From Streptomyces europaeiscabiei (lineage in GTDB: Bacteria; Actinomycetota; Actinomycetes; Streptomycetales; Streptomycetaceae), in the NCBI RefSeq assembly GCF_036346855.1, contig NZ_CP107841.1, forward strand, positions 5,336,001-5,400,000: DNA of 64,000 bases, written 5' to 3'. Position numbers and translations under genes: made by a program. How positions within the stretch are numbered: the first letter of the stretch is position 1; each line of letters starts with the position of its first letter. Below the pieces are notes generated by a model that saw nothing but the letters and a program-made list of their open reading frames with translations, did no database searches and had not been told where the DNA came from. Positions 1 to 64,000 of this stretch are shown here, piece after piece.

Positions 1-12
1 GAGGGCGAGTAG
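1..12 (+). CDS. last codons of upstream gene (probably E1-alpha)
   Basis: The window opens with three codons and a TAG stop at 10-12, two bases before the E1-beta ATG. Tight spacing is usual for the alpha subunit gene of the same dehydrogenase, but nothing else of this gene is visible, so its identity is inferred from gene order in the family. Confidence 0.4.
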   Translation, partial: EGE

Positions 13-14
13 CG

Positions 15-1043
15 ATGACCACGCAGACAGCCGCGCAGGCGGCAGGCCAGACCGCCGGGCATTCCGCCGTGAAGAGCATGGCGATCGCCAAGGCGATCAA
101 CGAATCGCTGCGCAGGGCCCTCGAAGCCGACCCCAAGGTGCTCGTCATGGGCGAGGACGTCGGCAAGCTCGGTGGTGTGTTCCGGGTGACGGACGGCCTC
201 CAGAAGGACTTCGGCGAGGAGCGGGTGATCGACACCCCGCTCGCCGAGTCGGGCATCGTCGGCACCGCCATCGGCCTCGCCCTGCGCGGGTACCGCCCGG
301 TGGTCGAAATCCAGTTCGATGGCTTCGTCTTCCCCGCGTACGACCAGATCGTCACCCAGCTCGCCAAGATGCACGCGCGCTCGCTGGGCAAGGTCAAGCT
401 CCCGGTCGTCGTCCGTATCCCCTACGGCGGCGGCATCGGCGCGGTCGAGCACCACTCCGAGTCCCCGGAGGCGCTGTTCGCGCACGTGGCGGGCCTGAAG
501 GTGGTCTCGCCGTCGAACGCGTCGGACGCCTACTGGATGATGCAGCAGGCCATCCAGAGCGACGACCCGGTGATCTTCTTCGAGCCCAAGCGGCGCTACT
601 GGGACAAGGCCGAGGTCAATCCGGAAGCCATCCCCGGCCCGCTGCACAAGGCCCGTGTAGTCCGTGAGGGCACCGACCTCACGCTGGCCGCGTACGGCCC
701 GATGGTGAAGCTCTGCCAGGAGGTCGCCGACGCGGCCGCCGAGGAGGGCCGGGCGCTGGAGATCCTGGACCTGCGGTCGGTGTCCCCGCTGGACTTCGAC
801 TCGATCCAGGCGTCCGTGGAGAGGACCCGCCGTCTGGTGGTGGTCCATGAGGCCCCGGTGTTCTTCGGTTCGGGCGCGGAGATCGCCGCCCGCATCACCG
901 AGCGGTGCTTCTACCACCTGGAGGCCCCCGTCCTCCGCGTCGGCGGGTACCACGCCCCTTATCCGCCGGCCCGCCTGGAGGAGGAGTACCTGCCGAATCT
1001 GGACCGGGTGCTCGACGCCGTCGACCGCTCGCTGGCGTTCTGA
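15..1043 (+). CDS. 2-oxoacid dehydrogenase E1 component, beta subunit
   Basis: This 342-residue protein is the beta subunit of a thiamine-diphosphate dependent 2-oxoacid dehydrogenase (branched-chain or pyruvate type). With E1-alpha it decarboxylates the 2-oxoacid and passes the acyl group to E2. Visible family features are the N-terminal MGEDVG region near residue 43, the DTPLAESGI and RGYRPVVEIQ blocks, the GGGIGAVEHHSES stretch near residue 135 and the C-terminal transketolase half (LEILDLRSVSPLD, VVVHEAP). Length is normal for the family. The ATG follows the preceding stop by two bases and the E2 gene starts 10 bases after its own stop, so the three form an operon. Branched-chain versus pyruvate specificity cannot be decided from sequence alone; the gene neighbourhood resembles a bkd locus. 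Confidence 0.93.
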   Translation: MTTQTAAQAAGQTAGHSAVKSMAIAKAINESLRRALEADPKVLVMGEDVGKLGGVFRVTDGLQKDFGEERVIDTPLAESGIVGTAIGLALRGYRPVVEIQFDGFVFPAYDQIVTQLAKMHARSLGKVKLPVVVRIPYGGGIGAVEHHSESPEALFAHVAGLKVVSPSNASDAYWMMQQAIQSDDPVIFFEPKRRYWDKAEVNPEAIPGPLHKARVVREGTDLTLAAYGPMVKLCQEVADAAAEEGRALEILDLRSVSPLDFDSIQASVERTRRLVVVHEAPVFFGSGAEIAARITERCFYHLEAPVLRVGGYHAPYPPARLEEEYLPNLDRVLDAVDRSLAF

Positions 1044-1053
1044 GGAGAGGTCC

Positions 1054-2529
1054 GTGACGACGATGACAGACACGTCTCCGCGCGAGTTCAAGATGCCCGA
1101 CGTGGGCGAGGGACTCACCGAGGCCGAGATCCTCAAGTGGTACGTCCAGCCCGGTGACACCGTCACCGACGGCCAGGTCGTCTGCGAGGTCGAGACGGCC
1201 AAGGCCGCCGTCGAACTGCCCATCCCGTACGACGGTGTCGTACGCGCGCTGCACTTCCCCGAGGGCACCACGGTCGACGTGGGCACGTCGATCATCGCGG
1301 TGGACGTGGCGGGCCGCGCTGGCCCGGCGTCCGCCCCTGCCTCAGCACCGGCATCGGCAGCGGCATCGGGCGAGGAAGCCGCGCCCGCCGCAGCCGCCGC
1401 GCCAGCCGCGAAGCCCGAGCCGGCGGCCAGGAAGATCGAGGGCCGTAAGCCGGTCCTCGTCGGCTACGGGGTCGCCGAGTCGTCCACGAAGCGCCGCCCC
1501 CGCAGGGGGGTCCCGGCCGCGGCAGCGCCCGCCGAGGACACGCTGTACGCGGCCACCGCGATCCAGGGTGTCCAGGGCGAGCTGAACGGGCACGGTTACG
1601 CCTCCGGCGGGCAGCGTCCGCTGGCGAAGCCGCCGGTCCGCAAGCTGGCCAAGGACCTCGGTGTGGACCTGACGACGATCACCCCGTCGGGCCCGGACGG
1701 CGTCATCACCCGCGAGGACGTCCACGCGGCCGTGGCCCCGCGAGAGGCCCCTGAGCCCGTGGTGGAGGCCGCCCCGGCCCAGGCCGCGCCCGCCGTCGCC
1801 CCGGCGCCGGTGGCGTCGTACGACGGCGCGCGGGAGACCCGTATCCCGGTCAAGGGGGTCCGGAAGGCCACGGCGGCGGCGATGGTCGGCTCGGCGTTCA
1901 CCGCGCCGCACGTCACGGAGTTCGTGACGGTCGACGTGACGCGCACGATGAAGCTGGTCGACGAGCTGAAGCAGGACAGGGACCTGGCGGGCCTGCGGGT
2001 CAATCCGTTGTTGCTGATCGCCAAGGCCCTGCTCGTGGCGATCAAGCGCAACCCGGACATCAACGCCTCCTGGGACGAGGCCGCCCAGGAGATCGTGGTC
2101 AAGCACTACGTGAACCTGGGTATCGCGGCGGCCACCCCGCGAGGCCTGATCGTCCCGAACATCAAGGACGCCCACGCGAAGACGCTGCCCCAGCTGGCCG
2201 AGTCCCTGGGCGAGCTGGTCTCCACGGCCAAGGAGGGCCGGACCTCCCCGGCAGCCATGCAGGGCGGCACGGTCACCATCACCAACGTGGGCGTCTTCGG
2301 CATCGACACCGGCACGCCGATCCTCAACCCCGGCGAGTCCGCGATCCTCGCGGTCGGCTCGATCAAGCTCCAGCCGTGGGTCCACAAGGGCAAGGTGAAG
2401 GCCCGTCAGGTCACCACTCTGGCGCTCTCCTTCGACCACCGGCTGGTGGACGGGGAGCTGGGCTCGAAGGTGCTGGCGGACGTGGCGGCGATTCTGGAAC
2501 AGCCGAAGAGGCTGATCACCTGGGCCTGA
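1054..2529 (+). CDS. dihydrolipoamide acyltransferase E2 of 2-oxoacid dehydrogenase
   Basis: E2 core of the same complex: it carries the lipoyl arm and transfers the acyl group to coenzyme A. From the GTG at 1054 it is 491 residues. The lipoyl domain is residues 10-88 with the lipoylated lysine at about residue 50 (VETAKAAV). A long Ala-Pro-Ser hinge follows, then a peripheral-subunit binding domain (KPPVRKLAKDLGVDL, about 190-225), a second Ala-Pro hinge and the catalytic domain from about 270. The active-site HRLVDG lies near residue 462. GTG was chosen because a GGAGAGG ribosome site lies just upstream; an in-frame ATG at 1063 is the alternative. Only one lipoyl domain is present. Confidence 0.95.
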   Translation: MTTMTDTSPREFKMPDVGEGLTEAEILKWYVQPGDTVTDGQVVCEVETAKAAVELPIPYDGVVRALHFPEGTTVDVGTSIIAVDVAGRAGPASAPASAPASAAASGEEAAPAAAAAPAAKPEPAARKIEGRKPVLVGYGVAESSTKRRPRRGVPAAAAPAEDTLYAATAIQGVQGELNGHGYASGGQRPLAKPPVRKLAKDLGVDLTTITPSGPDGVITREDVHAAVAPREAPEPVVEAAPAQAAPAVAPAPVASYDGARETRIPVKGVRKATAAAMVGSAFTAPHVTEFVTVDVTRTMKLVDELKQDRDLAGLRVNPLLLIAKALLVAIKRNPDINASWDEAAQEIVVKHYVNLGIAAATPRGLIVPNIKDAHAKTLPQLAESLGELVSTAKEGRTSPAAMQGGTVTITNVGVFGIDTGTPILNPGESAILAVGSIKLQPWVHKGKVKARQVTTLALSFDHRLVDGELGSKVLADVAAILEQPKRLITWA

Positions 2530-2555
2530 GGCCTCGACCGGATAGGCTCACTGTG

Positions 2556-2594
2556 AAGGGGCCGGTCGCAAATTCATCTTGCGACCGGCCCCTT
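2556..2594. terminator. bidirectional terminator between E2 gene and BRO-N gene
   Basis: A perfect 16-bp inverted repeat (2556-2571 with 2579-2594) with a 7-nt loop lies between two convergent genes. The arm begins AAGGGGCC, so transcripts on either strand end in a stable stem. Confidence 0.85.
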
Positions 2595-2623
2595 CTGCTG
2601 TGGCTCCGCTCAGTGCCTGCCTG

Positions 2624-3649
2624 TCAGCGCTGGTTGAGCACGTACACCGGTGCCCCGTCCCCCGTCGCGCCGCGGGGGTGGATGCAGGCGTGCTTGCGCA
2701 GCATCCGGAGACATTCGTTGACGCGGTGCACCGACAGCCCCGTACGGGCGGCGATCGCCTCCAGCGGCTGACGCAGCTCACCCTTCTCGACGAGCACCGG
2801 GGCGATCACCACGGCCACCGTCCACACGTCCTCCGTCACCGACAACCGCTTCCGCCAGTCGGCCAGCACGGACTCCGTGGTCGGCTGCGTCGGGAACTCG
2901 GCGGCGGGTGCCGGCCGGTCGAGCGCGAGGGTGTCGAGCCTGTTCGCGATGCGTTCCATGGCCTGGGCGATGGCTTGTTGGGCATTCAGCGTCGCGAGCT
3001 GTGTCTCCACCATGGTGCGCTGCATCTCCACCATGGTCTGCTGTGTCTTCACCATGGTCCGCTGGGTCTCCAGCGACTCCCGTTGCAGAGCGAGTGCTTC
3101 CTGCTGCGCGACGGCGAGCTGTTCGTCCGCCTGAAGGTTGCGCTCCTCGAGCCGGACGATGGCCTCGGCGACCTGCTCGGGCATGGCGTACGCGATGGGA
3201 GCGCCCGGCTCGGCGGGCTGAACCTCGGCCTCCTCAAGGGTGTAGGAGCCCTCGCGCTGGACGGTCTCGATCACCTCGGCGACCCACTTCTTGAAGGGTG
3301 CGCACTCAGGTTTGGTGCAGGCGCTGACGAGAAGGATCAGCCCCTGGAGATCGATGAGATTCAGGTCTCGGCGCCACTCCCGACCTGCGGGAACGCTGAG
3401 ACAGTGACCTCCAGTCACTGTCTCGAGAATGTCTCGATGCTCCTCTGGGACATGGTCGAGGAGGGCTTTTCGCGGCGTGGTGTAGCCCAACTGCTTGCAG
3501 ACATCCACCGCCGGGAACCAGTGCGTCCCGTCCGGCATGGTCAGCCGGCGGACTCGGGCTCCGGTAGCCGCGTAGACGAAGTCGCCGACGTCGAGTGCGT
3601 CCTGCTGACGCATGCGGGGGTCGGGCTGGTGCCTGCTGGGTTCGATCAT
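2624..3649 (-). CDS. BRO-N domain protein with coiled coil and C-terminal winged helix
   Basis: The 341-residue product has an N-terminal BRO-N (phage antirepressor type) DNA-binding domain (DFVYAATGARVRRLTMPDG, then HWFPAVDVCKQLGYTTPRKAL). A coiled coil of about 75 residues includes three 7-residue repeats (QRTMVKT, QQTMVEM, QRTMVET). A C-terminal winged-helix-like segment ends the protein (AARTGLSVHRVNECLRML). The start at 3649 is preferred over 3700 because a GGAGG site lies 8 bases upstream. A paralogue with the same architecture sits at 32245-33180. BRO-N proteins are common in phages, yet this copy lies outside the integrated element. The cellular role is unknown; a DNA-binding regulator is the likeliest. 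Confidence 0.8.
   Translation of the reverse strand: MIEPSRHQPDPRMRQQDALDVGDFVYAATGARVRRLTMPDGTHWFPAVDVCKQLGYTTPRKALLDHVPEEHRDILETVTGGHCLSVPAGREWRRDLNLIDLQGLILLVSACTKPECAPFKKWVAEVIETVQREGSYTLEEAEVQPAEPGAPIAYAMPEQVAEAIVRLEERNLQADEQLAVAQQEALALQRESLETQRTMVKTQQTMVEMQRTMVETQLATLNAQQAIAQAMERIANRLDTLALDRPAPAAEFPTQPTTESVLADWRKRLSVTEDVWTVAVVIAPVLVEKGELRQPLEAIAARTGLSVHRVNECLRMLRKHACIHPRGATGDGAPVYVLNQR
2997..3080 (-). repeat. 21-bp tandem repeat inside the BRO-N gene coiled coil
   Basis: Three imperfect 21-bp units, each containing CACCATGGT, encode the heptads of the coiled coil. The unit length of exactly seven codons means copy-number change would lengthen or shorten the coil without a frameshift. 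Confidence 0.7.
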
Positions 3650-3760
3650 GTGAACCACCTCCGCTGGGGAACCTAGGGCGGAGGAAATCGAATATGCCAT
3701 TTGAATTAACCATATTCACCAATGCGAGGTAAACAAGCCTCATCGGCTTGCGCGAAGAAA

Positions 3761-3801
3761 CGGGAAGGGGGCCACCGCGGTGAGCGGTGGCCCCCTTCCC
3801 G
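3761..3801 (-). terminator. terminator of the D,D-carboxypeptidase gene
   Basis: A perfect 18-bp stem (3761-3778 with 3784-3801) with a 5-nt loop ends 18 bases beyond the stop codon of the carboxypeptidase gene on the minus strand. Confidence 0.85.
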
Positions 3802-3818
3802 TGCGATGCCCGGGTCGC

Positions 3819-4820
3819 CTACAGGGTGGCGAACCCGTAGTCCATGAGCTTCTTCACGTCCGCCATGCGCGTGGTCTCGTTGGTGGAGGTGAGGACGGTG
3901 CCCATGACGGTCTTGCCGCTGCGGGTGGCCGCGAAGACGAGGCAGTACTTGGCCTCGGTGCCCGAACCGGTCTTGATACCGATCGTGCCCTTCCAGCCGA
4001 GCAGCAGGTTGGTGTTGTTCCACGCCGCCATGGTGCGGGTGCTGCCGGTCTTGGTGATCGTCTTCGCCGTGTAGGACTTCGTAGCCACGATCTTCTTGAA
4101 GTTCGCGTTCTTCATGACGTCGCGCGCGAGCTTGGTGAGGTCACGCGGGGTCGAGGCGTTCGCGCCCTTGCTGATGCCGTCGAACGAGTCGAACTTGGTG
4201 TTCGTCATGCCGAGGTTCTTGGCCGTGGTGTTCATCTTGGCGATGAAGTTCTTGGTGCGGGCCGCGACCGTCGAGCCGGAACCGTACTTGTCGGCCAGGG
4301 CCATGGCGGCCTCGCAGCCCGACTTCAGCATCATCCCGTACAGCAGTTGGCGGACCGTGACCTTGTCGCCGACGATCAGATTGGCCGATGAGGCGCCGTT
4401 CTTGACGATGTAGTCGCTGTACGCCCCTTTGATCGTCACCTTGGCGTCGAGGTTCAGATTCGACTGCGACAGCACGACCTTGGCGGTCATGATCTTCGTG
4501 GTGGAAGCGGTGAGCCTCTTGGTGTCAGCGGCCTTGGTGAAGAGAGTCTTGCCATTGGCACTGTTCATCACGAACCCGCCCTTGGCGGTGATCGTGGGCT
4601 TCGCGGGGGCGGCCTGCGCGGGAGCGGAGCCGACCACCCCGGTCGCGATCATCGCGCCGGTGGTCACGACGACTGCAGCGGCTCTGCGGACACGTACGCC
4701 CTTTATGGCGGTAATCAAGTCAAGTACCCCGATTGCGTCAAATGTCTGTGGAGCGCGGCCACTTGGTTTCCGGTTGCGGGCAAGCGGGGCCGCTTCTCGT
4801 GTGACAAACGAGTAGCACAA
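3819..4820 (-). CDS. D-alanyl-D-alanine carboxypeptidase (peptidase S11)
   Basis: Exported penicillin-binding enzyme of family S11 that trims the terminal D-Ala from peptidoglycan stem peptides. Counting from 4820, the catalytic STTK is at residues 106-109. The second motif is SGC at 167-169, where many relatives have SxN. KTG is at 283-285. A signal peptide runs from the RVRR around residue 43 to an AQA-AP cleavage site near residue 70. There is no clear C-terminal membrane anchor, so it may be released. The start is uncertain: the 4820 ATG gives an unusually long pre-signal segment, and a TTG at 4718 would give a normal leader. It is divergent from the GntR gene. Confidence 0.88.
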   Translation of the reverse strand: MCYSFVTREAAPLARNRKPSGRAPQTFDAIGVLDLITAIKGVRVRRAAAVVVTTGAMIATGVVGSAPAQAAPAKPTITAKGGFVMNSANGKTLFTKAADTKRLTASTTKIMTAKVVLSQSNLNLDAKVTIKGAYSDYIVKNGASSANLIVGDKVTVRQLLYGMMLKSGCEAAMALADKYGSGSTVAARTKNFIAKMNTTAKNLGMTNTKFDSFDGISKGANASTPRDLTKLARDVMKNANFKKIVATKSYTAKTITKTGSTRTMAAWNNTNLLLGWKGTIGIKTGSGTEAKYCLVFAATRSGKTVMGTVLTSTNETTRMADVKKLMDYGFATL

Positions 4821-4947
4821 AAGGTTGCGCTCCGGGTGGAGCGGGGGTCAATTCAAGTCCACCTCACACTCCTTCGACAGGTTTACGGTGGGTTTTCGTC
4901 CGGATCGTGGACGACCGCCACGCATGGGTGCGTGTTGTATCTAAGCT

Positions 4948-5622
4948 GTGGACATGTCCTCCGCCCCGGCTCCCGCCCCCGCCGTGAAGCAGCCCCCCGC
5001 CGCCGACCGTGTCTACGCCCACGTCAAGCAGGGCGTGCTGGAGCGCCGCTACGAGGGCGGCACGCTGCTCACCGAGGGCGAGCTGGCCGAGGCGGTCGGG
5101 GTGTCCCGGACGCCTGTGCGGGAGGCCCTTTTGCGGCTGGAGGTCGAGGGGCTGATCCGGCTCTACCCGAAGAAGGGCGCCCTGGTGCTGCCCGTCTCCG
5201 CGCAGGAGATCGCGGACGTGGTCGAGACCCGGCAGCTGGTCGAGGAGCACGCGGTCCGCAAGACGGTCCCGGCCTCGCCGCGGCTGATCGCCCGGCTGGA
5301 GGAACTGCTCGAACAGCAGAAGGCGCAGGCCGCCGTCGGGGATCTGGCGGGCGCCGCCGTCACCGACCGCTGTTTCCACGCCGAGATCGTCCGCAGTGGC
5401 GGGAACGAGATCCTGTCCCGCCTCTACGACCAGCTCCGCGACCGGCAGCTGCGGATGGGCGTCGCCGTGATGCACGCCCACCCGGACCGCATCACCAAGA
5501 CGCTCGGCGAGCACGAGGAGATCCTCCAGGCGCTGCGCGCGGGTGACGCGGAGGCGGCCGTGGCGCTCGTGCACCGGCACGTCAGCTGGTTCTCCAACCT
5601 GGCTCGGGGAGAGGTCCGTTGA
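4948..5622 (+). CDS. GntR-family transcriptional regulator (FCD type)
   Basis: This 224-residue regulator has an N-terminal winged helix (about residues 20-85, with TEGELAEAVGVSRTPVREAL as recognition region) and an alpha-helical FCD ligand domain that often binds a metal and a small acid. The GTG at 4948 immediately follows a TATCTAAGCT sequence resembling a -10 element and no ribosome site is visible, so the message may be leaderless. The stop overlaps the TTG start of the following MFS gene, so the regulator probably controls that transporter and itself. The ligand is not predictable. Confidence 0.9.
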   Translation: MDMSSAPAPAPAVKQPPAADRVYAHVKQGVLERRYEGGTLLTEGELAEAVGVSRTPVREALLRLEVEGLIRLYPKKGALVLPVSAQEIADVVETRQLVEEHAVRKTVPASPRLIARLEELLEQQKAQAAVGDLAGAAVTDRCFHAEIVRSGGNEILSRLYDQLRDRQLRMGVAVMHAHPDRITKTLGEHEEILQALRAGDAEAAVALVHRHVSWFSNLARGEVR

Positions 5623-6935
5623 GCCGCCCCGCCCTGTCGTCGTCCGCCGGGTCCCTGCCCGGAGACCCGCCCGGCGGCCGTCGCGCCCTCGCCGTCTGGG
5701 GTGTGGGCGTCTCCGTCTACTTCGTCGCCGTCATCTTCCGTACGTCGCTGGGCGTGGCCGGCCTCGACGCCGCCGACCGCTTCCAGGTGGGCGCCTCCGC
5801 GCTGTCGACCTTCTCGATAATCCAACTGCTGGTCTACGCGGGCATGCAGATACCGGTCGGCCTGCTGGTCGACCGGCTCGGCACCAAGAAGGTGCTGACC
5901 CTGGGCATCCTGCTGTTCACGGCCGGCCAGATCGGCTTCGCGCTGTCGCCGTCGTACGGCACGGCGCTGGCGTCGCGGGCGCTGCTGGGCTGCGGCGACG
6001 CGATGACGTTCATCAGCGTGCTGCGGCTGGGCAGCCGGTGGTTCCCGGCCCGGCGCGGACCGATGGTCGCGCAGATGGCGGGTCTGGTCGGCATGGCGGG
6101 CAACCTGGTCTCGACGTTGCTGCTGGCCCGGCTGCTGCACGGGGTGGGCTGGACGGCGGCGTTCGCGGGCAGCTCGGTCGCCGGCCTCGTCGTCCTGGTC
6201 CTGACCCTGCTGTTCCTGAAGGACCATCCCGAGGGGCACGAGCCGGAGCCGTTCCCGCACCACGGGGCCGCGTACGTACGGCGGCAGATCGCGGCGTCCT
6301 GGCGGGAGCCCGGCACCCGGCTCGGGATGTGGGTGCACTTCACCACGCAGTTCCCGGCGATGGTGTTCCTGCTGCTGTGGGGGCTGCCGTTCCTGGTCCA
6401 GGCGCAGGGCCTCAGCCGCGGCACCGCCGGCGAACTGCTCACCCTCGTCGTCCTGTCCAACATGGTCGTCGGACTGGTGTACGGCCAGATCGTCGCCCGG
6501 CACCACGCGGCGCGGCTTCCGCTGGCGCTCGGCACGGTCCTCACGACGGCGGCGGTGTGGGCGACCACGATCCTGTACCCCGGTGAGCACGCACCGAAAT
6601 GGCTCCTGGTCGTCCTCTGCGCGGTTCTCGGCGCCTGCGGCCCGGCCTCGATGCTCGGCTTCGACTTCGCCCGCCCGGCGAACCCGCCGGAGCGTCAGGG
6701 CACCGCCTCCGGGATCACCAACATGGGTGGTTTCGTCGCTTCCATGACCACGCTCTTCGCGGTCGGCGTCCTCCTTGACCTGACCGACGACGACTACCGC
6801 ATCGCCTTCTCCGCCGTCTTCGTCCTCCAGGCCCTCGGCCTCACCCAGATCCTCCGCCTGCGCGGCCGCGCGGCCCGCCGCGAACGGGAACGGCTGGTGG
6901 CGAGCCGGGTGGAGACGGTGCACGTACCGGTGTGA
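5619..6935 (+). CDS. MFS transporter
   Basis: A 438-residue major facilitator protein with about 12 hydrophobic segments, a charged loop after the second segment (VDRLGTKKVL) and a matching loop in the second half. Translation starts at TTG 5619, overlapping the GntR stop by four bases, so translation is probably coupled. It lacks features that would identify a substrate; the co-transcribed FCD-type GntR regulator suggests an organic acid or related carbon source. The C-terminus is a basic tail (RLRGRAARRERERL). Confidence 0.88.
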   Translation: MSRPALSSSAGSLPGDPPGGRRALAVWGVGVSVYFVAVIFRTSLGVAGLDAADRFQVGASALSTFSIIQLLVYAGMQIPVGLLVDRLGTKKVLTLGILLFTAGQIGFALSPSYGTALASRALLGCGDAMTFISVLRLGSRWFPARRGPMVAQMAGLVGMAGNLVSTLLLARLLHGVGWTAAFAGSSVAGLVVLVLTLLFLKDHPEGHEPEPFPHHGAAYVRRQIAASWREPGTRLGMWVHFTTQFPAMVFLLLWGLPFLVQAQGLSRGTAGELLTLVVLSNMVVGLVYGQIVARHHAARLPLALGTVLTTAAVWATTILYPGEHAPKWLLVVLCAVLGACGPASMLGFDFARPANPPERQGTASGITNMGGFVASMTTLFAVGVLLDLTDDDYRIAFSAVFVLQALGLTQILRLRGRAARRERERLVASRVETVHVPV

Positions 6936-6969
6936 GGGCCCGGCTTTCGGAAGCCCGGTGGCCCGGCGG

Positions 6970-7794
6970 TTACACCGTCACCGCGAACGCGCGCAGGATC
7001 GCCGCGATCAGGTGGGGGTCGCCCTCGGCCTTGATGCGGTCGGCGACGAGGTCGGCGGTGACGCGACCGCAGGCCAGGCGGACGTAGGTCTCCCAGTCGA
7101 GGGTCAGGGTGGCGGCCGGACCGAGGGCGGGGGTGGTCTCCAGGGTGCCGCGGCCCTGCATGTCGACGCGGACGGTACGGATGAACTCCACCGGGCCGTG
7201 CACGTCGAAGACGACGGCCGAACTGCGCGGCGCCTGCGCGTCCTCGGCGACGACCTTCGGCAGCACGGCCAGCAGCTCGTCACGGACGACGAGCGCGCCC
7301 GGCGAGTCCAGGTTCCCCGGCCGGCCCAGCGCGGAGCGCAGGTCCTGCTCGTGGACCCACACGTCGAACGCGCGGTTCCGCATGGCCTGTTCGAGGGTCT
7401 GTTCCGTGCCGAGCGGGCCGCGGATCTTACGACCCGGGTCCCGCGACTCGTTCCGCAGCTGGCGGTTGCGCCGGATGATCGTGTACTCCAGCTCGGAGGT
7501 CATCTCCGGCGCGGTGTGGTGACGACGGGCGTCGACCTGCATCTCCATGTACCGCTGGTGCTCGGTCCGTACGTGGTACAGGTCGCGCGGGAGGGTGTGG
7601 ATCGGGCGCGGGTCGCCGAGCATCTCGCAGTCCAGGCCGATGACATGGGAGACCACATCGCGCACCGACCAGCCGGGGCACGGCGTCCGCCGGTTCCACT
7701 CACCCTCCACGAGCGGTGTCACCAGCTCGGATATCGCGTCCACGGAGTGGGTCCAGGCGTCGGCGTAGGGCTGAAGAGTGGGATGCAGACTCAC
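6970..7794 (-). CDS. maleylpyruvate isomerase family mycothiol-dependent protein
   Basis: The 274-residue protein matches the MDMPI/DinB-like family. The N-terminal four-helix metal-binding domain contains the conserved TPCPGWSVRDVVSHVIGLD stretch near residues 37-55, where the histidine helps to bind zinc. The C-terminal part resembles the SCP-2-like domain common in actinobacterial members (RMDMQGRGTLE type strands). Family members use mycothiol as cofactor for isomerisation or detoxification; the reaction here is unknown. It converges on the MFS gene. Confidence 0.82.
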   Translation of the reverse strand: MSLHPTLQPYADAWTHSVDAISELVTPLVEGEWNRRTPCPGWSVRDVVSHVIGLDCEMLGDPRPIHTLPRDLYHVRTEHQRYMEMQVDARRHHTAPEMTSELEYTIIRRNRQLRNESRDPGRKIRGPLGTEQTLEQAMRNRAFDVWVHEQDLRSALGRPGNLDSPGALVVRDELLAVLPKVVAEDAQAPRSSAVVFDVHGPVEFIRTVRVDMQGRGTLETTPALGPAATLTLDWETYVRLACGRVTADLVADRIKAEGDPHLIAAILRAFAVTV

Positions 7795-8025
7795 GGAACG
7801 GGACCCCTCGGGCGGTCGGTACCTGTCAGTACGGTCGGTGCGTATCGGTATGTGGGTGGAGGGTTTCGGTAAGGACGTCGGCGTTGACGGCGGTGAGTGG
7901 GCGTCGGCGGCTGTCAGTGGGTGTTCTGGAACGTTAAGTTACGCTGCTGTGAGGCACCCCGGCAGTGCTTTGGTGTGACGATCGTAGGCCGGTGTGGACG
8001 TCTCGAATGCCAGGACGGTGGTAGT

Positions 8026-8820
8026 GTGCGCGCCTCGCTCATCCAGATCGGCGTAGACGAGGACGAATCGGTCGAATCGCGCAGGCGGCGTGTGGCCTCG
8101 CTGGTACGGGACCAGGCCGACGCCGATCTCGTCGTCCTCCCGGAGCTGTGGACCACCGGCGCATTCGCGTACGAATCCTTCACGGCCGAGGCCGAACCGC
8201 TGCAGGGGCCGACGTACGAGGCGATGGCCAAGGCGGCGAGCGACGCGGGCGTGTGGCTGCACGCGGGCTCGATCCCCGAACGTGATCCGGATGGACCTCT
8301 TTACAACACCTCCCTGGTCTTCTCACCGTCCGGCGACCTCGCCGCCGCCTACCGCAAGATCCACCGCTTCGGCTTCGACAAGGGCGAGGCCGTGCTGATG
8401 GGCGCGGGCGCGGAACTGGTGACGCTCCGCCTCCCCGAGACGACCATCGGCATCGCCACCTGCTACGACCTCCGCTTCCCCGAGCTGTTCCGCGGGCTCG
8501 TCGACGCGGGCGCCGAGACGTTCGTGCTGTCGGCGGGGTGGCCGGAGCGGCGGCGGTCGCACTGGACCCTGCTGGCGCAGGCGCGGGCCGTGGAGAACCA
8601 GGCCTACGTCCTCGCCTGCGGAACGGCCGGTACGCACGCGGGGGTTCCCCAGGCCGGTCACTCGATCGTGGTCGACCCCTGGGGCGAGGTACTGGCGGAG
8701 GCGGGCCCCGACGACGAGGTCCTCACGGTGGAGTTCGACCCGGCGAAGGTGGCGACCACGCGTGAGCAGTTCCCGGCGCTGAAGGACAGGCTGCTGGGGC
8801 TGGAGCCACCTCGTCGTTGA
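8026..8820 (+). CDS. carbon-nitrogen hydrolase (nitrilase superfamily)
   Basis: A 264-residue amidase of the nitrilase superfamily. The Glu-Lys-Cys triad is visible: Glu in VVLPELWTTG, Lys in YRKIHRFG and Cys in IATCYDLRFPELFRG. The start is GTG 8026, preceded by AGGACGG at a proper distance; longer in-frame extension upstream is unlike the family. Close relatives hydrolyse omega-amides such as deaminated glutathione or 2-oxoglutaramate, but the exact substrate cannot be told. It stands alone, converging on the DUF397 gene 10 bases beyond its stop. Confidence 0.9.
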   Translation: MRASLIQIGVDEDESVESRRRRVASLVRDQADADLVVLPELWTTGAFAYESFTAEAEPLQGPTYEAMAKAASDAGVWLHAGSIPERDPDGPLYNTSLVFSPSGDLAAAYRKIHRFGFDKGEAVLMGAGAELVTLRLPETTIGIATCYDLRFPELFRGLVDAGAETFVLSAGWPERRRSHWTLLAQARAVENQAYVLACGTAGTHAGVPQAGHSIVVDPWGEVLAEAGPDDEVLTVEFDPAKVATTREQFPALKDRLLGLEPPRR

Positions 8821-8829
8821 ACCCGCCGC

Positions 8830-9039
8830 TCATCCCTCCGACGAGGTTGAGGTTCTGGACCCGTTCCGCAGCGTGCTGAGGAGCGCGTGGAGGGCGGTGG
8901 CCGAGGGCGACAGGATGGTGGCGGGGCTGTCGCTCTCGCGGAGGTGGAGAGTGGTGGAGGTGGTGGATATCTCCAGGCAGTCGTTGTCGGAGTCGCCCGC
9001 GGAGAACGACGACTTCTGCCATCGGAGGATTTGAGACAC
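8830..9039 (-). CDS. DUF397 protein
   Basis: A 69-residue protein with the typical DUF397 opening RWQKSSFSAGDSDNDCLEI and RESDSP motif. In Streptomyces such proteins are encoded next to WhiJ-like XRE regulators and anti-sigma-like ATPases, and take part in developmental control. The GTG at 9039 is chosen because the domain starts five residues later. It lies 10 bases downstream of the XRE gene on the same strand, so both are co-transcribed. Confidence 0.85.
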   Translation of the reverse strand: MSQILRWQKSSFSAGDSDNDCLEISTTSTTLHLRESDSPATILSPSATALHALLSTLRNGSRTSTSSEG

Positions 9040-9049
9040 CGGGAGCCTT

Positions 9050-9895
9050 TCACAGATCTTGGGCGATACGGCGGATGAGGTCGAGGGAAGCGTCCTGTGG
9101 GAGTGCGGCGTTGTCAACGCGTTCGAGTGTGGCTCGGTACCGGTGCAGTTGCGCCGGAGCGTCGATGAATTCGGCACCGTGCGGCGTATCGATCTGCACG
9201 GTGTCCAGCTGTGGGACGCCTCCGCCGACGTACTGCACGGCAAGGCCCGCACCTGCGAAGCCTTCGGCGGCGAAGGGGATCGCGCGAAGGGTGACGGACT
9301 CCCTCTCGGACGCCTGAAGCAGGTGCATGAGCTGAGCGCGGGCAATCTTGGAGCCACCGACGCGCATGCGTAGCGCGGCCTCGTGGATGATCACGTCGTA
9401 CGGTGTCCCCGAATCGAGTACCCGCTGGCGTCGCATCCGGAACTCGACGCGGGCCTCGCGGACGTCTTCCGGACACCCCGGCTCCACGAAGGCCAGGGCC
9501 GCCCGTACGTGATCCTCGGTCTGGAGTACTCCCGGAATGTGTACGACCTGAAAAGTGCTGACGTGCGACGCGTGGTGCTCCAACTCCGCGAGGTCGAGTG
9601 CCTTGGGTGCCAGAGCACTTCGGTACTCCTCCCACCAGCCCTTGTCCCGCTCGTTGGCCATGCCGGACAAGGCGTCGACGAGTTGGGTGTCATCGCAGGC
9701 GTAGTGCTCGGCGAGCCTGCGTAGCCGCTCCTCGCTGACGCCGTGCTTCCCCGACTCGATGTTGCTGATCTGGGCCTGGCTCGTACCCAGCCAGGCGGCG
9801 ACGTCACGGGACACCAGGCCCGCCGCCTCGCGCAGCCTGCGCAACTCGGCGCCGAGGCGCACCTGACGTGCGGTGGGGATGACCCTCGGCGGCAT
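9050..9895 (-). CDS. WhiJ-like XRE regulator with DUF5753
   Basis: This 281-residue regulator has an N-terminal XRE helix-turn-helix (about residues 15-65; LRRLREAAGL then GTSQAQISNIESGK) and a C-terminal DUF5753 domain (VVHIPGVLQTEDHVRAAL, then a VTLRAIPFAAEG region). The start at 9895 is set by GAGGAG nine bases upstream; an upstream in-frame extension to 10063 lacks such a site. With DUF397 and the divergent ATPase it forms the classic WhiJ/AbaA-type trio, known in Streptomyces to influence sporulation and antibiotic production. Target genes are not visible. Confidence 0.88.
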   Translation of the reverse strand: MPPRVIPTARQVRLGAELRRLREAAGLVSRDVAAWLGTSQAQISNIESGKHGVSEERLRRLAEHYACDDTQLVDALSGMANERDKGWWEEYRSALAPKALDLAELEHHASHVSTFQVVHIPGVLQTEDHVRAALAFVEPGCPEDVREARVEFRMRRQRVLDSGTPYDVIIHEAALRMRVGGSKIARAQLMHLLQASERESVTLRAIPFAAEGFAGAGLAVQYVGGGVPQLDTVQIDTPHGAEFIDAPAQLHRYRATLERVDNAALPQDASLDLIRRIAQDL

Positions 9896-10112
9896 GACGT
9901 CTCCTCGATTCCACAGAGCCGGTTGCGGCGTTGCAAATATACCGAGTACCTTCGTGGCGTACTCACGGAGGGTGCCCATGTGGTCACTCATCCGCAACTC
10001 CCGCACGCCCTCCCCCGTTGGAAGAGCCACCCCGACCATCGACACCGGGGCGCCGGACAGCAACGCGGACAGGCGCGCGCAACCCCCTCACCTCCACCGG
10101 AGTTGATGCCCC

Positions 10113-10580
10113 ATGCCCTCGTACACCCTCATCTGTCCACCCCTCGAAACCTCCCCCCACATCGCCCGCGACTTCGTCGCCACCGTCCTGCGCGCGCTGC
10201 GCCTGGACCGCACCCTGGTCGACGACGCGGTCCTCTGCGCCTCCGAACTCGTCACCAACGCCTGCGTGCACGCGAAGGGCGGTGACGGCACCGTGCTGTG
10301 GCTGGCCGTGGAGGAGGGGCGACTGCGGGTGGTGGTGTACGACGGGGACGAAAACCCGCCGGTGACAAGGGAACTGACGACTGAGACCTGGGAGCGGGGC
10401 GGCGGCCGGGGGCTGTATCTGGTGGACGCCCTCACCGAGGGCCGCTGGGGGCACGGCCCGGACATCCCGTACGGCGGCCCGACGCACCCGGTGGGCAAGG
10501 CGGTGTGGTTCGACCTGCCAGTGGACCTGCCCGGGGGTCAGCCGGTGGACCTGCCCGTACGGCGAAAGGCGGTGCTGTGA
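10113..10580 (+). CDS. anti-sigma-factor-like ATP-binding protein (HATPase_c)
   Basis: The 155-residue protein has a GHKL ATPase fold: the N box is CASELVTNACVHA (Asn near residue 50), followed by GDENPP, the glycine-rich GGGRGLYLVDAL and a C-terminal KAVWFDL strand. Such RsbW/SpoIIAB-like proteins bind sigma factors or anti-anti-sigma factors, but many Streptomyces paralogues have no known partner. It is divergent from the WhiJ-like regulator and completes the trio. Its last four bases overlap the next small gene. Confidence 0.85.
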   Translation: MPSYTLICPPLETSPHIARDFVATVLRALRLDRTLVDDAVLCASELVTNACVHAKGGDGTVLWLAVEEGRLRVVVYDGDENPPVTRELTTETWERGGGRGLYLVDALTEGRWGHGPDIPYGGPTHPVGKAVWFDLPVDLPGGQPVDLPVRRKAVL

Positions 10581-10840
10581 CCGCCGAGCCGCGAACGCCC
10601 GACAGGCGGCAGGAACTCGAATCGGCGGCCGTCGTCCTGGGCCTCGCGCGGTCCCTGGCGGAGGTTCTCAGGATCGCCGCCGGTCAGTGCGATCCCACGC
10701 CCGAACCGGGTGGAGGGGATGGGCGCCACGCCCCCACCCGCTCGATCACCCGCCCCTGGGGCCGGGCCGGTGGGTGGCGCCACCGGGTCCCCGTCGCTCG
10801 CCGAGCCGGACGACCCGCGTTCTCATCGGGATCTTCGTAG
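10577..10840 (+). CDS. small hypothetical protein coupled to the ATPase gene
   Basis: A GTG start overlaps the ATPase stop (GTGA), giving an 87-residue product. Its first half could form a helix (RQELESAAVVLGLARSLAEVL); the second half is Pro/Gly/Arg-rich and resembles non-coding sequence. I do not recognise it. Either it is a real small gene with a frayed end or a chance extension. Confidence 0.35.
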   Translation: MTAEPRTPDRRQELESAAVVLGLARSLAEVLRIAAGQCDPTPEPGGGDGRHAPTRSITRPWGRAGGWRHRVPVARRAGRPAFSSGSS

Positions 10841-10866
10841 GGCGTCTGGCGGGCTGACGAGTGGTC

Positions 10867-11358
10867 TCAGTCGTCCCGCTCCTTCTCCGCCAGATTGATC
10901 ACGCACACCGTCACGGCGATCAGCAGCGCGGGGTCCGCGTCGTCACGTACGACGTCGAGGCCGTAGGTCTCGCGGACGCGCAGCCATCTGCGGGAGATGT
11001 GCGCGAGGAGTTCGCCGTCGTACTCGATGACGAACTCACGGTTGAGGATCTTGCCGCTGACGTCGAGTTCGGTGCCGTCCGCCATGGTGACCCGGTAGTG
11101 GTTGCGCAGGAGGGAGAGGCGCTTGCGGCGGACGGTTGCGAGCGTTTCGCTCTCCCGTTCGATCACCATCGTGTCGCGCAGGGCGAACATCTTCCGGCGG
11201 ATGTCGATCAGGACGTGCCCCTGGGTGTCCTTCAGCTCGAAGGTGTCCCGCAGTCGCATGGCCTTGCCGTCGACGAGGAAGGCTTTTCTGCCGTGCTCGT
11301 CCTCGATCCAGTAGTCGTCACCGATGCCGAGGAGCCGGTCGCGTACGAGGAATCTCAT
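10867..11358 (-). CDS. LURP-one-related family protein
   Basis: A 163-residue protein of the LURP-one (DUF567, Tubby-like barrel) family: MRFLVRDRLLGIGDDYWIEDE opens the barrel and strands such as DTFELKDTQGHVLIDIRRKM and RDTMVIERE follow. Bacterial members may act as phospholipid-handling or membrane-associated proteins, but the role is unproven. The start at 11358 matches the usual family start. It lies three bases downstream of the stop of a decayed AraC-type tail, suggesting a former operon. Confidence 0.8.
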   Translation of the reverse strand: MRFLVRDRLLGIGDDYWIEDEHGRKAFLVDGKAMRLRDTFELKDTQGHVLIDIRRKMFALRDTMVIERESETLATVRRKRLSLLRNHYRVTMADGTELDVSGKILNREFVIEYDGELLAHISRRWLRVRETYGLDVVRDDADPALLIAVTVCVINLAEKERDD

Positions 11359-11360
11359 GT

Positions 11361-11500
11361 CTACAGGCGTTCCCCCGCGCCCGTTCCGAAACGTCGCCTG
11401 TAGGCCGAAGGGCTCAGCCCGGTCTCCTGGCGCAGGCGCGCGCGGAGGCGCCAGATGTGCAGCCCCAGGTCGAGCGAGGCCGCGCTGCCGGCCGAGCTCA
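11361..11500 (-). pseudogene. C-terminal remnant of an AraC-family regulator
   Basis: Minus-strand translation ends in LRQETGLSPSAYRRRFG and a TAG stop at 11361-11363, the typical tail of an AraC/GlxA-type helix-turn-helix domain. Upstream the frame runs into unrelated sequence near 11505, where plus-strand cupin homology begins. Only about 45 residues survive, so this is a fragment. Confidence 0.65.
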
Positions 11501-11505
11501 GCAGG

Positions 11506-11755
11506 TCGCCTCGAGTTCTTCCTGGTCTTCGAGGGCGAACTGCACATCGGCCTGCGCGAACCGGAGGGGGAACGCACGGTCGTCCTGCCTCAGGGCTCGG
11601 TCTTCACCGTCCCACGAGGGGTCGAGCACAAGCCGTACGCCCCGTCCCGCGCCGCCATCCTCGCCATCGAACCGAGCGGTACGAGTACCGTCGGCGACCG
11701 GCATGGCGAGATCCCGGGCCATGTGGACGTGACCACGGGGCATGCGCTGAGCTGA
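11506..11755 (+). pseudogene. 5'-truncated cupin-domain protein
   Basis: From EFFLVFEGELHIGL through VFTVPRGVEHKPYAP to the stop, the frame reads as the back half of a small cupin barrel protein. The first cupin motif and any start codon are missing, because the homology starts abruptly at about 11506 next to the opposite-strand AraC fragment. The join looks like a deletion or rearrangement point. Confidence 0.65.
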
Positions 11756-11765
11756 CCGGCTGGCT

Positions 11766-12153
11766 GGGGCGGCGGTCAGCGACACCTACAACCACGCGTT
11801 GTGCTGCTACGACCCGGCGACGGGCGAACCCACCACGCTGGCAACGGACTTGAGAGAGCCGAGTGACGCGGTCCTCGTCGGGGACGACATCGTGGTCGTG
11901 GAGTCCGCCCGCCACCGGCTGACCCGGCTGCGGTTGCCGGAGGAGGGTTGCCGGAGGAGACGGTGAAGGTCGAGGCCGTCGCCCACCGCGCCCGGCGCGC
12001 GACCACCGAAGTCGCCCCCGGCAGCCTGCGGCCGGGGGCGACTTCCAGGCCCCGGCGGGACAGAAGCGCGACGAGCGGTACGGCCCGTCGACCAGGCTGC
12101 TCGTCTCCGCGCCCCCGCCGATGACACCGCTCCTAGTACCCCTGGGCTCCTAG
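11766..12153 (+). pseudogene. degraded C-terminus of an NHL-repeat protein
   Basis: SDTYNHALCCYDPATGEPTTL and VVVESARHRLTRLRLPEE match the end of the NHL-domain thioredoxin-like proteins common in Streptomyces. The frame breaks at 11933-11962, where a 14-base unit (TTGCCGGAGGAGGG-like) is duplicated. A further frame change lets the tail (FQAPAGQKRDERYGPSTRLL) be read. The start and most of the protein are absent. Confidence 0.65.
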
Positions 12154-12386
12154 TACCCCTGGTACCCACCCCGCTGCCGGCCGTTCTCGTCGACGACCGG
12201 AGTCGTGGGAGGCACCACCACCCGCCTCCGCCTCGCGATGCTGCTGAACGTCGCGACTCCGATGAGTCCGACGATCATGAAGATGATGCCGACCAGGTCG
12301 AGGTTGACCCCCTGCATGTCCCAGTCGGTGGCGAACGTGAGGATGGCCCCCACGGCGATCAGAATGATGCACCCGCCCAGGCCCAT
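12150..12386 (-). CDS. small two-helix membrane protein (DUF6458-like)
   Basis: A 78-residue protein with two hydrophobic helices (CIILIAVGAILTFA and LVGIIFMIVGLIGVATF), then a basic RRRR stretch and a Pro/Gly/Tyr tail. It resembles the small DUF6458-type actinobacterial membrane proteins. The ATG at 12386 has a GGGAGG site nine bases upstream. Function unknown. Confidence 0.75.
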   Translation of the reverse strand: MGLGGCIILIAVGAILTFATDWDMQGVNLDLVGIIFMIVGLIGVATFSSIARRRRVVVPPTTPVVDENGRQRGGYQGY

Positions 12387-12507
12387 GAGTGTTCCTCCCA
12401 AGTCCGGTCGGGTCGGCCGGTCGTTCCGGTCGTTCGGTCCTACCGGTCGACATCGGGTACCCGGACAGGCCCGTCCGTAACAGCCGTTGAGGGCCCGGGC
12501 GGTGGGC

Positions 12508-13806
12508 TCAGCCCTCCAGGAAGGCCACCAGAGCGTTCGCCAGGAGGTAGGGGTCCTTCGCGCCGCACAGTTCACGGACGCTGTGCATCGACAGGATGGC
12601 GACGCCGATGTCGACGGTGCGGATGCCGTGGCGGGCGGCGGTGATGGGGCCGATGGTGGTGCCGCAGGGCATGGAGTTGTTGGAGACGAACGTCTGGAAC
12701 GGCACACCGGCCTTCTCGCAGGCGGCGGCGAAGACGGCGCGGCCCGAACCGTCCGTGGCGTAGCGGTTGTTGACGTTGACCTTGAGGAGCGGGCCGGCGT
12801 CCGCGCGCGGGTGGTGCGTCGGGTCGTGGCGCTCCGCGTAGTTGGGGTGGACGGCGTGCCCGGTGTCGGAGGAGAGACAGACCGTGCCGGCGAAGGCCCG
12901 CGCCCGGTCCTCGTAGGAGCCGCCGCGGGCGAAGACCGAGCGCTCCAGCACCCCGCCGAGCAGCGGGCCGTCCGCGCCGGTGTCGGACTGGGAGCCGTTC
13001 TCCTCGTGGTCGAAGGCGGCGAGGACGGGGATGTAGGGGAGTGCGTCACCGGAGCCGGCGACCGAGGCGAGCGCGGCCGTACCGGCGTGCACGGAGAGGA
13101 GGTTGTCCATGCGGGGGCCGGCGAGCAGTTCCTTGTCGCGGCCCAGGTAGGCGGGGGGTTCGACGGAGTGGGTCATCAGGTCCCAGCCGGTGACCTCGCC
13201 GGCGGGGAGGCCCGCCTCCTCCTCCAGGAAGGCGATCAGGTCGCCGTCGCGGACGTCGTCGCCGAGGCCCCAGACGGGCTGGAGGTGACGCTGCTTGTCG
13301 AGCTTCAGGCCGTCGGAGGTGACGTTGCGGTCTAGGTGGATGGCCAGTTGAGGGACGCGGAGAAGGGGTCTGTCGACGTTGACGAGGCGGGTGGTTCCGT
13401 CGCGCAGGGAGAGCCGGCCGGCGAGGCCGAGGTCGCGGTCGAGCCAGGAGTTGAGCAGCGGGCCGCCGTAGATCTCCACGGCGATCTGGCGCCAGCCGTG
13501 CGCGCCGCTGTCGGGGCGGGGTTTGACCCGGAGATTGGGGGAGTCGGTGTGGGCGCCGATGATGCGGAACGGGGTGTGGGCGTCGGCGCCCTCCGGCACG
13601 TACCAGGCGATGATCGCGCCGCCGCGCAGGACGTACTTCCCGCCCAGCGAGCCGTCCCACGCGTCGGTCTCCGAGACCTGCCGGAAGCCCGCCTTCTCCA
13701 GCCGCTCCGCGGCGCTCGCGACCGCGTGGTACGGGGTCGGGCTGCTCGTCAGGAAGGTCATGAGGTCGTCGGTGTGGCCGCGGTCGAAGCGTGGGGGTGT
13801 GCGCAT
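12508..13806 (-). CDS. M18 family aminopeptidase
   Basis: The 432-residue enzyme is a zinc aminopeptidase of family M18 (aspartyl aminopeptidase type), a cytoplasmic dodecameric exopeptidase. Metal and catalytic motifs are visible: IIGAHTDSPNLRVKP near residue 78, DHEENGSQSDTGADGP near 265, SSDTGHAVHPNY near 315 and the C-terminal ILSMHSVRELCG. Length is normal. It lies downstream of, and on the same strand as, the acyl-CoA dehydrogenase gene but behind two terminators, so it is probably a separate unit. Confidence 0.92.
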   Translation of the reverse strand: MRTPPRFDRGHTDDLMTFLTSSPTPYHAVASAAERLEKAGFRQVSETDAWDGSLGGKYVLRGGAIIAWYVPEGADAHTPFRIIGAHTDSPNLRVKPRPDSGAHGWRQIAVEIYGGPLLNSWLDRDLGLAGRLSLRDGTTRLVNVDRPLLRVPQLAIHLDRNVTSDGLKLDKQRHLQPVWGLGDDVRDGDLIAFLEEEAGLPAGEVTGWDLMTHSVEPPAYLGRDKELLAGPRMDNLLSVHAGTAALASVAGSGDALPYIPVLAAFDHEENGSQSDTGADGPLLGGVLERSVFARGGSYEDRARAFAGTVCLSSDTGHAVHPNYAERHDPTHHPRADAGPLLKVNVNNRYATDGSGRAVFAAACEKAGVPFQTFVSNNSMPCGTTIGPITAARHGIRTVDIGVAILSMHSVRELCGAKDPYLLANALVAFLEG

Positions 13807-13825
13807 GGGTTCACCTTAACGACGT

Positions 13826-13863
13826 ACGAGGGCCCGCTCCCGGGGATGGGAACGGGCCCTCGT
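13826..13863. terminator. hairpin upstream of the aminopeptidase gene
   Basis: An 11-bp perfect stem (13826-13836 with 13853-13863) lies between the acyl-CoA dehydrogenase stop and the aminopeptidase start. Confidence 0.55.
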
Positions 13864-13883
13864 GGTGAGTGTGCGGAGAAGGG

Positions 13884-13918
13884 GGCGCCGGACGGACGGG
13901 CAGGGTCCGTCCGGCGCC
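13884..13918 (-). terminator. terminator of the acyl-CoA dehydrogenase gene
   Basis: A perfect 13-bp stem (13884-13896 with 13906-13918) and 9-nt loop lies 53 bases beyond the stop of the minus-strand dehydrogenase gene. Confidence 0.75.
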
Positions 13919-13970
13919 ACGACCGGGATGCGGCCGGGGAGAGGCTGTCCGGAATCCGTACTTCGCGGGT

Positions 13971-15797
13971 CTAGAACGCCGACTCGTCCAGCTCCATCAG
14001 GTCCAGTTCGACGCCCTCGGAGATCTTGCGGGCGAGGGTGACGCCCGGGAGGACGTTGGCCGCGAAGAACTTCGCAGCCGCGATCTTGCCGGTGTAGAAG
14101 GGCTTGTCCTTCGCGGAGGCCGTCTCCAGCTTCTCGGCGGCGACCGCGGCGCCCCGCAGGAGCAGGTAGCCGACGACCACGTCACCGGAGGCGAGCAGCA
14201 GGCGGGTGGTGTTGAGGCCCACCTTGTAGATGTTCTTGACGTCCTGCTCGGTGGCGGCGAGGTCGGTCAGGAGGAGGCCGACCATGGACTCCAGCTCGAC
14301 GGCGGCCTTGGCGAGGTGCTCACGGGCGCCGGCCAGCTGCTCGCCGCCCTCGCCGAGCGCCAGGAACTTCTTGATCTCCTCGGCGAGGGTGTTCAGCGCG
14401 GCGCCCTGGTTGCGGACGATCTTCCGGAAGAAGAAGTCCTGGCCCTGGATCGCGGTGGTGCCCTCGTACAGGGTGTCGATCTTGGCGTCGCGGATGTACT
14501 GCTCGATCGGGTACTCCTGCAGGAAGCCGGAGCCGCCGAAGGTCTGCAGCGACTGGGCGAGCTGCTCGTAGCCCTTCTCGGAGCCGTAGCCCTTGACGAT
14601 GGGCAGGAGCAGGTCGTTCAGGGCCTCCAGGGCGGAGATGTCCTCGCCCGCCGCCTCCTTGACCTGGATCTCGTCCTGGATGGAGGCCGTGTAGAGGACC
14701 AGCGAGCGCATGCCCTCCGCGTACGCCTTCTGCGTCATCAGCGAGCGGCGGACGTCGGGGTGGTGCGTGATGGTGACCTTGGGCGCGGTCTTGTCCATGA
14801 AGTTCGCCAGGTCGGTGCCCTGGACGCGCTCCTTGGCGTACTCCAGCGCGTTCAGGTAGCCCGTCGACAGCGTGGAGATCGCCTTCGTGCCGACCATCAT
14901 GCGGGCGAACTCGATGATGCGGAACATCTGGCGGATGCCGTCGTGCTTGTCGCCGATCAGCCAGCCCTTGGCCGGGTGACGGTCGCCGAAGGTCATCTCG
15001 CAGGTGTTGGAGGCCTTGAGGCCCATCTTGTGCTCGACGTTGGTGGCGTAGGCGCCGTTGCGCATCCCCAGCTCGCCGGTCTCGAAGTCGAAGAGGTACT
15101 TCGGGACGAGGAAGAGGGAGAGGCCCTTGGTGCCGGGGCCGTGGCCCTCGGGGCGGGCGAGGACGTAGTGGAGGATGTTCTCCTCCATGTCGTGCTCACC
15201 GGAGGTGATGAAGCGCTTCACGCCCTCGATGTGCCAGGAGCCGTCCTCCTGCTGGATCGCCCTGGTGCGCCCGGCGCCCACGTCCGAGCCGGCGTCCGGC
15301 TCGGTGAGCACCATGGTGGAGCCCCAGGTCTTCTCGACCGCGATCTGGGCGATCTTCTTCTGTACGTCGTTGCCCTCGTCGTAGAGGATGCCGGCGAACG
15401 CCGGGCCGGAGGCGTACATCCACACGGCCGGGTTCGCGCCGAGCAGCAGCTCCGCGTAGGACCAGATCAGGGACCGCGGCGCGGTGGTGCCGCCGATCTC
15501 CTCGGGCAGGCCCAGACGCCAGTACTCGGAGTCCATGAAGGCCTTGTAGCTCTTCTTGAACGAGGCCGGTACCGGAGCGGTGTTCGTCTCCGGGTCGAAG
15601 ACCGGCGGGTTGCGGTCGGCATCCGTGAAGGACTCCGCCAGCTCGTTCTCCGCGAGACGGGCCAGCTCCTCCAGGATGCTCTTGGCGGTGTCCGTGTCCA
15701 TCTCCGCGAACGGGCCGGTGCCGTACAGCTTGTCGCGCCCGAGCACCTCGAAGAGGTTGAACTCGATGTCGCGGAGATTCGACTTGTAGTGCCCCAT
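13971..15797 (-). CDS. acyl-CoA dehydrogenase (long form)
   Basis: A 608-residue flavin dehydrogenase that introduces a trans-2 double bond into an acyl-CoA in beta-oxidation. It is of the long type, with an extended N-terminus and a C-terminal extra domain. Visible features are [18 protein letters not shown] (flavin and substrate binding), [32 protein letters not shown] and [16 protein letters not shown] with the likely catalytic glutamate. A near-palindromic TACC-N4-GGTA site lies upstream and may be a fatty-acid repressor operator. Confidence 0.92.
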
Positions 15798-15884
15798 GGC
15801 GACGGCTCCGTAAGAGAGATCGGCGAGGCACTGGCTCCTCGCGCTAGTTCACATACCAACAAGTAGCTTCTATGTCGATGATGC

Positions 15885-15896
15885 TACCCATCGGTA
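15885..15896. promoter_or_regulatory. possible operator TACCCATCGGTA in divergent promoter region
   Basis: This 12-bp near-palindrome lies between the divergent acyl-CoA dehydrogenase and SseB-like genes, 88 bases upstream of the dehydrogenase ATG. Such sites are typical of TetR-family fatty-acid repressors, but no regulator gene is adjacent, so this is a suggestion. Confidence 0.3.
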
Positions 15897-15946
15897 ATAA
15901 GAAGCAACCCCGAGCGGTCCATCTGTGACTCGTTACGCTTTGCCGC

Positions 15947-16441
15947 ATGTACGGCTACGACCAGAGCGCCGGTTCCCAGCAGCAGTACGCCCCGCCGCCG
16001 CAGCAGCAGATGCCCGGGCAGATGCCCGGCGGCCAGATGGGGGGCGGTTACGGGCAGCAGGCACCGCTGTACCCGGAGCCGTCCCCGCCCTCCCTCGCGG
16101 ACGCTGTGCGGGCCTTCACCACCGGGCAGCTGGCGGCGGAGGACTTCCAGCAGGTCTTCGCGACGTCCAAGGTGTACTGCCCGCGCGGCGACAACCCCGG
16201 GTTCCTGGCGCTGCACAACACGCAGCAGCCGGTGATCCCGATGTTCACCTCGCTCAAGGAGCTCCGCCGGTACGCGGGCAAGGAGTCCAAGTACTTCGTG
16301 ATCACCGGTGCGGAGGTGATCGATCTGCTGCCGACCGGGTACGGCTTCGTCCTCGACATGGAGGGGGAGCACCGGATGGTGTTCGACGCGAAGGCCGTGG
16401 AGCAGATGGTGGAGTTCGCGATGCGGCGGATGTACGGGTAG
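15947..16441 (+). CDS. SseB-like protein with Gln/Pro-rich N-terminus
   Basis: A 164-residue protein: residues 1-45 are low-complexity (Tyr, Gln, Pro, Gly), then an SseB N-terminal-like domain follows (LADAVRAFTTGQLAAEDFQQ, VYCPRGDNPGFLAL, VIPMFTSLKELRRYAG, VIDLLPTGYGFVLDME). Streptomyces proteins of this kind are of unknown function, some linked to type VII secretion or stress. It is divergent from the dehydrogenase gene. Confidence 0.75.
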   Translation: MYGYDQSAGSQQQYAPPPQQQMPGQMPGGQMGGGYGQQAPLYPEPSPPSLADAVRAFTTGQLAAEDFQQVFATSKVYCPRGDNPGFLALHNTQQPVIPMFTSLKELRRYAGKESKYFVITGAEVIDLLPTGYGFVLDMEGEHRMVFDAKAVEQMVEFAMRRMYG

Positions 16442-16764
16442 CTCCGCCGGTCGGGCCGGGTCCGGGGGCGGGGTGGTGGGTTGCGCTTCGTTGCGGGGTG
16501 CGGGTGGTCCGTGGTTGCTCGCGCAGTTCCCCGCGCCCCTTGGGTGGGTTGCCGCTGGCCCATGGGGTTTGCTGAACCGTTCCTTCCGGGCCTTTCTGTC
16601 CCCTACTGTTCGCCGGTGACCGGGATTGATCTCGCCGCTGGTCCTCCGTGACCGGCGGCGTTCTGTTGCCCCGACCGCGAGGGAATGAGATGCGGTCTGT
16701 GCGCTGTTAGGGCTGGCAGGAAGTTCAATAATCAACTAAACTGAGCGCACAAGGAGGTACCGAC
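16442..16764. other. intergenic region with a common Streptomyces repeat
   Basis: No gene is visible here. At 16514-16545 lies GCGCAGTTCCCCGCGCCCCT with neighbouring bases, a short motif that I recall as abundant between Streptomyces genes. An AGTT-N8-AACT near-palindrome at 16722-16737 sits just before the pirin ribosome site and may be an operator. Confidence 0.55.
16722..16737 (+). promoter_or_regulatory. possible operator upstream of pirin
   Basis: The AT-rich sequence AGTTCAATAATCAACT is partly palindromic, stands out from GC-rich surroundings and lies 28 bases before the pirin ATG. This placement fits a repressor site overlapping the promoter. The regulator is unknown. Confidence 0.35.
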
Positions 16765-17736
16765 ATGCCCGCAGTGACCGTCGAGAACCCGCTGACCCTG
16801 CCCCGTGTCGCCGCACCGACCGACGCGGTGGCCCGTCCGGTGCTCACCGTGACGACCGCGCCCAGTGGTTTCGAGGGCGAGGGCTTCCCGGTCCGCCGTG
16901 CGTTCGCCGGGATCAACTACCGTCACCTCGACCCGTTCATCATGATGGACCAGATGGGTGAGGTTGAGTATCAGCCTGGGGAGCCGAAAGGGACCCCGTG
17001 GCACCCGCACCGCGGCTTCGAGACCGTCACCTACATCATCGACGGGATCTTCGACCACCAGGACAGCCAGGGCGGTGGCGGCACCATCACCAACGGCGAC
17101 ACGCAGTGGATGACGGCCGGCTCGGGCCTGCTCCACATCGAGGCGCCGCCGGAGTCACTGGTCATGTCCGGCGGTCTCTTCCACGGCCTGCAGCTGTGGG
17201 TGAACCTGCCGGCCAAGGACAAGATGATGGCGCCGCGCTACCAGGACATCCGCGGCGGGCACGTACAGCTCCTCAGTACCCCCGACGGCGGCGCGCTGCT
17301 GCGGGTCATCGCTGGCGAGCTGGATGGGCATGCGGGGCCGGGCATCACCCACACCCCGATCACCATGGTTCACGCGACCGTCGCGCCCGGCGCGGAGCTC
17401 ACTCTTCCGTGGCGGGAGGACTTCAACGGCCTGGCGTACGTCCTCGCGGGCAAGGGCGCGGTCGGCGCGGAGCGCCGCCCGATCCATCTGGGGCAGACCG
17501 CGGTCTTCGGCGCGGGCTCCTCGCTGACGGTCCGCGCGGACGAGAAGCAGGACGCGAACACCCCGGACATGGAGGTCGTGCTGCTGGGCGGACAGCCGAT
17601 CCGTGAGCCGATGGCGCACTACGGCCCCTTCGTCATGAACACCAAGGACGAGCTGCAGCAGGCGTTCGAGGACTTCCAGAAGGGGCGGCTGGGCACGATC
17701 CCGGCAGTGCACGGCATGTCTGAGGGCGGACTGTAG
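16765..17736 (+). CDS. pirin family protein (intact copy)
   Basis: The 323-residue bicupin has the pirin metal site His80, His82, His124 and Glu126 (WHPHRG and LLHIEAPPE). Pirins bind Fe(II) and act as quercetinases or redox-sensing partners; here the role is unknown. A perfect AAGGAGGT ribosome site precedes the ATG. In Streptomyces the pirin gene holds the phiC31 attB site, and the homologous segment here is around codon 75 (16966-17005). Its core reads GAA instead of CAA, and the codons around it (GTT, TAT, CCT, AAA) are poor in G/C at the third position. A second, truncated pirin at 29354-30104 is about 88% identical in protein. Confidence 0.92.
   Translation: MPAVTVENPLTLPRVAAPTDAVARPVLTVTTAPSGFEGEGFPVRRAFAGINYRHLDPFIMMDQMGEVEYQPGEPKGTPWHPHRGFETVTYIIDGIFDHQDSQGGGGTITNGDTQWMTAGSGLLHIEAPPESLVMSGGLFHGLQLWVNLPAKDKMMAPRYQDIRGGHVQLLSTPDGGALLRVIAGELDGHAGPGITHTPITMVHATVAPGAELTLPWREDFNGLAYVLAGKGAVGAERRPIHLGQTAVFGAGSSLTVRADEKQDANTPDMEVVLLGGQPIREPMAHYGPFVMNTKDELQQAFEDFQKGRLGTIPAVHGMSEGGL
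16966..17005 (+). other. attB-equivalent segment in the intact pirin gene
   Basis: The segment aligns by position with the phiC31 attB (GGGGAGCC, core, then GGCACCCGCACC). The core trinucleotide at 16986-16988 is GAA, not CAA, and there is no phage arm on either side. It is therefore neither a clean attL nor a canonical attB. Confidence 0.5.
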
Positions 17737-17917
17737 GGCTCACTACGGCCTCATGTGGACGAGTCCACCCGGAAAGGGGTGAGGCTCGTCCGCGCTCGCA
17801 GCCGCCTTCTTGGTCTCCAAGGTAATCGGCCGGGTCTGCGACCTGCAGTGATCTTTGCTGTGGGTCTCTGGCCTGTGGCCTTTTCTTGATGGTTGGCGAC
17901 GGGGTGTGATGGACTTT

Positions 17918-17948
17918 ATCGGGTGTCCTGCGGACTGTGTGCGGACTG
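17918..17948 (+). repeat. 31-bp repeat, copy 1 (possible IS256 end)
   Basis: This 31-mer, containing GTGTCCTGC and GACTGTGTGCGGACTG, recurs in the same orientation at 23056-23086 with two mismatches. Its place about 110 bases before IS256-like transposase homology suggests that it is the left end of that insertion sequence. Confidence 0.6.
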
Positions 17949-18057
17949 GTATGTGAAGTGAAGCTTCTCCTCGACCATGGCCACCATCTCGAGGAGTCAT
18001 CGCCTGTGCGCGCAGAACTCCGTACGTCGACTCCAGAGGGCTGACCCTCTTGGGCTC

Positions 18058-18350
18058 GGAGTGCAGCGCGCTGACGCCCTGAACCTCCATGTAAGCCTCG
18101 GCCACGAGAAGGGCGACGAGACCAGGGCCGGCCCAGGCAATTCGCGCGATGACACGTCACGCAAGCGGGTACTGACCGACCTCGGCGCGGCCGAGATCGA
18201 CGCACCCAGAGACCGGACCGGTTCCTGGGCCGTTGACGCCAGGCATCGAGTTCTTCGGTGGCCTCGTCGGTCGCGCGGGAAACAGGTCGCGGGAGAGGTC
18301 CACGCCGCAGATCTCCGCGAAGACCACCAGGGCTTACGCAAGAAAGGAAC
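18058..18350 (+). pseudogene. IS256-family transposase remnant
   Basis: HEKGDETRAGPGNSRDDTSR followed by KRVLTDLGAAEIDAPRDRTGS matches the conserved N-terminal third of IS256 (mutator-type) transposases. A frame change then gives ISAKTTRAYARKEH, corresponding to the usual I-x-x-x-YARGMT motif. The DDE catalytic core is missing, cut off by the IS630 element that begins about 40 bases later. Confidence 0.65.
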
Positions 18351-18359
18351 ACCGCGACG

Positions 18360-19440
18360 GAAGACTATTGATCCGAAACTCAAAGGGTTCTATTCGAGGA
18401 TGTAGCGGACGTGGGGTCCGCCGAAGTAGCCGCGGACGATGTGTGGCTGACGTTGGCGTCGGTGGAAGAACCGGCGGGTCTCGGCGGCGAGTTGGGCCTG
18501 GTCGCGGGCCCGGTTGTGCATGGGCAGGCTCCGTTTGAGGTCGGCGTTGACCAGTTCGTCGGGGTTCAGTTCCGGCGAGTACGACGGCAGGAAGTGCAGC
18601 TCGATGCGGTCCGGGTGATCGGCCAGCCACGCACGGACCTTGCGGGAGCGGTGAGCGGAGTGGCCGTCCACGACGAGGTGCACTTTGTGGTCGAAGTGGC
18701 CTACGAGCCGGTCCAGGAAGCGGCACATGACGTCGGCGTCGAAGGTCTCGGTGAAGACCATGAAGTGCATGCGGCCCTTGGTGCTGATCGCGGACATCGC
18801 GTTCACCGAGAACCGGTTGCCCGTGCGGCGCACGATGGGGGTGCACCCCTGGCGCCCCAGGTGCGGCCGGTGACCTGGTCGGAACGGATGCCGACCTGGT
18901 CGGCGAAGAGCACCTCCCCGCCCGCGGCCCTCGCCCTGGCCCGGATCGCTGGCCAGGTCTCCTCCCACCAGACGCGGACCGCTTCCGCGTCCTGTTCGAC
19001 GGCCCGCTTGTCCGGGCGCTGGAAGGACAGGCCCCAGCGGCGCAGGTACTTGCCCACGCCCTGGTCGGTCAGCCGCACCCGGTACAGCTTCGCGATCAGG
19101 TCCCCCACTCCCGCCCGCGTCCACAGCTGCCCCGCCAGCCCCAGGTCACAGGGACGGTGATCCAGTACGGCCTGCCGGATCGCCTGCTGTTCGACGGCGT
19201 CGAGAACCTGATGTTCGCCGACCCCGCGTCCGCGCGGCTGAGCTACGAGCGCTTCGCGCCCGTCGGCCAGCCACTTCCCCCACCAGTTGTCCACCGCCTT
19301 GAGCGAGACCCGGAACACCGCGGCGACATCCTCGCGAGTCCGGCCCGCCACCAACGCGGCCACCGCCCGCAGCCGAAGAGCCTCCTGCGCTGACGGCGGC
19401 AACTGCCGTGAAGCCCAAAGTTGTGGATGTACACTCAAGA
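18360..19440 (-). mobile_element. IS630-family insertion sequence
   Basis: The transposase described separately fills this segment. Weakly similar inverted ends can be aligned at about 18367 (TCCGAAACTCAAAGGGTTC) and, inverted, at about 19405-19425. Exact ends and the TA target duplication were not established. It sits inside or beside the IS256 remnant. Confidence 0.55.
18390..19438 (-). CDS. IS630-family transposase, two overlapping frames
   Basis: The upstream frame (19438 to about 18850) holds helix-turn-helix domains (LRLRAVAALVAGRTREDVAAV) and the first catalytic aspartate (LFADQVG). The downstream frame (to 18390) holds VVDGHSAHRS with the second aspartate and SPELNPDELVN with the glutamate. 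Joining them needs a -1 shift at TGGGGC near 18858, giving RTWG then RQGCTPIV, which restores the family consensus. It may be a programmed frameshift or a mutation. The DDE residues are all present. The start is uncertain; TTG 19438 is used. Confidence 0.7.
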
Positions 19441-19532
19441 TCCCTCGCGGGGGATTCCCGCCAATGCGGCCTTCGCTCAATTCACCTCGTGATGCACACG
19501 CCTGCTCGCGATTCCAAACAAGAGGTACAACT

Positions 19533-19964
19533 GTGCGTAAGTTAGGAACCCGTAGTACCTGGAAGCGGATCGGTATGGTTGCTTCCATCTCGACCCTCCC
19601 ATTGGCCCTCGCGAGCCCCGCTTGGGCTGTCGTGAAGGAATCGTTCGTACAGGCTGGAGTCGCCGGCTTCAACTCGAAGCCTCTGACCGATGACGGAGGT
19701 AGCGGCGGGAACAAGGTGGACTTCACCGGATGCCATACGGACTTGGGCAGAAGTGTGACTGTTCAGCTGCGTCGTGCTGTCATCGGACCCGACACCGGAT
19801 TCGACACAAAGACGTACACGGCATGCTTCAACGGTGGAACGTCGTCCGGCGAGTGGGGTGCCGGAACCGAGGGCCACGACTACTACTTCCGCATCACCGA
19901 GGTCGATGGTAATTCGATAGTCGGCCCGACGATCAGCGTCGATAAGACCCGTATGTCGTTCTAG
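19533..19964 (+). CDS. small secreted protein of unknown function
   Basis: A 143-residue product with a Sec signal peptide (basic KLGTRSTWKR, then a hydrophobic stretch ending SPAWA-V near residue 31), so the mature part is about 110 residues. It contains two cysteines (DFTGCHTDLG and YTACFNGG), which could form a disulfide, and is otherwise rich in Gly, Thr and Asp. I do not recognise the family. The GTG start at 19533 has GAGG eight bases upstream. It lies 108 bases before an ABC transporter operon on the same strand, and may be its substrate or partner. Confidence 0.7.
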   Translation: MRKLGTRSTWKRIGMVASISTLPLALASPAWAVVKESFVQAGVAGFNSKPLTDDGGSGGNKVDFTGCHTDLGRSVTVQLRRAVIGPDTGFDTKTYTACFNGGTSSGEWGAGTEGHDYYFRITEVDGNSIVGPTISVDKTRMSF

Positions 19965-20072
19965 GTGACACTGGATTCTGAATACCTGGGTGGAGACCTG
20001 AAACGCAGGTCTCCACCTGCCTCTTGATGAAACAGACAGAGGCACCCCCACGCTGAAATACCAAGGTGTCGC

Positions 20073-20831
20073 ATGCCCATTTCGATGTCCGAGTGTTTCT
20101 TCTCCTATCGGCGTAGACGCCCGGTGCTGCGTGATCTCAGCTATACGCTGCCGCCCGGGCGGACCGTGCTCCTGGGGCCGAACGGAGCGGGAAAGAGTAC
20201 CCTGTTGGGCTTGTGCGCATCTGCGCTGCGCCCCGATTCCGGTTCCGTCACCTATGGCGACCTGAGCACCGGCCGGCGTCGCGCGCTGCCCGCGTTCCGT
20301 AGGCGTGTGGCATGGATGCCTCAGCAGGTGGGGCAGGTGCCGGGGCTCACGGCCCGGGATCAGGTCGCGTATTCCGGTTGGCTCAAGGGGATGCCCCGGC
20401 GCGAGGCGTGGCGTCAGGCTCTCAAGGCCCTGAACCGCGTGGAGTTGGCCGATCGGGCGGATGACAAGGTCCAGGAACTCTCCGGGGGGCAGCAGCGGCG
20501 CGTCGCAGTGGCGCAGGCCCTCGTGCATGACGCAGAGGTCCTTCTCCTCGATGAGCCGACAGCGGGTATGGATCCCCGGCAGCGGCAGGTCTTCCACCAG
20601 ATTCTCGCCGATCTGTCGAAGGAGGTGCACATCGTTCTCTCCACCCATGACACCTCGGACATCGCCAACTCGTACGAATCGGTCGTGGTTCTGTTGGACG
20701 GTCAGGTGCGCTTCTCGGGAACGGTGGTGGACTTCCTTTCCCACGCGAGCGCGACGGCGACATCCGACGAGCAGCGGGCCACCTCCGCTTATCAGGAATT
20801 CACCGAGATCGATGGGGCGATCTCGTGGTGA
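20073..20831 (+). CDS. ABC transporter ATP-binding protein
   Basis: A complete 252-residue ABC ATPase: Walker A GPNGAGKST near residue 33, Q-loop MPQQVG, signature LSGGQQRR, Walker B VLLLDEPTAGMD and H-loop STHD. It resembles the single-domain ATPases that pair with ABC-2 type exporters. Its stop overlaps the start of the next gene by four to seven bases, so it is the first gene of a three-gene operon encoding an exporter-like complex at the membrane. Confidence 0.93.
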   Translation: MPISMSECFFSYRRRRPVLRDLSYTLPPGRTVLLGPNGAGKSTLLGLCASALRPDSGSVTYGDLSTGRRRALPAFRRRVAWMPQQVGQVPGLTARDQVAYSGWLKGMPRREAWRQALKALNRVELADRADDKVQELSGGQQRRVAVAQALVHDAEVLLLDEPTAGMDPRQRQVFHQILADLSKEVHIVLSTHDTSDIANSYESVVVLLDGQVRFSGTVVDFLSHASATATSDEQRATSAYQEFTEIDGAISW

Positions 20832-22171
20832 ACCGATTCCCCTTCGCTCGACACTCGGCCGTCATCGGGCTCGGAGCCCCGACGGTGGCTCTGGCCATAT
20901 ACTTCACCGCCTACCAGCCCATGCCGTTCACCGGTGAGGATTCCATCGTCGTGGTCTCGGTGGCCCTGAAGGTCGCCGCGCTGGGAATCGCCTTGGTGGC
21001 CGCCTGGGACGCAGGGAGGCTTCGCCAGGCTCGGATCACAGCCGCCCCGTCCAGCCGCCACCTGCTGCGAATACTTGTCGATGCGATGGCCCCCACCCTG
21101 GCCCTGGTGATCATCAGCTGGGTGGCGTCCTTCCTGTTGGTGATCAGCTATCTGGGAGGCCCCGCACCAGGGCTCCACGACACCGTTCCAATGGTCCGAA
21201 GTCTTGCGATCCCCTTCAGCGCAGTAGCAGTCGGTTTCTTCCTCGGGCTCTCCCTTCCGCCCGTTATCGCCCGCCCCCTTGCGGTGGTGATCACGGCGCT
21301 GTGGGTCTTCGTCGCCTATACGCTGGGTATCCCATGGCTGCGGGCGATATCCGGATTCGACATGAGCACTCCGACCTATACGGATGTCGTGGACCGCGCC
21401 TACCTCATGGCACCGGCGATCCTGGCTCTCGGGCTGCTGCTCGGTCTTGTCGCGCTCAGCCTGCTCTCACGTCCGGCGCTGCGCGCCGCCGCCGTGGCCT
21501 GCTGCGTCCTCGCGGGCTTCGGGGCGTCGTATCCTCTGGTGAGTGACGCCCCGCGCTACGCCGACCCCACCGTTCCCCGCACTTGGGCAACGACGTGTGA
21601 GCGAACTGCCCCGGTGATCTGTGTGCCCGGCGAGTTCGCCGACGACATCCCCGCGCTGCACCGCTCCGCTCAACACGCGCTGCCCCGCCTGCGAGAGGTC
21701 GGGTTCACCCCACCCCGGAAGCTGGCCTTCGTCTCGGAGGATCTACCGCTGGCACGCGACACCTGGCGAACCTTCCTCCAGAAGCCGGTGACCCGCCACC
21801 GCAGCCGGGCCGTCTACGTCAGCGCCTTGGTTCCGACAGGGCTCCACGACTGCCCGGACCTTCCTGATGACTACGTTTATCCGGGGCGCGGAGCCGCTTC
21901 CGCCTGGATCGGCCTGACGGTTGGGATGTCACAGGCAGAGGCCGCCCGCAGCTACGGACCCAGCGGTGTGTACCGGGCACGCTGGGTGCGCAGCCTCCCC
22001 GAGGCGAAGCAGTACGCCTGGTACAAGCAGCAGTTGAGTTACCTCGAGTCATGCGACGAGCAGGTCCACGAGAAGGCCCGGGCGGGAGCCAAGGCCGAGA
22101 ACGAGCGGGGCCGAGCGCTGGGCCCGCAGTTGGAGGATCCGGCGGACAGGGCACCGGGGGTGGACCGTTGA
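20825..22171 (+). CDS. ABC-transporter-associated membrane protein with extracytoplasmic domain
   Basis: A 448-residue protein. Residues 1-240 have about seven hydrophobic segments, then an extracytoplasmic or soluble domain of about 180 residues follows. That domain has four cysteines (CERTAPVIC, HDCPD, LESCDE). A charged C-terminal helix ends it. The transmembrane part is probably the permease for the upstream ATPase. It resembles a DUF7224-type Streptomyces protein as I recall, but this is not certain. The start could be GTG 20825 or GTG 20828; the latter overlaps the ATPase stop as GTGA. Confidence 0.75.
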   Translation: MVNRFPFARHSAVIGLGAPTVALAIYFTAYQPMPFTGEDSIVVVSVALKVAALGIALVAAWDAGRLRQARITAAPSSRHLLRILVDAMAPTLALVIISWVASFLLVISYLGGPAPGLHDTVPMVRSLAIPFSAVAVGFFLGLSLPPVIARPLAVVITALWVFVAYTLGIPWLRAISGFDMSTPTYTDVVDRAYLMAPAILALGLLLGLVALSLLSRPALRAAAVACCVLAGFGASYPLVSDAPRYADPTVPRTWATTCERTAPVICVPGEFADDIPALHRSAQHALPRLREVGFTPPRKLAFVSEDLPLARDTWRTFLQKPVTRHRSRAVYVSALVPTGLHDCPDLPDDYVYPGRGAASAWIGLTVGMSQAEAARSYGPSGVYRARWVRSLPEAKQYAWYKQQLSYLESCDEQVHEKARAGAKAENERGRALGPQLEDPADRAPGVDR

Positions 22172-22755
22172 CCCTCTGGGCGCGCGTACGAAGAATCTGG
22201 CTGCTGCCTGTGGCCCTGTTCGCCTGGACGCTCCTCCTTGTACTCGTGCGCGACGACGTGGCGAAGGTTCCCCAGATCGCCGCGCAGGGCAGCTTCTCGA
22301 TCAAGCTGATGAACTTCGTCCCGCTCATCCTGTGCATTCCGACGATGTACTGCATGAGCCGGCGCCTCATCGCCACCGAAACCACAGCGGCGCGAGCGGT
22401 CGCCGTCGTCGACCGGCTGGCTCTCCTGCTTCTGGGGGTGAGCGCGGCGGGACTGGGGTTTGCACTCGGGGAGTTCCTGGACATGCCGACAGCGGTGGCG
22501 GGCGGACGAAACACCGTCATGGTGCTGGGCCTCGCTCTCCTCGTACACAGCTGGTACGGCCCGATCGCCGGTGGCGCGGCGGCGACCATGTTCGTGATGG
22601 TCAGCATTGTCACCGGCCTGGCGGGAGACCAGAGGCCGTACCCGTGGGCGGTTCTCCTGATGGAGTCCACCAGCGTCGTGGCGGCAGTCGTGGCGGCGGT
22701 CAGTTTCACTGCCGGTCTGATCACGATGTCGTACCGCCGACAGATACCGGGTTGA
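22168..22755 (+). CDS. multi-spanning membrane protein of the ABC operon
   Basis: A 195-residue very hydrophobic protein with five or six predicted membrane helices and no large loops. TTG at 22168 overlaps the stop of the preceding gene as TTGA, so translation is coupled. It is probably the second membrane subunit of the transporter. No family is recognised. Confidence 0.75.
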   Translation: MTLWARVRRIWLLPVALFAWTLLLVLVRDDVAKVPQIAAQGSFSIKLMNFVPLILCIPTMYCMSRRLIATETTAARAVAVVDRLALLLLGVSAAGLGFALGEFLDMPTAVAGGRNTVMVLGLALLVHSWYGPIAGGAAATMFVMVSIVTGLAGDQRPYPWAVLLMESTSVVAAVVAAVSFTAGLITMSYRRQIPG

Positions 22756-22761
22756 CATGCC

Positions 22762-22781
22762 CCTCGGGCTGAAGCCCGAGG
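22762..22781. terminator. hairpin after ABC operon, IS605-like end
   Basis: CCTCGGGC and GCCCGAGG form an 8-bp stem (22762-22769 with 22774-22781) directly after the operon. The sequence around it (ATGCCCCTCGGGCTGAAGC, then GAGGATTCTGGCC) looks like the right-end hairpin of IS200/IS605-type elements as I recall them. It may serve as terminator of the operon. Confidence 0.5.
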
Positions 22782-22790
22782 ATTCTGGCC

Positions 22791-22964
22791 GTCCCCTACC
22801 CGGTGCTGTGCGAGGAAGACCCCAAGGCCGGGGACTACAAGGTGGAGCTCTCCGAAAGGTTCGTCGGCACGGCGGCGGGCGGGGTCCGCGAGTACGTCGT
22901 CGCACCTCCGCTGCACGCCGAGATCGACAAGGACCTGTCCCTGGTCAAGAGTGCCGTCACCTAG
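22791..22964 (+). pseudogene. C-terminal fragment of an unknown protein
   Basis: An open frame without a start encodes 57 residues (VPYPVLCEEDPKAGDYKVEL and onward to LSLVKSAVT) and a TAG stop. Composition and codon bias look genuinely coding. It begins abruptly at the IS605-like hairpin, so it is the tail of a gene cut by an insertion or deletion. The family is not recognised. Confidence 0.5.
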
Positions 22965-22969
22965 TAGTG

Positions 22970-23019
22970 GGCCAGGTCATCGCCCTGCGGGGATCTCCCC
23001 GCAGGGCGATGACCTGGCC
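22970..23019. repeat. 50-nt perfect palindrome
   Basis: Two 24-base arms (22970-22993 and 22996-23019) are perfectly complementary with only TC between them. The arm begins GGCCAGGTCATCGCCCTGCG. It directly follows the stop of the protein fragment, so it could be a terminator, but the near-zero loop is more typical of a recombination or insertion product. Confidence 0.85.
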
Positions 23020-23055
23020 GTTCACTGATGACTGGCGATGGGGGCGGCGGCCGTA

Positions 23056-23086
23056 ATCGAGTGTCCTGCAGACTGTGTGCGGACTG
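23056..23086 (+). repeat. 31-bp repeat, copy 2
   Basis: Same-orientation copy of the 31-mer at 17918-17948 with two differences. There is no transposase homology next to it, so it is probably a solo insertion-sequence end. Confidence 0.6.
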
Positions 23087-23238
23087 CCGAGCGCTACTCG
23101 TGGCTCAGAAGAGTGGGATGCCGAGGTTTGCCGAAACCAACTGGGCAACCCCTGTCCAGCCCAGGGCGGGCAGGTTAGCCCTGGCGCTCTGAAGCACCCT
23201 CTCCGCGAGCTGGCGAACCCGACCGGACTCAGGCGCGG

Positions 23239-23403
23239 CTATGCGAGCTCCGCCTGCAGAGCCTCCACGTCGGCGACGACCATGGCTCGGACCTCCTCTG
23301 GCACGTCCGCTGACTGCGCGGCGGCCAGAACCTTGCGCGCGAACTGCGTGAGCTGCTGGGGGTCGTAGCCGAAGGTGTTGTTCTGGGTGTTGTCCTGTCC
23401 CAT
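23239..23403 (-). CDS. small hypothetical protein of the element
   Basis: A 54-residue frame starts at ATG 23403 (MGQDNTQNNTFGYDPQQL) and ends in VEALQAELA with a TAG stop. The C-terminal half could form an amphipathic helix. The codon bias is that of a real gene and it lies downstream of the relaxase on the same strand. I do not recognise it. Confidence 0.5.
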   Translation of the reverse strand: MGQDNTQNNTFGYDPQQLTQFARKVLAAAQSADVPEEVRAMVVADVEALQAELA

Positions 23404-23549
23404 CTGGGGCGCGCTCCCGTTAACGGTGTGCTCGCCGTGCGGCCTGGTGCACCCGCTGCTCCGAGCGGAACCGAAGCAGCCTGACGCGAAGCCGTGGCAG
23501 AACAGTCGATGCCCCCGCCGCGCCGTATGGCGAGGGCATCCGGCCGGGT

Positions 23550-25251
23550 TCAGCGGTGCCGACCACGTTCTTCGGACGTCATGTTCACTGGCGTGGCCGG
23601 AGGACGTGGAGCAGCGGAGGCGGACGTCGTGCCGCTTGTGGTGCTTTGCTTACGTGCTGCCTGTGCTCGCCTGTTCGGTTGAGCGGTGATGCGCCAGTTG
23701 AGGACCTCAGCGGGGCGATCGGCGGTGTCGAGTTCTCGCCGTGCGGCTACTTCGGCCAAGAGGTGTCGGGGGTTGTGGCCGGCGGTCTCGGCGCGGGCGA
23801 GGGTCGTGGTCAGGGCGGGCCAGGTGGGATCGGCGAGGACGCGGTCGGCGTGGTCGGGGAGGACTGCACGCAGATCCTGCTCGAAGCGGCTGGCGGTTGT
23901 GGCGCGCGGTGCACGACGGGCGAGATCCGCCAAGACCGGCTGGGCGGCCTGCTGGTAGCCGGCCTGCAGATGGCGGAAGGCTTCTTCGGCCGCTGCGGCC
24001 TGCTGCTCGTGGCCGCGCTGCTCATGCCACTTGGCGGCCGCGCGCGCCACGTGGAGCGCGGCGAAGATCAGGGCGATGGCGAGTCCGCCCGGATCGTGTG
24101 TGGCGTAGGCGAGTTCCTTGGCGGCTTCCCGTAGGGCGGTGGCGGCCTGGTGATCGGCTCGGATCACCGAGTGGCGGGCACGGTTGAACGCCCTTGCGGC
24201 GGCTTGCAGTTCGGCTCGGTGCCCGCCGTTGGCGGTGAGGGTCAGGTTGTGGAGGGCGTCGCCGAAGGCATCCAGATGTCCCTGGGCCGCGGCGTCGTCG
24301 CCCGAGTCGAGGGCGGTGTGGGCGTCGCGGACGGCGGTCTCGGCGCGGTGCCGCGGTTCGGCTGGGTCTACCGCCTGCTCGGGGCGGTCGGCCAGATCCT
24401 GGGTGGGAAGGCGTTCGCAGAGGCGGTTGTAGGACAGGTCGGGAGCGAGCCGTGAGCCGCCGTACCAGACCGGCTCACCTTGGGTGGTGTCGCCGGGAGC
24501 GGCCAGGCTGTAGCCGGTCACCTCGCCGGTCTCGGGGCCTATGCGCGGTTTGACCTGGATGCCGAGGGAGCGCAGCACGGTGAAGTACTCGTCGATGCTG
24601 CGTACGGCGGCGGCGACCGCGTACGCCTGCTCGCGCAGCCACTCCCGCGCGGTCTCATTTTGGCCCTGGCGTTCCACCTTCGCCCGCTCGGCGCCGGTCG
24701 GGGTACGCGGGGCGGTGAGGTCGCCGGACTTCAGGCCGCGCAGCCCGAACTCGGCCTCGATCTTTCGGCATTCGCGCTGTGCCCGCCAGCCGTCCCGGTT
24801 CGTACGGGGGCGGCGGCCGTCGGCTCGGACGTTGGTGGCCATGATGTGGATGTGGTCGTCGGCGTGCCGGACCGCGATCCAGCGGCACGCCTTGTCGTCT
24901 CCCTCGGGGGGCGATGCCCGTGGCGGCTACGACGCGGCGGGCAACCTCGGCCCACTCAGCGTCGGTGAGGTAGCGGTCGCCGGGCGCGGTGCGCACCGGG
25001 CAGTGCCACACATGCTGCGGTGGCTGCTTTCCGCCGAGTTCCCGGGTGCGCAGGTCGACGTGGTGGTCCAGGCGTCGGGCGAGCTGGGTGTAGGTGGCGG
25101 AGGGGTCGCGGCCGGGGTCGGGGGCGCCGGCCAAGTCCCAGGCCGCCACGATGTGGGGGTCGGTGTGTTCGTCGCGTCGACCCTTGCCGAAGAGGTAGTT
25201 GATCAGGCCGAGCGTGCTGGCGCCGGTGGAGACGTCAGGAACCATGACCAA
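23550..25251 (-). pseudogene. relaxase / mobilisation nuclease, frameshifted
   Basis: The first frame (from ATG 25251 or 25245) gives the MobP-type relaxase N-terminus (LINYLFGKGRRDEHTDPHIV, HVWHCPVRTAPGDR, ATGIAP). At the six-G run 24906-24911 one extra base throws it out of frame. In the other frame the protein continues as EGDDKACRWIAVRHADDHIH, including the metal-binding HxDxxHxH motif, then ATNVRADGR and a long helical C-terminal region to 23550. Full length would be about 565 residues. It overlaps the MobC stop, so they formed one transcript. Either it is a true mutation, a programmed slip, or a sequencing error in a homopolymer. Confidence 0.8.
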
Positions 25252-25969
25252 CCCCTTCCGCCAGGAGCCGGTCCATCAGTGCGTAACTGGCCTGGGCGGC
25301 CTGCTCAATGCGTTCGAGGACGGCCTTGGCGCGCTCGGGTATCGCGCCGGAGTGGATGGCTGCCGCGACCTGGTTGAGGTTGGTGCCGACCCGGTTCAAC
25401 GCTTTGGTGTGGGCTTCGATGGCCTCCACCAGCGGGCGGATGGGGTCGTCCTCTGGACTGCCGATCACGCTCGCCTTGCCGAGCGCTACGGCGAGGGCGG
25501 CGTCGCCGACGAAGCTGGCGAACTTCTGGTGGCGCCGCCTGGCCTCGGCGTCGATGAGGCGGACCGCGGTCGGTGTGAAGCGGATTTTCTTCTCTTGGTC
25601 GCGCTTCTCGGTGGTGCGCTTGCGGTTCATCCGCGCGGGCAGCGCGGGAACGTCCGGCTCACGCCACGAGGGCTGCTCGACGGCGGCGGGCGGTCGACGG
25701 GCAGACGGCTCGGCATATGGGGTGACGGAGTCGGTGACGGGCTGCTCGGCGCTGTCGGCGGCAGACGCGGTGCGGGGCTCGTTCACCTCAAGCTCGGGCG
25801 CCCGCTGGCGCCCGGCCCCCTCTTCCTCCGCTACCCCAGGGGCGGAGGCAAGCGAGGACGAAGCCCCGTTAGGGGCTCGTTCGCTCCAGCTTGCTGCCGT
25901 TCGTCGGTCCCGGTTGAACCAACCCCAGCGGCGGGGAGAAGAGGGGTTCGTGTCGTTCGCAGTGTTCAT
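25235..25969 (-). CDS. MobC-family relaxosome accessory protein
   Basis: A 244-residue protein: a long Pro/Ala/Ser-rich N-terminus (about 1-125) and a C-terminal MobC domain (KKIRFTPTAVRLIDAEARRR, KFASFVGDAALAVALG, ALNRVGTNLNQVAAAIHSG). MobC proteins help the relaxase to open oriT. ATG 25969 was chosen over 26053 because GGAG lies seven bases upstream. Its stop overlaps the relaxase start. Upstream at 26091-26122 lies a 12-bp hairpin that may be part of oriT. Confidence 0.85.
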   Translation of the reverse strand: MNTANDTNPSSPRRWGWFNRDRRTAASWSERAPNGASSSLASAPGVAEEEGAGRQRAPELEVNEPRTASAADSAEQPVTDSVTPYAEPSARRPPAAVEQPSWREPDVPALPARMNRKRTTEKRDQEKKIRFTPTAVRLIDAEARRRHQKFASFVGDAALAVALGKASVIGSPEDDPIRPLVEAIEAHTKALNRVGTNLNQVAAAIHSGAIPERAKAVLERIEQAAQASYALMDRLLAEGVGHGS

Positions 25970-26090
25970 GTTGGTGCTCCGGTGCAGCGAGGGATGGGGC
26001 TGTGTCACGTCCGTCGCATCCGTCGCACGCCTGGTCAGCACAGGTACGGACACGCGGGCAGGTACGGAGAACTCCGTCTCGGCGACAAAG

Positions 26091-26122
26091 TCCGTCCCCG
26101 CGCTGACCTGCGCGGGGACGGA
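26091..26122. repeat. 12-bp perfect hairpin upstream of mob genes (possible oriT)
   Basis: TCCGTCCCCGCG and CGCGGGGACGGA enclose CTGACCTG. Partly related CGTCGCATCCGTCGC sequences lie at about 26008-26022 and, inverted, just after the hairpin (GATGCGACGC). Position 120 bases upstream of mobC fits an origin of transfer, though a terminator for the minus-strand gene at 26153 is the simple alternative. Confidence 0.5.
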
Positions 26123-26152
26123 TGCGACGCAGTGATACGGACCCCGGTGGGA

Positions 26153-26548
26153 TCAGAGAGCGCGCTTGGGTCCGGCGGGTCCACCGGGCGGGCCGACAGG
26201 CAGCGTCCCCGCCGAGGCGGCGGGCGGCTTGCTCTGGGCCATGCGGGCAGGAAAAGCGCCGTGTTCGGGCTCGGGTGCCGCCTCGACGAGGTCGGGGCAG
26301 TTGCGATGCGTAGTCCCCAGGCCCGATAGGGGATCACCGTTGCTCGCTGAGCCAGGCAGCGGATCAACTGCGGTGGCCTGCTCCCCGGGGCCGGAGCTGT
26401 GGGGACCGACTGGCTCAGCAATGCGGTCCTCGCCCTGGGGACGTGCGGCGGGATTCGATTCGAGCGACAGCATCGTCTGGCCGGGAATGGCGATCGGCGG
26501 CCAGATGACCTTCGTGGTGTTCTGCGGGTTGGGGAAGGTGTCTTCCAT
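26153..26548 (-). CDS. hypothetical Pro/Ala/Gly-rich element protein
   Basis: A 131-residue frame (MEDTFPNPQNTTKVIWPPIA) with AGGAG just before its ATG at 26548. The first 30 residues look structured, the rest is Pro/Gly/Ala-rich and probably disordered. It lies between the candidate directionality factor and mobC on the same strand. No family is recognised. Confidence 0.5.
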   Translation of the reverse strand: MEDTFPNPQNTTKVIWPPIAIPGQTMLSLESNPAARPQGEDRIAEPVGPHSSGPGEQATAVDPLPGSASNGDPLSGLGTTHRNCPDLVEAAPEPEHGAFPARMAQSKPPAASAGTLPVGPPGGPAGPKRAL

Positions 26549-26666
26549 AGTGCTCCTGGGGTGCGCGCAGGCAGAGGCCCGCTACGCGGGGTGGATTCGT
26601 TCGGAAACGCCACTCAGGCGGCGAGGCTCAGCGCAGCGTTGGACGCCCAGGGGCCGAGCACTTTCA

Positions 26667-27371
26667 CTACGGGCTTGTGGTAGCAGACCCGGCGGCCATT
26701 TTGGGTCGGGAACTCGACTGTTTGGATGGCGAGTTCGCAAAGCGCTGCGTCGCCATCGCGGCCAGTTGAGTGCGTATCCGTTGCACCCCCTCGGCGAAGC
26801 GCCAGGAGGAGGACCTGAAGCGGAACGAGCCGACGTCAGGACATCCGGCCAGGCGGAACAGAAGAGTCGTGACCGGCTGCGGCCCCTGGCCACGCCTGGC
26901 CCGCGCCTTGCGTTCGGCCATGGTGGACGGGCACCCACAAGGGTGACCTGCATCAGCTTCCGGGGACAAGAGCACACGCCCGTTGCAGTGGTGTGCGAGG
27001 CCACGGGAGTCCCACAGCTTCATCTGCGCCGTCAGCCTGTCTGGATCCTCAATGCGGACTTGGAGACCGGCCTTCTCGGCTACGACTTCGAACTGTTCCG
27101 GGCTGGTGGCCAATCGCCGCCGCGGCTCGGCTCCGAGTACGCTCGTGACGCTTTCTGCGGTCTGCGGCGGCACCGTGAGAAGACGCCAGACCGGCTGGGC
27201 GATCAGCTTGCCGTCAACGACGCGACCGAAGTCGCAGTCACCGACGACCGGTTCAGATGCCCCGGGCAGCGAGCAGGTCCGAGGGGTGCCGAGTCGCTGG
27301 TGACGGCCAGAAAAATCACCGCTGGCCGGCGAAGCGGCGGCCATGCTGAATCCGGGTGCGGGATTGTGCAA
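26667..27371 (-). CDS. candidate recombination directionality factor (Gp3-like)
   Basis: A 234-residue protein. Its centre (LTAQMKLWDSRGLAHHCNGR, HPCGCPSTMAERKARARRG, TTLLFRLAGCPDVGSFRF) resembles the RDF-like proteins of Streptomyces elements with large serine integrases, as I recall them. In phiC31 the Gp3 protein binds integrase and reverses it from integration to excision. Its position 160 bases downstream of a phiC31-type integrase gene, on the same strand, supports this. The CxC and paired His could bind zinc. TTG 27371 is used as start since AGGAG precedes it; ATG 27344 is possible. Confidence 0.6.
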   Translation of the reverse strand: MHNPAPGFSMAAASPASGDFSGRHQRLGTPRTCSLPGASEPVVGDCDFGRVVDGKLIAQPVWRLLTVPPQTAESVTSVLGAEPRRRLATSPEQFEVVAEKAGLQVRIEDPDRLTAQMKLWDSRGLAHHCNGRVLLSPEADAGHPCGCPSTMAERKARARRGQGPQPVTTLLFRLAGCPDVGSFRFRSSSWRFAEGVQRIRTQLAAMATQRFANSPSKQSSSRPKMAAGSATTSP

Positions 27372-27530
27372 GAGACGGGCTCCTGATAGCTGGGAGACGC
27401 AGGGGCGCCAGAGCAGCGACGTGGCTGCCCGGCGCCCCCGAGGACACCGTCAATGCTCCGGAGAATGACCGGTTTTCCTAACCGGCGATGTGGGTGTACT
27501 CTCCCTCGCTCGTCCCGGATCTGCGGCGCA

Positions 27531-29309
27531 TCAGACCGCTACCGCGAACACCTCCCCCTGCTGTGATTCGCCAGCCTCTGTGTCATCGCCCTTGGTCTGT
27601 TCCGGTCGTACGAACTCGACCTTTGCCCGCTTCTCGACAGGCGTCGACCTCCCCGCACCGGACGCCTTCGTGACCACGACCCTGCTCACGAACAACTTGA
27701 CGAAGTCCCGGCGCTCCTGCGTCGTCGCGGCCTCCCACCACGAGCCCTCGCCCACCGGATCGACGTCTCCCGCGCCGATCGGCAGCCACAGGTGGATCGG
27801 GAGCGTGGGCGTCGCCGCCTCCTCCAGCTCTGCGAGGCGTGCTTCCGCCCGCTCCATCCGCCCGAGGAGCCGTTCCCGCCGCTCGCGGAACCGGCGTCGG
27901 CCGACCGGGTCGTCGTAGTCGCCGGCCTCTTCTCTGTCGTACAGCTCCTCCAGCGCGTGCTTGGCATCAGCGCGTTCGGTGACGAGACTGCGGCGTTCAC
28001 CCACGATCTCCGGCTGTTCCGTCTGTGCCGTGTACCGCCGGGCAGCCTCGGCGAGAATGACCGCCGTCTCGGGGTCGTCCTCGGCCGTCTGGATGAGGGC
28101 GAAGATCCGCCGGGCAACGTACAGGTCCAGGGCCTGCATGCTGATCGTGCACTCGCCCTCGTGCTGGCCCGGCAGCGCTTTCCGGCGGCGGCAGCGGTAC
28201 GCGGCCTTGTTGGGCGTGGTCGCGCGGTGTGACGTCATCACTGCGCCGCAGTCGCAGAACAGGAGGTCCATGGCGGAGAGCACGGCGTGCCCCCGGGACA
28301 GGCCCTTGCCCTGACCCCTGCCGTCGAGCCACTCCTGCAGTTCATGCCACTCGTCCGGCGTGATGATCGGCGGGTACGCCTGAACCGGCTTCATGGTCTC
28401 GGGGTCGCGCTCGATTCGGTAGCTCTCGATGGCGCTGGTCAGCTTGCCGTCTTCCCGGCGCTTGTACACCGGGATTGCCGCATAGCCCGCGATGCGGGGG
28501 TCCCGGAGGATGCGCATGGCCGTCTTCGGATCCCAGACGCTGTCTTTTGTCTTCTTGCCGACCCTCTGCCCCTTCGTCGGGACGCCGTCTGCTGTCATCT
28601 GGGCGCAGATGCCCGTGAGGGAGCCCGGGTGCCGACGTCCGCCTCCCGGCTGGTACGGCATGTCCTTGTGCTTCTTGATCCGCGCCCACATGTCCTGGAT
28701 CACCGGGACTTCGTCGGGATCGTGCTCCAGGATCTGGATCACGACTGGCCTGCCCTCGGGCGTCATGCGGGTCACGGGGACCATACGGAAGCCGTACGGC
28801 GGTTTCCCGCCCACGTAGCCTCCGAGCTCCAGCGCCGCCTTCTTCGCCGCCCGGACGGCGTCGCTCTTGTTCTTGCTCTCGCTGTGAGCCGCGTCGAGCC
28901 GCAGGATCAGATGGATCAGGTCCATCAGATTGCCTTTGCGGAACTCGCCCTCGGTGAGGCTCACGATCGTCACGCCGAGGTTGAGCAGTTCCGTGACGAT
29001 GGGGATGGCGTCGAGCGGGTCCATCCGCGACAGGCGGCTGATGTAGTAGACGATGATCAGGTTGATCCGGCCGTCGTGGCAGTCCTTCAACAGTCGGTCG
29101 AAGTCCGGGCGACCGTCGCCCGTGAACGCGGATATGCCGAGGTCCTCGTACTCGGTGACGCTGACGGCCCCGCGCCGCTTCGCCTCGGCCACGCCCGCAG
29201 CGCGCTGTGTGACCGTGCTGACCTCGGACTTGTTGGCGCGCCCCACGGACTGACGCCCATAGACCCCTGCATGGATGTCCATGCCGGTCACCACCCCTGG
29301 TCTGATCAT
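27531..29309 (-). CDS. large serine integrase, phiC31 type
   Basis: This 592-residue integrase aligns along its length with phiC31 Int as I recall it: GVVTGMDIHAGVYGRQS with catalytic Ser21, MDPLDAIPIVTELLNLGVTI, ELGGYVGGKPPYGF, MRILRDPRIAGYAA, and WLDGRGQGKGLSRG. The zinc ribbon has Cys352, Cys354, Cys373 and Cys387, and the coiled-coil region lies at about 425-500. All expected domains are present, so it should be active. It sits 45 bases from the attachment core, reading away from it, as usual for a phage-type int next to attP. The target is the pirin gene, as for phiC31. Confidence 0.95.
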   Translation of the reverse strand: MIRPGVVTGMDIHAGVYGRQSVGRANKSEVSTVTQRAAGVAEAKRRGAVSVTEYEDLGISAFTGDGRPDFDRLLKDCHDGRINLIIVYYISRLSRMDPLDAIPIVTELLNLGVTIVSLTEGEFRKGNLMDLIHLILRLDAAHSESKNKSDAVRAAKKAALELGGYVGGKPPYGFRMVPVTRMTPEGRPVVIQILEHDPDEVPVIQDMWARIKKHKDMPYQPGGGRRHPGSLTGICAQMTADGVPTKGQRVGKKTKDSVWDPKTAMRILRDPRIAGYAAIPVYKRREDGKLTSAIESYRIERDPETMKPVQAYPPIITPDEWHELQEWLDGRGQGKGLSRGHAVLSAMDLLFCDCGAVMTSHRATTPNKAAYRCRRRKALPGQHEGECTISMQALDLYVARRIFALIQTAEDDPETAVILAEAARRYTAQTEQPEIVGERRSLVTERADAKHALEELYDREEAGDYDDPVGRRRFRERRERLLGRMERAEARLAELEEAATPTLPIHLWLPIGAGDVDPVGEGSWWEAATTQERRDFVKLFVSRVVVTKASGAGRSTPVEKRAKVEFVRPEQTKGDDTEAGESQQGEVFAVAV

Positions 29310-29336
29310 GGGGGGACTCTAGCCGATTTTTTGACC

Positions 29337-29378
29337 CCCCAACTGGTTTCACCCAAGAGCACCCCCTGGCACCCGCAC
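29337..29378 (+). other. attachment-site junction (attR) in pirin
   Basis: Reading rightward: CCCCAACTG (29337-29345), eight bases, then CAA (29354-29356), then pirin sequence GAGCACCCCCTGGCACCCG. In phiC31 attP read on the strand with core CAA, the same CCCCAACTG plus eight bases precedes the core; in attB the right side is a GC-rich segment with GGCACCCGCACC. The junction therefore has one phage arm and one bacterial arm, as expected for an attR made by integrase. Confidence 0.85.
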
Positions 29379-30104
29379 CGCGGCTTCGAGACCGTCACGT
29401 ACATCATCGACGGGATCTTCGACCACCAGGACAGCCAGGGCGGTGGCGGCACCATCACCAACGGCGACACCCAGTGGATGACGGCCGGCTCGGGCCTCCT
29501 CCACATCGAGGCGCCGCCGGAGTCCCTCGTCATGTCCGGCGGTCTCTTCCACGGCATCCAGCTGTGGGTGAACCTCCCGGCCAGGGACAAGATGATGGCC
29601 CCGAGGTACCAGGACATCCGCGGCGGCCAGGTCCAGCTGCTCACCACCCCCGACGGCGGCGCGCTCCTGCGCGTCATCGCCGGTGAGCTGGACGGCCACG
29701 AGGGACCGGGCGTCACCCACACCCCGATCACCCTGCTCCACGCCACCGTCGCGCCGGGCGCGGAGATCACCCTGCCGTGGCGCGAGGACTTCAACGCCCT
29801 CGCGTACGTCCTCGGCGGGCGCGGCACCGTCGGTGCGGACCGGCGTCCGATCCAGCTCGGCCAGACGGCCGTCTTCGGCGCGGGCTCCTCGATCACCTTC
29901 CGCGCGGACGAGCAGCAGGACTCCAACGCCCCCGACCTGGAGATCGTGTTGCTCGGCGGGCAGCCGATCCGTGAGCCCATGGCCCACTACGGCCCGTTCG
30001 TCATGAACACCCGCGACGAGCTGCAGCAGGCGTTCGAGGACTTCCAGAAGGGACGGCTGGGGACGATCCCGGCGGTTCACGGGATGACCTCCGAGGGGCT
30101 GTAG
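29355..30104 (+). pseudogene. pirin 3' fragment split off at the attachment site
   Basis: The fragment begins exactly at the crossover core and encodes about 248 residues from TPWHPHRGFETVTY to the stop. These correspond to residues 77-323 of the intact pirin with about 88% identity. It retains the metal-binding residues but lacks the first 75 residues and promoter. In-frame extension back through the integrase region on the plus strand is only antisense sequence. It is followed by a strong terminator at 30121-30165. Confidence 0.9.
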
Positions 30105-30120
30105 GTCCGCGGCGAAGCTC

Positions 30121-30165
30121 AGGAAAGCCCCGTCCACACGTCATACGTGGACGGGGCTTCTTCCT
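30121..30165 (+). terminator. terminator after the pirin fragment
   Basis: A 13-bp perfect stem (30125-30137 with 30147-30159), extended by AGGAA/TTCCT, lies 20 bases after the pirin stop. Confidence 0.85.
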
Positions 30166-30200
30166 GCGCGTTCTCTGTACTCGGTGGAGCGCGCGCCACC

Positions 30201-30245
30201 AAAGGCGGTAAGGGCGGTAAGGGCGGTAAAGGTGGTAAAGGCGGT
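30201..30245 (+). repeat. five 9-bp tandem repeats
   Basis: Units of AAGGGCGGT with small changes (AAAGGCGGT, AAGGGCGGT twice, AAAGGTGGT, AAAGGCGGT) follow one another without gaps. Confidence 0.85.
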
Positions 30246-30570
30246 AGGGGCTGACCTTCTTCGCCGATCGGGCTACGGAAGTGGTCCGGGTTCACTGCCT
30301 TTCGGGTGATCATGCCCACCCGAAAATGACTGGATCGGGTATCTTCCCCCCGCGTAGGTTCTGACATGTACACCCGGTCGGCTGACCTCCGGAACGGGTG
30401 GCTCTCAGGGGGAGATCAGTACTCGGATCCGCCTTGGCCTGTGGCCAGGGCGTGATTCGGCGTGCCCGCTGCCCTCACCGTATGAACAGGGGAACGGGGA
30501 GAGAAAACATGGGCAGAGTGCTTGATGACAGGGGTTTCCGCCGCCCGGACGCCCCCAGATCCCCGATCGC

Positions 30571-32091
30571 TTGAGTACCGATGCTCCGCTGCCTCTGATA
30601 TCCCGCATGGCCGTCACGGCCGTCACGACTGCCTGCTCGGCGGCTGTGGCCGTGGTGCGGCGTCTGCCGCTCTGGTCGGTCCCGACGGGGTGGACTCTCG
30701 CGCTCGGCCTGTGGGGGCTGTCCCGGCAGCACACCGTGTGGCGGGACGAGGCCGCGACCTGGCAGGTGGCGCGGCGGTCGGCCGCCGACATCTGGCACAT
30801 GCTGGGGCAGGTCGATGTCGTCCACGGGTTCTACTACCTGCTGATGCACGGTCTCTTCGAGTGCTTCGGACCCGGCACGACGACCCTGCGGCTGCCCTCT
30901 GTGCTGGCCATGGCGGTCGCGGCCGCCTGTGTGACGGTCATCGGCCGCCGGCTGGCCGGGGTCTGGGCGGGCCTGGGGGGCGGGCTGGCGTTCGGGCTGC
31001 TGCCGGCCGTGCAGTTCCATCTCCAGGAGGGTCGCCCGTACGCGTTGATCGCGGCGGGCGCGGGAATCTCGACGCTGCTGCTGGTCACCGTGCTCCAGCG
31101 GGAGCGGGGCGGCCGAGGGGCGCACCGGGCGGCCTGCTGGGCGGGGTACGGGGCCGCGGTCCTGGTGTGCGGGCTGTTGAACTGGCTGTCGTTGCTGATC
31201 GTGCCCGCGCATGCGGCGACCCTGGCGTGGACGGGGGTGTCGCGGGCGACATGGGCACGCTGGGCGGCGGCCTCGGTGGTCGCGACGGCGGGTGTCCTGC
31301 CGTTGGTCCTGTTCAGCCGGAGACAGTCCGGCCAGGTGTCCTGGATACCGCCGCTGACCTGGCACATGATGATCGGCCCGGCGATCCTGCTGACGATCGG
31401 CGGCATCGGAGCCCTGCTGAACCGGCCGCGGGCGGGGCGGCTGTCGGTGGCGGCCGTCGCGCTGCCGCTGTTGGCGGTGCCGCAGATCGGTCTGCTCGGC
31501 CTCTCCCTGTTCCGCCCCCTGTTCCTGGAGCGCTACGTCCTCTTCAGCATGCTCGGGCTGGCGCTCCTGATCGGGGCGGCCCTGAGCGCGGCGGTAGGGG
31601 CCGTCCGGCCGCGGTTCCCGAGGGCGTCGTCGTGGCTCGTCCCGGTGGTGGTCGCCGTCGCGGTGGTGGCGCTGTTGCCGCAGTCGCTGGCCAAACGGTC
31701 CCCCGCCAGCCGCGTCGACGACGTCCTCGCGACCGCCGAGGACGTGCGACGTCTGAAGCAGCCCGGCGACGCGGTGCTGTTCGCCCCGTCTGCCCGGCGC
31801 GACACCGCGCTGGTCTCCCCCGAAGACTTCGCGGGGTTACGGGACATCGCGCTGGCGCGGAGTCCCACGCTGTCCGGGACGCTGAAGGGGGTGGAGGCGG
31901 ATCCGGCCCGGATACGGGCCGCGATGCTGGCGGAGCGGCGCATCCTGTTGATCACCGACGCGCCCGGCGTGGCCCGGCCGCTGACGGGCGGACGGGACGA
32001 GGTGAAGGCCGCCGTGCTGAAGAAGTACTTCACCGTGGTGGCGGACGAACGGACCCATGGGCGGCGGCTGATCGTGTACGAGCGGCTCTGA
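30571..32091 (+). CDS. glycosyltransferase family 39-like membrane protein
   Basis: A 506-residue polytopic protein with about 11 hydrophobic segments. The first large loop carries VWRDEAATWQVARR, where the Asp-Glu pair matches the catalytic acidic motif of GT-C enzymes (GT39/ArnT type). These use polyprenyl-phosphate sugars to glycosylate proteins or lipids outside the membrane. A second loop (FHLQEGRPYAL) follows the usual pattern, and the C-terminal 150 residues form a soluble domain. TTG 30571 is used; ATG 30607 is a shorter choice and no ribosome site decides. Confidence 0.78.
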   Translation: MSTDAPLPLISRMAVTAVTTACSAAVAVVRRLPLWSVPTGWTLALGLWGLSRQHTVWRDEAATWQVARRSAADIWHMLGQVDVVHGFYYLLMHGLFECFGPGTTTLRLPSVLAMAVAAACVTVIGRRLAGVWAGLGGGLAFGLLPAVQFHLQEGRPYALIAAGAGISTLLLVTVLQRERGGRGAHRAACWAGYGAAVLVCGLLNWLSLLIVPAHAATLAWTGVSRATWARWAAASVVATAGVLPLVLFSRRQSGQVSWIPPLTWHMMIGPAILLTIGGIGALLNRPRAGRLSVAAVALPLLAVPQIGLLGLSLFRPLFLERYVLFSMLGLALLIGAALSAAVGAVRPRFPRASSWLVPVVVAVAVVALLPQSLAKRSPASRVDDVLATAEDVRRLKQPGDAVLFAPSARRDTALVSPEDFAGLRDIALARSPTLSGTLKGVEADPARIRAAMLAERRILLITDAPGVARPLTGGRDEVKAAVLKKYFTVVADERTHGRRLIVYERL

Positions 32092-32180
32092 CCGGGGTGG
32101 TGCGCCGCCGATGGGGCGGTGAGGATGGCGTCTGACGCGTTCGGCGGCGGTGGGTCGCTGAACTCCGGTACGGTGCGACG

Positions 32181-32219
32181 AGGCCCGAAGCCGCAACTTC
32201 GTTTTGCGACTTCGGGCCT
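32181..32219. terminator. bidirectional terminator before the second BRO-N gene
   Basis: Arms 32181-32196 and 32204-32219 pair with a single mismatch around an 8-nt loop. It lies between the convergent glycosyltransferase and BRO-N genes, and resembles in layout the terminator at 2556-2594 next to the other BRO-N gene. Confidence 0.8.
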
Positions 32220-32244
32220 GTCTCATGAGGGCTCCGCCACGGCG

Positions 32245-33180
32245 TTATGCCAGGACGTGGACCGGTGCCCCGTCCGGGGTGCAGCCCGTCTGTCGGACGC
32301 ATCCCCGCTTGACGAGCATCCTGAGGCAGTCGTTGACGCGTTCATGGGGCAGCCCCGTACGGGTGGAGATGTCCTCCATGCGGTAACGGGCCTCGCCGCG
32401 TACCAGCGCCGGGGCGAGGTAGGCCGCGACCGCGTGGATGTCCTCGGTGACCACGAGGTTCTTCGCCTTCCATGTGGCGAGGAGGTCCTGAGGGGTCAAC
32501 TCCGGTTCCGGGGTGGGGCGGGGGCGATCGGCCGGGTGCTTGAGGGTGGCGGCGATGTCCTGCAGAGCGTCGGCCATGATGCTCTGGCTGCGGTTGATCT
32601 GGCGAAGCAGGTCGTTCCGCTCTTCCTGGAACGCCGTCAGCATCTCGTCCGCCCGGATGTTCCGCTCTTCGAGCCGGACGATGGCGTCGGCCACTTGCTG
32701 GGGCATGGCGTAGGCGGTGCCGCCGGTGGGGGCGGGTTGTACGGGGGCGCGTTCGAGGGTGTAGGAGCCGTCGCGCTGGATGGTGGCGATGACTTCGGAG
32801 ACCCACGTCTTGAAGGGAGCGCATTCGGGCTTGGCGCAACCGTTGACGAGTGCGACGAGCCCGCGCAGGTTCACCGTTTTCATCGACTTTTGCAGCCTGT
32901 GAGCTGCAAGTTTGCGTGAGGCGTCTACTGCATAGACGCCCTGTGCAATCTCCTCCAGCCGCCTTGTGCAGTCCGGTGCAACGTGCCAGATGAGTGCCTG
33001 GCGCGTGTTTGCGTAGCCCAGGTCCGTGGCCACGTCCGCCGCCACGAACCAGTGTTCCCCGTCCGGGGTCGTCAGCCTCCGCATTCGTGCCCCCGTCGCC
33101 GCGAACACGAAGTCGTTGATGTCGATCGCGTCCCGGTGTGCCGTCGGTTCTTCCTGCGGCGTGTCGTTCTGCTCGTGCAT
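32245..33180 (-). CDS. BRO-N domain protein, second paralogue
   Basis: A 311-residue paralogue of the protein encoded at 2624-3649: BRO-N domain (DFVFAATGARMRRLTTPDG, EHWFVAADVATDLGYANTRQ), short coiled coil (LEERNIRADEMLTAFQEERN) and a C-terminal winged-helix-like part (STRTGLPHERVNDCLRMLVK). The coiled coil is shorter and lacks the 7-residue repeats. The ATG at 33180 has GGAGGT eight bases upstream. Function unknown; probably DNA-binding. Confidence 0.8.
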   Translation of the reverse strand: MHEQNDTPQEEPTAHRDAIDINDFVFAATGARMRRLTTPDGEHWFVAADVATDLGYANTRQALIWHVAPDCTRRLEEIAQGVYAVDASRKLAAHRLQKSMKTVNLRGLVALVNGCAKPECAPFKTWVSEVIATIQRDGSYTLERAPVQPAPTGGTAYAMPQQVADAIVRLEERNIRADEMLTAFQEERNDLLRQINRSQSIMADALQDIAATLKHPADRPRPTPEPELTPQDLLATWKAKNLVVTEDIHAVAAYLAPALVRGEARYRMEDISTRTGLPHERVNDCLRMLVKRGCVRQTGCTPDGAPVHVLA

Positions 33181-33410
33181 CGAGCATCACCTCCGCTCTG
33201 GAAGCTAGGCAGGTGGAGGTGCGACTCGTGTCCGTAGCAAGGAGGTTCACCCGATCGTGGGTGGAGTGATCGATTCTGCTGGGTTTGGGGGGCGGGATTC
33301 ACGGGAGTTTTCGCTCTCGCCGTCTCTCGTGAGGCCTGTGACCTGCGGGTTTGTGCAGAGTGTGCGCTGTATAGACGCCTCGTGCAAACTCGGCGCTTCA
33401 CCTCGTCCCG

Positions 33411-34502
33411 GTGGCACGGCCGTTCGGGGCGTGGTCCGCTGGGCGGGTGCAGTTGCTCCCTGAAGCCGTGCGTCGTGTGGCCGCGTGGTGTGCCGTCGTG
33501 CTGCTCGTCGCCGGAGTCGGGTACGTCGGTGTCCGGCTGTGCGTGGAGTTCAGGACCGCGGTGACGCCGGTGCTGCTCGCACTGTTGGGGACCGCGTTGC
33601 TCGGGCCGTTGCACCGGAGGCTGGTCAGGGCGCGGGTGCAACGGTCGGTGGCGGCGGGGCTCACGTGTGTGGCCGTGGTCGGGGTCGTCGGCGGGGCCGT
33701 GTACATCGTGGTCGCGGCGCTGATCGAAACAGGGGACCAGATCGTCGCCTCGCTGCGGAACGCGGCCGACGATCTCGCGTCGCACCTCGGGCCCGCCGGG
33801 ACCTCGCTCGACGATCTGGCCGCCAACGCGAAGGATCTGCTCACCAGGTTCGGGGGGACGGCGGCGTCCAATGTCATCAGTGGGGTGAGTGTCGTCGGGG
33901 AGGCCGTCGCCATGGCCGTACTCGCGTTGTTCCTCGTCTTCTTCTTTCTGCGGGACTCCCATCGGGCCGTGGACACGATCCGGGCGCTGTCGCCGCGTGG
34001 CGGCGCGGACACGGTCGAGGCGATCGCGCGGCGGGCCTTCGAGGGGGTCGAGGGGTTCATGCGGGGGACGACGCTCATCGCGTTCATCGACGCGGTCTGT
34101 ATCACGGTCGGGCTGCTGATCCTGGATGTGCCGGGGGCGGTCGGGCTCGGGGCGCTCGTCTTCGTGGGGGCGTACATCCCCTATCTCGGCGCGTTCGTCT
34201 CGGGGGCCGTGGCGGTGCTGGTCGCGCTCGCGGACCGGGGGGTCGTGATCGCGTCGTGGGTTCTCGGGGTGGTGCTCGCGGTGCAGGTGCTGGAAGGGCA
34301 TGTGCTCATGCCGATGATCCAGAGCCGGACCGTGCAGATGCATCCGGCGGTCGTGATGCTCGCGATCACGGCGGGGGCGTCGGTGGCCGGGGTGCTCGGC
34401 ATGTTGCTCGCGGTGCCGTTGACGGCGGCCGCGTTCGGGGTGGTGCATGAGCTGAGGGGGCGGTACGCGGCCGTGGGAGGCGGGCCTGAGGCGGCTGGGT
34501 GA
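33411..34502 (+). CDS. AI-2E family transporter
   Basis: A 363-residue membrane protein of the AI-2E/PerM family with about eight hydrophobic segments: VTPVLLALLGTALLGPLHRR near the N-terminus, an amphipathic central region (residues 100-150), FLVFFFLRDS, and LEGHVLMPMIQSRTVQMHP near residue 300, a family hallmark. Members export small molecules or act as Na+/H+ antiporters; the role here is unknown. The GTG at 33411 is the first plausible start. Confidence 0.85.
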   Translation: MARPFGAWSAGRVQLLPEAVRRVAAWCAVVLLVAGVGYVGVRLCVEFRTAVTPVLLALLGTALLGPLHRRLVRARVQRSVAAGLTCVAVVGVVGGAVYIVVAALIETGDQIVASLRNAADDLASHLGPAGTSLDDLAANAKDLLTRFGGTAASNVISGVSVVGEAVAMAVLALFLVFFFLRDSHRAVDTIRALSPRGGADTVEAIARRAFEGVEGFMRGTTLIAFIDAVCITVGLLILDVPGAVGLGALVFVGAYIPYLGAFVSGAVAVLVALADRGVVIASWVLGVVLAVQVLEGHVLMPMIQSRTVQMHPAVVMLAITAGASVAGVLGMLLAVPLTAAAFGVVHELRGRYAAVGGGPEAAG

Positions 34503-34569
34503 TGGCGAGGCCGCGGGGCGGTGGGGGCTGGGCGCGCGGTTCCCGGCTCCCTCGGACGGAGCGCGGCTG

Positions 34570-34638
34570 GTGCCGCGGCAGGCAGCCTTTGCCCGTGAAG
34601 GGGCGTCGCGACGGGGCGAACGTTGTCTGCCGCGGCAC
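34570..34638. terminator. inverted repeat between convergent genes
   Basis: GTGCCGCGGCAGGCA (34570-34584) pairs with 34624-34638 with one mismatch, across a 39-base loop. It lies between the AI-2E transporter gene and the convergent phosphatase gene and touches the latter's stop codon. Confidence 0.5.
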
Positions 34639-37178
34639 TAGTTCAGCGACCTCCCGTTCGAGCCGTCCGGTGGTGCCGTTTCGTACAGCTCGAACCAGAT
34701 GCTCTTGCCGTCGCCGCGGGGGTCCACGCCCCAGGCGTCCGCGAGTACGTCCATGAGGACGAGGCCGCGGCCGGAAGAGGCGAGTTCGCCGGGGTGGCGT
34801 TTGTGAGGGAGGTCGTCGCTGGCGTCGGTGACCTCGACGCGCATCCGGCGCTTGCCGCCGTCGCCGGTCATCTCGGCGATGAGGAGGGCGTCGGCATCCG
34901 TGTGGACGAGGACGTTGGTGAGCATCTCTGACACCAGGAGGACCGCGGAGTCGACCTGGTCGCCGCAGCTCCAGTCGTGGAGCAGCTCGCGTACCTGCTG
35001 GCGGGCTCCGGCGATGCGTTCGGGCTCCGCCTGGGCGACGGTCAGCGCGGTGCGGCGTACGGGTGGCCGTACTGCGTTGGTGTCTCCCTGGCCGCGCCCC
35101 TCGCTCTCCCGGCACAGCAGCAGCATCGCTATGTCGTCCTCCCGCCGGTCGGCGAGCGGGCCGGGAGTGTGGTGGGACGAAGGGCCGTGCACCCCTTGGA
35201 CCAGCGCGTCGGCCAACGCCTCCAGCCGGCCCGGCGCCAGGCCGCTCGGCTCAGGGCGGCGAGCGGGTGCGAGGGCGGTCGGCTCAGGGGTCCTCGGCGT
35301 GCGGTCGCCGTGCTCCGCGCCGCCTGCCGCGAGCGCATCCGCTGCCACTTCCGGGCGACCCGTTTCGACGTGACCCGGCTCGGGGCCGCGTGCTTCCTCG
35401 CCGCCCGCTTCCTGCCTGCCCGCTTCCCGACCGCCCGGCCGCGGACCACCGATGGCCGGGCCACCGATGGCTGGGCCACCGGTATCCGGGCCACCGGTAT
35501 CCGGGCCACCGGCATGCGGTCCGTCGGCGCCCGGTCCGTCGGCAGTCGGGCCTCCCGTACCCGGCCCCCCGGCACCCTCTCCCTCGTGCGGGCCCGCGTC
35601 GAAGGATTCCAGGATCGTGCGGATGCGGCGCCAGCCCGTGTCGAGGTCGTGGCCGCCTGTTTCGATGAGGCCGTCGGTGCACAGGAGCATGGTCTCGCCG
35701 GGTTCGAGGACGAGGCGGGTGGTGGGGTAGTCCGCGTCGGGGTCGATGCCGAGGGGGAGGCCGCCCGGGGTCGGGCGGACGAGGACCGTGCCGTCGGCCA
35801 TGCGGATCATCGGGTCGGGGTGCCCGGCGCGGGCGATGTCGAGTACGCCGGACACCGGGTCGACCTCGACGTAGAGGCAGGTCGCGAAGCGCAGGTCGGT
35901 GAAGTCGGCGGAGGAGTCGTTGGTGACACCGTGCAGGAAGCGGGAGGCGCGGGACAGGACGGCGTCCGGGGGGTGCCCCTCGGAGGCGTAGGCGCGCAGG
36001 GCTATGCGGAGCTGGCCCATGAGGCCGGCGGCGCGTACGTCGTGGCCCTGGACGTCGCCGATGACGAGGGCGAAGCGGCCTCCCCCAGACTTCGTCCGGG
36101 AGGTGCCCCCAGGCAGGGCGATCATGTCGTACCAGTCGCCGCCGACCTGGAGTCCGCCGCCGGTCGGGACGTAGCGTGCGGTGACGGTCATGCCCGGTAT
36201 CTCGGGGCCCAGCGTGGGGAGCATCGTGCGCTGGAGGCCGTCGGTCAGCTCGCGTTCGGTCTCGGCGGCGCCCGCGCGGGAGAGGGCCTGGGCGAGCATG
36301 CGGGCGACGGTGGTCAGCACCGAGCGCTCGTCGGGGGTGAAGGTGACGGGGTGGGTGAAGCCCGCCATCCACGCGCCCATCGTGCGGCCGGCGACGGTCA
36401 GCGGCAGGAACGCCCACGACTGGCGGGCGAACTGTTCGGCGAGCGGCCAGGCCGTGGGGTAGCGCGCCTTGTAGTACTCGGGGGAGGAGAGATAGACGGC
36501 GCGGCCGGTGCGGACCACCTCGGCGGCCGGATAGTCCGTCTCCAGCGGCATGTGGGTGAAGGGACCCTCGGCGCCCTGGTTGTGCCCGTGGTGCCCGATG
36601 ACGGTGAGGCGGTCGGCCTCCACCCCGAACACGGCGAGCCCGTCCGGGGAGAAGCCGGGCATCGCCAGGCCCGCCGCGACCCGCAGCACCTCCGCCGTGG
36701 ACCGCGCCTCGGCCAGTGCCCGGCCCGCGTCCAGCAGGAACGCCTCGCGCGAGCGCCGCCAGTCGCCGGTGACGGACGGGGCGCGGGCGGCGGTCTCCGG
36801 CGAGGGCTCGGTGACCTCCTGGATGGTGCCGATCAGCTCGAAGGACTTGCGTATCGGGTCGAAGGTGGGCTTGGAACGGCTGCGGACCGTGCGGATCACG
36901 CGGCCCCGGTCGTCCATGACCCGGATCCGTACCTCGGCGAGGGTGTCCTCGGCGACGGCGAGCTGCACGACCGACACGATCTCGTTCCAGTCGACGGGGT
37001 GCAGACGTGCTCGCGCCCCGGCCTGGGTGAGGGTCGTCGGCTCCGCGGGCAGCCCCAGAAGGCGGGCGGCCTCGGCGTCCACCGTGACGGTTTCGGCAGC
37101 GCTGTCCCAGGTCCACAGTCCCGTCGCTAGGGCGGACAGGACGTCCCCCACAGTGGGCGGGGGCTCACCAGTGCGCAT
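34638..37178 (-). CDS. PAS-GAF-PP2C (SpoIIE) phosphatase with C-terminal ATPase
   Basis: This 846-residue signalling protein has a PAS domain (about 10-125), a GAF domain (about 150-290), a SpoIIE-type PP2C phosphatase (from about 320: VGGDWYDMI, FALVIGDVQGHD, RFATCLYVEVD, LLCTDGLIE, REDDIAMLLL) and a C-terminal HATPase anti-sigma-like domain (VSEMLTNVLVHT, SSGRGLVLMDVLADAW). It could both dephosphorylate an anti-anti-sigma factor and bind or phosphorylate it. An insertion of about 120 low-complexity residues splits the phosphatase domain between RTILESF and LEALADAL, built partly on 15-bp repeats. Confidence 0.9.
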   Translation of the reverse strand: MRTGEPPPTVGDVLSALATGLWTWDSAAETVTVDAEAARLLGLPAEPTTLTQAGARARLHPVDWNEIVSVVQLAVAEDTLAEVRIRVMDDRGRVIRTVRSRSKPTFDPIRKSFELIGTIQEVTEPSPETAARAPSVTGDWRRSREAFLLDAGRALAEARSTAEVLRVAAGLAMPGFSPDGLAVFGVEADRLTVIGHHGHNQGAEGPFTHMPLETDYPAAEVVRTGRAVYLSSPEYYKARYPTAWPLAEQFARQSWAFLPLTVAGRTMGAWMAGFTHPVTFTPDERSVLTTVARMLAQALSRAGAAETERELTDGLQRTMLPTLGPEIPGMTVTARYVPTGGGLQVGGDWYDMIALPGGTSRTKSGGGRFALVIGDVQGHDVRAAGLMGQLRIALRAYASEGHPPDAVLSRASRFLHGVTNDSSADFTDLRFATCLYVEVDPVSGVLDIARAGHPDPMIRMADGTVLVRPTPGGLPLGIDPDADYPTTRLVLEPGETMLLCTDGLIETGGHDLDTGWRRIRTILESFDAGPHEGEGAGGPGTGGPTADGPGADGPHAGGPDTGGPDTGGPAIGGPAIGGPRPGGREAGRQEAGGEEARGPEPGHVETGRPEVAADALAAGGAEHGDRTPRTPEPTALAPARRPEPSGLAPGRLEALADALVQGVHGPSSHHTPGPLADRREDDIAMLLLCRESEGRGQGDTNAVRPPVRRTALTVAQAEPERIAGARQQVRELLHDWSCGDQVDSAVLLVSEMLTNVLVHTDADALLIAEMTGDGGKRRMRVEVTDASDDLPHKRHPGELASSGRGLVLMDVLADAWGVDPRGDGKSIWFELYETAPPDGSNGRSLN
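35446..35520 (-). repeat. 15-bp tandem repeats in the phosphatase gene
   Basis: Five contiguous units of the form CCACCGGTATCCGGG encode GGPDT/GGPAI pentapeptides on the minus strand. Neighbouring sequence holds more decayed units. The repeats keep the frame. Confidence 0.85.
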
Positions 37179-37444
37179 TGACCCACTCTAAGAACAGCTG
37201 ATCGGACCGTGCCACCGAAGCTGTACCGGGCACCGGGCGGGACCGGAGGCCATGACAAGTAACCACGACCGGCGGCGACGGAGGTGACGGCAATCGACGC
37301 TAGCGACAGTAACCGCTTACGGTCCTGCCCATGGCTATGACCGTGCGTATCCGGTCAGTGTCACGGCGGCCGCCGGACCCGGGGTCCTGCCGCACGGTTC
37401 CCTCCGTGGTAAATGGTGGGGAGGTGATCTCGGGGTGGCCGGTA

Positions 37445-37486
37445 CCCTTGGGTTTGTTTCACGTGCCCTTGGGTTTGTTTCACGTG
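37445..37486 (+). repeat. perfect 21-bp tandem duplication including half of parS
   Basis: CCCTTGGGTTTGTTTCACGTG occurs twice head to tail (37445-37465 and 37466-37486) without mismatch. Both copies hold the left half of the parS palindrome; only the second continues into the right half. Confidence 0.95.
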
Positions 37487-37491
37487 AAACA
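37476..37491. promoter_or_regulatory. parS (ParB-binding centromere site)
   Basis: TGTTTCACGTGAAACA is a perfect 16-bp match to the bacterial parS consensus. ParB bound here would take part in chromosome organisation and segregation, and such sites cluster around oriC in Streptomyces. It lies 70 bases before the aspS start. Confidence 0.95.
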
Positions 37492-37560
37492 TCGGCCGCG
37501 AAACACCGGCCGTGAGACACCCGCCAAGATCCCCGATCAGCGAAGGCTGGATGAACGACG

Positions 37561-39324
37561 ATGCATCGGTACAGGTCCCACACCTGCGGCGAGCTCCGCG
37601 CCTCTGACGTCGGCACCGACGTCCGGCTGAGCGGCTGGCTGCACAATCGGCGCGACCTGGGCGGCATCCTCTTCATCGATCTCCGCGATCACTACGGCAT
37701 CACGCAGCTGGTGGCCCGTCCGGGCACCCCGGCCTACGAGGCGCTGGACAAGATCTCCAAGGAGTCGACCGTCCGCGTCGACGGCAAGGTCGTCTCGCGA
37801 GGCGCCGAGAACGTCAACCCGGACCTGCCCTCCGGCGAGATCGAGGTCGAGGTCGGCGAGGTCGAGCTGCTCGGCGCGGCCGCCCCGCTCCCCTTCACGA
37901 TCAACGCCGAGGACGGGGTCAACGAGGAGCGGCGTCTGGAGTACCGCTTCCTCGACCTGCGCCGCGAGCGCATGCACCGCAACATCATGCTGCGTACGGC
38001 CGTGATCAGCGCCATTCGTCACAAGATGACGGCCCTCGGCTTCAACGAGATGGCGACCCCGATCCTGTCCGCCACCTCCCCCGAGGGCGCCCGCGACTTC
38101 GTCGTGCCGTCGCGCCTCAACCCGGGCAAGTTCTACGCCCTCCCCCAGGCTCCGCAGCAGTTCAAGCAGCTGCTGATGATCTCGGGCTTCGACCGGTACT
38201 TCCAGATCGCGCCCTGCTTCCGTGACGAGGACGCGCGCGCGGACCGTTCGCCGGGCGAGTTCTACCAGCTCGACGTGGAGATGTCCTTCGTCGAGCAGGA
38301 GGACGTGTTCCAGCCCATCGAGAAGCTCATGACCGAGCTGTTCGAGGAGTTCGGCAAGGGCCGGCACGTCACCTCGCCCTTCCCGCGCATCCCGTTCCGC
38401 GAGGCGATGCTCAAGTACGGCTCCGACAAGCCGGACCTGCGGGCCCAGCTGGAGCTGGTGGACATCACCGATGTCTTCGAGGGCTCGGAGTTCAAGGCGT
38501 TCGCCGGCAAGCACGTGCGCGCGCTCGCCGTGCCGGACGTCTCGGCCCAGCCGCGCAAGTTCTTCGACCAGCTCGGCGAGTACGCGATCGAGCAGGGCGC
38601 GAAGGGCCTGGCCTGGGTGCGGGTCGCCGAGGACGGTTCGCTGTCCGGCCCGATCGCCAAGTTCCTCACCGAGGAGAACGTCGCCGAGCTGACCAAGCGC
38701 CTGTCGCTGGCCGCCGGCCACGCGGTGTTCTTCGGCGCGGGAGAGTTCGACGAGGTCTCGAAGATCATGGGCGCGGTGCGGGTCGAGGCCGCCAAGCGTG
38801 CCGGGCACTTCGAGGAGGGCGTCTTCCGGTTCTGCTGGATCGTCGACTTCCCGATGTACGAGAAGGACGAGGAGACCGGCAAGATCGACTTCTCGCACAA
38901 CCCCTTCTCCATGCCGCAGGGCGGCCTTGAGGCCCTGGAGACCCAGGACCCGCTGGACATCCTCGGCTGGCAGTACGACATCGTCTGCAACGGCGTCGAG
39001 CTGTCCTCCGGCGCGATCCGGAACCACGAGCCCGAGATCATGCTCAAGGCCTTCGAGATCGCGGGCTACGAGCGGGACACCGTCGAGGAGCAGTTCGCGG
39101 GCATGCTGCGCGCCTTCCGCTTCGGCGCCCCGCCGCACGGCGGTATCGCGCCGGGTGTCGACCGCATCGTCATGCTCCTCGCCGACGAGCCGAACATCCG
39201 CGAGACCATCGCCTTCCCGCTCAACGGCAACGCCCAGGACCTGATGATGGGCGCGCCGACCGAGCTGGAGGAGGCGCGGCTGCGCGAACTGCACCTGTCG
39301 GTGCGAAAGCCGCAGCCGAAGTAG
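37561..39324 (+). CDS. aspS: aspartate--tRNA ligase
   Basis: The 587-residue class II synthetase charges tRNA-Asp (possibly also tRNA-Asn, if the organism uses GatCAB). The N-terminal OB fold opens with [20 protein letters not shown]. Motif 2 is [19 protein letters not shown] near residue 220, and motif 3 is [20 protein letters not shown] near residue 535. A bacterial GAD insertion lies between. Length is that of the bacterial enzyme. ATG 37561 gives the usual N-terminus. It is flanked upstream by parS and downstream by a terminator. Confidence 0.98.
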
Positions 39325-39361
39325 GGAATTGAGTAAGGCAAGCCTCAGTGGGGCTTGAAAG

Positions 39362-39405
39362 GGAAAGGGTCCTGAAGTCGCCCGTCGATTTCAGGACCCT
39401 TTTCC
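39362..39405 (+). terminator. aspS terminator
   Basis: AAAGGGTCCTGAA (39364-39376) pairs perfectly with 39390-39402 and is followed by T-rich sequence, 40 bases after the aspS stop. Confidence 0.85.
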
Positions 39406-39439
39406 GTGTGCGGGGAAAAGCGGCTGTTCTCTCAGCTCG

Positions 39440-39470
39440 TTGACAGGCTTCCTATCTAACTTCCCGGCGC
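39440..39470 (+). promoter_or_regulatory. conserved upstream box of dioxygenase gene 1
   Basis: TTGACAGGC occurs 31 bases before the ATG; TTGACAGCC occurs 30 bases before the ATG of the paralogue (40582-40611). No ribosome site precedes either ATG, so a leaderless message with TTGACA as -35 box is plausible. Confidence 0.4.
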
Positions 39471-40445
39471 ATGACAGCGAATGAACAGGATCAGCGGGCC
39501 GAGCGGGATCAGCGGGATCAGCGGGACGAGCAGGCTCGGCAGCCGACGGCCGCCGGTGACCTGACGCGCCGCAAGGTCGTCGTGGCCGGCGCGGGTACCG
39601 TCGCGGCGGTGGGCCTGGGCGGTGCCATGGCGGCGAACGCCTCCGCCGGTGAGCGGGGAAGAGAACCCGGCGGTCGCGCTTCGGCCGCGGAGGAGTGCTA
39701 TTTGCTGACGACGGAGACCACCGAGGGCCCGTACTACATCGACGCGGACAAGCTCCGCCGGGACGTCACCGAGGACCGGGAGGGCATCCCGCTCCTGCTC
39801 CGCCTCAAGGTGATCGACGCCGAGACGTGCCGACCGGTCCGCAACGCGGCCGTCGACATCTGGCACTGCGACGCGGCCGGTGTCTACTCCGGCTACGAGG
39901 ACATGGGCAACGGCGGTGGCGGCCCGGCCCCCACCGGCGAACCCCCGACCGGTGACCCCTCCGGCCCGCCCCCGGGCGGCGGCCACCAGGAGCCGACGGA
40001 CGACTCCCGCTATCTGCGCGGCACCTGGCGCACGGACTGGCAGGGCTTCGTCACCTTCAAGACCGTCTTTCCGGGCTGGTACCGGGGCCGCTGTGTGCAC
40101 ATCCACACCAAGGTGCACGTCAATGGCGAGTGGACCGACGCCGGTTACGAGGGCGGCACCACCTGCCACACCGGCCAGTTCTTCTTCGACGAGGAGTCCG
40201 TCCTCGCCTCCGCGGTGGTGGAGCCGTACGCGTCCAACACCGACGACCGTACGACGCTCGACGAGGACACGATCTACGACGGCAGCGGCACCCGGGGCGG
40301 ACTGCTGAAGCTCCGCTACGACACACGGGACATCGCCAGGGGCGTCCGGGCCTCGCTCACGGTCGGCGTGGACCCGGAGGCGACCAACGACGGTACGGGG
40401 ATGCCGCCGCAGCCGGGCGCCTCGGGGTCACCGTCTGCGAGCTAG
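39471..40445 (+). CDS. Tat-exported intradiol ring-cleavage dioxygenase-like protein 1
   Basis: A 324-residue protein with a twin-arginine signal (DLTRRKVVVAGAGTVAAVG, residues 29-50) and an intradiol dioxygenase fold. Iron ligands of the family are recognisable as Tyr in EGPYYIDADKLR, Tyr in DGWYRGRCVHIH-type sequence (GWYRGR) and the histidines of CVHIHTKVH. Such enzymes open catechol-type rings between the hydroxyls with Fe(III). A Pro/Gly loop (about 148-170) is inserted near NGGGGPAPTGEPPT. Extracellular location is unusual for catechol pathways but common in Streptomyces. A paralogue lies directly downstream. Confidence 0.85.
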   Translation: MTANEQDQRAERDQRDQRDEQARQPTAAGDLTRRKVVVAGAGTVAAVGLGGAMAANASAGERGREPGGRASAAEECYLLTTETTEGPYYIDADKLRRDVTEDREGIPLLLRLKVIDAETCRPVRNAAVDIWHCDAAGVYSGYEDMGNGGGGPAPTGEPPTGDPSGPPPGGGHQEPTDDSRYLRGTWRTDWQGFVTFKTVFPGWYRGRCVHIHTKVHVNGEWTDAGYEGGTTCHTGQFFFDEESVLASAVVEPYASNTDDRTTLDEDTIYDGSGTRGGLLKLRYDTRDIARGVRASLTVGVDPEATNDGTGMPPQPGASGSPSAS

Positions 40446-40486
40446 AGCATAAGTAAGGCAACCCTGGCCAGATTCTTTGCCGAAAT

Positions 40487-40524
40487 GGGGCCCGAAATAG
40501 ACGGCGATTTCGGGCCCCTTTTCC
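40487..40524 (+). terminator. terminator of dioxygenase gene 1
   Basis: GGGGCCCGAAAT (40487-40498) pairs perfectly with 40507-40518 around an 8-nt loop and is followed by TTTTCC, a near-classical rho-independent terminator. Confidence 0.85.
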
Positions 40525-40611
40525 CTCCGCGTGGGAATCCGCATGGAAATGCGGGGCAAACCACAGTCCTTTCCCACGACTTTGACAGCCTGCCTCCCTA
40601 ATTTCCTGGTC

Positions 40612-41616
40612 ATGACGGGAAACCAGACCGGAAACGAGAAGGCCCAGGGGCCGAGGCACAAGCGGGACCTGACGCGCCGCAAGGTGGTCGTGGCGGGCGC
40701 GGGCGCCGTGGCCGCGGTGGGCGTGGGCGGAGCGGTGGTCGCGACCGCGAGCGCGGGTACGAACAAGAAGGGAAGCGCGAAGCCCCTCGCCTCCACGAGC
40801 GCGAGCGCCGGCGAGGAGTGCTACAAGCTCACCTCGGAGACCACCGAGGGCCCGTACTACATCGACGCGGACAAGCTCCGCAAGGACATCACCGAGGACA
40901 AGGAGGGCATCCCCCTCACCCTCCGCCTGAAGGTGATCGACTCCGAGACCTGCAAGCCGATCCGCAACGCGGCCGTCGACATCTGGCACTGTGACGCGCT
41001 GGGCCTCTACTCGGGCTACGAGAGCTTCTCCGAGGGCGGCGGCACCGCCCCCACCGGCGCCCCCTCGGGCACCCCCACGGACGTACCGTCCGGCGCCCCG
41101 ACCGGTGAACCCCCGTCCGGTGGCGGCGGTGGCGGCGGGCACGAGGAGCCGACCAGCGACACCCGCTATCTGCGCGGTACCTGGAAGACCGACAAGCAGG
41201 GCTTCGTCACCTTCGAGACGATCTTCCCGGGCTGGTACCGGGGCCGCTGTGTGCACGTCCACACCAAGGTGCACGTCAATGGCGAGTGGACCGACGCCGG
41301 TTACGAGGGCGGCACCACCTGCCACACCGGCCAGTTCTTCTTCGACGAGGAGTCGGTCCTCGCGTCCGCCGAGGTCGAGCCGTACTCGACCTCCACGACC
41401 GAGCGCACGACCCTCGACGACGACACCATCTACGACGGCAGCGGCGTCCAGGGCGGTCTGCTCAAGCTGAAGTACAAGAAGAAGGACGACATCGCCAAGG
41501 GGGTCGTCGGCTCCATCACGGTCGGCGTCGACCCGGAGGCCACGAACACCGGCACGGACGACTCCGTCCAGCCGGGCGCGTCGGACCCGGCGTCGGAGTC
41601 CGCCTCGGCGAGCTGA
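40612..41616 (+). CDS. Tat-exported intradiol ring-cleavage dioxygenase-like protein 2
   Basis: A 334-residue paralogue of the preceding protein, with the same Tat motif (RDLTRRKVVVAGAGAVAAVG), the same EGPYYIDADKLRKD segment, GWYRGRCVHVHTKVH iron-binding region and a longer Gly/Pro loop. The ATG at 40612 is chosen since the Tat signal and the conserved upstream box match the first paralogue. A terminator lies between both genes, so they are separately transcribed products of a tandem duplication. Confidence 0.87.
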   Translation: MTGNQTGNEKAQGPRHKRDLTRRKVVVAGAGAVAAVGVGGAVVATASAGTNKKGSAKPLASTSASAGEECYKLTSETTEGPYYIDADKLRKDITEDKEGIPLTLRLKVIDSETCKPIRNAAVDIWHCDALGLYSGYESFSEGGGTAPTGAPSGTPTDVPSGAPTGEPPSGGGGGGGHEEPTSDTRYLRGTWKTDKQGFVTFETIFPGWYRGRCVHVHTKVHVNGEWTDAGYEGGTTCHTGQFFFDEESVLASAEVEPYSTSTTERTTLDDDTIYDGSGVQGGLLKLKYKKKDDIAKGVVGSITVGVDPEATNTGTDDSVQPGASDPASESASAS

Positions 41617-41635
41617 TCCCGGCCGGCGTTACGGC

Positions 41636-41674
41636 GAAGGCCCGGAACCCCTCCCCCTTGGGTTCCGGGCCTTC
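41636..41674 (+). terminator. terminator of dioxygenase gene 2
   Basis: A perfect 15-bp stem (41636-41650 with 41660-41674) with a 9-nt loop lies 20 bases after the stop. Confidence 0.85.
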
Positions 41675-41784
41675 GGCGTGCGCTCGGCCAGGTCTCGGGT
41701 ACCCGCTTGGGAAGTCATCAGGAGACGCACAGGTTTCTCGTCGGACGATCACAGCGGGAGGGGGTGTGATGGGACGTACAGGGC

Positions 41785-41872
41785 GAGGAACCCGTACGAG
41801 CCGTACGGGACGTAAGAGCCGTACGGACGCAAAAAGCCGTACGGCACGAACAGGCCGTACGGGACGGAACGT
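41785..41872. repeat. repeated CCGTACGG palindromes
   Basis: The octamer CCGTACGG or its CCGTACG core occurs about six times within 90 bases, spaced irregularly by 6-15 bases, immediately before the next gene. It could be a multi-site operator or simple-sequence drift. Confidence 0.6.
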
Positions 41873-41891
41873 CGGAATGCAGGAGGAGGCC

Positions 41892-42440
41892 ATGAAGCTG
41901 GCCGTGCTGGTGGCAGTGTTGCTGATCGTCGGGGCGGTGGTCGCGATCGTCGCGCAGCGGCGGTCCGTGGACGGACCCGGTCCGTCGTCCGACCTGGACG
42001 CGGAGGCCGATGCCAACCGGTGGGTGGTCCGGCTGGGCGGCAGCCTGGCCGGCATCGACGTACGGGCGCAGGCCGGGGCGGGCGGCAGCGCGGCCGAGTC
42101 CCTGACCGACGCCACCGAACGTCTCCGCGCCGCTCGCGCCCAGCTGACCCGGGCCCGCACGCCCGACGAGTACGCGCAGGTCACGCGCACCGCGGTCGAG
42201 GGTCTGCGCCATGTCGGGGCGGCCCGTACGGCGCTGGGCATGGACACGGGGCCGGGTGCGGGACCGGGTGCGGGACCGGCCGAGGGAGCGGGGCCGGGGG
42301 CGAACGGTCAGGCCGAGGTGCCGGCGGCGTCACCGGTCCGGACGGCGAGCAGCAGGCCGCTCGACCAGGCCAGCCGGGTCGTCCGGAAGTCGGAGCGCCC
42401 CTCCAGAACCGCGAGCAGGTCGGTCACCGCGGCCTCGTGA
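41892..42440 (+). CDS. single-pass membrane protein of unknown function
   Basis: From ATG 41892 (GGAGGAGG site four bases before) the 182-residue product has one N-terminal membrane helix (KLAVLVAVLLIVGAVVAIVA). A helical cytoplasmic or periplasmic part follows (SLTDATERLRAARAQLTRAR, EYAQVTRTAVEGLRHVGAAR) and then a Gly-Ala-Pro repeat. The last 45 residues are antisense to the end of the methyltransferase gene and look like read-through, so the original stop may be lost. Confidence 0.6.
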   Translation: MKLAVLVAVLLIVGAVVAIVAQRRSVDGPGPSSDLDAEADANRWVVRLGGSLAGIDVRAQAGAGGSAAESLTDATERLRAARAQLTRARTPDEYAQVTRTAVEGLRHVGAARTALGMDTGPGAGPGAGPAEGAGPGANGQAEVPAASPVRTASSRPLDQASRVVRKSERPSRTASRSVTAAS

Positions 42441-42913
42441 CCCTCCGGCCAGCCGGGGACGGGCGTCAGGTCGTCGACGACGTACGCGCCGCCGGGCGCC
42501 ACGAGTTCCAGGGCGGCGTCGAGGTGGGTGAACTTGCCGGGCCAGGTGTCCGCGAAGACCAGGTCGAAGGGCGCGCCGTCGTACTCGTCCAGCCAGCGTC
42601 CGCCGTCCCCGGTGACGAAGGTGATCCGTTCGTCGCCGCCGAACCGCTCACGGGCGACGGCCTGTACGGGGTCGTCGAGTTCGACGGTGACCAGGGTCGC
42701 CGTCGCGTCCATTCCGCCGAGGAGCCAGGCGGTGCCTTCGCCGACGCCGGTTCCGAGTTCGAGGATCCGGCCGCCGGGGCGGGTGGCGGCGAGGGTGGCG
42801 AGCAGGCTGCCGGTGCGGGGTTCGCACGACATGGTGAACCCGGCGGTGCGGGCTGCCTCCTGCAACTCGGTGAGGGAGGAGGGCAGTTGGCTGAGCCTGG
42901 GGAAGTCGTCCAT
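42308..42913 (-). CDS. class I SAM-dependent methyltransferase
   Basis: A 201-residue O-methyltransferase-like protein: motif I ILELGTGVGEGTAWLL, acidic loop VTVELDDPVQAV, then FVTGDGGRWL and FDLVFADTWPGK, and VAPGGAYVVDDL. The substrate is unknown. Its 3' end overlaps the convergent membrane-protein gene by 133 bases. It starts at ATG 42913. Confidence 0.85.
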   Translation of the reverse strand: MDDFPRLSQLPSSLTELQEAARTAGFTMSCEPRTGSLLATLAATRPGGRILELGTGVGEGTAWLLGGMDATATLVTVELDDPVQAVARERFGGDERITFVTGDGGRWLDEYDGAPFDLVFADTWPGKFTHLDAALELVAPGGAYVVDDLTPVPGWPEGHEAAVTDLLAVLEGRSDFRTTRLAWSSGLLLAVRTGDAAGTSA

Positions 42914-43037
42914 ACGACGGATTCTGGGAGCGAGGGGGCGGGGGCCTCAACCCGTTTGTTCGCGACTGCCGACCCCTGGTGTTCGGAACCGCCGCCCCCT
43001 GGTGTTCGGTGGCCCCGGGCGACGGGGCGAGATCCGC

Positions 43038-43796
43038 TCACTCGGGGTCCTCCGGTGGGGATGCCAGGGCCTCCTCCTCCAAGAGGCGTTCGGCGATGTC
43101 GTCGGCCCAGGTCTGGGCCCATCGGCGCAGTCCCAGGACGGCTTCGGTGTCCAGGCCGTGGCGGGCGAACTCCCGGTCGTCGAGCCACTCGGTGCCCTCC
43201 AGGCGGGACTGGAGGTCGGCGAGGTCGAACGTGGTGGACGTGGCGGAGGTGTGGCGGCGGGCCAGTTCCTCCAGTTCGGCGACGGTCCAGTGGGCGGTGG
43301 CCGCGTGCACGGCGATCAGGTCGCGGGCCGAGCCCCGGTCGGCCACGGCCCGGACCTTCGTGCCGACCACGTCCTCCAGGGAGAGGGCGGGGCCCAGCGG
43401 TGTTCGGACCGGCGGGTGCCACAGGGTTTCCTTGAGGAGGTCGAGGGTGCGTTCCTCCGCCGTCGTGGGGTCGGTCACCAGGAGGCGCGCGGAGAGCGGG
43501 GCCGTCTCCACCGAGTGCACCAGCCAGCCGCGTTCCGCGAGGCCCACCCGGACCGTGGCGGCGATCTGCTCCATCGGGGCCGCGTGCTCCGTCGCCACCT
43601 CCAGGTCCCGCCCGGGTGGCCGCGCCTCGATCAGTCCGTGCGCCTGCGCCGCGTGGTCGCCGGTGAGAGCGAGGTCGTACGGGGCGCCGATGCTCAGCAC
43701 GTCGACGAGGAACCGGCGGAGCTGGTCGGGGAGGCCGTTCACGTGTGGGGCCGAGTGCTGGTCGTTCGCGGGTGAACCCGGGGGGAAGTCGTTCAC
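43038..43796 (-). CDS. AbiEii/AbiGii-like nucleotidyltransferase
   Basis: A 252-residue protein resembling the AbiEii toxin family of nucleotidyltransferases: YDLALTGDHAAQAHGL (Gly-Asp at the nucleotide site), a later RDLEVAT acidic pair, and SLEDVVGTKVRAVADRGSARDLIAVH, characteristic of the C-terminal half. Known family members are toxins paired with an AbiEi regulator. No such partner is encoded on either side here, so it may be an orphan enzyme with a housekeeping or antiphage role. Confidence 0.7.
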   Translation of the reverse strand: MNDFPPGSPANDQHSAPHVNGLPDQLRRFLVDVLSIGAPYDLALTGDHAAQAHGLIEARPPGRDLEVATEHAAPMEQIAATVRVGLAERGWLVHSVETAPLSARLLVTDPTTAEERTLDLLKETLWHPPVRTPLGPALSLEDVVGTKVRAVADRGSARDLIAVHAATAHWTVAELEELARRHTSATSTTFDLADLQSRLEGTEWLDDREFARHGLDTEAVLGLRRWAQTWADDIAERLLEEEALASPPEDPE

Positions 43797-43891
43797 GCGC
43801 GGGCCTCAGGGGCGGTGGGGAATGACGGGGGTGGTGGGGCCATGGAGGGATTATCACGGCCCCTGACGTCCTTCCCCGGCCTTTCCCCGGG

Positions 43892-44482
43892 TCAGTACGG
43901 CCGTCGGCCCAGCCAGTTGCCCGGTGGATCGAAGTTGGCCACCACATAGGTCCAGCCGTCCCCGCACCGGGCCCTGGCCGCGCCGACGCGTGTCGAGGTG
44001 CGCCAGACCAGCTGGGTGTAGTGGAGGCATTCCCGGTCGTTCACACAGGAGTTGGAGGGGCGGTCGTAGTCGGACTTCTCGTCGAGCCACAGGCGGGCCG
44101 CGTCCGACAGGGAGTAGCGGGGGTCGGAACCCCTGGCCAGGTTCTCGCCGTACCGGCTGTTCGAGTGGATGAGCTCGCAGTCCGCGACCCGCACCCTCGC
44201 CCAGTGGCGGGCGTGCGCGGCCACGGACTCGTCCCAGACCAGCGGGGGGACCCCGACGTCCGCTCGCGCCTTGTTGACGATCGTCAGGAAGCCGCTGATC
44301 TCCGGTGGTCGCGCCGTCGGTGTCACCGCCCCGGCGGTGGCCACCCCGGCCGCCGCCGTCGCCGTGACCGTCTCCACGACCGTGGGCCGGGGACCGACCG
44401 CCCGAGCCGCCCCCGGAGTGAGCGCCAGCGTCGCCGCCGCGGTCACCGCGGCCATCGTCCGCGCCCTGTCCCGTCGCACCAC
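43892..44482 (-). CDS. secreted CAP-domain protein 1
   Basis: A 196-residue protein with a signal peptide (VVRRDRARTMAAVTAAATLA to ARA) and a CAP/SCP domain similar to PR-1: VNKARADVGVPPLVWDESVA, ARHWARVR, GENLARGS, CLHYTQLVWRTSTRVGAARA, YVVANFDPPGN. Cysteines match the PR-1 disulfide pattern. The GTG at 44482 is chosen because GGAGG lies upstream and the leader begins there. Function unknown; CAP proteins can bind lipids. Confidence 0.85.
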   Translation of the reverse strand: MVRRDRARTMAAVTAAATLALTPGAARAVGPRPTVVETVTATAAAGVATAGAVTPTARPPEISGFLTIVNKARADVGVPPLVWDESVAAHARHWARVRVADCELIHSNSRYGENLARGSDPRYSLSDAARLWLDEKSDYDRPSNSCVNDRECLHYTQLVWRTSTRVGAARARCGDGWTYVVANFDPPGNWLGRRPY

Positions 44483-44614
44483 TCGTGCCTCCTTCTGCTC
44501 CAACTTCCTTACCGGCGCTGCCACTTGTAAGGGACGGCGGCAGTTGGCCGGGGTCGACGGGAGCACCTGCCACCCCATCGGGGGAATCGGCGCGGGTCCA
44601 GGTTTCGGGCCGAC

Positions 44615-44656
44615 GCGATCCGCCCGCGCACTCGGGGGAGTGCGCGGGCGGATCGC
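44615..44656 (-). terminator. very strong hairpin terminator
   Basis: A perfect 19-bp stem (44615-44633 with 44638-44656) with a GGGG loop lies between the protease remnant and the CAP-protein gene, both on the minus strand. Confidence 0.9.
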
Positions 44657-46407
44657 TCTGCAGCGGTTCGCCACAACGGTCGGCGACCGCGGTCAGCTCA
44701 CCGCTCCAGCCGGCGCCGGGCGTCAGCGTCGCGGTGTCGCCGCCGGTGACCGTGACCTCGCTCGGGATCGAGAACAGTACGGCGCGCAGGGCGATCGGAC
44801 TGGTGACCTCGTGGTGGCTGTGCGAGTCACTGAGGGCAGGGGAGCCGACGTGGGTTCAGGCTGAGGCTGGTGTAGAGGCGGCCGTCGCCGAGGACCAGGG
44901 AGGCGGTGCACTCGGTGTCGTGCGTCGCCGCGGCGACCGTCGTGACCCACGGGCCGGTGTGCTCCACCGTGTCGGGGCCGCTGTTGCCGGCCGGTGCGGC
45001 GATGAGGACGCCCGCCTTGGCCGCGTTGAACAGGGCCTCCATGTCGGGCTGGTCGGGGAGCGCACCGCCGATGGAGTAGTTGATGATGTCGACGCCGTCC
45101 GCCACCGCCTTGTCGATCGCGGCCGTGGTGTCCACGGTCGGGCAGCCGTTGCTCCAGCACGCCTTGTAGTAGGCGAGGCGGGCGGCCGGGGCGACACCGC
45201 TGAGCCTGCCCTCGGCGTTGCTGCCGGGGACCGACGCGGCGACGCCGTGATTCCCGGCGGCCGTGGTGCCCGTGTGTGTGCCGTGGTTGTCGGTGTCCAT
45301 CGCCGAGGGGATGTCCTCGCCGTCCGGGTCGGCTCGGCCGACGCCGAACCACTGGGCGCCGATCACCTTGTTGTTGCAGGTCACCTTGTGTGCGGGGTCG
45401 TCGCCGGGCACGCAGTCGCCGTGCCACTTCCCGGCGATGGCCTCGGCGTCCGGGCGCGGCTCCGGGAGTGCGTCGAGCATCGGGTTGGACGTGGAGACGC
45501 CGGTGTCCACGATGCCGACGATGACGCCCTCGCCGGCATGCTCGGGGCCGCCGGCCTTCGCCCAGAGGTCCTTGTCACCGGAGAGGCCGAGGATGCGGGG
45601 GGTGTCGGGGAACCGGGCCGGGTCGGTGGTCCTGGACGCCTTGGAGCTCGGGGCGTGCGGTGTTCGGGCGGTCGCGGCCGCGGGTGCGGGTCCGGTGATG
45701 GCTGATCGCGCCCGCGCGGGGGAGCCGCATGTGTCACAGTCCCGCGCCCCTGAGGACGAGGGCCCTGCGTGCCACGCGTCCTTCGGAGGGGAAGGCGGCT
45801 GCTGGGCCTCCGGGGACGGGACCTCGGCGTCGGCCTCGGCCTCGGCGTCGGCCTTGTCCCCGGCCTCGATCCGCACGTAGGTCTTCGCCCGGCCGTCGGC
45901 ACCCGCCCCCGGCCCGTGGTCCGGCCCCGTCGGCGTCAGCGGGGCGACCGTGTTGCGGGTCACCGAGACGACCCCGGGTGTGGCGGCCAGTTTCGCGGCC
46001 TGTCTGCCGGTCAGCTCGGCGGCGAATCCGTTGAACGTGTAGGCGTAGTCGTAGAGCGACTCCACCCCGGGCACGGCGGCGAGAATCCGCTCCCGGCGGT
46101 CGTCCAGATGCGCCACGTACTTCTCGACCGTGGCGGAGTCCGCGTCGAGCCGCCTGCCCGCCGCGGGCGCCGTCCGCTTCAGCCGGGGCAGCCCGCCCTC
46201 GTACGCGGCGACGGGCGCGTCGGCGAGCTTGACGATGTAGGTGTCGTTGCCGTAGCTGTCACCGCTGCCAGTGGAGTTGGAGTTGGAGTTGGAGTTGGAG
46301 TTGGCGGCGAAGGTGGGGGCGATGACCGCCGTGAGGGTCAGGGCTCCGGCGAGCAGGGGCACGAGAGTGGTGACGGCCACTCTCGGGCGTATGTGTGTGC
46401 GTGTCAC
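44657..46407 (-). pseudogene. subtilisin-like protease with large internal deletion
   Basis: From GTG 46407 the frame has a signal peptide, an inhibitor I9-like propeptide (TYIVKLADAPVAAYEGGLPR) and the S8 domain up to catalytic Asp (IVGIVDTGVS), catalytic His (DNHGTHTGTT) and the AAPAGNSGPD region. After GDGRLYTSLSLN at about 44855 the sequence jumps, out of frame, to the C-terminal domain (GSPALSDSHSHHEVTSPIAL, TVTGGDTATLTPGAGW). Compared with the intact paralogue about 365 residues are missing, including the catalytic serine. The translated product stops at 44827. It is a decayed duplicate. Confidence 0.85.
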
Positions 46408-46511
46408 TTGTGATCCATGTTGATCGATCGGGCGCCGCGGAGGCATCGGGCGCCAGGTGTACGGCCGTCGTCCGCCCCCGCGGCTGTGGGGGGTGTGGGG
46501 GTGTGGGGCGG

Positions 46512-49500
46512 CTATGGCGTGACGGTCAGGACGGTGCGCCCGAAGGTGGTCGAACCGTCGCCGTACTCGACGAGGCCGACGTAGGGCGCGGCCTTCAAAG
46601 CGGACCAGGTCACCTTGAGTTCGGGCCGATCGCCCGCGGCCACCGGCCGGCCGGCCGGGGTGACGGTGGCGGGGGCGTCGGGTTCGCCCTGGCCGACCTT
46701 CCAGCTCCAGAGCGTGTACTGCTGGGCGGTGGTGCCGGCCGGCAGTTCGTACTGGAGGACGTAGACGTCGTAGTCGCCGGGCGGCAGGTCGGCGTGTTCG
46801 TCGGAGCCGACGTCGGCCCATTCGCCGACGTGGTCGCCGTCGGTGTCGAAGGCGTAGAGGTCGAGGTCGCTGCCGGGCACATGGTCCGCGGCGGTGACGG
46901 CGACACGGGTGAAGGCGCCCTCGGGGACGCGGAGCCGGTGTCGCACCACGGCCGCGTTCTCGTGCTGGCTGTCCCAGAAGGCGGTGGTGTCGGTGCCGGT
47001 GAGGGTCCCGGTGGTCCTCTCACCCGCGTACAGGCCCGTGACCTCGGTCGTCAGCCTGCCCTTCCAGCCGATGCCCGGGGTGAGCGTGACGGGGCCGGTC
47101 GAGCCCTCGCCGCCGGTCACCGTGACCTCCGCGGGCGCCTGGATCCGTTCGGCGCTCAGGGTGATGGGGCTGGTCACCCGGTGGTGGCTGTGGGCGTCGC
47201 TCCAGGTGAGGGAGCCGAAGACCGACTGGCCGTAGGGCGCGGACGTCCGGGTGAACTTCACCCGGTACGTGGCCGACGCACCGGGCTTCAGCGTGAGCCG
47301 CTTCGGTGTGACCTCGGCCTTGTAGCCGGGTGGGGTCCGCAGCTTTGCCCGGTAGGTGGCGGTGACGTCGTCGACGTTGGTGACCGTGCGGGTCACGGTC
47401 TGGCTGCCGATGAGGCCACCGACGGAGAGGGACGGGTAGTTGAGGTCGCTGGGGTCGGTCTTCGGGGCAGTGGCGCAGGGGTCGGTGCCGTCCGCGGCGG
47501 TGGGCTGCTTGCCGAGGGCGCAGAGGTACGCCGTCCAGTCGGCGGGCGTCGAGTCGTAGACCAGGCCGGGGTCGGCGGCACGGGTCACCCTGGGCGAGCC
47601 CGCTCCGTAGTCGAGCGGGGTGGCGGAGGCGGTTTCGGTTCCCTCGTCGTTGTGCCGGCCGATCGGCTCGCCCTCGTTGTCGGTCGTGGTCGCCGTGGTC
47701 ATCAGCGCGGACTTGACCTTCATCGGGGTCCAGTCCGGGTGCAGTTGCATGAGCAGGGTGGCGAGGCCGGCGATGTGCGGCGTCGCCATCGACGTACCGT
47801 TCATGAAGCCGTACTCACCGGTGTATCCGGCGAAGCCGCCGGGCACGGTGCCCGCCGCGATCAACTCGCCCGGTGCGGCGATGTCGGGCTTGAGCAGGTC
47901 GCCGCCGGAGAACGGGTCGGGACCCGAGGAGGAGAAGCCGGTGATGACGGGAGCCCGGACGTGCCCGCTCCTGGTCGGGGAGATCTCCGCGCCGGCCCCC
48001 GGACCGGCGGCGTACTCCTTGACCGTCTCCCGGTCCTTCGGGCTCACCGAGATCATGGGGAACTGCGGGTCCGTGACGAGGTCCTGGGCGCTGGTCGGCG
48101 TGTTGGCCAGGACCATCGCGACCGCGCCGGACTGCTTCAGCTCGTCGAACCTGTCCTGGTAGGTGAAGCCCTCGCCGCCCCGGTCGCAGACGACGATCTT
48201 CCCCTTCGCCTTGTCCGGATCGAGCGTGCCCGGCGCGCAGTGCTCGGTCTGCTTCGCGTCCTGCCTGCCGACCGCGACGGCGTTGACCAGCGGGGTGGAG
48301 GGTGTCCCCTTGGTGAGGCCGGGTTGGGTGAAGGAGCGGCCGTCGCCGAGGGTCAGGGTCGCGGTGAAACCGGTGTCGTGGGACTCCGCCGCGACCGTCG
48401 TGATCCAGGGAGCGGTGTTCTCCACGGTGTCCGGGCCCTCGTTGTTCGCCGCGGCCGAGACGAACACGCCTGCCTTCGCCGCGTTGAACATCGCCTCCGT
48501 GGAGGTCGGGTCGGTCAGGGTGCCGCCGATGGAGAAGCTGATGACGTCCACGCCGTCGGCCACCGCGCGGTCGATCGCGGCGGTGTTGTCCGCGCCGCCG
48601 CAACCGATGCTCCAGCAGGTCTTGTAGAAGGCCAGGCGGGCCGCCGGGGCCAGTCCGCTGAGCGTGCCGGTGATGTTCGTGCCGTCGATCGACGCCGGGG
48701 TCTCGTAGTTGCCGGCGATCGTGGTGCCGATGTGGGTGCCGTGGCTGTGCATGTCGAGCGGCGAGGGCACGTCGATCGGCTGGGGGTCCGGCACCTCGGC
48801 ACGGAACCAGGCGGCCCCGATCACCTTGTTGTTGCAGGTGACCTGGTGGGTCGGGTCGCTGCTGTCGCCCTCGTCGCAGGTGCCGCGCCATTTCCTGGCG
48901 ATGACGTCCGCGTCGGGGCGGGGCTCCGGCAGCGGGGCGAGCATCGGGTTCTTCGGACCGAACGGGTCGATCACCCCGACGATCATGCCCTCGCCGGCCC
49001 GCTCGGGACCGCCGGCCTTCGCCCACAGGCCCTTCTTCCCGGTGAGGCCGAGGAATCGGGGCACGTCAGGGAGGGCTGCCTCGGTGGTGCCGCTCTCGTC
49101 AGCGGTCGCGGGCGGGGACGCGGGCTCGGACAGGGGCGAGACCGGCGCGGTGCGCTCACCGCCGACGGCCCCCTTGGTCACCATGGCGCCCTTGGCCGTC
49201 CCGGCCACCGACTCCGGTGACGCGGGAGCGATCGGCTGCACGACCGTGGAGCGGGTCACCGACAGCACCCCGGGCGTCACGGCCAGCTTCGTGGCCTGCC
49301 GGCCGGTGAGCCGGGCGGCGAATCCGTTGAACGTGTAGTCGTAGTCGTACAGCTTCTTCGCGCCAGGGACGGCGTCCAGCACCTCGTCCCGGCGGGAGTC
49401 CAGATGCCGCACGTAGCTGCGGACCGCGGTGGAGCCGGCGTCGAGCCGCTTGCCCGCCGCGGGAGCCGTCCGTTTCAGCCGGGGCAGCCCGCCCTCGTAC

Positions 49501-49700
49501 GCGGCGACGGGCGCGTCGGCGAGCTTCACGATGTAGGTGTAGGTGTAGGTGTCGTGGCCGTAACTGCCACTGCTCTCAGTAGAGTTGGCGTAGGAGGGAG
49601 CGGTGACCGCGGTCAGGGTCAGGGCTCCGGCGAGAAGCGGTGCCAGCAGGGTGGCGGCCGTCCTCGGGTGTATGTGATGGTTCGTCAACTGTGGGTCCAT
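46512..49700 (-). CDS. secreted subtilisin-like serine protease (S8, with PA and Fn3-like domains)
   Basis: A 1062-residue exported protease. In order: signal peptide (LLAPLLAGALTLTAVTAPSYA), I9-like propeptide (TYIVKLADAPV), then the S8 domain. The catalytic Asp is in GVIDPFGPK, where the usual Thr-Gly after Asp is Pro-Phe. His is in HSHGTHIGTT, a PA domain is inserted (KGKIVVCDRGGEGFTYQDR), and Ser is in NGTSMATPHIAG. An Fn3-like domain (YPSLSVGGLIGSQTVTRTVT) and C-terminal beta domains follow. It lies directly upstream of its decayed duplicate. It probably degrades external proteins. Confidence 0.9.
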   Translation of the reverse strand: MDPQLTNHHIHPRTAATLLAPLLAGALTLTAVTAPSYANSTESSGSYGHDTYTYTYIVKLADAPVAAYEGGLPRLKRTAPAAGKRLDAGSTAVRSYVRHLDSRRDEVLDAVPGAKKLYDYDYTFNGFAARLTGRQATKLAVTPGVLSVTRSTVVQPIAPASPESVAGTAKGAMVTKGAVGGERTAPVSPLSEPASPPATADESGTTEAALPDVPRFLGLTGKKGLWAKAGGPERAGEGMIVGVIDPFGPKNPMLAPLPEPRPDADVIARKWRGTCDEGDSSDPTHQVTCNNKVIGAAWFRAEVPDPQPIDVPSPLDMHSHGTHIGTTIAGNYETPASIDGTNITGTLSGLAPAARLAFYKTCWSIGCGGADNTAAIDRAVADGVDVISFSIGGTLTDPTSTEAMFNAAKAGVFVSAAANNEGPDTVENTAPWITTVAAESHDTGFTATLTLGDGRSFTQPGLTKGTPSTPLVNAVAVGRQDAKQTEHCAPGTLDPDKAKGKIVVCDRGGEGFTYQDRFDELKQSGAVAMVLANTPTSAQDLVTDPQFPMISVSPKDRETVKEYAAGPGAGAEISPTRSGHVRAPVITGFSSSGPDPFSGGDLLKPDIAAPGELIAAGTVPGGFAGYTGEYGFMNGTSMATPHIAGLATLLMQLHPDWTPMKVKSALMTTATTTDNEGEPIGRHNDEGTETASATPLDYGAGSPRVTRAADPGLVYDSTPADWTAYLCALGKQPTAADGTDPCATAPKTDPSDLNYPSLSVGGLIGSQTVTRTVTNVDDVTATYRAKLRTPPGYKAEVTPKRLTLKPGASATYRVKFTRTSAPYGQSVFGSLTWSDAHSHHRVTSPITLSAERIQAPAEVTVTGGEGSTGPVTLTPGIGWKGRLTTEVTGLYAGERTTGTLTGTDTTAFWDSQHENAAVVRHRLRVPEGAFTRVAVTAADHVPGSDLDLYAFDTDGDHVGEWADVGSDEHADLPPGDYDVYVLQYELPAGTTAQQYTLWSWKVGQGEPDAPATVTPAGRPVAAGDRPELKVTWSALKAAPYVGLVEYGDGSTTFGRTVLTVTP

Positions 49701-49923
49701 GTCGATCGATCCGAAAGATCTCGATCCCCCGAGGACCCCAATGTCACAGACAACTCGTCAGTAACAATCTTGAAATCTAAAATACTGGCGGGTCTCCACA
49801 GTCGTTTCACAAGAAGCGGCCGAAGTCGATCGAGTTCATCTGCCGTTTTCGCGCAGGACTTCTCAAGTTCCGTTAAGGGAAGGCAAAGCGCGCTCAAAGG
49901 TTGACCCTCGATTGTCTTTTGAC

Positions 49924-50580
49924 ATGGACCAGACCCTTCTCGTGGTTGCCGACCTGGCCGCCATCTCCGTACTGACCTTCGCGGTCTACTTCCCGCGTCA
50001 CCACCGCCGGGACCTCATCGCCGCCTTCCTCGGAGTCAACGTCGGTGTTCTCGCGGTGGCGATGACGCTCAGCTCCTCGTCGGTCGGCATCGGCCTCGGG
50101 ATGGGGCTCTTCGGCGTCCTGTCGATCATCCGGCTGCGGTCCAACGAGATCGCCCATCACGAGATCGCCTACTACTTCTCCGCGCTCGCGCTCGGCCTGC
50201 TGGCCGGACTGCCGGAGGAGGTCAACGTCCTCTCGGGCCTCCTCATGATGCTGATCGTCGCCACGCTGTACGTCGGCGACCACCCGAGGCTCTTCGGCCG
50301 CTACCGGCAGCGCAGCCTGCGGCTCGACGCCGCCTACACCGACGAGGACGCCCTGCGCGCGTACCTCGAAGTGCTGCTGGGCGGGCGGGTGGTGAACCTG
50401 TCCGTGCAGAGCGTCGACCTGGTCAACGACATGACCCTGGTCGACGTCCGGTACGTCGTCACCGGCGAGGGACCGCGCAGGCGCGAGGAGGCCGGCCCCC
50501 GGGTCGGGCAGGCGCAGGGACAGGAACAGGCGCACCAGCAGGCGCAGGGGCAGGCGCAGGGGCAAGGGGTCCGGGCATGA
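49924..50580 (+). CDS. DUF4956 membrane protein
   Basis: A 218-residue protein with four or five membrane helices in the DUF4956 pattern (LLVVADLAAISVLTFAVYF, LFGVLSIIRLRSNEI, LALGLLAGL) and a soluble C-terminal domain. It ends in a Gln/Gly/Ala tail (GQAQGQEQAHQQAQGQAQGQ). DUF4956 proteins are regularly encoded with VTC-type polyphosphate polymerases, as here: its stop overlaps the next ATG. ATG 49924 is used; TTG 49912 is possible. Confidence 0.85.
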   Translation: MDQTLLVVADLAAISVLTFAVYFPRHHRRDLIAAFLGVNVGVLAVAMTLSSSSVGIGLGMGLFGVLSIIRLRSNEIAHHEIAYYFSALALGLLAGLPEEVNVLSGLLMMLIVATLYVGDHPRLFGRYRQRSLRLDAAYTDEDALRAYLEVLLGGRVVNLSVQSVDLVNDMTLVDVRYVVTGEGPRRREEAGPRVGQAQGQEQAHQQAQGQAQGQGVRA

Positions 50581-51407
50581 CGGCCCTGGACTCCGTCGCC
50601 CCCGTGGTGGGGGCGCTGCGCCCCATCGGCCTGGACGAACTCGTCAGCCGTGCCGAGCTGCTGACCCGCCTGGACCGCAAGTACATGCTGCCCCTCACCG
50701 ACCTTCCCTTCGTGCTCGGCGGGCTCGACGGCGGGGGCACCTCCCGGTCGAGCGGAGCCGACACCGGGGGAGTGCAGGTCCTGGAGGTCGACGGCGAGCG
50801 GCAGTTCGCGTACCGGTCCGTGTACTTCGACACCCCGGACATGGACGGCTATCTGGGCGCGGCCCGCCGCCGGCGACGCCGTTTCAAGCTGCGGATCCGG
50901 ACGTATCTGGGGTCCGGGCAGCACTTCCTGGAGGTCAAGACGCGCGGCCCGCGCGGCACCACCGTCAAGCAGCGCGTCCCGTACGACGGGGAGCCGGAGC
51001 GGCTGGGCCCCGAGGCACGCGCCTACGCCGACGACGTCCTCGGCGAGGCGGGCATCGACGCGCGGGAGTTCCGCCTGGTGCCCACGCTCACCACCCGCTA
51101 CAGCCGCACCACCCTCTTCCTGCCGGGCAGCGGCAGCCGGGTCACCGTCGACACCGACCTGACCTGGGCACTGCCCGACGGCACCGAACTGCGCACCCCC
51201 GAGCGGACCATCGTCGAGACCAAGGCCGGGCGCGCGGGCTCCGGCGCCGACCGGCTGCTGTGGTCGCTCAAGCACCGGCCCTGCCCGGTCTCCAAGTACG
51301 GCACCGGGCTCGCCGCGCTCCGGCCCGACCTGCCCGCCCACCGCTGGCTGCCCGTTCTGCGGCGCCACTTCCCCACCGCACCTGCACTGAACGGGAGCCC
51401 TGCATGA
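50577..51407 (+). CDS. VTC-domain polyphosphate polymerase-like protein
   Basis: A 276-residue VTC domain protein with the tunnel-lining basic and acidic motifs: LLTRLDRKYMLP, YRSVYFDTPDMDGY, RFKLRIRTY, FLEVKTRG, LTTRYSRTTL and RTIVETKAG. In eukaryotes this fold makes polyphosphate from ATP; bacterial members are probably similar or bind other polyanions. ATGA overlaps couple it to the genes before and after. It acts with the DUF4956 protein and the beta-helix lipoprotein, a combination also seen near CotH kinases. Confidence 0.87.
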   Translation: MTALDSVAPVVGALRPIGLDELVSRAELLTRLDRKYMLPLTDLPFVLGGLDGGGTSRSSGADTGGVQVLEVDGERQFAYRSVYFDTPDMDGYLGAARRRRRRFKLRIRTYLGSGQHFLEVKTRGPRGTTVKQRVPYDGEPERLGPEARAYADDVLGEAGIDAREFRLVPTLTTRYSRTTLFLPGSGSRVTVDTDLTWALPDGTELRTPERTIVETKAGRAGSGADRLLWSLKHRPCPVSKYGTGLAALRPDLPAHRWLPVLRRHFPTAPALNGSPA

Positions 51408-53263
51408 ACATCCGTATGAACACGTGGAAGAGAAGGGCACGGGGGTTCCGTACGAAGGCGGTCGCCGCCCTCGCCTCCGTCGTCCTCGCGACCGCCGCGC
51501 TGGCCGGCTGCTCCTCCGGGAGCGACTCCGGCTCGGCGTCGTCCGACGCGTCGTCGAGTGCGAGCGCGGCGGCTGCCGTGGACGGGACGCAGGACGCGGC
51601 GGCCGTCCTCGCCGACAACGAGGACACGCACGCCGAGGACGGCGACACGGAGTACGAGAAGTCAAAGGCCGTCTCCATCGAGCTGAAGGGCGACTCCGCC
51701 TCCGCCGACGGCAAGGGGGTGGACGTCGACGGGTCCACCGTCACCATCACCTCCAGCGGCACGTATCTGCTGAGCGGGTCCCTCGACGACGGGCAGATCG
51801 TGGTCACCGCCCCCGAGGCGACCGTCAAGCTGGTCCTCGACGGGGTCGACATCTCCAGCTCCTCCGGGTCGGCGATCGCCGCGACCGAGGCGGAGCGGCT
51901 CGTGGTCGTCCTCGCGGACGGCAGCGAGAACAAGCTGAGCGACACGGACTCCTACGCCGACGACGCCGAGGCGAACGCCGCCCTGTACAGCGAGGGCGAC
52001 CTGACGATCGGCGGCAGCGGCTCACTGAGCGTGAAGGGGAACGGCAACGACGCGATCGCCGGCAAGGACGGCCTGGTCGTCGAGGGCGGGAACGTCACCG
52101 TCGAGGCCGCCGACGACGGCATCCGGGGCAAGGACTACCTGGTGGTCACCGGTGGCACGGTCACCGTGACGGCGAAGGGCGACGGGCTCAAGTCCGACAA
52201 CGCGGACGAGGAGGACGCGGGTTACATCGCCGTCTCGGGCGGCACGGTCTCCGTCACCGCGAACGGGGACGCCGTGGACGCCGCGACCGACCTCGTCGTC
52301 ACCGGCGGCGAACTGACCGTGAAGAGCGAGGCCTCCGACGACACCTCCGCGCACGGCCTGAAGTCCGGCGTGATCACGGTGCTGGAGGGCGGCACGGTCG
52401 ACGTGAACGCCTCCGCCGACGCCCTGCACGGCGACGCGGCCGTCCACCTCAACGGTGCCGACGTCACCCTCGCGGCCGGAGACGACGGCATCCACGCCGA
52501 GGGTGACCTCGTCATCAGCGAGGGCACGCTGGACATCACCGGCTCCAACGAGGGCCTGGAGGGCAAGGACATCCTCGTCCGGGGCGGCACCTCGAACGTC
52601 ACCTCCGACGACGACGGCGTCAACGCGTCGGGCAGCGAGGCGACTTCCGAGGAGGACGCGCAGGGCGGACGGGGCGGCGGTCCCGGCGGGGGCGGTGGTG
52701 GCGAGAACGTCGGCGACTACTCCGCCAAGGTCACCGGCGGCACCCTGGTCCTCAACTCCCAGGGCGACGGCTTCGACTCCAACGGCACCGCCGAGATCAC
52801 CGGCGGCACGATCGTCGTCAACGGCCCCGAGATGGGCGGCAACGGAGCGCTCGACGTCAACGGCAGCTTCACCGTCAGCGGCGGCACGCTCCTCGCCGCG
52901 GGCAGCGCGGGCATGGTCGTCGCCCCGGACGAGGGATCGGAACAGGGCTGGCTGTCGGCGACCCTGGACGCGTCGGTCGAGGCGGGCACGACCCTGCACA
53001 TCGTCGACGCGGACGGAAAGGTCGTGGCGTCGTACGTCACCTCGAAGACCATCCAGAACGTCGTGTACTCGGGTGGGTCGATCAAGAGCGGCGAGAAGTA
53101 CACGGTGTACTCCGGCGGCACCACCTCCGGCTCCGACACCGGCGGCCTCGCCGGGTCCGGCAAGCTCGGCTCGGCGAAGAAGATCGCCACGGTCACGGCG
53201 GGCGAGGCCCCGGAGGGCGGCGGCTTCGGGGGCGGTCCGGGCGGGGGTGGGGACCGGGGCTGA
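51404..53263 (+). CDS. beta-helix lipoprotein (carbohydrate-binding domain, Cthe_2159 type)
   Basis: A 619-residue lipoprotein: signal peptide with lipobox ATAALAGC (Cys near residue 37), a Ser/Ala linker, then many parallel beta-helix rungs such as TVTITSSGTYLLSGSLDDGQ, GKDGLVVEGGNVTVEAADDG and GTVSVTANGDAVDAATDLVV. A Gly-rich loop (GGRGGGPGGGGGGEN) lies near residue 425 and a Gly-rich C-terminus ends the protein. The Cthe_2159 family binds polysaccharides with calcium. It is the third gene of the DUF4956/VTC operon, overlapping by ATGA, so it is probably exposed on the cell surface. Confidence 0.88.
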   Translation: MNIRMNTWKRRARGFRTKAVAALASVVLATAALAGCSSGSDSGSASSDASSSASAAAAVDGTQDAAAVLADNEDTHAEDGDTEYEKSKAVSIELKGDSASADGKGVDVDGSTVTITSSGTYLLSGSLDDGQIVVTAPEATVKLVLDGVDISSSSGSAIAATEAERLVVVLADGSENKLSDTDSYADDAEANAALYSEGDLTIGGSGSLSVKGNGNDAIAGKDGLVVEGGNVTVEAADDGIRGKDYLVVTGGTVTVTAKGDGLKSDNADEEDAGYIAVSGGTVSVTANGDAVDAATDLVVTGGELTVKSEASDDTSAHGLKSGVITVLEGGTVDVNASADALHGDAAVHLNGADVTLAAGDDGIHAEGDLVISEGTLDITGSNEGLEGKDILVRGGTSNVTSDDDGVNASGSEATSEEDAQGGRGGGPGGGGGGENVGDYSAKVTGGTLVLNSQGDGFDSNGTAEITGGTIVVNGPEMGGNGALDVNGSFTVSGGTLLAAGSAGMVVAPDEGSEQGWLSATLDASVEAGTTLHIVDADGKVVASYVTSKTIQNVVYSGGSIKSGEKYTVYSGGTTSGSDTGGLAGSGKLGSAKKIATVTAGEAPEGGGFGGGPGGGGDRG

Positions 53264-53305
53264 GGACTGAGGGCTGAACGGAGAAGGGCAGCCGGAAGTC
53301 CGCCA

Positions 53306-53336
53306 TCGCCGCCGGGCCCTGTCGGCCTGGCGGCGA
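53306..53336 (+). terminator. terminator of the DUF4956/VTC operon
   Basis: TCGCCGCCGGGCC (53306-53318) pairs with 53324-53336 with one mismatch around a 5-nt loop. Confidence 0.7.
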
Positions 53337-53417
53337 CAGTGGTGCTGCTACACGTGACTGGACTCAGCCGCTCGATGCCGCGATGGCCCGATTGCCTCGC
53401 AGAGGGCAGACCGGGGC

Positions 53418-54338
53418 CTATACGAGGCCCTCACCGGACGGGGCATCGGCGGCCCCTGAGTTCTCCGGGTCCTCCGCGAAGAGTTCCTCCGCGTGCGTGA
53501 CCGTGCCGGCCCGGTCGAGCCAGTCGCTGACTCGGATGGGGTCGGAGCATGTGGTGATGCGTTCGCGGACTTCGGGGGAGACGGGGACGCCGCGCACTTC
53601 CAGGACGGCCAGGACGCCCTTGGCTTCGCCCTTGGCCTCACCGTCGAGGTAGGCCTTCTCCAGGATCGTGCCCCGGCCGGGGAAGTAGTTGACGAACGTC
53701 ATGATGTGCCTCCATTTGTCTCCGGCGGGGCTCTCCCCCAGGGCGTTCTCCAGGAACTGGCTGAAGTAGCCGGCGGCGCTCCAGTCCAGCTGCGCGAAGC
53801 CACGGTGCAATGCGTTCAGTATGGCGTCGCGCTCGGGGTTGTCGGCATGGGCCAGCGCGGAGAAGACGGCCATCGCGGGCTTCTCCGCCACGGTCCTCGC
53901 GTCGGTGATCACCGGGAGGTTGTCCGGTCCTGCGACGAGAGGGTACGTACGCTGGGCGACCCAGCCGCGGGCTCCGCAGTCGAACGGGCCGGTCGCCCAC
54001 TTGGTCGTGGCCCGGTCGCGGCAGACCACGAGCAGGAGGACCGGCAGACGGTACCTCGACTGCAGATAGGCGATGTAGTAGGGCCAGCTTCGCTCCTTCC
54101 TCCTGTCGCGCCGCTCCTGCGCCTCGACGGCGAGCAGGAAGTCCTCGCCGTCGGACGGGTCGACGCGCAGCACCGTGTCGATGTGCCGCGCCATCGGCTT
54201 GGTCTCCGTGGCGTCGGTTGCGACCGCGTACACGCTCGCCTTGTCCGGTAACGCGATGCCCAGTGCCTCGAAGACAGGGGTCAGGATCTCGGGCCGCTCC
54301 TGGAAGATGCGGTGCATACCCTCGTGCGCTGAAGTGAC
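53418..54338 (-). CDS. Rpn-like PD-(D/E)XK nuclease family protein
   Basis: A 306-residue protein of the type often found in Streptomyces: VTSAHEGMHRIFQERPEIL at the start, then DTVLRVDPSDGEDFLLAVEA with Gln after Glu-Ala, resembling the D...ExQ nuclease core of the Rpn (YhgA-like) family. RSWPYYIAYLQSRYRLPVLL and LVVCRDRATTKWA follow, and the C-terminal part is helical (YLDGEAKGEAKGVLAVLEVRG). Rpn proteins are DNases implicated in recombination or defence. The start at 54338 gives the usual N-terminus; ATG 54362 is an alternative. Confidence 0.7.
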   Translation of the reverse strand, partial: VTSAHEGMHRIFQERPEILTPVFEALGIALPDKASVYAVATDATETKPMARHIDTVLRVDPSDGEDFLLAVEAQERRDRRKERSWPYYIAYLQSRYRLPVLLLVVCRDRATTKWATGPFDCGARGWVAQRTYPLVAGPDNLPVITDARTVAEKPAMAVFSALAHADNPERDAILNALHRGFAQLDWSAAGYFSQFLENALGESPAGDKWRHIMTFVNYFPGRGTILEKAYLDGEAKGEAKGVLAVLEVRGVPVSPEVRERITTCSDPIRVSDWLDRAGTVTHAEELFAEDPENSGAADAPSGEGLV

Positions 54339-54420
54339 CATGTGGTGGAACCTATGGGGCATCCCGCGCCGATTTGGGCCACTTGGGGGGTGATCACTCT
54401 TTCGAGCCAGGAAGAAACGT

Positions 54421-54600
54421 TCACACCGCCGTGGTCAGATCGCACCAGACGAATTTGCCGTCCGTGCGGTGGGGTTTGGCGGTGTGGATCGAGTTGAACC
54501 ACCCCGGGTCCTCGGCGCAGGCATCGAGTTGAACCACCCCCGGTTCTCGGCGCAGGCCTCGACGAGGGCGAGGGCGAGGCCGCGGCCGGGCCCTTGGTGT
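54421..54600 (-). pseudogene. remnant of an anti-sigma-like ATPase with 35-bp duplication
   Basis: GRGLALALVEACAENRGWFN followed, after a frame change, by HTAKPHRTDGKFVWCDLTTAV is the C-terminal glycine-rich box and last strand of an HATPase_c protein. A 35-bp unit (GCCTGCGCCGAG to TTCAACTCGAT) is duplicated in tandem, breaking the frame. The N-terminal two thirds are missing. Confidence 0.7.
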
Positions 54601-54602
54601 CC

Positions 54603-54741
54603 TGGTGTCACTGTGCGGGTGATCCCGTTCGACGTGGACGGTTCGCGGGGGCCAGCGCCGCGTTGCTCTATGCCGGAGGTTCTGTCCCTTGACCCCGGCC
54701 GGTCAAGGGAATTCATCCATCGCCTGGTGAAGGAGCTGTGA
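54603..54741 (+). pseudogene. C-terminal remnant of a DUF5753 regulator
   Basis: RVIPFDVDGSRG and LSLDPGRSREFIHRLVKEL with a TGA stop four bases before the DUF397 start fit the tail of a WhiJ-like XRE/DUF5753 regulator. The sequence between and before is shortened and no helix-turn-helix is present. Confidence 0.6.
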
Positions 54742-54744
54742 GAC

Positions 54745-54945
54745 GTGCCTCAATGGCAGAAGTCCTCGTTCTCCAGCGGCTCGGACGGCGCCTCATGCGT
54801 CGAACTCGCCCTGTCCCCTTCCCGCATACTCCTCCGTGAGAGCGACGACTCCGCCCGCATACTCCCCGTCACCCGACACGGCGCCGCCGCCCTCATACGG
54901 CACCTCGGGGGCTACGCCTGTGAGCCGAAGTTCTGGGTCCAGTAG
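54745..54945 (+). CDS. DUF397 protein of a decayed WhiJ-like set
   Basis: The 66-residue protein (PQWQKSSFSSGSDGASCVEL, RESDDSARIL, AALIRHLGG) is a complete DUF397 domain starting at GTG 54745. Its last eleven residues overlap the 3' end of the convergent CAP-protein gene. Both former partners, the XRE regulator and ATPase, are fragments beside it, so it may be non-functional or serve another regulator. Confidence 0.75.
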   Translation: MPQWQKSSFSSGSDGASCVELALSPSRILLRESDDSARILPVTRHGAAALIRHLGGYACEPKFWVQ

Positions 54946-55781
54946 TTGCCCGGTCCTGCCAGGCCGATGCCGATTTCCTTGAAGGCGCAGTTGAGGATGT
55001 TGGCCTTGTGGCCGGGGCTGTTCATCCAGCCGTCCATGACGCTCTCGGCGGTGCCGTAGCCGGCGGCGACGTTCTCGCCCGCCGTGCTGAAGCGGTAGCC
55101 GACGCGGGCGAGACGGTCACTCATGGACGAGCCGTCGGAACCGGTGTGGGACATGTTCGTGTGATCGGCCATGTCCTGGCTGTGGTCCTGCGCGGCCTTG
55201 GTGAGCTTGGTGTCCACGGTCACCGGCGAGCAACCCGCCTTGTCGCGTTCGGCGTTGACCAGGGTCAGTACACGGGCCGTGGGGCCGGAATCCGTGTCGC
55301 CGGCGGAGGTGGTGGGAGTAGTGGTGTCGGACCTCGTGGCCTTCGTCGCCTTGGGGGCTGTCGGAGGTGAGGTTGTCCTGTCCGGGGTGTCGGCCCTGTC
55401 GGGGGTGGACTTGGCGGCCGGACCGCCGGACTTCGAAGGGGACGCGCTCGGGCTCGCGGAGCGCGACGGGCGCTTCTTGCGCGACGGTGTGGGGGAGGCG
55501 CTCGCGGAGGCTTCTGCCGCGGACGGGGTGGGTGTGCGCGAGGGCTCCGGGGAAGCCTGGTCCGACTTGTTCCCTCCCCACCAGGAGGACGCCACACTGC
55601 TCCAGCCGCCCAGTCCGTGGCCGCCCGCCAGCGCCGCAGTGGGGATACCCACGGCACCCACGACCAGCACGACGGCGGTGGCGACGGCTATCTTCCGGCG
55701 CTTCGTTCTCGGACGCCCGGTTTCCGAACCCCTCGTACCCGAGCGTTTCGTCTTCCGGCGGTGACTGTTCATACGTGACAT
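54912..55781 (-). CDS. secreted CAP-domain protein 2
   Basis: A 289-residue protein: basic N-terminus and signal anchor (RRKIAVATAVVLVVGAVGIP), a long Ser/Thr/Pro/Lys-rich linker (about 55-165) and a C-terminal bacterial CAP domain (VLTLVNAERDKAGCSPVTVD, AAQDHSQDMADHTNMSHTGS, AGENVAAGYGTAESVMDGWM, SPGHKANILNCAFKEIGIGL). The catalytic-like His and Glu of the CAP cavity are present. Start 55781 was chosen for the GAGG six bases upstream. Role unknown. Confidence 0.87.
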   Translation of the reverse strand: MSRMNSHRRKTKRSGTRGSETGRPRTKRRKIAVATAVVLVVGAVGIPTAALAGGHGLGGWSSVASSWWGGNKSDQASPEPSRTPTPSAAEASASASPTPSRKKRPSRSASPSASPSKSGGPAAKSTPDRADTPDRTTSPPTAPKATKATRSDTTTPTTSAGDTDSGPTARVLTLVNAERDKAGCSPVTVDTKLTKAAQDHSQDMADHTNMSHTGSDGSSMSDRLARVGYRFSTAGENVAAGYGTAESVMDGWMNSPGHKANILNCAFKEIGIGLAGPGNYWTQNFGSQA

Positions 55782-56301
55782 GCGTGGCCTCACTGAGTGG
55801 TCCGACTTCGTCCTGCTCTGGTCCTGAATGACCTCCTGGTCGGCCGCCGCCCTGGCGAGCCCGGTCATTATGGGGACCGCCGAGCGCACCGGGCAACGAA
55901 CGTCCGTGCGACTGTCGAAGCGGTGTCGATCATGTTTCCCGGGGGTGGGAGGACGAACGAACCCAGCCGTCGGCGCACCCGCTCAGGCCCCTCGTGCGCA
56001 AGCGGGACCAGGCAGAAGACCTCCCCGCCGGGGCGGTGGGTGAGGGCATCGCGAAGCAGATGATCAGGTGAATTTGCCACTCGTGGCGGCAAGTGCCCCA
56101 TAGATATCGAGGAGGTGGCATTTGTCGCTCCGGAAAAGCAGGTCGATCGATTCCATCAGGCGCATTTCGGTCGTGACGCAACTCACCCCGATTCGAGGTG
56201 TGCGTGATGCAGGCGCAGACTGGAAAGTGCGGGGTCCCGAGAGAGCGGACCCCGGCAGGGAGATTCCCGAGGCCCCGCGGCGGATCGGTCGTGGAGGAAT
56301 C
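55782..56301. other. 520-base region without a supportable gene
   Basis: Several frames are open in both directions, but none has a convincing start, codon bias and family resemblance. The promoters of the divergent CAP-protein and cupin-like genes must lie here. Confidence 0.5.
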
Positions 56302-56667
56302 ATGACGGCAGTCACGCGGACGGATGCACCCGTCGAGATCGAGGGCGACGGCGTCGAACTGCGTATGCGGGACATCGGCGGCGGCACGGAGGTCGCCTTC
56401 GTCCGGTTCCCCAAGGGGACGGACATGCGGCCGGCCCTCAAGGACGAGCCCGACGGCCTGTGCCAGGTCCCCCACTGGGGCTACATGTTCAAGGGTCGGC
56501 TCGTGATGCACACCAAGGAGGGCGACAAGACCTACGAGGAGGGTGAGGCCTTCTACTGGCCGCCCGGGCACGCACCGGAAGCGCTTGATGACTGCGAGTA
56601 CGTGGACTTCTCGCCCAAGAAGGAGTTCGAGCAGGTCATCAGCCACGTGAAGTCGAACCTCGGCTGA
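56302..56667 (+). CDS. cupin-like protein
   Basis: The 121-residue protein looks like a small single-domain cupin: VPHWGYMFKGRLVMHTKEGD and EGEAFYWPPGHAPEALDDCE correspond to the two cupin motifs, with His/Glu positions partly changed. ATG 56302 has GGAGG seven bases upstream. It may bind a small ligand or act as a modest enzyme; no partner gene is evident. Confidence 0.75.
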   Translation: MTAVTRTDAPVEIEGDGVELRMRDIGGGTEVAFVRFPKGTDMRPALKDEPDGLCQVPHWGYMFKGRLVMHTKEGDKTYEEGEAFYWPPGHAPEALDDCEYVDFSPKKEFEQVISHVKSNLG

Positions 56668-56814
56668 CCGCGGCTCAGATCCCCCGACGGACAGGGAAGT
56701 TGGAGGCAACCTTTCCCCGCGCGGCGACCACACATGAGTCGGAACCCCCTTCACGGGGGCTCCACACGAACCACGTGTTCCCCCGAATCACGTACGTTAC
56801 GTAAGGACTCATCC

Positions 56815-58170
56815 GTGGCCTCTGCCTCCCCGCGCCCGTCCCACCGCCGGTCCCTCCGCACGCGCCGGACCCTCATGGTCTCCGCCGCGGCCGTGGCCGC
56901 CGCTGTCGGCGCCGGCGTCCTCGTGATGAACGCCAACGCCAACCCCACCGTGGACCTCTACCACCAGGTACTGCCCGCCAAGGACGGCTGGGCGGCGTCC
57001 GGTTCCGGTACGACCGGCGGTGCGAAGGCCGACGCGGCGCACACCTTCACGGTGTCGACCCGGGCGCAGCTCGTGAAGGCCCTCGGCTCCGCCACCGACA
57101 CCACGCCCCGCATCATCAAGATCAAGGGCACGATCGACGCCAACACGAACGACTCCGGCAAGAAGCTGACCTGCGCGGACTACGCCTCCGGCACCGGCTA
57201 CTCGCTCTCCGCCTACCTCAAGGCGTTCGACCCGTCGACGTACGGCAAGAAGGCCCCGAAGGGCACCCAGGAGACCGCCCGCGCGGCCGCCGCCAACAAG
57301 CAGAAGAAGAACATCGTCTTCAGGGTGCCGTCCAACACCACCATCGTGGGCGTCCCCGGCACCAAGGCCGGCATCCTCGGCGGCAGTGTCCTGGTCCAGA
57401 ACGTGAAGAACGTCGTCATGCGCAACCTCACCTTCGCGGACACCCAGGACTGCTTCCCGCAGTGGGACCCGACCGACGGCTCGTCCGGCGAGTGGAACTC
57501 CAACTACGACTCCGTCACGCTGCGCGGCGCGACCAACGTCTGGGCGGACCACAACACGTTCACCGACGCGCCGACCTTCGACAAGACCGAGGCGACGCAC
57601 TTCGGCCGCAAGTACCAGGTCCACGACGGTGCGTTGGACATCACCAACGGCTCCGACCTGGTGACGGTCGAGCGCAACCAGTTCCTCAACCACGACAAGA
57701 CGATGCTGATCGGCAGCAGCGACACCGACTCCACCGGCAAGCTGCGCGTGACGATCCACCACAACCTGTGGAAGGGGATCGTGCAGCGGGCGCCCCTGGC
57801 CCGTATCGGCCAGATCCACCTCTACAACAACGTCTACGACACCACCACGGTCAACGGCTACGCCCCCAAGTACAGCCTCGACTCCCGCGCCAAGGCCCAG
57901 GTCGTCGCCGAGCGCAACGTCTGGAGGATCCCCGCCGACGCGAAGGTCGCCAAGCTGCTGAGCGGCGACGGCACGGGCTCGGTCGCCGGCAGCGGCAACA
58001 TCGTCAACGGCAAGGCCACGGACCTCGTCTCCGCGTACAACGCCGCGAACTCGAAGAAGCTGAAGACGACCGTCAACTGGACCCCGGCCCTCACCGCCGG
58101 CCTCCAGACCACGGTCACCAGCCTCCTGACCGACCTGACCGGCACGACGGGCGCGGGCACCCTCTCCTGA
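56815..58170 (+). CDS. secreted pectate lyase (PL1)
   Basis: A 451-residue exported enzyme that cleaves polygalacturonate by beta-elimination with calcium. It has a signal peptide (RTRRTLMVSAAAVAAAVGAG), then a right-handed beta-helix. The vWiDH motif is seen as VWADHNTF, calcium-binding acidic residues lie at DSVTLRGATNVWADH and DGALDITNGSD, and the catalytic RxPxxR is QRAPLARIGQIHLYNN. GTG 56815 has AAGGA seven bases before. It stands alone and suggests growth on plant material. Confidence 0.93.
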   Translation: MASASPRPSHRRSLRTRRTLMVSAAAVAAAVGAGVLVMNANANPTVDLYHQVLPAKDGWAASGSGTTGGAKADAAHTFTVSTRAQLVKALGSATDTTPRIIKIKGTIDANTNDSGKKLTCADYASGTGYSLSAYLKAFDPSTYGKKAPKGTQETARAAAANKQKKNIVFRVPSNTTIVGVPGTKAGILGGSVLVQNVKNVVMRNLTFADTQDCFPQWDPTDGSSGEWNSNYDSVTLRGATNVWADHNTFTDAPTFDKTEATHFGRKYQVHDGALDITNGSDLVTVERNQFLNHDKTMLIGSSDTDSTGKLRVTIHHNLWKGIVQRAPLARIGQIHLYNNVYDTTTVNGYAPKYSLDSRAKAQVVAERNVWRIPADAKVAKLLSGDGTGSVAGSGNIVNGKATDLVSAYNAANSKKLKTTVNWTPALTAGLQTTVTSLLTDLTGTTGAGTLS

Positions 58171-58186
58171 CCGCTCCCACGTATAC

Positions 58187-58231
58187 GTGACGCCGCCCGG
58201 CCATCCTTCTCCGGTGGCCGGACGGCGTCAC
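58187..58231. terminator. pectate lyase terminator
   Basis: Arms of 17 bases (58187-58203 and 58215-58231) pair with one G-T position, 17 bases after the stop. Confidence 0.85.
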
Positions 58232-58277
58232 CATGTCCGCCGATCGGGGTCGCCGACGGGTGCGTGAGGGTGAAGGA

Positions 58278-58733
58278 TCAGAGCCCTTCGCCGGGCCCCG
58301 CCGACCAGGTCGTCCGCCCCTGTCCGGCATCACGCGAGGCGCATGACGTCGTTCTCAGGCGCCAGAAGCCAGCGGAAGCATCCTTGAGCAGCTTCACTGC
58401 CTGCCCGTATGTCTTGCTCTTCACCTTCGGCACGGTGACCATGGCCATGTCGTCGTTCCTGGGGCAGGCAGTGCGGGGCGGGACGACGGAGAACTGAGCC
58501 TTGAAGTCGTATATCGACTCAATCGGCGTGCCGGCTAACGGGTACTGGAAGCACACCTTCCAGGAGTGCTTGGGGCTGCCGAGCTTCTTGACCGCCTTGA
58601 GCCACTTGATGTCGTCGATGTCGTCCGTCTTCACCGAGTCGGTGGCCTCACCGAGGGTCTCGCCGACGTGGTTCTTGAACGCGTACGCGCTTTCCGTCGG
58701 CGTGGGCTCGGCGCTGGCGGTGGTCTCGGCCAC
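58278..58733 (-). pseudogene. PASTA-like protein fragment
   Basis: The frame encodes AETTASAEPTPTESAYAFKN, then KVCFQYPLAGTPIESIYDFK and MVTVPKVKSKTYGQAVKLLK, which looks like a PASTA-related extracellular segment behind a Ser/Thr/Pro linker. The lipoprotein or signal part expected before it is missing: upstream sequence is an ATPase fragment in the same direction. The C-terminus departs from the family pattern after LLKDA. It is probably broken at both ends. Confidence 0.55.
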
Positions 58734-58734
58734 T

Positions 58735-58860
58735 TCCGGGTGTGGAGGACGAGGCGGAAGTCCCGGCCGGGGAGCCGGCCGTGCGTGGCGGCGTTCGCGG
58801 CGAGTTCTGCGACGAGGTGTTCGGCGGTGTCGAGGGGAACATCAAGGGGAGATCACCACG
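58735..58860 (-). pseudogene. fragment of an anti-sigma-like ATPase
   Basis: The minus strand encodes VPLDTAEHLVAELAANAATH then GRLPGRDFRLVLHTRK, the N-box region of an HATPase_c protein. The fragment is about 40 residues long and is fused directly to the start of the PASTA-like fragment. Confidence 0.6.
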
Positions 58861-59014
58861 GATCCCGGGGCGAGGGATCACGGTGGTGACCGGGTGAGGG
58901 TGGGATCGCCAGGTGCGCTCACGTGGAGTGTACGGAGTCGGCTGCGCTCGGGAGATCCAGTTGGCCGTGGAGCTTTATGTGTTCGGGTGTCAGTCGACGG
59001 TGCCCTCTCGCGTC

Positions 59015-59521
59015 TCACTGTTGGAACGAGTCCGCATTGAAGACGATGAATCCGTCCTCTGCCCGACAGGTCGGGTCGATGCCGGAGTCGTTGACTCTCT
59101 TGTCATCGGCTTCCCAGAAGCTGCCGCCCGCGGCGATCGCGTCTCCCTCCAGGACGGCCCCGAAGCCGGGCACCCGCACGCCCCGCTTGCCGTTGCTGAC
59201 GACGGGCTCAACACCCTTGGGCCAGATCGGGGTCGCTGTGAATTCCTCGTCGGCCCGTTTGCCGTGGACCAGAAGACACTTGCTTTCCCCTACATAGGCA
59301 AGGCGCCCTTTGACGGTCATCCCGGGAGCCACGGTCAGATCATGGACGATGACTGTGGGATCGGCACCGACGACAGAAACACCTTCAGCATCAGGCAAGG
59401 AAATTCCCTCCGTGCTCTCGGAGGGAGAAACGCCTGGCTCAGCACTCTCGCCGGAGCCTTCGCAGGCGGAAAGCGCCAGCATGCTCACGGACACGAAAAG
59501 CAGGACCTTCACTAACTTCAC
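59015..59521 (-). CDS. lipoprotein of unknown function
   Basis: A 168-residue lipoprotein with a typical signal and lipobox (LVKVLLFVSVSMLALSAC, Cys20), followed by an acidic linker and a small beta-rich domain with two cysteines (SKCLLVHG and DPTCRAED). No family is recognised. It lies upstream of the PASTA-like fragment on the same strand, about 280 bases away. Confidence 0.75.
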   Translation of the reverse strand: MKLVKVLLFVSVSMLALSACEGSGESAEPGVSPSESTEGISLPDAEGVSVVGADPTVIVHDLTVAPGMTVKGRLAYVGESKCLLVHGKRADEEFTATPIWPKGVEPVVSNGKRGVRVPGFGAVLEGDAIAAGGSFWEADDKRVNDSGIDPTCRAEDGFIVFNADSFQQ

Positions 59522-59541
59522 GAGGGCAACCTTCGCAACAC

Positions 59542-59580
59542 GATGATCGGGGCGGGTGGCTGGTCCCCGCCTCGATCATC
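59542..59580 (-). terminator. terminator after the trypsin-like gene
   Basis: GATGATCGGGGCGGG (59542-59556) pairs with 59566-59580 with one mismatch, 12 bases beyond the minus-strand stop. Confidence 0.7.
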
Positions 59581-59591
59581 TCACTCACTGT

Positions 59592-60170
59592 CTAACGCGT
59601 CCACACGTCGTATCCGCGGTTCTGGTAGAGGTAGGCCGGCGTGAAGATGCATCGCTGCGCACCGTCTACGGGAACGATCCCGGTGTGAATGCCGTAGGCC
59701 GTTCCGCCGCTGAACCAGGGACCGCCGCTGTCACCGGGCTTGCAGACGTTCCCATTCATGACGACCATGTGTCCAAGACCACCGGCATTGACGTTCTTGT
59801 ACCTGACGGTGCTGCAGGTCTTACCTGACGTTCTGCCGAACTTGCAGATCGACGTACCGACGGCCGGCATGGACCCTCGTTTGTCCGCGTACCTCGACTT
59901 GTTGACGTTGTGATAGAAGGTGCGGGTGCTGGCCTTGTCCCCCTTGGACGTGTAGCCGAGGTCGCCCGAGTCACCCTGGTGTGACCACTTGGTGCTGACG
60001 GTTGTCGAGCCACCATGGGTGCTGTGGTTGGAGTACGTCTGGGTGGCGACGGTCGTGCAGTGACCGGCCGTTCCAAGCCGCTTGGTGTCGCCGGATATCT
60101 GCTTCAGATTGAAGCCGGCCGTGCAGCCGATCGACAGATACCTATTAATTTTGCGGCGGTTGATCGAACG
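59592..60170 (-). pseudogene. 5'-truncated trypsin-like (S1) protease
   Basis: The open frame from 60170 encodes 192 residues: SIGCTAGFN, catalytic His in LGTAGHCTT, catalytic Asp probably in SGDLGYT, and catalytic Ser in KPGDSGGPWF, ending RGYDVWTR. This is a complete chymotrypsin-fold catalytic domain of the streptogrisin type. But there is no signal peptide, propeptide or plausible start codon: a TAG lies in frame at 60171-60173. It is therefore a truncated gene, unless an unusual start or a frameshift upstream rescues it. Confidence 0.7.
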
Positions 60171-60394
60171 CTAGCACTACTGAGATTCCGGTCGTGATGT
60201 CACCCAACGAAGACCTGTCTGACTTGGAGGTCCCCTCAACCGTCCGGCGACATGACGTCGAGATCATCAGTAATTGGTCTGCGTAGTCCGCCTTCTCAGG
60301 GGGGTGACGTCGGGGGTGGCGTTATGGCCGTGGCAGGTCAGGTGCCGGAGAGGGCGGCACGTCCTTGAACGGGCCCGTTGGGGAGTTTGGGGAG

Positions 60395-60811
60395 TCAGGG
60401 GTGCCCGGCGCCGGTCTTCGGCGAGAGGTCCACCTCCGCCCAGATCGTCTTGCCCGGTCCGTTGCGGTCGGTCATGCCCCAGCGGTCGGCCAGGGCCTCG
60501 ACCAGGATCAGGCCCCGGCCCCCGTCGGAGTCGGCGGACGGGTCCAGGGGCACCGGCAGGGCGGGATGGGTGTCGGACACCTCGACGCGTACGAGCGCGT
60601 GGACGAGCCGCAGCGCGAAGTCCCGCCCCGGGACCCTTCCGTGGAACACGGCGTTGGCGCTCAGCTCCGCGACGATGAGTACGGCGGCGTCGGACGCCGA
60701 CGTGCCGTGAGGACCGGCGGGACGGTGAAGGCGCCGACGCGCCTGCCGCGACTGCCACTTCACACATCGTGCGCGGCGTTCCGCCCGGTCGCCGCGGACG
60801 AACATGGCCAT
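60395..60811 (-). CDS. anti-sigma-factor-like ATP-binding protein
   Basis: A 138-residue HATPase_c protein: N box VLIVAELSANAVFHGR, then VEVSDTHPALP, glycine-rich SDGGRGLILVEALADRWG and KTIWAEVDL. It is a stand-alone RsbW-like protein without an adjacent sigma or anti-anti-sigma gene. ATG 60811 is assumed; an ATG at 60831 in another frame has a better ribosome site but would need a frameshift to reach the domain, so the N-terminus is doubtful. Confidence 0.75.
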   Translation of the reverse strand: MAMFVRGDRAERRARCVKWQSRQARRRLHRPAGPHGTSASDAAVLIVAELSANAVFHGRVPGRDFALRLVHALVRVEVSDTHPALPVPLDPSADSDGGRGLILVEALADRWGMTDRNGPGKTIWAEVDLSPKTGAGHP

Positions 60812-60933
60812 GCGCCGTATCCATCACCTCTCGCATGAATTCGCCTGGTATCTTCCTGCCCCACCGGACGGCGCGGAGGGTCCTCCCACCAATGGCATGA
60901 CGGCACGACGGACCGGACGAAGGAGGCTGCGCT

Positions 60934-62178
60934 GTGCGAGTTCTCATGGTCGGGGCGGGAGGCGTGGGCGGGGCGGTCGTCCGGATCGCGGCCCGGCGGG
61001 CGTTCTTCGAGCACATGGTGGTGGCCGACCACGACCCCGCACGGGCGGAGTCGGCCGTCGCGGCACTCGGGGAGGACGGGCACAGGTTCACGGCGGTGCG
61101 GCTCGACGCGTCGGACACCGACGCCGTGCGGGCGGCCCTCGCCGAGCATCGCTGCGATGTACTGCTCAACGCCACCGATCCACGGTTCGTCCCGTCCCTC
61201 TTCGACGCGGCGCTCGCCCACGGCGCCCACTACCTCGACATGGCGATGTCCCTGTCCCGGCCGCACCCGAGCCGCCCCTACGAGGAGTGCGGCGTCAAGC
61301 TGGGCGACGCCCAGTTCGAACGGGCCGCCGAGTGGGAGGCGGCCGGCCGGCTCGCGCTGGTCGGCATGGGCGTGGAGCCCGGCCTGTCGGACGTGTTCGC
61401 CCGGTACGCCGCCGACGAGCTGTTCGACGAGGACGGGATCGAGGAGATCGGTATCCGCGACGGGGCCGACCTGGTCGTGGACGGATACGACTTCGCGCCC
61501 TCCTTCAGTATCTGGACGACCATCGAGGAGTGCCTGAACCCGCCGGTCGTCTACGAGGAGGGGCGAGGCTGGTTCACCACGCCGCCCTTCAGCGAGCCGG
61601 AGGTCTTCGACTTCCCGGAGGGCATCGGGCCGGTGGAGTGCGTCAACGTCGAGCACGAGGAAGTGCTGCTGGTCCCCCGGTGGCTGAAGGCGAAGCGGGT
61701 CACCTTCAAGTACGGCCTGGGTGACGAGTTCATCGGCGTGCTCAAGACCCTCCACAAGCTGGGGCTCGACCGCACGGACCCCGTCACCGTCGGTACGGGG
61801 GGCGGCAAGGCCGCGGTCTCCCCGCGGGACGTCGTCGCCGCCTGCCTGCCCGACCCGGCCGGCCTCGGGGACCGTATGCGCGGAAAGACGTGCGCGGGCA
61901 CCTGGGTCAAGGGCACCAAGGACGGGCGGCCCCGCGAGGTGTACCTCTACCACGTGGTCGACAACCAGTGGTCGATGCGGGAGTACGGCTCCCAGGCCGT
62001 GGTCTGGCAGACCGCGATCAACCCCGTGGTCGCCCTCGAACTCATCGCCTCCGGAGCCTGGCACGGCAGCGGCGTGCTCGGCCCCGAAGCGCTGCCTCCC
62101 CGGCCCTTCCTCGACCTGCTGACGGAGTACGGCTCGCCGTGGGGCATGCGCGAGGACGTCACAAGCGAGCCTGGATAG
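60934..62178 (+). CDS. saccharopine dehydrogenase-like NAD(P)-dependent oxidoreductase
   Basis: The 414-residue protein opens with a Rossmann motif (VLMVGAGGVGGAVV) and VADHDPARAESA. NATDPRFVPSLFDAALAHGA and YLDMAMS follow, then a C-terminal substrate domain (GMGVEPGLSDVFARYAADEL). It belongs to the saccharopine/carboxynorspermidine dehydrogenase superfamily, whose members act in lysine or polyamine metabolism. GTG 60934 has GGAGG five bases before. The next gene is an amino-acid/polyamine type permease 60 bases downstream, suggesting joint use of a basic substrate. Confidence 0.85.
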   Translation: MRVLMVGAGGVGGAVVRIAARRAFFEHMVVADHDPARAESAVAALGEDGHRFTAVRLDASDTDAVRAALAEHRCDVLLNATDPRFVPSLFDAALAHGAHYLDMAMSLSRPHPSRPYEECGVKLGDAQFERAAEWEAAGRLALVGMGVEPGLSDVFARYAADELFDEDGIEEIGIRDGADLVVDGYDFAPSFSIWTTIEECLNPPVVYEEGRGWFTTPPFSEPEVFDFPEGIGPVECVNVEHEEVLLVPRWLKAKRVTFKYGLGDEFIGVLKTLHKLGLDRTDPVTVGTGGGKAAVSPRDVVAACLPDPAGLGDRMRGKTCAGTWVKGTKDGRPREVYLYHVVDNQWSMREYGSQAVVWQTAINPVVALELIASGAWHGSGVLGPEALPPRPFLDLLTEYGSPWGMREDVTSEPG

Positions 62179-62237
62179 CGTAGAAAGTCCCTTAGCCCCC
62201 TGTTGTCTGGATTCACCTACAACCGGAGCGAGGGACC

Positions 62238-63737
62238 ATGGCCGACGACACCGCTGACGCACGCCCGCCCGACGGACTGAAGCCCAACGCGATCGGCTTC
62301 GTCGACGCGCTCGTCATCGGGCTCAACGCGACCTCCCCCGCCTACTCCCTGGCGGCGGTCATCGGCCCGGTCGTGGCACTCGTGGGCATCTACGCCCCCG
62401 GCGTGATGGTCGCCTCGTTCGTACCGATGCTGCTGATCGCGTCGGCGTTCTACTACCTCAACAAGGTCGACCAGGACTGCGGTACGACCTTCTCGTGGGT
62501 CACCCGGGCGATGGGACCGTGGGCCGGCTGGCTCGGCGGCTGGGCCATCGCGATGACCGGGGTCCTGGTGGTCGGGTCGCTGGCGGACGTCGCCGTGAGC
62601 TTCGCCCTGCTCGCCTTCGGCCTCGACAGCTGGGCCGACAACGACGTCGTACGCCAGTCGCTCGCGGTGCTGCTCATCCTTGTGATGACGGCCGTGTGCG
62701 TCATCGGCACCGAGGTGTCGGCCAAGGTGCAGAACGTCCTGATCCTCGCCCAGGTCGTCTGCCTGCTCGCCTTCGCGGTGGTGGCGCTCTACCGCGTCTA
62801 CGCCGACACCGGCACCCTCGACTCCGTCGATCCGTCGCTCGGCTGGCTGAACCCCTTCGGGGCCGGCGGCGCGACGCTCACCGCAGCCCTGCTGCTGGGC
62901 GTGTTCATCTACTGGGGCTGGGAGTCGGCGGTCAACCTCACCGAGGAGGTCGAGGACTCCGCCACCGCTCCCGGCAGGGCGGGCGTCTGGTCGACGGTCA
63001 TTCTGCTGGTGACCTATGTATCGGTCGGCTACGCGGTCGTCGCCTATGCCGGAACCGCCTATCTGACCGACAACGCGGACGACGAGGAGTACATCTTCGC
63101 GCTGCTCGCCGGTGAGGTGATGGGCGGCTGGGACTGGGTCGTCCTGCTCGCGGTCTCGACGTCCGCGCTGGCGTCGACGCAGACGACGATCATCCCGGCG
63201 TCCCGCACGGCGCTGTCCATGGCCCGCAGGCACGCGCTGCCCGCGCACTTCGCGCACATCGCCCCGCGCTTCCGCACGCCAGACGTGAGCACGTGGTGGG
63301 TCGCCGCCATCGCCATCGCCTGGTACGTCGTCGTCAACCAGATCAGCGAGAACGCGCTCTTCGACTCGCTCACCGCGCTGTCACTGCTGATCGCGTTCTA
63401 CTACGCGCTCACGGGCGTCGCCTGCGCGGTCTACTACCGTCGCCATCTGACCGAGAGCGTCCACCACTTCCTGCTCATCGGCCTCGGCCCGCTGGCCGGC
63501 GCCGGACTGCTGGCGTGGCTGCTGGTGGAATCGGTCTCCGACATGGCCGACCCCGCGAACTCCTACAGCGGCGTCTCCTGGTTCGGGCTCGGCCCGCCGC
63601 TCGTCATCGGCATCGGCATCGCGCTCACGGGCGTGGTGCTCATGGTCGTGCTGCGCCTGGTGACCCCCGCCTTCTGGTCGGAACGCCCGGGCGTCGCCGA
63701 CCCCCGGCTCGTCCATGGAAAGGGCAAGGAGTCCTGA
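62238..63737 (+). CDS. APC family permease
   Basis: A 499-residue amino acid-polyamine-organocation transporter with about 12 membrane helices: GFVDALVIGLNATSPAYSLA at the N-terminus, WVTRAMGPWAGWLGGWAIAM in helix 3, and GWESAVNLTEEVEDS in helix 6. Substrate is unknown; neighbours suggest an amino acid or polyamine. It is followed after one base by a universal stress protein gene, a common pairing for such permeases. Confidence 0.9.
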   Translation: MADDTADARPPDGLKPNAIGFVDALVIGLNATSPAYSLAAVIGPVVALVGIYAPGVMVASFVPMLLIASAFYYLNKVDQDCGTTFSWVTRAMGPWAGWLGGWAIAMTGVLVVGSLADVAVSFALLAFGLDSWADNDVVRQSLAVLLILVMTAVCVIGTEVSAKVQNVLILAQVVCLLAFAVVALYRVYADTGTLDSVDPSLGWLNPFGAGGATLTAALLLGVFIYWGWESAVNLTEEVEDSATAPGRAGVWSTVILLVTYVSVGYAVVAYAGTAYLTDNADDEEYIFALLAGEVMGGWDWVVLLAVSTSALASTQTTIIPASRTALSMARRHALPAHFAHIAPRFRTPDVSTWWVAAIAIAWYVVVNQISENALFDSLTALSLLIAFYYALTGVACAVYYRRHLTESVHHFLLIGLGPLAGAGLLAWLLVESVSDMADPANSYSGVSWFGLGPPLVIGIGIALTGVVLMVVLRLVTPAFWSERPGVADPRLVHGKGKES

Positions 63738-63738
63738 G

Positions 63739-64000
63739 ATGCCGATCGTTCTCGGATACGACGAGTCGCCGGGCGCCCTGCGCGCGCTGCGGGTCGCGAT
63801 CGAGGTGTCCGCCAACTACGGCGAGCCCCTCGTGCTGGTCTACGGCGCCGCGGTCCCGGGCGGCAGGGGCGAGGAGTACCGGACCCACCGTGAGGCACTC
63901 CACCAGGCCGGACGCGTCGCACTCGAACACGCTGTCACGGCGGCCGAGGCGGCCGGCGTACCGACCCTTGTCGAGATCATCGACCAGAAGCCGGCGCAGG
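63739..64000 (+). CDS. universal stress protein (partial, runs off window)
   Basis: The first 87 residues are visible: PIVLGYDESPGALRALRVAI, EPLVLVYGAAVPGG and AEAAGVPTLVEIID match the UspA fold. The ATG lies two bases after the permease stop, so both are translated from one message and the protein may regulate the permease. The ATP-binding Gly-x-x-Gly motif would lie beyond the window. Confidence 0.85.
   Translation, partial: MPIVLGYDESPGALRALRVAIEVSANYGEPLVLVYGAAVPGGRGEEYRTHREALHQAGRVALEHAVTAAEAAGVPTLVEIIDQKPAQ

What the first reader, a model, noticed from the sequence alone, without database searches (positions are those of the whole stretch)
29337..30104. phiC31-type integration junction splits a pirin gene
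The arm CCCCAACTG, eight bases, then a CAA core has the same geometry as phiC31 attP read on one strand. It is fused at the core to pirin codon 76 onward. An integrase closely resembling phiC31 Int lies 45 bases away. From known biology phiC31 attB is in the Streptomyces pirin gene, so a non-phage, mobilisable element appears to use the same site and a related integrase.
Basis: partly seen in the sequence, partly recalled or inferred. Interest (0 to 1): 0.8.

Follow-up and report, generated by a model that had tools for sequence, protein, structure and literature searches.

The report
Mobile element carrying spare target gene
A family of Streptomyces mobile elements inserts into the pirin gene at the site used by phage phiC31, but brings along its own complete, rewritten pirin gene, so the host seems to keep the gene that the insertion breaks.

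Summary
The junction is real: at 29337-29378 a phiC31-type attP arm and AA core join the native pirin 3' part, 45 bp from an integrase 53% identical to phiC31 Int. But pirin is not simply split. A complete pirin lies 12 kb away, at the insert's other end (16765-17736). In four of eight related genomes the left junction survives and shows the plan: native pirin to codon 75, attL, a complete second pirin inside the element, cargo, RDF gene, int, attR, native pirin 3' part. All 11 element pirins examined are altered at the att site: none has Ala70; codon 75 is AAA in 9, Arg in 1, AAG in 1. In the window the two 5' parts appear to have recombined, leaving one chimeric pirin and no attL, so the element is probably locked in place. 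The altered tract also occurs in 17 of 388 sampled Streptomyces genomes without this integrase lineage, plausibly scars of lost elements. Two separate integrase lineages sit beside such pirins; one shared origin is not excluded. My reading: a mobile element carrying a recoded rescue copy of its target. Expression of the copy, and resistance of its site to the integrase, are inferred.

The parts
15947..16441 (+). native left flank, sseB-like gene
   Evidence: collinear with G108, 97.6% aa identity; name by position and recalled synteny, supported by passages of PMC13118837
16765..17736 (+). complete pirin: chimera of native 5' part (to about codon 60) and element-borne 3' part
   Evidence: 20-codon windows: codons 1-60 95-98% like native G108 and 77-88% like G125 rescue copy; from codon 61 on 90-100% like G125 rescue copy. 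Codons 81-140 are 95-98% like G108 too and do not discriminate
16969..16991 (+). recoded att tract (codons 69-75 and two bases)
18390..19726 (-). IS630-family transposase in two overlapping frames
   Evidence: NF033545 above cut-off; PF13358, PF13592
20073..22755 (+). cargo: ABC ATPase, DUF7224 protein, and a third ORF without family hit
   Evidence: PF00005, PF23866
23550..25251 (-). relaxase-like gene in two frames, offset by one base
   Evidence: no Pfam hit itself; 40% and 54% identical to pieces of the G200 gene that hits PF03432; one open frame in G125, not in the window
25235..26053 (-). MobC-like gene
   Evidence: no Pfam hit itself; weak tblastn match to the G200 gene (E 1.5e-9) that hits PF05713
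26667..27371 (-). recombination directionality factor-like, Gp3-like
   Evidence: PF18897 E 1.3e-9, above cut-off
27531..29309 (-). phiC31-type large serine integrase, 592 aa
29337..29378 (+). attR: P arm 29337-29345, core AA 29355-29356, then pirin B' arm
29357..30104 (+). native pirin 3' fragment
   Evidence: 97.4% identical to G108 pirin
30571..32091 (+). native right flank, mannosyltransferase-like gene
   Evidence: collinear with G108, 92% aa identity; NF052499 far below its cut-off

Best explanation
An integrated, probably locked element of a family that uses phiC31-type integrases to enter pirin at codon 75 and carries beside attP a complete pirin gene whose att site has been rewritten. 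Int joins attP to the pirin attB, splitting the gene. The element's own pirin then lies just behind the split native 5' part (27-82 bp after its stop codon in the 4 genomes with an intact left end) and replaces its function. The rewriting keeps Int from using the rescue copy as attB, which would also let the element insert into itself. Later the two adjacent 5' parts can recombine: this leaves one intact chimeric gene under the native promoter, deletes attL and fixes the element, as in the window. A further exchange with the native 3' part could remove the rest and leave a recoded pirin. Shown: junctions, empty site, second gene, its recoding, chimeric structure. Inferred: expression, rescue, resistance to Int, the recombination route.
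For: All 9 genomes with lineage-A integrase (window, G068, G125, G200-G205) have a pirin 3' fragment against the integrase start and a complete pirin, in 8 of 9 on the same contig. Four keep the native 5' fragment and attL with arm CAGTTGGG (G201 CGGTTGGG) at the mirror position. Joining the flanks of G068 and G200 at the core gives open pirin frames of 325 and 316 aa and a near-palindromic attP. Ala70 lost in 11 of 11 element copies against 18 of 68 others (Fisher 4e-6); AAA at codon 75 in 9 of 11, but in 0 of 52 other Lys codons of the same genes. In 5 of 9 genomes (G000, G125, G200, G201, G202) the rescue 3' part is closer to some other genome's native pirin than to its own host's 3' fragment by 6 points or more; G200: 75.5% against 90% (nucleotides). 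Window pirin is a chimera with a switch near codon 60. Passages of PMC8994273 and PMC12924846 report or suspect phenotypes when phiC31 vectors inactivate pirin.
Against: No expression or recombination data. G068's rescue copy is closer to its own 3' fragment (91.5%) than to any sampled native (88.2%), and in G203-G205 the two values differ by at most 1.2 points, so foreign origin is not general. G013, an element-free native, is 96-97% like the rescue 3' parts of G000 and G125 yet has a native att tract. G201's rescue keeps AAG at codon 75. Ala70 is also absent in 8 of 58 natives without the shared tract. In G203 the complete pirin and int are on different contigs. The 5' switch was seen in G000, G205 and G122; G125, G202 and G203 lack the 5' fragment but their chimera was not shown. 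Of the four intact left ends only G204's rescue copy has, by eye, a native-type promoter. Lineage B's 3' fragment is decayed (G154, by eye) or was not found (G122).
Confidence: 0.82

Rival explanations
1. Plain gene disruption: a phiC31-type element inserted in one of two pirin paralogs that the host already had.
For: Some Streptomyces have a second close pirin (e.g. G009, 66% identical).
Against: In G068, G200, G201 and G204 the complete copy lies between attL and attR; empty relative G108 has one pirin at this locus; in 5 of 9 genomes the complete copy is clearly foreign to the host's own 3' fragment.
Confidence: 0.05
2. The pirin copy is cargo, but its different att tract is drift or codon noise, not escape from Int.
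For: Element genes often have odd codon use; 8 of 58 natives without the tract also lack Ala70; G201's copy keeps AAG; the tests are not corrected for relatedness.
Against: AAA is absent from the other 52 Lys codons of the 11 element copies; the change sits in the att region and is met by several codons (CAG, CAA, GAA, GGG) in two integrase lineages.
Confidence: 0.15
3. The recoded tract in element-free genomes is an old native polymorphism that elements picked up, not a scar of lost elements.
For: 4 of the 10 close-read alleles have AAG at codon 75; no element genes were found in the 7-14 kb around them; 3 of 10 show no significant excess of differences in the tract.
Against: The tract is short, spans the core, and is 25% different from the nearest native while the rest is 11% different; control natives 8.9% and 9.9% (the alleles were chosen by codons 69-70, which inflates the first number). 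AAA is 1 of 245 Lys codons outside the att region in 58 natives.
Confidence: 0.35

Closest known systems
phage phiC31 (integrase, attP, attB in pirin)
   Same: Integrase 53% identical, same arm-core geometry, same target gene and codon, Gp3-like RDF gene
   Different: No Streptomyces phage among the 9 phage records with a pirin match; no pirin in 14 IMG/VR phiC31-like integrase loci, which are partial
Integrative mobilizable elements with serine integrases
   Same: Integrase plus relaxase-like and MobC-like genes, internal site in a gene
   Different: The 2017 review PMC5704250 (passages) says such IMEs disrupt dispensable genes and that no RDF had been identified for them; here an RDF-like gene and a full second target gene are present
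Actinomycete ICEs (pSAM2-type)
   Same: G068 element has RepSA, FtsK/SpoIIIE and GntR genes
   Different: None of these among the 10 window ORFs scanned; most AICEs use tyrosine integrases (PMC3218068 passages)
Gene-restoring genomic islands
   Same: Target function kept after insertion; [quoted passage not shown] SXT in prfC recalled
   Different: As described for IMEs one end of the target is rebuilt by the att repeat; here a whole second gene with rewritten att site is carried. Whether the islands meant in PMC12884075 include such cases was not seen

Membership tests
phiC31-type large serine integrase | Resolvase and recombinase domains with catalytic Ser motif | tested here: met
   PF00239 and PF07508 above cut-off, zinc ribbon below cut-off; RQS motif aligned with phiC31
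phiC31-type large serine integrase | attP arms, AA core, pirin attB | tested here: met
   one arm and core in window, both arms in G068, G200, G201, G204
phiC31-type large serine integrase | recombination activity | not testable with these tools
   needs assay
Integrative mobilizable element | relaxase and MobC genes, no own transfer machine | tested here: inconclusive
   remote homology only; relaxase frame broken in window, open in G125 and G200
Integrative mobilizable element | att sites on both sides | tested here: not met
   attL not found in window; present in 4 relatives
Actinomycete ICE | Rep and FtsK-type translocase | tested here: not met
   none among the 10 window ORFs scanned; met in G068
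Gene-restoring island | att repeat rebuilds one end of the target | tested here: not met
   complete second gene instead

The most novel reading that the evidence does not exclude
A natural cut-and-rescue cycle: elements insert into pirin, supply a recoded copy immune to their own integrase, and through homologous recombination convert the host allele to the recoded form. Loss of the element then leaves hosts carrying pirin alleles resistant to this whole class of phages and elements, so a mobile element rewrites a conserved host gene across a genus.
Probability: 0.45. Interest if true: 0.87.

Novelty: new variant of a known kind. Interest (0 to 1): 0.74.

Why it matters
It would be a natural counterpart of the recoded-rescue design used in engineered gene drives (recalled), at a much used integration site in Streptomyces engineering. 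It would explain how a serine integrase with a site inside a useful gene can avoid the cost of breaking it, suggests pirin-sparing vectors, and warns that some strains have a natural pirin allele that phiC31 vectors may not enter. The integrase-resistance claim is directly testable.

Tried and rejected
Rejected: paralog model. Chance motif. Phage origin of the window element: of 7 window proteins scanned against PHROGs only the Int and the RDF-like protein matched. Plasmid form: 98 plasmid records match Int, all below 60% identity. Other lineages carrying a copy of their target: self-comparison of 9 stretches around non-pirin integrases (L012-L015, L118-L122) found no direct repeat of 180 bp or more, but the stretches are partial. 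Rfam found nothing in 16000-31000. I first took 26 pirins that lack codons up to about 88-94 for biology; their common right end and draft-only assemblies point to vector trimming. A link between the recoded tract and other phiC31-like integrases (4 of 19 against 13 of 369, Fisher 0.007) was seen after the fact and not used. Gene conversion between the two 5' parts was considered; that stretch is similar in native pirins too, so no claim is made.

Rows dropped before counts: of 70 native loci, G047 (motif not matched) and L116 (G005, split frame, dropped) are left out, giving 68. Of these, 53 come from the even draw (5 with the tract) and 15 were picked because they hold a phiC31-like integrase or were fetched as related loci (5 with the tract), so 10 of 68 is enriched; 17 of 388 is the even figure. 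G031 is counted as native although its pirin resembles the G154 rescue copy. G199/G125, G205/G230 and G208/G266 are the same genomes reached twice, by identical coordinates. One search listed only part of its matches; the 28 genomes were chosen from its best E-values, 2 of them proved full-length, and 6 genomes without a match plus incomplete ones were not followed.

Papers: PMC11530663 read parts 1-2 of 6; passages of PMC3783163, PMC13118837, PMC9513070, PMC12924846, PMC8994273, PMC3218068, PMC11891168, PMC5704250, PMC12884075; Gupta 2007 not held, recalled only; Tala 2018 seen only as cited. Listings (titles and starts of abstracts) named no pirin-carrying element.

Full report
WHAT IS THERE. 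The junction is as described: CCCCAACTG at 29337-29345, 8 bases, CAA at 29354-29356, then pirin. The phiC31 record reads the same on the opposite strand. Int (27531-29309, -) is 53.4% identical to phiC31 Int. A Gp3-like RDF gene (PF18897) sits beside it.

THE OTHER HALF. A whole-genome search found a complete pirin at window 16765-17736 and the 3' fragment at 29352-30104. G108, a close relative, has the same neighbours (acyl-CoA dehydrogenase, sseB-like gene, pirin, mannosyltransferase-like gene) with one uninterrupted pirin; the window differs by an insert of about 12.4 kb.

RELATIVES SHOW THE PLAN. Of the loci found, nine genomes including the window form integrase lineage A (60% identical or more). 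In all nine a pirin 3' fragment adjoins int, and all nine have a complete pirin, in eight on the same contig. In G068, G200, G201 and G204 the left end is intact: native pirin to codon 75, core AA, an arm CAGTTGGG (CGGTTGGG in G201) at the mirror spacing, then a complete pirin gene starting 27-82 bp after the stop of the split frame. Joining the native flanks of G068 and G200 gives an open pirin frame; core-to-core lengths are 16.7 and 15.6 kb. In the window, G125, G202, G203 and G205 no 5' fragment passed E 1e-30 (for G205 = G230 none at 1e-8) and no attL was seen before the complete gene.

RECODING. The commonest native reading at codons 69-75 is close to TAC GCG CCG GGC GAG CCC AAG; five of the nine lineage-A rescue copies have TAT CAG CCT followed by GGG or GGA, GAG, CCG or CCA, AAA, and G205 differs from these by CCC at codon 71; G201, G202 and G204 carry other changes. 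Over 11 element copies (9 lineage A, 2 lineage B) Ala70 is lost in 11 of 11 and in 18 of 68 others (p 4e-6); codon 75 is not AAG in 10 of 11 and 9 of 68 (p 6e-7); AAA is 9 of 10 Lys codons at 75 and 0 of 52 elsewhere in these copies (p 5e-10). Species relatedness is not corrected for. By my count codon 70 falls at about attB positions 14-16 from the core; in the related LI integrase, attB changes at positions 15-18 were disruptive, 13-14 tolerated, and 11-12 also sensitive (PMC3783163 passages). That phiC31 attB positions 15-16 matter is recalled (Gupta 2007, not held).

CHIMERA. In 20-codon windows the window pirin is 95-98% identical to G108 over codons 1-60, 83% at 61-80, 95-98% again over 81-140, and 77-93% from codon 131 on; against the G125 rescue copy it is 77-88% over windows that start before codon 61 and 90-100% after. 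The stretch 81-140 is similar in both and does not discriminate. G205 (against G049) and G122 (against G206) switch near the same place. So the window gene looks like native promoter and 5' part joined to element 3' part. For G125, G202 and G203 a chimera was not shown. The route (homologous recombination between adjacent 5' parts) is inferred. With attL gone and the relaxase frame broken (open over 563 codons in G125, five stops in the window), the window copy is probably no longer mobile.

MOVEMENT. Compared over codons 81-314, the rescue copy is clearly closer to another genome's native pirin than to its own host's 3' fragment in 5 of 9: G000 96.0 against 88.7%, G125 96.6 against 91.5, G200 90.0 against 75.5 (nearest is G022, itself a tract carrier), G201 89.9 against 82.3, G202 88.5 against 78.1. 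In G203, G204 and G205 the difference is 1.2 points or less, and in G068 the own fragment is the closer one (91.5 against 88.2). So horizontal movement is supported for some, and exchange with the host copy may blur the rest. G013, which has no element and a native att tract, is the nearest native of G000 and G125, which fits recent exchange with such a host but does not say in which direction.

TWO LINEAGES, TWO ELEMENT TYPES. In an integrase tree of 38 rows, lineage A (9 rows, support 95/88) and lineage B (G154 and G122, about 40% identical to ours) are separate (two changes of the label; a single origin is not ruled out by the well supported branches, and the root is a midpoint). phiC31 and the phage contigs V123 and V129, the neighbours of lineage A at weak support (84/77), carry no pirin in the stretches held. 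G154 and G031 have a native 5' fragment of 46-48 codons followed by a complete pirin; G154 has what looks by eye like a decayed 3' fragment after int, and G031 has no such integrase. G200 carries relaxase and MobC genes by Pfam, and the window relatives of them; G068 carries RepSA, FtsK/SpoIIIE and GntR; G204 an FtsK-like gene. Of 20 genomes with related integrases searched for pirin, 17 had a full-length pirin hit on another contig or at least 50 kb from int; the other three are G122, G154 and G230 (= G205).

FOOTPRINTS. The 23-base recoded tract occurs in 21 of 392 genomes (reversed-pattern control: none in the rows shown); 4 hold lineage-A integrase, 17 of 388 do not. In 10 such alleles read closely, codons 68-78 differ from the nearest native at 25% of bases against 11% elsewhere; for 58 control natives 8.9% and 9.9%. 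The alleles were chosen by codons 69-70, which inflates the 25%. Seven of the ten pass p 0.05 singly, three do not. Four of ten have AAG, not AAA, at codon 75. No element genes were found in the fetched 7-14 kb around them. This fits short scars of past elements; an old polymorphism is not excluded.

WHY RESCUE. A passage of PMC8994273, citing Tala 2018, says that a phiC31 vector which inactivated pirA in S. ambofaciens lowered spiramycin production and changed phenotypes, and that restricted differentiation in S. albulus might have the same cause; PMC12924846 names a possible redox effect. A spare copy would remove that cost.

LIMITS. No experiment. Sampling is one genome per species. Lineage B rests on three genomes. 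Literature was searched only in the held library (nine searches).

Noticed in passing
L215-L237, L240-L242 (26 genomes): At least 26 of 392 Streptomyces assemblies lack pirin sequence from somewhere between just before the ATG and about codon 57 up to about codon 88-94, with nearly one right end. All 26 are drafts of 40 or more contigs. This matches the attB fragment used in vectors (recalled) and looks like vector-screen trimming of genuine sequence.
   Followed up: partly
L056 9167-11233 (-): G068 element carries an AriAB-like (PARIS, name recalled) gene, PADLOC E 5.7e-32.
   Followed up: no
window 20073-22171: ABC ATPase with DUF7224 protein as cargo, function unknown.
   Followed up: no
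window 23550-25251: Relaxase-like reading frame is broken; the G125 relative is open over 563 codons.
   Followed up: partly
genomes G190, G266, G333, G369: Recoded pirin tract is commoner in genomes with other phiC31-like integrases (4 of 19 against 13 of 369), seen after the fact.
   Followed up: no
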